This document shows positions 1 through 20,174 of a DNA stretch of 20,174 bases, one piece after another. The notes under the pieces are model-generated. The model ran no database searches. It saw only the letters and a program-made list of their open reading frames with translations, and was not told the origin of the DNA. This stretch comes from Enteropsectra breve (Eukaryota; Microsporidia). The position numbers were made by a program, and so were the translations under genes. Position 1 is the first letter of the stretch. Each line of letters begins with the position of its first letter. The stretch is from positions 1 through 20,174 of the forward strand of contig JALPMN010000566.1 in the NCBI GenBank assembly GCA_024243835.1, in the 5' to 3' direction.

Positions 1-146
1 TAGATAGAGTCATAAGAAGGATATTTTATTAATAATAATGATTTTTATAAGAATAATTTATCAATAAATAGTTTTAAGTAGATTTTACTTAACCAAACTG
101 TTATGGATATGTAATCAAGGCGTCAGATAATTAAAAATTGATTCAA

Positions 147-166
147 ATTTTTTAATAAGCCCATAC
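147..166 (+). promoter_or_regulatory. Microsporidia-type start signal of gene 1
   Basis: An AAATTTTTTAA tract at 147-157 is followed by CCC at 160-162 and then four bases (ATAC) before ATG at 167. The same A/T tract plus C-triplet arrangement precedes most genes here and matches the start signal known from Microsporidia. It supports the start chosen for gene 1. Confidence 0.55.
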
Positions 167-1360
167 ATGATGCTGACCTGGCTTGCAGGCGTGTTCATAG
201 TAGTAAGATGCGCTCCCAGTAGCAGCGGAAAGAAGCTGCAGCCACCAGGAGATTATGAAGAAAGCTTTCGCCGGTTCTCTCTGCGGATAGAACAGATAGC
301 CAGCATACACCTCGATAAAAGGTCCTCTGAGCAGCTCGTCAGTCCAACAAAAAGAGAAGAGTTTAATAAAAACATGTTCATGGAGATGCTAGAGCACATA
401 CAGAACGAGAACAAAAAGAGAGACAAGACAAATAGCGATTTAAACCAGCCTCAAAGAGAAGGAACACCGGATGAAAATCCCAGTGCAAATAAAAACCCTA
501 GTTTAAAACCAGCTATAAGCGAACTGAAAACTAAAACAAGTGTTTCCTTCATTCAGGAGAAAGAAGGTGAAATTACTTTCAAGAATTTTGGCTGCAAGAA
601 GTTAAGAAGCGACTTTGTAGTAAACAAGAGAAAATTCAGTAAGGATACAATAGAGACACTAATTGCATGCTTGAAGAGATTTACTGAATATGAAGCGGTC
701 TATGAGCATGCTGAGTTCATTTCTGCAAAACTCTTTAAAATCCTGCAAAGCAGTTCGATTGCTTTTCTAAATGAAATGAAAAAACGCAGCGCTACAGATG
801 TAAAACAGGTGGATGTAAAACAGGTAGAGCAAATAATTTCCTTAGTACGCCGCGCCAACAACATTAAAGACTTAGACGAAAATATCAGGACTGCGCTGAG
901 GTTTAAGCTGATAGATGCAGTTAAGCATGGCTTAGAGGTCAGTAATATGCTTGCTGTTTTTGCAAAGCGGCTCTGTGGACTAGCCTTTACTTACTATAAA
1001 GAAAAGACTGATTTTATAGCACTTTTAAGGGCAGCAGAAGAAAATGATTATGAAAAGATTGACCATATCTACTGCTCCCTAAATGGACTGCTGTCTGAGC
1101 CAGAAATCAGCGGTGATCGAGAAGATCTTGGTAATTTAACAATTGAAAAGATTCTGTATGATTTATCTGAAGCATATGAAGGAATAATAGAGTTTTTGGA
1201 TGCCAATGGCGGCAGAGATACATTTAGCCCGCTCTATTTAATAGTCTCTTATTTTAGGTGCTATTTAAGGCCATTGTATGAAGAAACAGGGATAAAATTT
1301 AAAATATCAAATGAGTTGTTGGCCAACGAGGATAAATATGAGGTTGTATTTAATCAATAG
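167..1360 (+). CDS. Secreted hypothetical protein (gene 1, 397 aa)
   Basis: I do not recognise this protein. It begins MMLTWLAGVFIVVRCAPSSS: a hydrophobic core to about residue 14, then small residues and Cys, which is a convincing signal peptide. Residues about 20-120 are polar and low in complexity (rich in K, E, N, P). Residues about 140-397 are predicted mostly helical, with stretches of hydrophobic heptads. A 15-bp direct repeat (797-811 and 812-826) gives a doubled DVKQV. There is no second membrane helix, so a soluble secreted product is likely. The start is the first of two adjacent ATGs, four bases after CCC. The gene converges on gene 2. It could be a very divergent relative of the family in the right part of the window, but I see no clear motif match. 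The reading frame is secure; the function is unknown. Confidence 0.8.
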   Translation: MMLTWLAGVFIVVRCAPSSSGKKLQPPGDYEESFRRFSLRIEQIASIHLDKRSSEQLVSPTKREEFNKNMFMEMLEHIQNENKKRDKTNSDLNQPQREGTPDENPSANKNPSLKPAISELKTKTSVSFIQEKEGEITFKNFGCKKLRSDFVVNKRKFSKDTIETLIACLKRFTEYEAVYEHAEFISAKLFKILQSSSIAFLNEMKKRSATDVKQVDVKQVEQIISLVRRANNIKDLDENIRTALRFKLIDAVKHGLEVSNMLAVFAKRLCGLAFTYYKEKTDFIALLRAAEENDYEKIDHIYCSLNGLLSEPEISGDREDLGNLTIEKILYDLSEAYEGIIEFLDANGGRDTFSPLYLIVSYFRCYLRPLYEETGIKFKISNELLANEDKYEVVFNQ

Positions 1361-1814
1361 CATGATAACATGATTAAAGGTGCTATTCATCAGTATTAAA
1401 TCAATAAAAAAGATTTTTTAAATTCTTTATTTAAGTCTGTTCATAACTATAAGCACATTGGTTTGTTAACTTATCCGGATATTTCTATAAAAATTGTATA
1501 TCCTCTAAAAGCCTTTGTCATGCCATTTAAAACTGCTCCCAATCTCTATTTGAAATATAAATCTTTGTTTTCGTTATAAAAGCAAAGCTGTTTATTTCTT
1601 CATTCGATTGTTTAGTTTATATAGACTATATTTCATCATATACTTACCAGATCATAAGTCTATCGAGTTATCCTTATAAATATGCCTGCATGGCACTGTT
1701 TTTGTAATAAAGTCTTCTTGCTGCGTGATACTAATATATTCAATAGTAGTTGAGTAAGTTGTGTTGATTTCATGGGGTGTGTTAGATATAGTTCTGTAAC
1801 TGAATATGGCGTTT
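1361..1814. other. Intergenic region between convergent genes 1 and 2
   Basis: AT-rich sequence with no intact gene. On the minus strand, just past the TGA that ends the gene 2 extension (1815-1817), a different frame stays open down to a TGA at 1652-1654. It would encode a Ser/Thr-rich stretch of roughly 55 residues and might be further decayed gene 2 sequence, but I cannot show homology. Nothing else is seen. Confidence 0.4.
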
Positions 1815-1985
1815 TCAAAAAGAAATCTTTTTTAGCTCGCTGTATGATTTGGCTGCATCATCACTTTGTAAAAGCTGCGCTAACTGAGAATAATAGACAG
1901 CAGGCTGATTTGTATCTTGTAAATGATCATTGATAAAATCTTCAATGTTTTTACTAAGCTTGTGAATTCTATACAAAAAGCTATA
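1815..1985 (-). other. In-frame open extension after the gene 2 TAG stop
   Basis: Immediately after the TAG at 1986-1988 the gene 2 frame continues without a stop for 56 codons to TGA at 1815-1817. It reads YSFLYRIHKLSKNIEDFIN and later DAAKSYSELKKISF. This resembles the part of the family unit that should follow in unit 2 (L-x-x-I-x-x-L-x-K-x-I, then a helix near the ALxFL position). It is either the tail of a gene cut by a nonsense mutation or a readthrough product. No membrane helix follows. Confidence 0.5.
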
Positions 1986-3311
1986 CTATAACTTACCATG
2001 CTTTTGGAATATTGGCAGTTCTTCTGATATATTTTCATACACATTCTTTTTGTTATTGAAAAGCCTCTTGCCTGATTCGCTGTTATCCTTTTGATTTTCC
2101 TCGTTTTCTATATACTCTTTGGCGCTAGCACATTGTTTTTCTTTTACTATTGTTTGATTGATTTGAACCCCAAGAAAAGTTTTATGATCTTTGAATTGCA
2201 TGTTTAAAACAACAGCCATGTGGCAAAGCGAGCTTAAATGTGAATCAAATGAAGTAGTTCCACTTTCAACTGAGTCGGCTGCAGACTTGAGTGCTTTTGT
2301 AATATTAATCTTATTCCAAACTATGTCTTCATCTGATGGTATTTTTTCAAAGTTTCTGGCACACTGAAAATCTTGAAGAATAGCATTTTTGCCTTCGTTC
2401 ATCACTTTTATAGTATTAGTAAATATTTTTAAAGCTTTTAGTTGCTCGGCCTTAAAATTAATCATATGATGTTTTTTGTTTAAACTTAATATTTGGCTTT
2501 TATTTTTTGATAAATTAGTACCTTTTTCGGTATCAAAGTGAGCAGATTCATAATAATAAGAAGTTTTTCGTTTTCTAAATATAGCTGGGCAATAATAGTC
2601 TTTATATATGGAGTTTTTCAAAAATTTTAGCGCCGAGTCATAATTGCCGGCTTTTTCAATAACATTTGAATAGAACCAATCCATGTCTTCTGATTTTAAA
2701 CTGATTATACTTTTTCTAATTGTTTCTATTGTCTTATGCATAAGTTTGTTGATATTCACTAGTGCACTGAATACCTTATCTATGTTTTTAATCCTAGCAC
2801 CACAGGTTTTTTCTCTGTCTTGTATTGCAGAATATTCATTATTGCATAGCGCTGGATTTTTATTATCTCTGCAAAGTTTTTTTAAGTGCCTTTGTTCTAG
2901 CACTTCTTTTTGAAAAATTGAATGCGTCTTTTTGAACAGGTGATCTAAAATCACAGGAATATGAGCGAGAGGTTCTAAATGAACAGAAATAATAGTAGAA
3001 TTGTTGCTATTCTTGCAAGTCAAGATTGCTCTTTCAACAGCAGCTACTAGTTCAAAAGAGTCGTATGTAAGCATACCAAGATCGTATAACTCATAAGAAT
3101 CCTTATCATCTATCTTTTCTATCAACTCATCATTAGCTTTACATGCGTCTTCCAGATTTTGTATAAAAGTATTGTATGCTTCATTTTCTACTCTACTGTC
3201 GGTGGCTTTTAAAAAGGATCTGGGGCTTGTATACGTTTCTTTATCAGGCCTAAATGCGCATTTGCAGTATGTTAATAGTGCTGGTATCAAGCCAATTCCC
3301 ATGAATAACAT
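1986..3311 (-). CDS. Secreted two-unit helical protein, divergent member of the array family (gene 2, 441 aa)
   Basis: The start is the ATG at 3311, in the context CCCACTC-ATG. It opens MLFMGIGLIPALLTYCKCAF, a good signal peptide; the longer frame starting at 3344 begins with TTG and is unlikely in a eukaryote. I infer two tandem units like those of genes 6-10. Unit 1 contains AAVERAILT, then EPLAHIPVILDHLFKK, then SALKFLKNSIYKDYY, which match the family patterns (A-x-x-x-I, hydrophobic helix ending LEHLF, ALxFLxxxxxYKxF). Unit 2 starts NINITKALKSAADSV and continues to LCHMAVVLNMQFKDHK. Cys residues are relatively frequent. The frame ends in TAG at 1986-1988, part way through unit 2, and the same frame then remains open for another 56 codons (see the next entry). 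There is no C-terminal membrane helix. Function unknown. Confidence 0.75.
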   Translation of the reverse strand: MLFMGIGLIPALLTYCKCAFRPDKETYTSPRSFLKATDSRVENEAYNTFIQNLEDACKANDELIEKIDDKDSYELYDLGMLTYDSFELVAAVERAILTCKNSNNSTIISVHLEPLAHIPVILDHLFKKTHSIFQKEVLEQRHLKKLCRDNKNPALCNNEYSAIQDREKTCGARIKNIDKVFSALVNINKLMHKTIETIRKSIISLKSEDMDWFYSNVIEKAGNYDSALKFLKNSIYKDYYCPAIFRKRKTSYYYESAHFDTEKGTNLSKNKSQILSLNKKHHMINFKAEQLKALKIFTNTIKVMNEGKNAILQDFQCARNFEKIPSDEDIVWNKINITKALKSAADSVESGTTSFDSHLSSLCHMAVVLNMQFKDHKTFLGVQINQTIVKEKQCASAKEYIENEENQKDNSESGKRLFNNKKNVYENISEELPIFQKHGKL

Positions 3312-3366
3312 GAGTGGGTGATTTTTTAAAATATTAATAGCCAATAAAATAAAAGTTTAAAGGAGG
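3312..3366 (-). promoter_or_regulatory. Upstream signal of gene 2
   Basis: Reading the minus strand, CCTCCTTTAAAC (3366-3355) lies about 45 bases before the start. It is followed by TATTTTAAAAAATCACCC, with the CCC at 3318-3316 and then ACTC-ATG. This is a looser version of the two-part element in front of the array genes. Confidence 0.45.
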
Positions 3367-3874
3367 AAATGCATTTAGAAATGTAAGTTAAAAATCTGTA
3401 TTGCAAGTTGTGCCATCAGAAAATACTAAGATATTTTCACTTTTTTAATGAACTGCGGTAGTGGCGAGTATCCAGTACTGCACATCATTTATTGGTGTCC
3501 ATTTTAACCTTTGATTTTTAAAAATGGATTTCCCCTTTAAAATGATTGGTTAGTAAAACCAAAAGCAAATATTATAAGTAAAATGGACAAAGTTATATTT
3601 CACTTATTGTTTCGTGCCTACGCAATGGTACGCATAAGACTTCTCTGATGTGCTTTGATCCATGCAGAAACTCTATCTAAAAATATAGCTTTTCGCCATC
3701 CCAGATAGTGAAACAAGCCATAATCATATTGTATTTTTATCTTCATGGCATTAAATGCCTTTTAATTCAGTCGTTAGCAATTGCTTCTATAAGAAAATAC
3801 GCTTTATCGGGGTTTGCACACAAAAAATATCGTTAAAATTTTAAATTAAAAAAATCATAAAAAATTTGTCCTTC
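3367..3874. other. Intergenic region between divergent genes 2 and 3
   Basis: About 500 bases without a supported gene. It holds an inverted repeat (arms 3498-3507 and 3518-3528, 10-base loop), directly followed on the plus strand by CCCCTTTAAAATG at 3532-3544. That is the distal box of the array family, but the ATG right after it opens only a few codons. AAATTTTAAATT-type tracts precede gene 3. Nothing else was recognised. Confidence 0.4.
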
Positions 3875-4504
3875 ATGAAATTGTTTCTTTTAGAAATGGT
3901 ATTTGCAGCTGGATTCACAAGCACCAACTCAGTTATTACGAGATTCAATGACCCTGGCCGGGTAAAAAAAGTGCAAAATTGCAACCATGATGAAGACAGC
4001 AATTTTATAGCCAAAATACAGTATATACATGAATTCTTTGCTTCACAGCTTGCTCACAAGGCCCTTGATGTGGTCAACAATATCTGTGCCAAAAATCTGC
4101 ATTCGAGTGAGCACATAATAAAGCTGCAAAAGAATCTAGAAAAGAATCTAGAAAAGCATCTACAAAAGAACTCCTTCAGCTGTAAAAATGATCTCAAAAA
4201 GGCCATTGAGGATGCCAAGAGTAAGAAAAATAATGAAATGATCTCGAGCGCCATATCCATCCTGCTATTAGCTGCAAAGTCACTTGAAAAAATTGAAGAA
4301 TTGAATCTCTTCTTTAAAAATGAAACAAAAATAAAAAAGCGAAAGCTAAAAGAAGTACGGCTTACTTATCTTCGAAAAATCGATAAATATACCACGGAAT
4401 GGTATTTATGTGATGCAAGCCTTATTTTTGGAAATAGCCAAAGATACTTTGATGAACTGTACGAAGATCTGGATACTTTAAAATATATTTATTTGCACGA
4501 TTAG
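3875..4504 (+). CDS. Small secreted helical protein (gene 3, 209 aa)
   Basis: The start chosen is the ATG at 3875, in the context GTCCTTC-ATG. The frame extends three codons further to a TTG, which I reject. The N-terminus MKLFLLEMVFAAGFTSTNSV is a signal peptide. The rest is predicted all-helical. It includes a short repeat of 12-bp units at about 4125-4165 encoding LQKNLEKNLEKHLQKN, a hydrophobic helix ISSAISILLLAAKSLEKIEE around residue 127, and a C-terminal FDELYEDLDTLKY segment. The order (amphipathic helix, hydrophobic helix, basic helix, short acidic end) resembles one family unit without linker or anchor, but identity is too low to claim membership. It lies 69 bases upstream of gene 4 on the same strand. 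Function unknown; secretion is the only inference. Confidence 0.72.
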   Translation: MKLFLLEMVFAAGFTSTNSVITRFNDPGRVKKVQNCNHDEDSNFIAKIQYIHEFFASQLAHKALDVVNNICAKNLHSSEHIIKLQKNLEKNLEKHLQKNSFSCKNDLKKAIEDAKSKKNNEMISSAISILLLAAKSLEKIEELNLFFKNETKIKKRKLKEVRLTYLRKIDKYTTEWYLCDASLIFGNSQRYFDELYEDLDTLKYIYLHD

Positions 4505-4573
4505 TAAAACATTTATTTCATCTTGAAGTACATTTTTGTAATGAGAGAACATTTTCTATTTTTCTTTACCCTC

Positions 4574-5992
4574 ATGAAAATTTCTTTCAAAGGCCATTCA
4601 ATTCCCAACACCAAGATGTGCCTGTGGCTCAACGACAGATGCTACTTTGTATACAAGGACTATCTCTATGTCTTGCGAATCGATGAGAACAGGACATATT
4701 CGCTGTTTCCATGCAAGAGCACCACAGGCATGTGTGTATTTACCACCGGCTCAAAGCACTCCGAAAAGAAACTTAGCAGAGTTGCTATTGTAAATGATTC
4801 CACACTGAACATATACAGACAGACAGAGAACTCTCTTGCACAGACCCACTCGCTGCCCCTTGAGTCGGTTCCGAACATGATAAAAGCATTCAGCCAGGGC
4901 TTAATTTTTATATACGGCAGCTCTGTACAGATTTTCTCAGAGGAAACTTTACGCACTCCCATTAACATAAATAACAGTGCAATCAGCAGACATATCCAAA
5001 ATATGAGTGAAAATTCGCAGACTATTAAGGATATTACATGCAGTGGAAACTACTCCTACATTCTAACCGGAGCAAATAAAATAGTAAGAATATTGAATAT
5101 TTTTGATACCCTCAGCCTAATAAGCCCTGTAGCAATGCAATGTACTAACAAATCCACAGCAGAACATAAGTCTATCGCAGAACATAAATCCACAGCAGAA
5201 CATAAGTCTATAGATTCTATAAATGAAACTGATAAAGAATACATTATTTTAGGAAATGACTCAGGTTTTGAGAAACACGAAATTGTGGGAGAAAGACTGG
5301 GCCTAAAGTACTCGTACAGCGCAAGCCTAAAGGAGTGTGAGCAAGTGGCATTCCAGTGCGGCTATTGGTGTGATAAAAATCTGGTGGAAATCGGAAAGGC
5401 ACCGATGCTTGTTTTGAGCGAGAGAATAAACAGCCTTTTCAAAATGAATATCACTGCTAGTGATTCAAAAATAGTAGCACTAAGTGACAGCAGAATTTAT
5501 TTTATAGAAAAAGAAGAGAAGGAAATAAAAAGCACATCTGAGGCACACAAAACATTTAATGCTGTTGAGTGCAGTATGGTTGAGGAAGTTACTGTGCCTG
5601 ACTACATCGAGAATAGTGAAATCGAAGAAGAATATGTGAATTTGCTCCAAAATATAGAAAGATGCAGCATGCTGGCGGATGAGGTGCTTGAAAAACAGGC
5701 ATCGTTCAAAGAGAGGGAGAGATTTATCAGTGATAAAAGAGAAGAAATAAACAGGGGGATAAGTGCAGCTAATGACAGGGCTGCAGAGATAAACAAGAGA
5801 ATCGAAAAGCTGAAAAATAGAGCAATGCTCATTGTCAAGGAAGGGGACAAACAGGAATTCAGCGATGGAGTGAAATACCTGGAGAGTTTGATTTGCAAGA
5901 TAGAAAAGGAGAATGTGCCCAAATGGGAGGATATTAAGAGCAGGCTCCTGGTGCAGCGTTCAGTACTAAAAGCAAAAAGAGCATATTTATAA
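4574..5992 (+). CDS. Beta-propeller-like plus coiled-coil protein, possibly Nup82/Nup88-like (gene 4, 472 aa)
   Basis: The frame opens at TTG 4523 and has ATGs at 4541 and 4574. I choose 4574 because it follows ACCCTC directly, the microsporidian start signal; the product then has no signal peptide. Residues about 1-320 show repeated short beta-strand patterns (YVLRIDENRTYS, TLNIYRQTEN, VRILNIFDTLS, KIVALSDSRIYFIEKEE) typical of a degenerate WD40-like propeller. Residues about 350-472 are charged and strongly helical (a coiled coil with ERERFISDKREEINR). A propeller followed by a C-terminal coiled coil is the layout of the nucleoporins Nup82/Nup88. That match is one of architecture only, so the assignment is tentative. 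An 18-bp repeat at 5150-5213 encodes STAEHK/SIAEHK inside the propeller region, probably in a surface loop. A fragment resembling the C-terminus recurs at about 16.1 kb. Confidence 0.7.
   Translation: MKISFKGHSIPNTKMCLWLNDRCYFVYKDYLYVLRIDENRTYSLFPCKSTTGMCVFTTGSKHSEKKLSRVAIVNDSTLNIYRQTENSLAQTHSLPLESVPNMIKAFSQGLIFIYGSSVQIFSEETLRTPININNSAISRHIQNMSENSQTIKDITCSGNYSYILTGANKIVRILNIFDTLSLISPVAMQCTNKSTAEHKSIAEHKSTAEHKSIDSINETDKEYIILGNDSGFEKHEIVGERLGLKYSYSASLKECEQVAFQCGYWCDKNLVEIGKAPMLVLSERINSLFKMNITASDSKIVALSDSRIYFIEKEEKEIKSTSEAHKTFNAVECSMVEEVTVPDYIENSEIEEEYVNLLQNIERCSMLADEVLEKQASFKERERFISDKREEINRGISAANDRAAEINKRIEKLKNRAMLIVKEGDKQEFSDGVKYLESLICKIEKENVPKWEDIKSRLLVQRSVLKAKRAYL
5150..5213 (+). repeat. 18-bp in-frame tandem repeat in gene 4
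   Basis: Three full units of 18 bases and a partial fourth. Alternate units are nearly identical (36-bp period) and encode S-[TI]-A-E-H-K. The frame is preserved. It is likely a flexible insertion between propeller strands. Confidence 0.8.
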
Positions 5993-5999
5993 CGATAAA

Positions 6000-6245
6000 C
6001 ATTAAAGCTTCATATTATTTTTTATCCTTATTTTTAAGAATAAAAAATTTTAAGTAAATTTCTATTTCAACAACAACATTAAAGCTTCATATTACTTTTT
6101 ATCCTTGTTTTAAGAATAAACCTTTTTAAGTAAATTTCTATTTCAACAACAACATTAAAGCTTCATATTATTTTTTTTATTCCCATTTTTATTTATAAAA
6201 AATTTTAAGTAAATTTCTATTTCAACAACAACATTAAAGCTTTTT
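6000..6245 (+). repeat. Tandem repeat of ~77 bp, 3.2 copies
   Basis: Units begin CATTAAAGCTTCATATTA at 6000, 6077 and 6153, and a partial fourth starts at 6232 (unit lengths 77, 76 and 79). Each unit ends TAAATTTCTATTTCAACAACAA. The first parts are well conserved and the T-rich middles differ. The array fills the space between gene 4 and gene 5, so copies supply AAATTT-type tracts upstream of gene 5. Confidence 0.9.
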
Positions 6246-6277
6246 TAAGTTTTTAAGGTTAATACATCCTATTTTAA

Positions 6278-6325
6278 ATGAAATTTATACTTTGCATCAA
6301 ATTAGATGTTTGTTTAACCCTCAAA
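6278..6325 (+). other. Possible N-terminal extension of gene 5
   Basis: An in-frame ATG at 6278 would add 16 residues (MKFILCIKLDVCLTLK). The C-triplet at 6318-6320 and its short distance to the ATG at 6326 argue that this stretch is 5' leader or promoter. The hydrophobic composition keeps a signal-peptide version possible. Confidence 0.4.
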
Positions 6326-6922
6326 ATGGATGCTGATGGAGCCCTAAATAAAATTTATAATGGCGGTAGTGCAACAAACAAGGAACTAAATATTCTCAGA
6401 AGATCAATGGAAATAAGCGCTACAAAATATCAGAACTCTGAGTCTGATGCAAGTGATGATGATCTTATAAATTCCATTAAAATGTACTATGAGCTGGAGG
6501 GAAGCCTCTCGATGAATGAAGCAGCCCTGCTGTACGCCTTCAAAAAGGAAGGCACAAGAACAGCGGAGATTGATGAGATTCTTCTGCGTGGATGGGCCAC
6601 CGGAAAGACTCCCGCTGCCTTTTCTATGGAGAATCTGTTCCTTAAACTTGAAAATCTGTCTTTAAAGGAGGAATTAGCCAAAAATAAGCTTAAATTGGAA
6701 CAGCTTGATGATCAGAATAATATTCTAAAGAACAAACTGGAGCTGCTGGATAACGCAGAAACAGACAGGGACTATGAGCATGCGATGTTTATTGAGGAGG
6801 AGGTGCTCAAGCGCATGGAGCAGGAGAACATAAGGCTGCGCAGAATAAACGAGGAGGTCTATGGAGACACAGTAGAAGTATGGTATAAAATGGTTGAAGA
6901 CAAAATAAAAAGAGAAATGTGA
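6326..6922 (+). CDS. Coiled-coil protein, ancestor of scattered remnants (gene 5, 198 aa)
   Basis: Two starts are possible: ATG 6278 (214 aa, MKFILCIKLDVCLTL) or ATG 6326, preceded by AACCCTCAAA. I favour 6326 because of the C-triplet, giving MDADGALNKIYNGGS and no signal peptide. If 6278 is used, the extra 16 residues are hydrophobic and could act as a signal. Residues about 1-95 are mixed helical (MNEAALLYAFKKEG); about 105-185 are a continuous coiled coil (ENLFLKLENLSLKEELAK, then IEEEVLKRMEQENIRLRR). It ends EVWYKMVEDKIKREM. I do not recognise the family. It converges on gene 6, 178 bases away. Decayed copies of its 3' half occur at four places further right, which suggests it was duplicated together with the neighbouring family genes. 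Nuclear or cytosolic location is inferred only from the missing signal. Confidence 0.75.
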   Translation: MDADGALNKIYNGGSATNKELNILRRSMEISATKYQNSESDASDDDLINSIKMYYELEGSLSMNEAALLYAFKKEGTRTAEIDEILLRGWATGKTPAAFSMENLFLKLENLSLKEELAKNKLKLEQLDDQNNILKNKLELLDNAETDRDYEHAMFIEEEVLKRMEQENIRLRRINEEVYGDTVEVWYKMVEDKIKREM

Positions 6923-6987
6923 TTTTAAATAAAAATAAAATACCTAGGCTAACGTTTTTTATTAACAATAGGGGCATGAAATATAAA

Positions 6988-7068
6988 TATCTAACATTTA
7001 TATTGAAATTTATATCTAACATTTATATCTAACATTTATATTGAAATTTATATTGAAGTTTATAATGA
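6988..7068. repeat. Short AT-rich repeats between convergent genes 5 and 6
   Basis: ATCTAACATTTATATTGAAATTTAT-like units recur in whole and in part about three times (TCTAACATTTATAT and TTGAAATTTATAT modules). They sit between the two 3' ends. No gene is here; a role in 3' end formation is possible but not shown. Confidence 0.6.
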
Positions 7069-7100
7069 AACTAAACGTATGCCTCTTCTTCTGCTCGGCG

Positions 7101-8462
7101 TTATTTGCGTGCCTTTATAATAATCACAGCACACACTATAAATATAGCTAGTGTTACTATTAATATCATTCCTATGTGCTCGTTTACTTTATCTGTAATA
7201 GTGAGATCGATATCTCCATTTTCTATTTTTAAGTCATTAACCTCGTCTCTTATTTTCTTGTATATATAATTAGCCTTTTCTATAGATATTTTTGTTGGCC
7301 CTGCTTTATCCAAAATAACTTTTTTAATATTATCCTTCACTTCATTCATTTCGTTAAAAATCACATCATAATCTGTATCCGTGTCCAATCTATTCTTATA
7401 ATCTGTAATCTTAGATTCTGCTTCAGAAATCAACTTATTCATCTGCTCAATGTCATTAATACAGCCATTAAAGGCCTCGGCACATTTTCTAACACGAACT
7501 TGATAATCCAAAACAATCTCATTGATTCCTGGCGATTTTCTTTGCTTCGCCAAATCCATCATTACTTTGTTCAGTTTTTTTCTCTGCGTCATTAACTCTT
7601 CCACGTCATTTAGCTCTATAATCCTGTCTTTTGCTTTCTCAAAGGATTTTGACAGTTGCCTGAAAAGATCCCGGCATTCTTCAAGGTCAACTTGATTTCT
7701 CTTGTTATTATTTTCGCTGTTCTCCTCGTTATCTTTATCATTATCTGAATTTTCATCTGATACACCCATACTATCATTATCAGCTTCTTGATCATCTAAA
7801 TCTTTGAGATCCACATCCCCCTCTACAAAACTTTTATATTTGTCTGCGGTTAGCAAGTACTTTAAGGCCCCTGCATAGTCAAAGCGCAGAGTTTGTGGGA
7901 AAAAGAGTATTTTACGAGCAGAATAACTTTTTGCTCGGCTGAACTCGATACTGAGAAAAGATTCTATAGAGCTCAGTAGTTTGTTTGCGCTAACAAACAT
8001 ATTGAGTTTTTCAGACAATTGAGAAATAGTGTTGCTTCGTCCTGCAGCAACATCTTTAATAATATTTTCACACTCATTTTTATTCAGAAAAAGCATATAC
8101 TGCAATACAGCCATTATTTCAATAAGAGCTTTTACATGCTCTCTTGCATCAGGCAAGCTTTTCCCCTCGGCTTTTTTAATTTCTTCGATTGCATAATCTG
8201 CTGCATCTTTCAATTTAAAGTTTTTTGCGGTGATATTAAAATTACTATCTGATGCATGGCGATAATTCGTTAAAAATTTATCATTTTCTTTACAGCCATT
8301 TCTTATGGTTTTAAAATTTTCATCATAGCTTATAATTCCTCCTTTGTTATCATGTAGAGTTATCTCAGCGGTATGTTTAGTTGATCCAGTGGTCTTTTCT
8401 TGCTGTTTGCAGTTGATGACTGCAGTCATCAATTGCATCATATTGATACCGCTGAACATCAT
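7101..8462 (-). CDS. Type I membrane protein of the array family, one unit (gene 6, 453 aa)
   Basis: The start is ATG 8462, directly after GCCC; the frame's outer start at 8468 is TTG. The N-terminus MMFSGINMMQLMTAVINCKQ is the family signal peptide (M-x-F-S-G). Residues about 40-225 form one helical unit: FNITAKNFKLKDAADYAIEEI, a hydrophobic helix HVKALIEIMAVLQYML, LLSSIESFLSIEF, ARKILFFPQTLRFDYAGALKYLLTADKYKSF. Then comes an acidic Asn/Asp/Glu-rich linker (about 222-255), a charged coiled-coil region (about 260-425) and a membrane helix (IGMILIVTLAIFIVCAVIII) ending in the short basic tail KARK. It lacks the PEA[AS][IV] tail seen in genes 7, 8 and 10. Predicted topology: outside N-terminus, very short cytosolic tail. 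Family function unknown. It is an intact copy. Confidence 0.85.
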   Translation of the reverse strand: MMFSGINMMQLMTAVINCKQQEKTTGSTKHTAEITLHDNKGGIISYDENFKTIRNGCKENDKFLTNYRHASDSNFNITAKNFKLKDAADYAIEEIKKAEGKSLPDAREHVKALIEIMAVLQYMLFLNKNECENIIKDVAAGRSNTISQLSEKLNMFVSANKLLSSIESFLSIEFSRAKSYSARKILFFPQTLRFDYAGALKYLLTADKYKSFVEGDVDLKDLDDQEADNDSMGVSDENSDNDKDNEENSENNNKRNQVDLEECRDLFRQLSKSFEKAKDRIIELNDVEELMTQRKKLNKVMMDLAKQRKSPGINEIVLDYQVRVRKCAEAFNGCINDIEQMNKLISEAESKITDYKNRLDTDTDYDVIFNEMNEVKDNIKKVILDKAGPTKISIEKANYIYKKIRDEVNDLKIENGDIDLTITDKVNEHIGMILIVTLAIFIVCAVIIIKARK

Positions 8463-8493
8463 GGGCAAAATTTTTAAAATTATTTTAAAGGGG
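8463..8493 (-). promoter_or_regulatory. Two-part C-box element of gene 6
   Basis: Minus strand: CCCC at 8493-8490 is followed by TTTAAAATAATTTTAAAAATTTT and then GCCC abutting ATG 8462. There are 27 bases between the CCCC box and the ATG, the same as for genes 7 and 8. Confidence 0.7.
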
Positions 8494-8738
8494 CTTCACT
8501 ATAAGAATATTCGCTTATATTTGAAGACGATAATTCCATTTCAATATTTTTCAAACGATTATGTGCCATGCTTACAGGATAATACGTAAATAGTATTAGC
8601 AAGTTTTATAATCTATTTTCAGCTTTTAAATGTTCTCTTATAGTATCCTACTTGGCATTTCATATTGCATTTATGCGGTAGTTCATTTATGTCTTTAAAA
8701 TTAAAATTAAAAGAAAAGAATAGTGTTAGGCAATGAAA

Positions 8739-8862
8739 ATATAGTTTTAATCAAGTTCATTAAAAGGGATAACAAAAATATAGTTTTTGTTGAAAGTTAT
8801 ATTTAATTAAATACCCATGATTTTAAATGATCATAGTTTTTATCAATTCCACTAAAAGGGAT
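8739..8862 (+). repeat. Imperfect direct repeat upstream of the gene 5 remnant
   Basis: ATATAGTTTTAATCAAGTTC plus ATTAAAAGGGAT (8739-8770) recurs as TCATAGTTTTTATCAATTCC plus ACTAAAAGGGAT (8831-8862), about 92 bases apart. Its role is unknown. It lies in the 557-base gap between genes 6 and 7, which otherwise contains only the gene 5 remnant. Confidence 0.6.
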
Positions 8863-8874
8863 TTTAGAGTTCTT

Positions 8875-8965
8875 TAAACAAGCAGCCCTTATCGAGGAGG
8901 AGCTGAAGAACACAAGGCTTCAGATCTTAACAAAAACTAAGTATAAATTATTCCTCTATATCTAA
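8875..8965 (+). pseudogene. Remnant of gene 5 (copy A)
   Basis: The plus strand reads AALIEEELKNTRLQILTK, matching gene 5 AMFIEEEVLKRMEQENIRLRR with a deletion of about eight codons. At DNA level ATCGAGGAGGAG..AAC.CAAGGCT is conserved. It lies just 3' of gene 7, convergent, which is the same relation gene 5 has to gene 6. Confidence 0.55.
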
Positions 8966-9019
8966 CCGTTGGATTCAATAAATAAGCTTAAAAACGACAA
9001 ATTTAATTGATAATTTATT

Positions 9020-10741
9020 TTAAATGGCTGCTTCTGGTAATGCAAAACCTTTGCTTCTTACCATAATAACTACAGCAATTACTATTATTATAGCTGTTAT
9101 TCCTATCACTATCTTTCCCTTATGATTATAGACTCTACCCATAAAAGAAGGCTTATTTTTATCTTCAGGTATTTTCTTTTCTAATTCTGATGCTAATTTA
9201 GTGTAATGTTCCTTACATTTACATAAATTACTTCTTATATCTGCAATAGCAGCACTACAGAGTCTTGCCTCAATACTATCTTTCAGCCCATTCATGTTGT
9301 TCAAAACCACATTGTAAATAGTTCCATTGTCAAATTCTGTTTGATACTTTTCCAAGCTGCGTTTTGCTCCTTTAGCAAAGATATCCATTGACTTAATTTT
9401 CTCCAAATAATCCTTAAAGGTAGCTGAATTCTTCTGAAGGCCTTCAAGATGCTTTTTAAGAGTCTCGTCATTTGGAGAAGTTTTAAGACGCTCATTGATC
9501 TTCTGTTTTAGCTTTTCCATGCTTTGTTTCAGTGCCTCATTTTCCTCCATTTTATTTATCTCAGCAAGCTCGCTTATTCCATCCTCGAGTATTTCTGATA
9601 TTTGCTTGGCGAGCTCCTGGAATTTGGCATAATTATTTGCCTTAATTGCTTCCTCCTCATGGTTATTTATGTCTTGAATAGGATCCTCTGTTTCGTCTGT
9701 TGGCTTTATTTTGGTCGGTTCAGGTTTTTTTGGTATTTTCCCTTTTTTTAAATCAGTAAATACTGGTGGATCGCTTGGTGTTTGCTTTTCTTGTGAATCA
9801 TCATCCACCGGTGGAGCAGTTACAATCGGGGATTCTACTTCTCTCTCCATTTCCATATGCTTATCAGCATCCACTCTGGCAAAAGCTGATGTAGTGCTTT
9901 TGATATGTTCAGATTGACTATCCTCTCTATTATCGTGCTGCAAATTCTCTTCTATAAAACATTGATACTTGTCTTGGGCTAATAAGAACCCCATTGCTCC
10001 TTCATAGTCAATACGTATGTTTTGTGGGAAAAAAAGGAATTCACGAGCAGAATCTTTTTTGGATTTATAGAATTCGTCACTGACAAATGTTACTATTTTT
10101 TTCATTAGTTCATTTATGCTAAAGAGCATATTAGATATATGGGAATTTTGAGAAACTACCCTTTTTTGCTCTTCATTAATACTATTCTTAATATTTTCTT
10201 GGCGCTTTAATTCATTTTTAGATAACTCAAGTGTTTCTATTTCCTCCTGTGAAAGTTTTGCTAATTTTTTATTTGTCGTTGATAATTTCATAGTATTTTC
10301 ATCATACTCTTCGTTATAACGCCTAAAAATGTGCTCCAAAACTATCATTATTTCAAGAAGAACTTTTACATGCTCACTTGCGTCACACAAGGCATTCTCT
10401 TCAGTATTTTTAACCTCCTTTATTGCAAAGTGTGTGGCATCACTTAGTTTAAAGTTTTCTGCAGTAATAAAACTACATGGTAACATTTGAACTTTCTCTT
10501 CAATCGATCTTGTTAAATAGTTATAATTTTCTTCACAATCTTCTTTCACGATTTTAAAATAATTCTTGTACCATGCATTGCTAGCTTCGGTATAATCAAG
10601 ACTTATTTCATTGTTGTTTTCTATTGATACTGAGGATTTTTGCTCCTCTGCTGTGTGCTGCTGCTCTGGAGCTGCTTCTTGGGAGTCACTCTTAAAAAAT
10701 GCATAGAATGAATGCAGTATGGCTCTTCCGTTGAAATGCAT
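9020..10741 (-). CDS. Type I membrane protein of the array family, one unit with long coiled coil (gene 7, 573 aa)
   Basis: ATG 10741 follows ATCC directly. The N-terminus MHFNGRAILHSFYAFFKSD is a family-type but weakly hydrophobic signal. The helical unit (about 45-275) holds FITAENFKLSDATHFAIKEV, HVKVLLEIMIVLEHIF, MLFSINELMKKIVTFVSDEF and FFPQNIRIDYEGAMGFLLAQ plus DKYQCFIEE. Compared with gene 6 it has an extra charged helix of about 50 residues in the middle of the unit. Next comes a Pro/Asp-rich linker (PPVDDDSQEKQTPSDPP, then KKPEPTKIKPTDE; about 300-370), a coiled-coil region (about 375-525) and one membrane helix (KIVIGITAIIIVIAVVIMV). The tail is RSKGFALPEAAI. Predicted surface or host-interface protein anchored by the C-terminus; no known domain. 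The copy appears intact. Confidence 0.87.
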   Translation of the reverse strand: MHFNGRAILHSFYAFFKSDSQEAAPEQQHTAEEQKSSVSIENNNEISLDYTEASNAWYKNYFKIVKEDCEENYNYLTRSIEEKVQMLPCSFITAENFKLSDATHFAIKEVKNTEENALCDASEHVKVLLEIMIVLEHIFRRYNEEYDENTMKLSTTNKKLAKLSQEEIETLELSKNELKRQENIKNSINEEQKRVVSQNSHISNMLFSINELMKKIVTFVSDEFYKSKKDSAREFLFFPQNIRIDYEGAMGFLLAQDKYQCFIEENLQHDNREDSQSEHIKSTTSAFARVDADKHMEMEREVESPIVTAPPVDDDSQEKQTPSDPPVFTDLKKGKIPKKPEPTKIKPTDETEDPIQDINNHEEEAIKANNYAKFQELAKQISEILEDGISELAEINKMEENEALKQSMEKLKQKINERLKTSPNDETLKKHLEGLQKNSATFKDYLEKIKSMDIFAKGAKRSLEKYQTEFDNGTIYNVVLNNMNGLKDSIEARLCSAAIADIRSNLCKCKEHYTKLASELEKKIPEDKNKPSFMGRVYNHKGKIVIGITAIIIVIAVVIMVRSKGFALPEAAI

Positions 10742-10772
10742 GGATAAAATTTTTTATAAATTTTTAAAGGGG
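10742..10772 (-). promoter_or_regulatory. Two-part C-box element of gene 7
   Basis: CCCC at 10772-10769 on the minus strand, followed by TTTAAAAATTTATAAAAAA and TTTTATCC abutting ATG 10741. The CCCC box is 27 bases from the ATG, as for genes 6 and 8. Confidence 0.7.
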
Positions 10773-10984
10773 CATTTTTGCAAAAGAACCAGTTAAAATA
10801 AAACGGTATGACTATATAACGATTTTACAAATTCTGTGCATAGGAAGAAATTAAAAACATTCTGAAAAGTATGCCATTTCAAAATATTAATTTATTTTTT
10901 TAAGGATGTCTGAATTGAAAAAAAGCATTTCAAAATATAATGGAGACAAACTGATTTGGCTAACAAAATGCCATATTTGCTGAA

Positions 10985-11057
10985 TAGAACATGCTAAATC
11001 AAGTGAAGCAGGAGCACAAAAAGCTGCGGGAAAGAAATAAGGATAATGATGCCTGAA
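10985..11057 (+). pseudogene. Remnant of gene 5 (copy B)
   Basis: The plus strand reads NMLNQVKQEHKKLRERNKDN, aligned with gene 5 VLKRMEQENIRLRRINEEV. The DNA match is strong (AGCAGGAG.AC, then GCTGCG, then AATAA.GA). It is followed by TGA. It lies 3' of the broken family copy at 11124-11857. The rest of this 380-base gap shows no gene. Confidence 0.65.
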
Positions 11058-11123
11058 CAAAAAGTGTTAAAACAACAAAGAAAAATATAATTTTGAATCC
11101 ATACTTTTGAAAATAACTTTATT

Positions 11124-11857
11124 TTAAATAGCGTCGGCCATTCTCGAATCATTTTTTTTTCTTCGCATTAAATAAATTGCGATAATCACAGCAACAACAC
11201 ACCAATCACTATTATCAGTTCTTTACGCGCACTGATTTTATCCATAAAAGAGGCGTTGTTATTAGACACTGATTTCTTATTATTAAACTCTGAATTTATG
11301 GCATCATATTTTTCTTCGGCAAGATTTATACATGATCTAAGACTATCTAGTTTATCAAAAACTTTAGTTTTTATCTCAGCTTTCGATGTATTCATATAAC
11401 TAAGAAGCATGGTATAATCTGCTGGGGCATTCATATCATTCTTATAGCCTTCAAGATTCAATGATTCAGCATCTAAGCTGCTTCTAATCTCACCAGCTTC
11501 CTTCTCTCCCTTTTTAAGGATGTTTGAGAGACACCCAAGTTCCAATTCACTGACTTTAAGACCTTCGTCTTTTTTATTTAAAAGATGTGCAGCTATCATA
11601 GTTTTTAGCATACTTAAGTCACCTTTTAGCTTTTTTAACTCACTGCTGTTAGTTATCTCTGCAAGCTAGTTTTTTCCATCCTCTATGTTCTTTGCGAGTT
11701 CTTCTAGAAGTTCTTGGCATTGTGTAAACGGATCTTGATTTCCCACTATATTGCCAATTTCTGGTCTTATTATATTCTGCCCATCTGTTGTTTCTTGTGC
11801 AGTGCACTTGATGAATGCAGTCATCAACTGTATTAAATAGATTCCGCTGAACAGCAT
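11124..11857 (-). pseudogene. Broken member of the array family (TAG stop plus frameshift)
   Basis: ATG 11857 (after ACCC) opens the family signal MLFSGIYLIQLMTAFIKCTAQE. The frame meets TAG at 11668-11666 and then continues in the same frame to 11186. Around the stop, EDGKN-stop-LAEI aligns with gene 7 EDGISELAEI, so the TAG replaces a Glu codon. The remaining part encodes coiled-coil sequence, then FMDKISARKELIIVIGV at the membrane helix. There a one-base deletion shifts the frame: the next frame continues VVAVIIAIYLMRRKKND to a TAA at 11126-11124. The whole helical unit (about 200 residues between signal and coiled coil) is missing compared with gene 7, so this copy is also internally deleted. 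Two separate lesions argue for a dead gene. Confidence 0.8.
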
Positions 11858-11887
11858 GGGTATTTTTTCTTAAAAAATTTAAAGGGG
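11858..11887 (-). promoter_or_regulatory. Two-part C-box element of the broken family copy
   Basis: CCCC at 11887-11884, an A/T stretch (TTTAAATTTTTTAAGAAAAA) and TACCC abutting ATG 11857. There are 26 bases between the box and the ATG. The element is kept although the gene is broken. Confidence 0.65.
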
Positions 11888-11918
11888 AATTTTATTATAA
11901 TACCGTTGAAAATTAATC

Positions 11919-12915
11919 TTGAAAAAAATTATTCCTCGTACAAGTTGATAAAACCATTTCATAAAAGATTATGTGCAATGCACAATTATTCTGTACTATT
12001 TGAATTTTGGTAAAATTGAGGCTTGTTATCTTCGTTCGATTTTTGCCATTTGAGTATTCTCTTACACCTGCTGTTCCTAAAGTATTTATAAGAAGCGATA
12101 TTATCGCTGCCCATTTATCTTCAGGTTTAGACGCTATGTATCTGCCTTTATTACTTGAGCTTAATCTATTTTTTATAATGAAAGATCTGCCCCTGTTACT
12201 CTTCTAAAACATGTTGCTCTACTTCTTAGTGATTTTATTAAAACTATCAATTGCTTATAAAGCCATTCATTTACATCGTTCTTTTTCAGTATTCATTAAA
12301 ATATTGTGGCGTGGCAGCCTATGATGTAAAAATTTAATTTATCTGAAGTAAGCTCAGAATGAATCCCAATAATTCTACTATAAAAGAATCTGTTCATGCC
12401 ACGGTGTAACACACTTAGATGTTTAAGCTTTCGGCAGAGAAAAGCGTTGGATCATTAAAATGCACATCTAAGTTTTATTATGCATATACTATCGTTTTAA
12501 ATTAAATTTCTAATGAAAAAAGTTCAACTTTAAAAAAAACTAGAGCTTTTGTGCAGTAAGGCTAAGAAACTCACTATAAAAAGAACTGTGGTAAAGCAGA
12601 GCAGCGTGAAAATACCAGGGAGGTATGTCCCAAGATGCCCGAGTGTGAAAATGTTGGTGGTGAAATAGCTCTTCGGAAATAATTAGACTTAGATTTTTAG
12701 TGCTTTCCAAATACTTAAAATAATAATGCAATTCATGGCCAGAAAGTCTATTTATGCTAAAAGAACTGCTTTTGCATTCAAACTACTTTGCTTTACTTTG
12801 TGAACATCCGAATTCTTTTTCAGTGGGCCAATTAAAGGCGTCGATAGATGCAAATACCAATTTTAAATCCACCGAACTAATACAGCATCTAAGATCATTT
12901 GTTAGAAAAACTTAA
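11919..12915 (-). pseudogene. Decayed unidentified gene or element
   Basis: This gap of about 1.2 kb holds no intact gene, but the minus strand has a run of open segments in changing frames. From about 12915 to 12540 one frame contains SSVDLKLVFASIDAFNWP and LSGHELHYYFKYLESTKN, broken by a TAG at 12785-12783. Further on come NRFFYSRIIGIHSELTSDKL (about 12395-12300) and KWAAIISLLINTLG with REYSNGKNRTKI (about 12110-12010), ending with TAA near 11919. Composition is protein-like, and all pieces lie in order on one strand. I do not recognise it; a transposon or an old gene is equally possible. An inverted repeat (12414-12422 with 12464-12472) lies inside. The segments could in part be chance. 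Confidence 0.35.
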
Positions 12916-13199
12916 CATGCATTTTTTCTAACTGTCAGCTAGTTACATACGCAGAATTAAGGTGCCAGATTTGTAGTTTACCAATCTTTGCTTGCCTTTT
13001 ACAAGCGTCTAAAGCTATCAAAAGACTCTATGTGAGCCTTCAAATGAGTAAATATGGAGTGATACGCTAAAAAATTAATATATAAGAGAATAAAATTTCA
13101 TAAAGGAAATCAAAGAGCCGATTCAACAGAAATATGCATGATACGCAGCATATTGAATATTATTACCTACATTATCCATCGCAGGATTAAAATCAAAAC

Positions 13200-13476
13200 G
13201 CATATACCAGAACTTCGAACTGAGTTTCACAATTTAAAAAATTTGATAATAAGCGAATTAGCCAAAATAAGCTTAATAAAGCATAATTTGTCCTTGGAAG
13301 CAATACTTATAAATGAAACTGTCTTGCACTGGTGAAACGAACAAAGACTATAAAAAGGCCTATTTTACAGTGAAAGACTTGCTAAGGTACAAAATAATAG
13401 AGCATATGGCTGCAGAGAGTAAACAAGGATGTAATAAAAATCTGGTTTAACATGATTGAAGAGCAATTTGATTTTT
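13200..13476 (+). pseudogene. Remnant of gene 5 (copy C, longest)
   Basis: The 5' part reads NLKNLIISELAKISLIKHNL, matching gene 5 ENLSLKEELAKNKLKLEQL; GAATTAGCCAAAA-TAAGCTTA is shared except for one base. After a TGA at 13333-13335 and frameshifts, the 3' part reads RVNKDVIKIWFNMIEEQF, matching gene 5 RINEEV, then VEVWYKMVEDK. The order and spacing follow gene 5 over about 270 bases. The copy ends 15 bases from the gene 8 stop on the opposite strand. Upstream (12916-13199) I see no convincing gene. Confidence 0.75.
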
Positions 13477-13490
13477 ATAAAAAATTTATT

Positions 13491-15959
13491 TTAAACGGCT
13501 GCTTCTGGTAAAACAACACCTTTGCTGTTTGTCCTCAAAACAAAAACAATTGCAATTATTACAGCGATAGACGCAATCGTTCCAATAAATATTTTTCCTT
13601 TGTGAATGCTGAGTTGATCCATGAACGCATGCATGCTATTTTCAGTTTTTGGTGCATTCTTTTCACGTTCCGATGCCTTATTTCTAAGCTCTGATTCTTT
13701 CTCGATTAGTGTTGATGCCCTATTGTTAATTTCTAATTCTTTATTACCAAGTTCTGATTTCTTATTTTCAAGCTCCGATTCCTTTTTTTCGAGCTGTGAT
13801 ACTTTATTTTCAAGTTCCGATGCCTTATTTTTAAGCTCTAATTCCTTCTTTTCGAGCTGTATTTCTTTATTTTCAAGTGCCGACTTCTTATTTTTAAGTT
13901 CCGAAGAGTTCTTAGTCAGTGCTAATTCTTTCCTATCCAGTTCTGATTTCTCAATGTCCAGTTCTGATTTCCTCTTCTCAAGTTCTGATTTCTCAGTGTC
14001 CAGGTCTGATTCTTTCAATATCAGTGTTGATGCCTTATTTATCAGTGCTGATTCTTTTTTATCTAGTTCTAACTTTTTATTCTGAAGTTCTAATTCTTTA
14101 TAGTCAAGCTCAGATGCAATAACAGCATTTTCCCCCTTAAGCTTAGTTATCAGTGTTTTAATAGATGAAATTACTTTAGTACGATCGTCCTCGTTGTCAA
14201 CCTTCAAGTCCCTTAAGCAGTTCAATACCGTATTATAATCGGAATCTGTGTCCATTGCATCCAGATCTGTTTTTAACTTGCATTCTGCACTATGTGTTTC
14301 TTCCTTGTCATTATCTTCAACTTCCTCAGAACTCTCTTCTTTATCTTCTAGCTTTAATATTATCTGCTTTGGTATTTGCATTCCTTGAAAACCATCTGAC
14401 TTTGAAGTCTCTGCGACAGATACTTTACTCTCAGAAGGCTGCTTCAAAAAAGCCATTGCCTTCTCTTCTTCTGCGCCTAAATAACTATGAACATCGCAGC
14501 AACCTATATAACCATCATAGAGACCGGGCTCACGAATAAGTGTTTTGATATGTTCGCTTATTTGCTTCATTAATGCACATATGGCAATCATTTTGCTATA
14601 GCATTCTATATTAATCTGTTCACGCTCGGAAGTTGATTTGTAATCATATAATATAAATTTTCTAGGACGGTAATCATATAACCTAAACGTGCATTTTAGA
14701 ATAGTTATTATATTTCCGATTATATCCATGTTTTCCCTTTCTGTACTTCTATCATGCTTTATTCTATCGACTGCAGCATGAAATGCATCTGTCAAACTAT
14801 AACCATCTACTATTATCTTATTTAATTTTATAATTTTGTGTCGGATTTCTTCGGGTATGTCTCGAATCGATAGCTGTTGGTCAGCAATTACTGTTTCCAG
14901 ATCTTTATTAAAATGCTCATAATAATAACCATCAGGCTCATTTTTTAAAACCAGATCTTCTTTAAACGGCCCATCAGTAACTGGAGTCTCAAAATTATAG
15001 AATTCCTTTTCCCTTTCACTTATTGGACTATTAGTAGCACTTGTTTCCATAATCTTAAACTCTGCATATTCATCTTGGCTTAAATGTAGTGTAATGCAGG
15101 TTCATAGCTCATGTATAATTCTTGGGGAAGAAAGACTCTATTTTTAGAGCAATTTATTGCTTTGTTACTTATAAATAGAGTTTTAAATTGTTTAGTTATT
15201 TCTTCCATTTTATAGTATATGCTATAGAGTCTTTTACCAAAAGATTCCTGAACATAACTAAATTCCACATGCATTTTGTAGCTAGCTTTATCGAGCTCGA
15301 CCCGTGTTAGAGTTTCATAAGACCCATCCTTTAGTGTTATCTCTTTTCTTAAAAGACGGTCTCTTTTTTTCGCTATCCATAGCATCCTTCATTTCTTTAT
15401 CCTCTACAAGCTTTTTATATTCGTTAAGTGTCTGAATAAATAAATGTTCCAAAACTACAATTATTTCAAACAGAACTTTTACATGTTTTTGAGCATCTTT
15501 GAGCTCATTTAAACCACCAATATTTAAATGCTTCTTTAGATAGTCCAAAGCAGCGTTTAGATTAAAATTGTTTATAATGATAGGCTTTGTTGGTGTATTA
15601 CAATATCGGGAGTGAAAGAGTTCAAGTAAATCTCTAATGATATTTCTATGATTAATTTCTTGGAAATTGACAAATTCTTTATAAAAACCGAATATTGTGC
15701 CATCATGCTCAATAGTTTTGTCAGCGAATTCAGTAAAAACAAGGGTATTCTCCTCTGTTATGTTTTTATCGCCGTGTTCTTCTGCATTATGTGGAGATTC
15801 TGTTTCACCCGTTGAATTGGACTGTGTGGTTGGTATATCATGTTTTTGTGGTGCTGCAACGAGAATTGGTGTTTCACGCGCATCCTTCTCTACTGCTGTT
15901 GGGTGAGATTTGCCGAGTGCAATCAGAGCCAGTATCACATTACATCCGCTGAACAGCAT
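13491..15959 (-). pseudogene. Two-unit type I membrane protein of the array family, split by two frameshifts (gene 8, ~822 codons)
   Basis: ATG 15959 after ACCC opens MLFSGCNVILALIALGKS (signal). The frame runs to an A7 run (15370-15364, minus sense); one extra A shifts it, and the gene continues in the next frame (RDRLLRKEITLKDGSYETL to YMSYEPALHYI, stop 15080). A one-base deletion near 15095 restores the first frame, which runs to 13491. Unit 1 has IINNFNLNAALDYLKKHL and VLFEIIVVLEHLFIQT. Unit 2 has GYSLTDAFHAAVDRIKHD, IIGNIITILKCTF and AMAFLKQPSE. Next comes an acidic linker, about 20 heptads of the type SELENKK (about 14110-13650), a membrane helix (KIFIGTIASIAVIIAIVFVL) and the tail SKGVVLPEAAV. 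Every segment aligns with gene 10 in order. ATG 15050 would express unit 2 alone, without a signal. It may be a pseudogene, a sequencing artefact at A7, or a switchable gene. Confidence 0.8.
13650..14110 (-). repeat. 21-bp (heptad) coding repeat in gene 8
   Basis: About 20 degenerate units of 21 bases encode seven-residue modules of the form [SAK]-[ETA]-L-x-x-K-x (for example SELENKK, SELEKRK, SQLEKKE). Because the period equals one coiled-coil heptad, the array makes a long rod-like stalk next to the membrane helix. The reverse strand is open over 13621-14085 only because of this repetition. Confidence 0.85.
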
Positions 15960-15990
15960 GGGTGAAAATTTTGCAAAATTATAAAAGGGG
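15960..15990 (-). promoter_or_regulatory. Two-part C-box element of gene 8
   Basis: CCCC at 15990-15987, then TTTTATAATTTTGCAAAATT, then TTCACCC abutting ATG 15959. The box lies 27 bases from the ATG. Confidence 0.7.
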
Positions 15991-16082
15991 TTTTTCGAGA
16001 TCAATGCCGGTTTTGGCTGCAAAAGGAAAAAATTAATCAAACTACTCTTATGATTACCCTTTTTTACCAAAAGCAATCCTAA

Positions 16083-16130
16083 ATGAAATCAAGAATAAAG
16101 GCGATAACTGGGAGGACATATAGCAAAATT
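16083..16130 (+). pseudogene. Remnant of the gene 4 3' end
   Basis: The plus strand reads NEIKNKGDNWEDI followed by a stop, similar to gene 4 CKIEKENVPKWEDIK; GGGAGGA-ATAT is shared at DNA level. It is a short match and could be chance. It is supported by a gene 5-like fragment just downstream in the same order as in the intact locus. Confidence 0.4.
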
Positions 16131-16211
16131 CAATACCTTTCGACACTTCACTGCTTATAAATAGTAAATGCTAACTTGATAACAATTTCAACAAATTAAT
16201 TGGTCATATAT

Positions 16212-16275
16212 GCTGGAAAAGCTCCCTTGACTGATTGGTTGCCTATAAACTCCTTTCTTAAGAAGCATCCAGCCA
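16212..16275 (+). pseudogene. Remnant of gene 5 (copy D)
   Basis: The plus strand reads GKAPLTDWLPINSFLKK, comparable to gene 5 GKTPAAFSMENLFLK; GGAAA, CTCCC and TTCTTAA blocks are shared. It is a weak but ordered match between the gene 4-like piece and the 3' end of gene 9. The rest of 16131-16540 shows no gene. Confidence 0.4.
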
Positions 16276-16542
16276 TATACAAATCAGATGTCTTATTGAG
16301 GATGAAGACCAATAGTATAACCGTTCCTTATACTTATTGGGTGATAATACAATTTAAGAAAAAAAATATTTTATTAAAGCATGGCTTTTAAAAAGACTAA
16401 AGATTTTCATACTCATTGCTATAAACGGCTTACAGACCGATGGCCTCTGGCTCTTCCAACCGTATATACAAATATCTTAATATTCCTCATATTTTAACCT
16501 TTTCAAAACCTTATACAAAATTAAATAAGCAATATTTTTATT

Positions 16543-16719
16543 TTAAAGAGATACTTCTGGCACAGCCGCGGCTTGCTGCTTGTTGCCCAAACAACGAAAA
16601 TTACCATTATCATAGTAATAGCGTCGGTTGCTCCTATCACTTTCTTTCCAATTTGCTTACTGACTTGATTCATAATCATCGGATTCTTCCAAAGCCCTGA
16701 CGAGGGCCTTCAGTTAATC
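16543..16719 (-). pseudogene. Out-of-frame membrane anchor and tail belonging to gene 9
   Basis: Downstream of the gene 9 stop, minus-strand frames encode MNQVSKQIGKKVIGATDAIT, then MIMVIFVVWATSSK (from 16679 on). After a one-base deletion the frame reads AAVPEVSL with TAA at 16545-16543. This aligns with the family end (FMDKVDKHKG, helix, SKG, V-PEASI). The anchor is therefore present but no longer in frame with gene 9, and it carries its own frameshift. Confidence 0.75.
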
Positions 16720-17223
16720 TCATAATTTGCTTGTCAAGGGCTTATTTATCTTCTTAAGTTTTTCATTCTCTCGTTCAAGTTCTTCATTCTTTGTTTTAAG
16801 CGCTAAGTTTTCATTTGTGCGCTTTTCCATTTCGACTTCGCGATCATATACAGCAACTTCGCGCTTTCCGACAGCAACTTCGCGATCATATACAGCAACT
16901 TCGCGCTTTCCGACAGCAACTTCACGCGTTGTGGCATTATTTTCACGCGTTGTCGCATTATTTTCACGAATTCCCACATTCTTTTCACGAATTGCCACAT
17001 TCTTTTCACGTTCTTTCAGTTCATCCGTTAGGTTGGGATTTGCAATAGGGATAACATCTTCTACACCACCAACGTTAATATTATGACCTTGTTGCAATGG
17101 ATCTAGGCTCGCTGTTCCAGGCCCTTCTTCTTGAACTGAGGTTGGCTGTGTTGGATTGTCTGATGGACCGCATTTGCTGAATGCAATCAGTGATACTATG
17201 ATATCATATCCGTTGAACCGCAT
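16720..17223 (-). CDS. Truncated array-family protein with heptad repeats, anchor lost (gene 9, 167 aa)
   Basis: ATG 17223 after ATCC opens MRFNGYDIIVSLIAFSKCGP, the family signal peptide. There is no helical unit. A Pro/Gln/Gly-rich stretch (about 20-65) is followed by nine seven-residue modules beginning with R: REKNVAI, REKNVGI, RENNATT (twice), REVAVGK and REVAVYD alternating, REVEMEK. A charged coiled coil then ends KPLTSKL before TGA at 16722-16720. The frame stops before the membrane helix, which survives out of frame just downstream. If expressed, the product would be a short secreted coiled-coil protein, not a membrane protein. It could be a dying copy or a soluble variant. The upstream element is present but with longer spacing than in its relatives. 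Confidence 0.65.
   Translation of the reverse strand: MRFNGYDIIVSLIAFSKCGPSDNPTQPTSVQEEGPGTASLDPLQQGHNINVGGVEDVIPIANPNLTDELKEREKNVAIREKNVGIRENNATTRENNATTREVAVGKREVAVYDREVAVGKREVAVYDREVEMEKRTNENLALKTKNEELERENEKLKKINKPLTSKL
16830..17015 (-). repeat. 21/42-bp tandem repeat in gene 9
   Basis: Consecutive 21-base units encode R-E-x5 heptads. Two pairs are near-perfect 42-base repeats (TTCGCGATCATATACAGCAA with TTCGCGCTTTCCGACAGCAA on the plus strand). Recent copying is visible, since pairs are almost identical while the outer units have diverged. Confidence 0.88.
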
Positions 17224-17263
17224 GGATAGAAGTTTTTCGTTTTCTTATATTCTTTTAAAGGGG
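17224..17263 (-). promoter_or_regulatory. Two-part C-box element of gene 9
   Basis: CCCC at 17263-17260, TTTAAAAGAATATAAGAAAA and a further A/T stretch, then CTATCC abutting ATG 17223. There are 36 bases between box and ATG, against 26-27 in the other members. Confidence 0.6.
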
Positions 17264-17499
17264 TATTTCATTTAAGCATCCAATTAAATTAAAGACTAAA
17301 GGGGAAAGCAACTGAGAGTTGTATCGTACCAACTATAGCACTGGTATCTATATAAGTACTAAATTTCAACACTATTTCATTTTACACCAGACTAATCAAA
17401 TATATGATAAGTGCCATTCGTTGGGTGGGGGACAGAATCCACTGTAAAAATTTCAAAACATAAAAAACAAATGTATTACTGCTTTAAAAACCATTCGCA

Positions 17500-18310
17500 A
17501 TCTTTAAGATATACGTTTTACAGCGTAATTGTGCTGCATTTGAGAACTTTTGGGCTTGTGTGCCAAATTACGTATTCCTGCGTTATTCGCAATTCTTTCC
17601 TTCAGTGTTCAGTACAGACGCTCAATTTTCAGAGTGTGTATGGCCTATTCCTTGAATTTACATAATTTAGGCTATGATTAGTACATCATGTCAATACCCT
17701 CAAATTTAAATTCTTTTATAACCACTCCACTTATCAATACAACCGTAGTATCACGCTCGATTCTATTATTTTCGAACCATTGATTGTGCCTGGCTTCCAT
17801 TTTCAGCTTATCATACTTTCATCTTAGTTCAATAGCACCAATGATCCATTATCGTACTTGTGAGTTAAAAATGGGTTTCATCCAGCACCGCCATTTTTAT
17901 CTCATTAGAGCAAGCAGAACTCTTTAAGAAGATTATAGTGGTTTGCCATAAAACGATTTAACTTCTCCTCTCGATCCTCATTGTATCGGCTTTTCCCATA
18001 AGATGATATTTTTATAGTAAGCTAAGCAGGCTTAAATATCCGACTTATAGAAAATATTGAATTATAAAAGTATAGTTGTTAAAGATATTAAATGTATTCC
18101 TATAACTTCTTGAGTTGAAACGCCACCAAAGATTAATTCCATGTCTTTTCTTAATTTTATCGGTGTTTAAAATACCATTAGATTCGATTTTCGGGTTACG
18201 GCGTCTCTCTATGGTAATTAATCCTAGTTCCTGCGCTTATTCTATCGCTTTGCTGGTGTTACAACTTTTCTGTAATATTCTCTCTTCGCATTAGTCCTAT
18301 GAATTTTACC
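17500..18310 (-). pseudogene. Decayed ISXO2-like (IS1595/Merlin) transposase
   Basis: The minus strand contains, in order but in shifting frames, the landmarks of this DDE family. Near 18240 is AIE-stop-AQELGLITIERR (the usual IEWAQELGL start, with Trp turned into a stop). At about 17888-17874 is AVLDETHF, with the first catalytic Asp. At 17849-17826 is WIIGAIEL. At about 17740-17713 is IDKWSGYKRI, with the second Asp. At 17679-17661 is NHSLNY. At about 17640-17580 is HTLKIERLY-stop-TLKERI (the usual HTN-IE-W-LK end). Several stops and frameshifts make it inactive. This family is known from many microsporidian genomes. I could not identify terminal inverted repeats. It fills most of the 1.17-kb gap between genes 9 and 10. 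Confidence 0.82.
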
Positions 18311-18395
18311 ATGAAATCAGTTCCTCCTAAAGAGTACTAAAAACGTTTATAAAACAACTAAATTAACCCATGTAAAATTTTGATGAATATTTATT

Positions 18396-20174
18396 TTAGA
18401 TAGATGCTTCTGGCACTGCAACGCCTTTGCTGCCTGATCTCAAAACAACGATAACCACTATAATCAAAGCAAATGCACCAATTGCTCCTAGTGCTATCAT
18501 TCCCTTGTGTTTATCGACTTTATCCATAAATGTTGGCTTGTTGTTAGGTTCTGTTGGCTTGTTGTTATGTTCATTTTCTTTATTATTAGGGTCTGATGTC
18601 TTTTTTTCATTATTATTCACGACTTGAATGGGATTCTTTTTTTCAGCATCATCATCTACCGGTGGATCGCTTGGTTTCGAATCAGCAGGCTCTTCTATAA
18701 AGTCTTTGTAATCAGAATGTCGTTTCAAAAATGCCATTGCATCAAAAGCACTACTTTTTAAATAACTGTGATAAGAACAGCAACTTAGATATCCATTACT
18801 CTGGCTTGGTCCATTAATTAGTGTGCCTATATAATTGCTTATTTCTTTCATTAATGCGTTTATTGCCACTAAATTGCTATAGCATTGTGCCTTAATCTTC
18901 CTACTCTCATTTTTTGCTTCAGAGCTGCTAATTTCCACACCATCCATCTTATTTTTATACGTCTCGTATGCGCAATTGAGGATAGTAACTATGCATGCGA
19001 TAATAACCATGCTTTCTTTTTCTTTACTGTTATCATTCTTGATTTTATCGACTGCCGCGTTAAAAGCACCGGTCAGATTATAATCATTAACCTTTACCTT
19101 ATCCATTCTTATAATACTTCTATACATCTCAACCACTAAACCAGACGCCTCCAAATTAGAAAATCGCTTAATAAGTTTGATTTCTAGATCATTGTAAAAA
19201 TCCTCATAGGAATAACCTTTAGAATCATTAATTAAAATTACATCATCATTATATGGTCCATAAGTGACGGGGATTTCAATTTTAAAAGAATCTTTTTTCT
19301 TATTTTCATCTTGATTATTAATATCTGTTGTTTCCATATTTACAAACTTTTTAAGATCGTCTAGACTTACCAAGAACTGTAATGCAGGCTCATAGCTCAT
19401 ATATAATCTAGTGGGGTACATTTCTGTTAACCTGGAGCATTTTAATGATGATTCGTTCAAGAATCTATTTTTTAAGTCTCTCATTATTGTATCCATACTA
19501 TCAACTATGCTAAAAAGTCTAATGTGATACTTATCCTTGTTAGCTCTCATTATTTTTTGTTTTGCTGTAATACCACCATTGAGCTCTTCTATGGTCAAAG
19601 GTTTCTTTTTTCCTGGCTTTAATTGTTGTTCTCCTTGCTGTATTGAGGTTATTTTTTCATTATAATTCTTGATTTTTTGTTGTGCCTCCTCTTCTAGCTT
19701 TAAATATTCGTTTTTAGTGTGGACAAACAAGTGCTCCAACACCACTATCGCCTCAATCAGCACTTTAATGTACTTTTCTGGTTTTGCAAAGGAAAAAGGA
19801 TCATCATGCATTTGATTTCTAATATGGTCTGTTGCTTCACTTATGTTAAAATTATTTATAATAATAGGCAGCTTTGTTTTCCATTCTTTTTGATGATTAA
19901 GATTTAAGATTAAAAAGGCAAAATGAATAACATTTCGCTCTTCTATGTGGCAGATAAATTTTTTATAAAAATCCGCTACACTACCATTGTGTTTAATGGT
20001 TTTATCAGCTAATTCAGTAAATACAGGAGTGTTATCTTCATTATCGTCAGTATTATGCGGAGGCACTGTTTCACCCGTTGGGCTGGGCGGTGCAATTGGA
20101 CTTCCGTGCTCTTTTTCTGCTTGATCTCCGCTGACTTTAGAGGCTTGTGGTGATGGAACTGGTATTGGTCCTAC
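18396..20174 (-). CDS. Two-unit type I membrane protein of the array family, 5' end beyond window (gene 10, 592 aa visible)
   Basis: The frame is open to the window edge; the apparent start at 20066 is GTG and lies inside the gene, because TGETVPPHN aligns with gene 8 TGETESPHN, well after its signal peptide. Unit 1 (visible residues about 50-280): FTELADKTIKHNGSVADFYK, IINNFNISEATDHI, VLIEAIVVLEHLFVHT, LFSIVDSMDTIMRDLKNRF, MYPTRLYMSYEPALQFLVSL. Unit 2 (about 295-505): VTYGPYNDDVIL, DYNLTGAFNAAVDKIKND, VIIACIVTILNCAYE, INALMKEISNYIGTLI, DAMAFLKRHSDYKDFIEE. A Pro/Asp/Asn-rich linker (PSDPPVDDDAEKK, NNKPTEPNNKP) leads to FMDKVDKHKG, a membrane helix and the tail SKGVAVPEASI. It has no long coiled coil, unlike gene 8. 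It is the best intact two-unit reference for repairing the alignment of gene 8. Confidence 0.85.
   Translation of the reverse strand, partial: VGPIPVPSPQASKVSGDQAEKEHGSPIAPPSPTGETVPPHNTDDNEDNTPVFTELADKTIKHNGSVADFYKKFICHIEERNVIHFAFLILNLNHQKEWKTKLPIIINNFNISEATDHIRNQMHDDPFSFAKPEKYIKVLIEAIVVLEHLFVHTKNEYLKLEEEAQQKIKNYNEKITSIQQGEQQLKPGKKKPLTIEELNGGITAKQKIMRANKDKYHIRLFSIVDSMDTIMRDLKNRFLNESSLKCSRLTEMYPTRLYMSYEPALQFLVSLDDLKKFVNMETTDINNQDENKKKDSFKIEIPVTYGPYNDDVILINDSKGYSYEDFYNDLEIKLIKRFSNLEASGLVVEMYRSIIRMDKVKVNDYNLTGAFNAAVDKIKNDNSKEKESMVIIACIVTILNCAYETYKNKMDGVEISSSEAKNESRKIKAQCYSNLVAINALMKEISNYIGTLINGPSQSNGYLSCCSYHSYLKSSAFDAMAFLKRHSDYKDFIEEPADSKPSDPPVDDDAEKKNPIQVVNNNEKKTSDPNNKENEHNNKPTEPNNKPTFMDKVDKHKGMIALGAIGAFALIIVVIVVLRSGSKGVAVPEASI

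Follow-up and report, generated by a model that had tools for sequence, protein, structure and literature searches.

A modular family of putative surface proteins in Enteropsectra breve, with a separate history of the head units in one pair of loci

The window analysed here, 20,174 nucleotides long, comprises an entire contig of Enteropsectra breve, which is a microsporidian infecting Oscheius nematodes; the assignment is backed by 100% identity in beta-tubulin. On its minus strand, at 7.1–20.2 kb, it carries an array of six related genes, which appear to belong to a modular, lineage-specific family of membrane-anchored surface proteins of E. breve, with one pair of loci in which the heads have had a separate history; we hold this account as a whole to be somewhat probable. 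What is new is the presence of divergent heads between near-identical flanks in one paralogous locus pair. An earlier note on the same DNA had described the array as a fast-evolving, clustered family; its observation was confirmed in part and its interpretation supported in part, with clustering, a modular plan and strong divergence all upheld. The microsporidian origin that it presumed agrees with the small-subunit ribosomal RNA, which matches the microsporidian model with 882 bits.

Results

Layout of the array

The members in the window and their upstream motif are as follows.

1986–3311, minus strand: g2, a divergent seventh member of 441 amino acids outside 7101–20174; it has a head unit, plus another with weak support, and its closest relatives lie on contigs C105 and C96.
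7101–8462, minus strand: g6, intact open reading frame of 453 amino acids; N-terminal hydrophobic segment, one head unit (about 7818–8348) and acidic linker (from hydropathy and profile), membrane-proximal region akin to that of g7, membrane helix (about 7119–7175) and tail KARK.
8485–8493, minus strand: motif CCCCTTTAA, directly upstream of the g6 start; also ahead of g7 (10764–10772), g8 (11879–11887) and g10 (17255–17263), with a near match ahead of g9.
9020–10741, minus strand: g7, intact open reading frame of 573 amino acids; one head unit (about 9956–10630), disordered linker, predicted five-helix membrane-proximal domain (about 9179–9679, pLDDT mostly 85–93), membrane helix (about 9053–9145) and a tail ending in PEAAI.
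11186–11857, minus strand: g8, broken and headless; N-terminal region resembling g6 (80% of nucleotides over 87 columns), then stalk-like sequence; one in-frame stop, after which the frame shifts at the membrane helix.
13491–15959, minus strand: g9, broken across three frames, its pieces treated separately: 15318–15959 (N-terminus and first half of U1), 15083–15385 (second half of U1) and 13494–15050 (U2 at about 14421–14960, heptad-repeat stalk at about 13.65–14.1 kb, membrane helix and tail PEAAV).
16534–17223, minus strand: g10, broken and headless; N-terminus resembling ENBRE01_2318 and the C23a gene (67% of 24 amino acids), heptad repeats, a stop at 16720 ahead of the membrane helix, and relics of membrane helix and tail at 16534–16675.
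18396–20174, minus strand: g11, running off the contig edge, with 592 codons present; tandem heads U1 (about 19335–19994) and U2 (about 18690–19247), then a short linker, membrane helix (about 18441–18497) and tail PEASI.

The sharing of modules among the six copies is borne out by their open reading frames and by BLASTP: g11 matches two pieces of g9 (2.5e-46 and 5.4e-31), and g6 matches g7 in the head (7e-29) and the membrane-proximal region (6.5e-7). Two of the six are intact (g6 and g7), one is open to the contig edge (g11) and three (g8, g9 and g10) are broken, where a single broken copy had been claimed. The array itself stands at 7101–20174, but the limitation of the family to that range does not, as g2 is also a member (profile E-value 9.5e-7; branch profile score 42.5, where the best of 60 shuffles reaches 13.6). 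A subtelomeric array was considered and rejected, although arrays reach the ends of contigs C23, C33 and C70; the ends of C33 and C105 overlap by 68 bases, so contig ends may be assembly breaks.

Head units and common plan

The common unit is a mostly helical head of about 175–220 amino acids, which is single in g6 and g7 and forms a tandem pair in g11. The rest of the plan consists of an N-terminal hydrophobic segment, a linker, either a helical domain or a stalk of repeats, a membrane helix near the C-terminus and, in most copies, a short conserved tail. The heptad repeats of the stalk give a seven-residue self-identity of 0.42 in g9 and 0.60 in g10. When units of the window were pooled with those of two further E. 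breve contigs, leave-one-out profiles recovered all six U1 and all six U2 units with scores of 92–225, while shuffled sequences (200 each) reached at most 13.9; the units align far above background. U1 and U2 are themselves homologous (hhalign score 67.6, against 14.7 for the best of 200 shuffles).

The earlier view that linker and stalk account for most differences between copies gives only half the picture, since the heads differ too: across six copies U1 identity is 24–57%, and one pair has stalks that are 89–91% identical but heads that share 35% (U1) and 52% (U2), each module being compared only among copies that have it in one frame.

Predicted structure and domain searches

AlphaFold2 models of g11 and g7 have mean pLDDT values of 68.5 and 67.9, with head blocks mostly at 72–94 and dips to 48–69. 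In these models the U1 heads of g11 and g7 have the same order of elements, and the order in U2 is similar. The VIA rows lie inside or at the edge of the background stated for helical models. Foldseek found no match to PDB folds at an E-value of 0.001 or better for either model, and a sequence profile search of the PDB matched a membrane protein, an SMC coiled coil and designed chains at E-values of 0.0045 or worse.

None of the eight family proteins or pieces of the window scanned, a set without the N-terminal piece of g8 and the middle piece of g9, reached a Pfam cut-off; below it there are weak matches, such as that of g2 to Peptidase_C9 (E-value 0.0034). In the same eight, hmmscan lists neither DUF1609 nor DUF3654 (InterB / NemLGF26) at E-values up to 1, and no leucine-rich repeat, ricin-B, kinase or RING-type domain was found. 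The annotated relatives ENBRE01_1587, 2317, 2318 and 3106 have no precomputed Pfam domain. The absence of a recognised domain, claimed earlier, is in agreement with these Pfam and fold searches. Rfam gave nothing on the window at the gathering cut-off, and the only Pfam match above cut-off in the scans is in a retroelement.

Membrane anchoring and topology

By hydropathy, a C-terminal membrane helix is present in all eight branch-i pieces that hold the 3' part of the gene in one frame; by the same measure none was found in g2 or in the C96 relative. The family proteins are probably membrane-anchored, as judged from hydropathy, and their surface display is putative.

The hydrophobicity of the N-terminus was compared with that of 245 internal methionine-initiated 24-mers, using a hydropathy measure rather than a trained predictor, for 14 starts of which eight are from other loci. 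In g7 and g6 the signal peptide is weak, with 20% and 11% of the internal segments equally or more hydrophobic, while for the remaining 12 starts only 0.4–5.7% are. The M-x-F-[SN]-G signal peptide of the earlier note is accordingly weak in two copies and hydrophobic against internal controls in most starts. Its description of the proteins as secreted and of type I topology is plausible, with the reservation that, of the six copies tested, only g6 has charges flanking its membrane helix that speak for type I; those of the other five do not.

The N-side flank of the helix is positive in five of six copies, and this, with the weakly hydrophobic N-termini of g6 and g7 and the heptad stalks of g9 and g10, would suit proteins that lack a working signal peptide and are internal: tail-anchored, endomembrane or structural proteins of the spore, their bodies being coiled coils. 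We regard such a location as improbable, for the other 12 starts at least match the top 6% of the internal segments in hydrophobicity, and clustering and lineage restriction suit host-exposed families of the kinds described in other microsporidian work (PMC5423893, PMC10393165).

A mosaic pair of loci

A sharp mosaic is present in one gene pair only, formed by the genes C23a and C33a on contigs C23 and C33. Between these loci the neighbouring gene, the intergenic DNA and the N-terminus are 90–100% identical, the heads fall to 42–63% (U1, with a transition window at 70%) and 67–70% (U2), identity returns to 91–97% along most of the stalk and in the membrane helix, and the 3' flank past the gene goes down to 85–73%. 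Values of dS are 0.04 in the N-terminus, 0.98 in U1, 0.81 in U2, 0.23 and 0.09 in the stalk and 0.06 in the membrane helix and tail; heads and the rest of the gene differ with a Fisher p-value of 7e-22, from rounded synonymous counts. On this divergence, the history of the heads in this pair clearly differs from that of the rest of the gene. With a dS of 0.8–1.0 in the heads against 0.04–0.23 elsewhere, head exchange or homogenisation fits better than selection alone.

In the neighbouring pair on the same contigs, the second C33 gene (C33b) and the C23 pieces are about 93% alike throughout, head included. The pair on C23 and C153 gives a blurred mosaic, over a range that omits one window of 12 aligned bases (92%). 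The g11/C33a pair gives a mild one, with a dS of 0.40–0.43 in the heads against 0.16 in the membrane helix and tail (p = 0.045). A discordance among g7, g6 and C33a could also have a fast-evolving g6 stalk as its source.

Of the 16 module comparisons, among which several are near saturation, 15 give a dN/dS below 1; the single value above 1 (1.26) rests on few changes and has a broken copy as one partner. For C33a and C23a, dN/dS is 0.64 and 0.42 in the heads, 0.14 in the N-terminus, 0.21 and 0.46 in most of the stalk and 0.75 in the membrane helix and tail; the heads of g11/C33a give 0.69 and 0.78.

Extent of the family

Counting broken copies, the family comprises about 16 loci in E. breve, which fall into two linked branches: seven in the window (g2 and g6 to g11), six on other contigs (two each on C23 and C33, one each on C105 and C96) and three annotated as ENBRE01_2317, ENBRE01_2318 and ENBRE01_3106. 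Three further loci, an 811-amino-acid gene on C23 and loci on C153 and C81, have a weak link to the family and were not counted as firm members (score 20.0, where the best of 60 shuffles reaches 10.4; probability 9.9%).

A profile search of 6967 candidates gave six matches, two being the window's own proteins and four named E. breve proteins, each annotated as "hypothetical protein" (ENBRE01_1587, ENBRE01_2317, ENBRE01_2318 and ENBRE01_3106). Relatives were thus found in E. breve only, in line with a lineage-restricted family; the search requires shared five-residue words, so remote relatives could be missed. As a control, the same database yields named tubulins of several other microsporidia. 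A single-protein search with g7 matched g7 only, and since relatives of g7 are present in the database this reflects the limit of that method. The genome sequence searched comes to 3.96 Mb, against about 6.0 Mb given for E. breve (PMC10393165), and the family counts are therefore lower bounds; of the ribosomal protein families, L2 and L14 are missing from the searched sequence.

Lineage-specific large gene families of microsporidia have been defined by at least ten homologues within a single species, confinement to the clade, and a signal peptide or membrane helix in at least half of the members (PMC5423893, PMC10393165). The present family has more than ten members in E. breve, and none outside the clade among the 6967 candidates. 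As far as its sequences tell, it is a lineage-specific large gene family of a kind already described.

Discussion

The account that we favour would work as follows. The N-terminus would send the protein into the secretory pathway and the C-terminal helix would anchor it in the parasite membrane, with the heads facing the host cell, where they may bind host molecules. Tandem duplication would supply spare copies, recombination would shift head cassettes among loci whose N-terminus, stalk and anchor stay the same, and broken copies would decay in place; as a whole, the family would be a reservoir of differing heads for host contact, with the carrier in common. Its strongest form, tentative and held as no better than possible, is an exchange system in which recombination moves heads from a scattered pool (single- and double-head copies, intact and broken) onto constant carriers (fixed N-terminus, stalk and anchor) and so diversifies the host-contact surface.

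The same identity profile is predicted if C23a and C33a are old duplicates in which recent gene conversion evened out upstream DNA, N-termini and stalks, leaving the heads untouched and moving none. The higher dS of the stalk (0.09–0.23, against 0.04 in the N-terminus) is what patchy conversion could leave. Since the neighbouring gene and intergenic DNA are about 93% identical over about 2 kb, conversion would have to span everything but one interior segment, and we think such homogenisation unlikely. No outgroup locus that would give the direction of change, in heads or carriers, was found.

A false mosaic, made by short-read contigs that fused different loci within repeats, is quite unlikely. 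Contigs C33 and C105 do end within a family gene with their exact 68-base overlap, and an exact C23/C33 match of 123 bases directly before the 5' boundary would allow an assembly join there; at the 3' boundary, however, exact matches of 16–28 bases are short for a false join and identity nonetheless climbs from 68% to 91%, and the C33 copy (ENBRE01_1587) is one open frame of 746 amino acids through both head boundaries. Divergence of the heads in place by positive selection on amino acids, without recombination and with the rest conserved, is very unlikely and was rejected as sole cause on the dS contrast, which amino-acid selection does not yield: the heads are the least conserved module in C33a/C23a, g11/C33a and C23/C153, with dN/dS in the first two pairs above the values of the N-terminus and most of the stalk, but every head value is below 1 and the membrane helix and tail of C33a/C23a are also high.

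If head exchange is indeed at work, it would diversify the host-contact surface in a parasite of invertebrates, hosts without antibodies. Large, fast-evolving families of obscure function are likely microsporidian tools for handling the host, and their diversification is little documented; the C23 and C33 loci, alike on both sides of a divergent head, offer a concrete example in which the exchange of modules can be tested. All four strains tested, from two Oscheius species, were infected by E. breve, but only one of the two species by its sister E. longa (PMC5179134), so that a comparison of head repertoires with host range would be possible.

Among solved structures, the fold matches of the g7 model, none significant and mainly to its membrane-proximal domain, include ISG65 and the haptoglobin-haemoglobin receptor of trypanosomes and Borrelia PF12 BBH37. 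These are helical bundles borne on the pathogen surface, and the likeness to the array would be one of way of working only.

In Nematocida, the families NemLGF1, NemLGF5, NemLGF3 and NemLGF4 (Reinke et al. 2017, PMC5423893) resemble the array in being lineage-specific, often with adjacent paralogues and host-exposed members, some families having signal peptides and some C-terminal membrane helices; proximity labelling showed lineage-specific families to be enriched among host-exposed proteins. As described there, signal peptide and membrane helix occur in separate families of N. parisii, whereas the array protein of E. breve appears to have both. E. breve is listed among the lineages that would have lost NemLGF1 (PMC10393165). 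The subtelomeric interAE, interB, interC and interD families of E. cuniculi (PMC4704409) are likewise clustered membrane families with pseudogenes and intragenic recombination sites, and differ in their domains (DUF1609, DUF3654, DUF1686 and DUF2463, none listed for the array proteins); interAE and interB are reported to have a signal peptide, a single membrane helix at the N-terminus and domains inside the cell. In a non-exhaustive search of the literature on gene conversion, recombination and variable domains in such families, this subtelomere work was the nearest found.

The earlier note could assign the array to no named family. Its members are in databases as hypothetical proteins, and large gene families of E. 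breve, EbrLGF1 among them, were reported by Wadi et al. in 2023 (PMC10393165). These resemble the array in being paralogous families of the same species in which signal peptides or membrane helices abound; the passages of that paper describing them say nothing of modular heads or of an exchange of heads. The EbrLGF1 member ENBRE01_2406, whose AlphaFold model was reported to have no apparent similarity to solved proteins (PMC10393165), is not among the six profile matches in 6967 candidates. A second E. breve family, of about 970 amino acids and with 27 matches, is another candidate for EbrLGF1.

Organisation of the array

The six copies of the array (g6 to g11) are located on the minus strand, at 7.1–20.2 kb of the window, as the earlier note had described; three of them (g8, g9 and g10) are broken, where it had counted one. 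The other family members in the window are:

g6, minus strand: intact, 453 amino acids
g7, minus strand: intact, 573 amino acids
g11, minus strand: frame open to the contig edge
g2, 1986–3311: divergent seventh member, with relatives on contigs C105 and C96

Pairwise BLASTP gives E-values of 7e-29 for g6 against g7 and 2.5e-46 for g11 against the carboxy-terminal piece of g9. Contigs C23 and C33 (22,253 bases) also carry related arrays, with ENBRE01_1587 as a family member on the latter. The ends of C33 (22253) and C105 (14340) share exactly 68 overlapping bases, and the assembly break that this marks falls within a family gene.

The assembly examined (3.96 Mb in 155 contigs, the window being C70) contains an SSU rRNA scoring 882 bits against the microsporidian model, and its beta-tubulin, encoded on C65, matches that of E. 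breve at 100% identity over 436 residues. The assembly is partial, since PMC10393165 puts the genome at about 6.0 Mb, with 3531 proteins. E. breve parasitises the intestine of Oscheius nematodes (PMC5179134).

On the minus strand, CCCCTTTAA occurs directly ahead of the starts of g6, g7, g8 and g10 (8485, 10764, 11879 and 17255), four of the six copies in the array; it may be a promoter element. No exact copy precedes C33a, C33b or C23a, three family copies on C33 and C23. Further exact matches to CCCCTTTAA or CCCTTTAAA number one in C70, two in C23 and zero in C33. Three imperfect tandem copies (5998–6255, spaced by 76 and 79 bases, 84–94% alike over 69 bases) lie upstream of the gene at 6278.

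Head units and carrier

The head units, about 175–220 residues long, align above background: leave-one-out profiles recover 12 of 12 at 92–225 bits, with shuffles at 13.9 or less. The profile comparison establishes the first and second units of double-headed copies (U1 and U2) as homologous over their whole length; their full-length alignment has an hhalign probability of 98% and a score of 67.6, against 14.7 for the best of 200 column shuffles and 3.0 for the reversed control.

AlphaFold2 models of g11 and g7, made with eight and seven aligned sequences, have mean pLDDT values of 68.5 and 67.9, the head blocks being mostly at 72–94 with dips to 48–69. The predicted head consists of short strands, a helix, a strand, a helix, two long helices, a short strand and final short helices; in U2 the predicted order is the same, with shorter opening strands. 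In the g7 model, a disordered linker (residues 267–354) leads into a helical membrane-proximal domain (residues 355–521, pLDDT mostly 85–93) and the membrane helix (residues 533–563). In place of such a domain, g9 and g10 contain heptad-repeat stalks (7-residue self-identity 0.42 and 0.60). Heads are absent from g8 and g10. Among the copies with a membrane helix that were compared, a tail resembling SKGxAxPEA[AS][IV] is kept in five of six, g6 being the exception.

Probable mosaic history of heads and carriers

When C23 (17.6–22.7 kb) is compared with C33 (15.4–20.5 kb), identity is 90–100% through the neighbouring gene, the intergenic DNA and the amino-terminus of the next gene, falls to 42–63% in U1 (70% in a transition window) and 67–70% in U2, and returns to 91–97% over the greater part of the stalk and in the membrane helix, before dropping to 85–73% in the 3' flank. 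For this gene pair (C33a and C23a), dS is 0.04 in the amino-terminus, 0.98 in U1, 0.81 in U2, 0.23 and 0.09 in the stalk and 0.06 in the membrane helix and tail; rounded synonymous counts are 115/218 in the heads and 22/211 elsewhere (Fisher p = 7e-22). Because amino-acid selection alone does not raise dS, these values are good evidence for separate histories of heads and carriers, the carrier being the rest of the gene around the heads. Either the head cassette was replaced and the carrier kept, or everything around old, unmoved heads was homogenised; no outgroup locus deciding between the two was found. A false assembly join at the 5' head boundary is also a possible origin of the mosaic, since a 123-base exact match directly precedes it; at the 3' boundary, exact matches measure 16–28 bases.

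The adjacent gene pair on these two contigs stays at about 93% identity along its full length, with no drop in the head; evidence for the sharp mosaic therefore comes from a single gene pair. By its identities, C23 against C153 is a blurred version (amino-terminus 83%, head 44–73%, stalk and membrane region 68–87%). Between g11 and C33a, dS is 0.40–0.43 in the heads and 0.16 in the membrane helix and tail (p = 0.045). The g7 head is nearest to that of g6 (45%), while its stalk is nearest to C33a (48%) and C23a (42–56%), against 22% for g6; this discordance is suggestive at most, as a fast-evolving g6 stalk would give the same pattern. Recombination within clustered membrane-protein families has a precedent in E. 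cuniculi (PMC4704409), which makes the separate histories of head and carrier a fresh instance of a mechanism rather than a new principle.

Topology and likely role

The family is a lineage-specific E. breve surface-type family of a kind already known, modular and with homologous tandem heads. In Nematocida, Reinke et al. used proximity labelling to show that members of large lineage-specific families bearing signal peptides or membrane helices are over-represented among host-exposed proteins (PMC5423893). By analogy, the E. breve proteins most likely reach the parasite surface, where their heads would face the host cell. Against this stand the weakly hydrophobic amino-termini of g6 and g7 and the charges flanking the membrane helix, which fit a type I arrangement in just one of the six copies tested, g6. 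In 12 of 14 starts, though not in g7 and g9, the hydrophobic segment is followed by a cysteine (often as KC or RC), which might form a disulphide after cleavage.

Other loci

An 835-residue protein with a hydrophobic start is encoded on C33 (segment 8001–18000, local 3905–6412); its cysteine-rich amino-terminal part is weakly PHD-like (Pfam PHD_NSD, E = 0.034, below cut-off). C33 also contains a Ty3/gypsy-like retroelement frame (3–3572), whose reverse transcriptase, RNase H and integrase domains pass the cut-off and whose protease-like match falls slightly short of it. A second E. breve family, of proteins of about 970 residues, comprises C23 2592–5507 and 26 further matches (27 including itself), located as follows:

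C4, C18, C23, C26, C32, C33, C47, C50, C83, C97, C101, C106: matches to the family of about 970 residues

At least some members have hydrophobic amino-termini, and the family could be the reported EbrLGF1.
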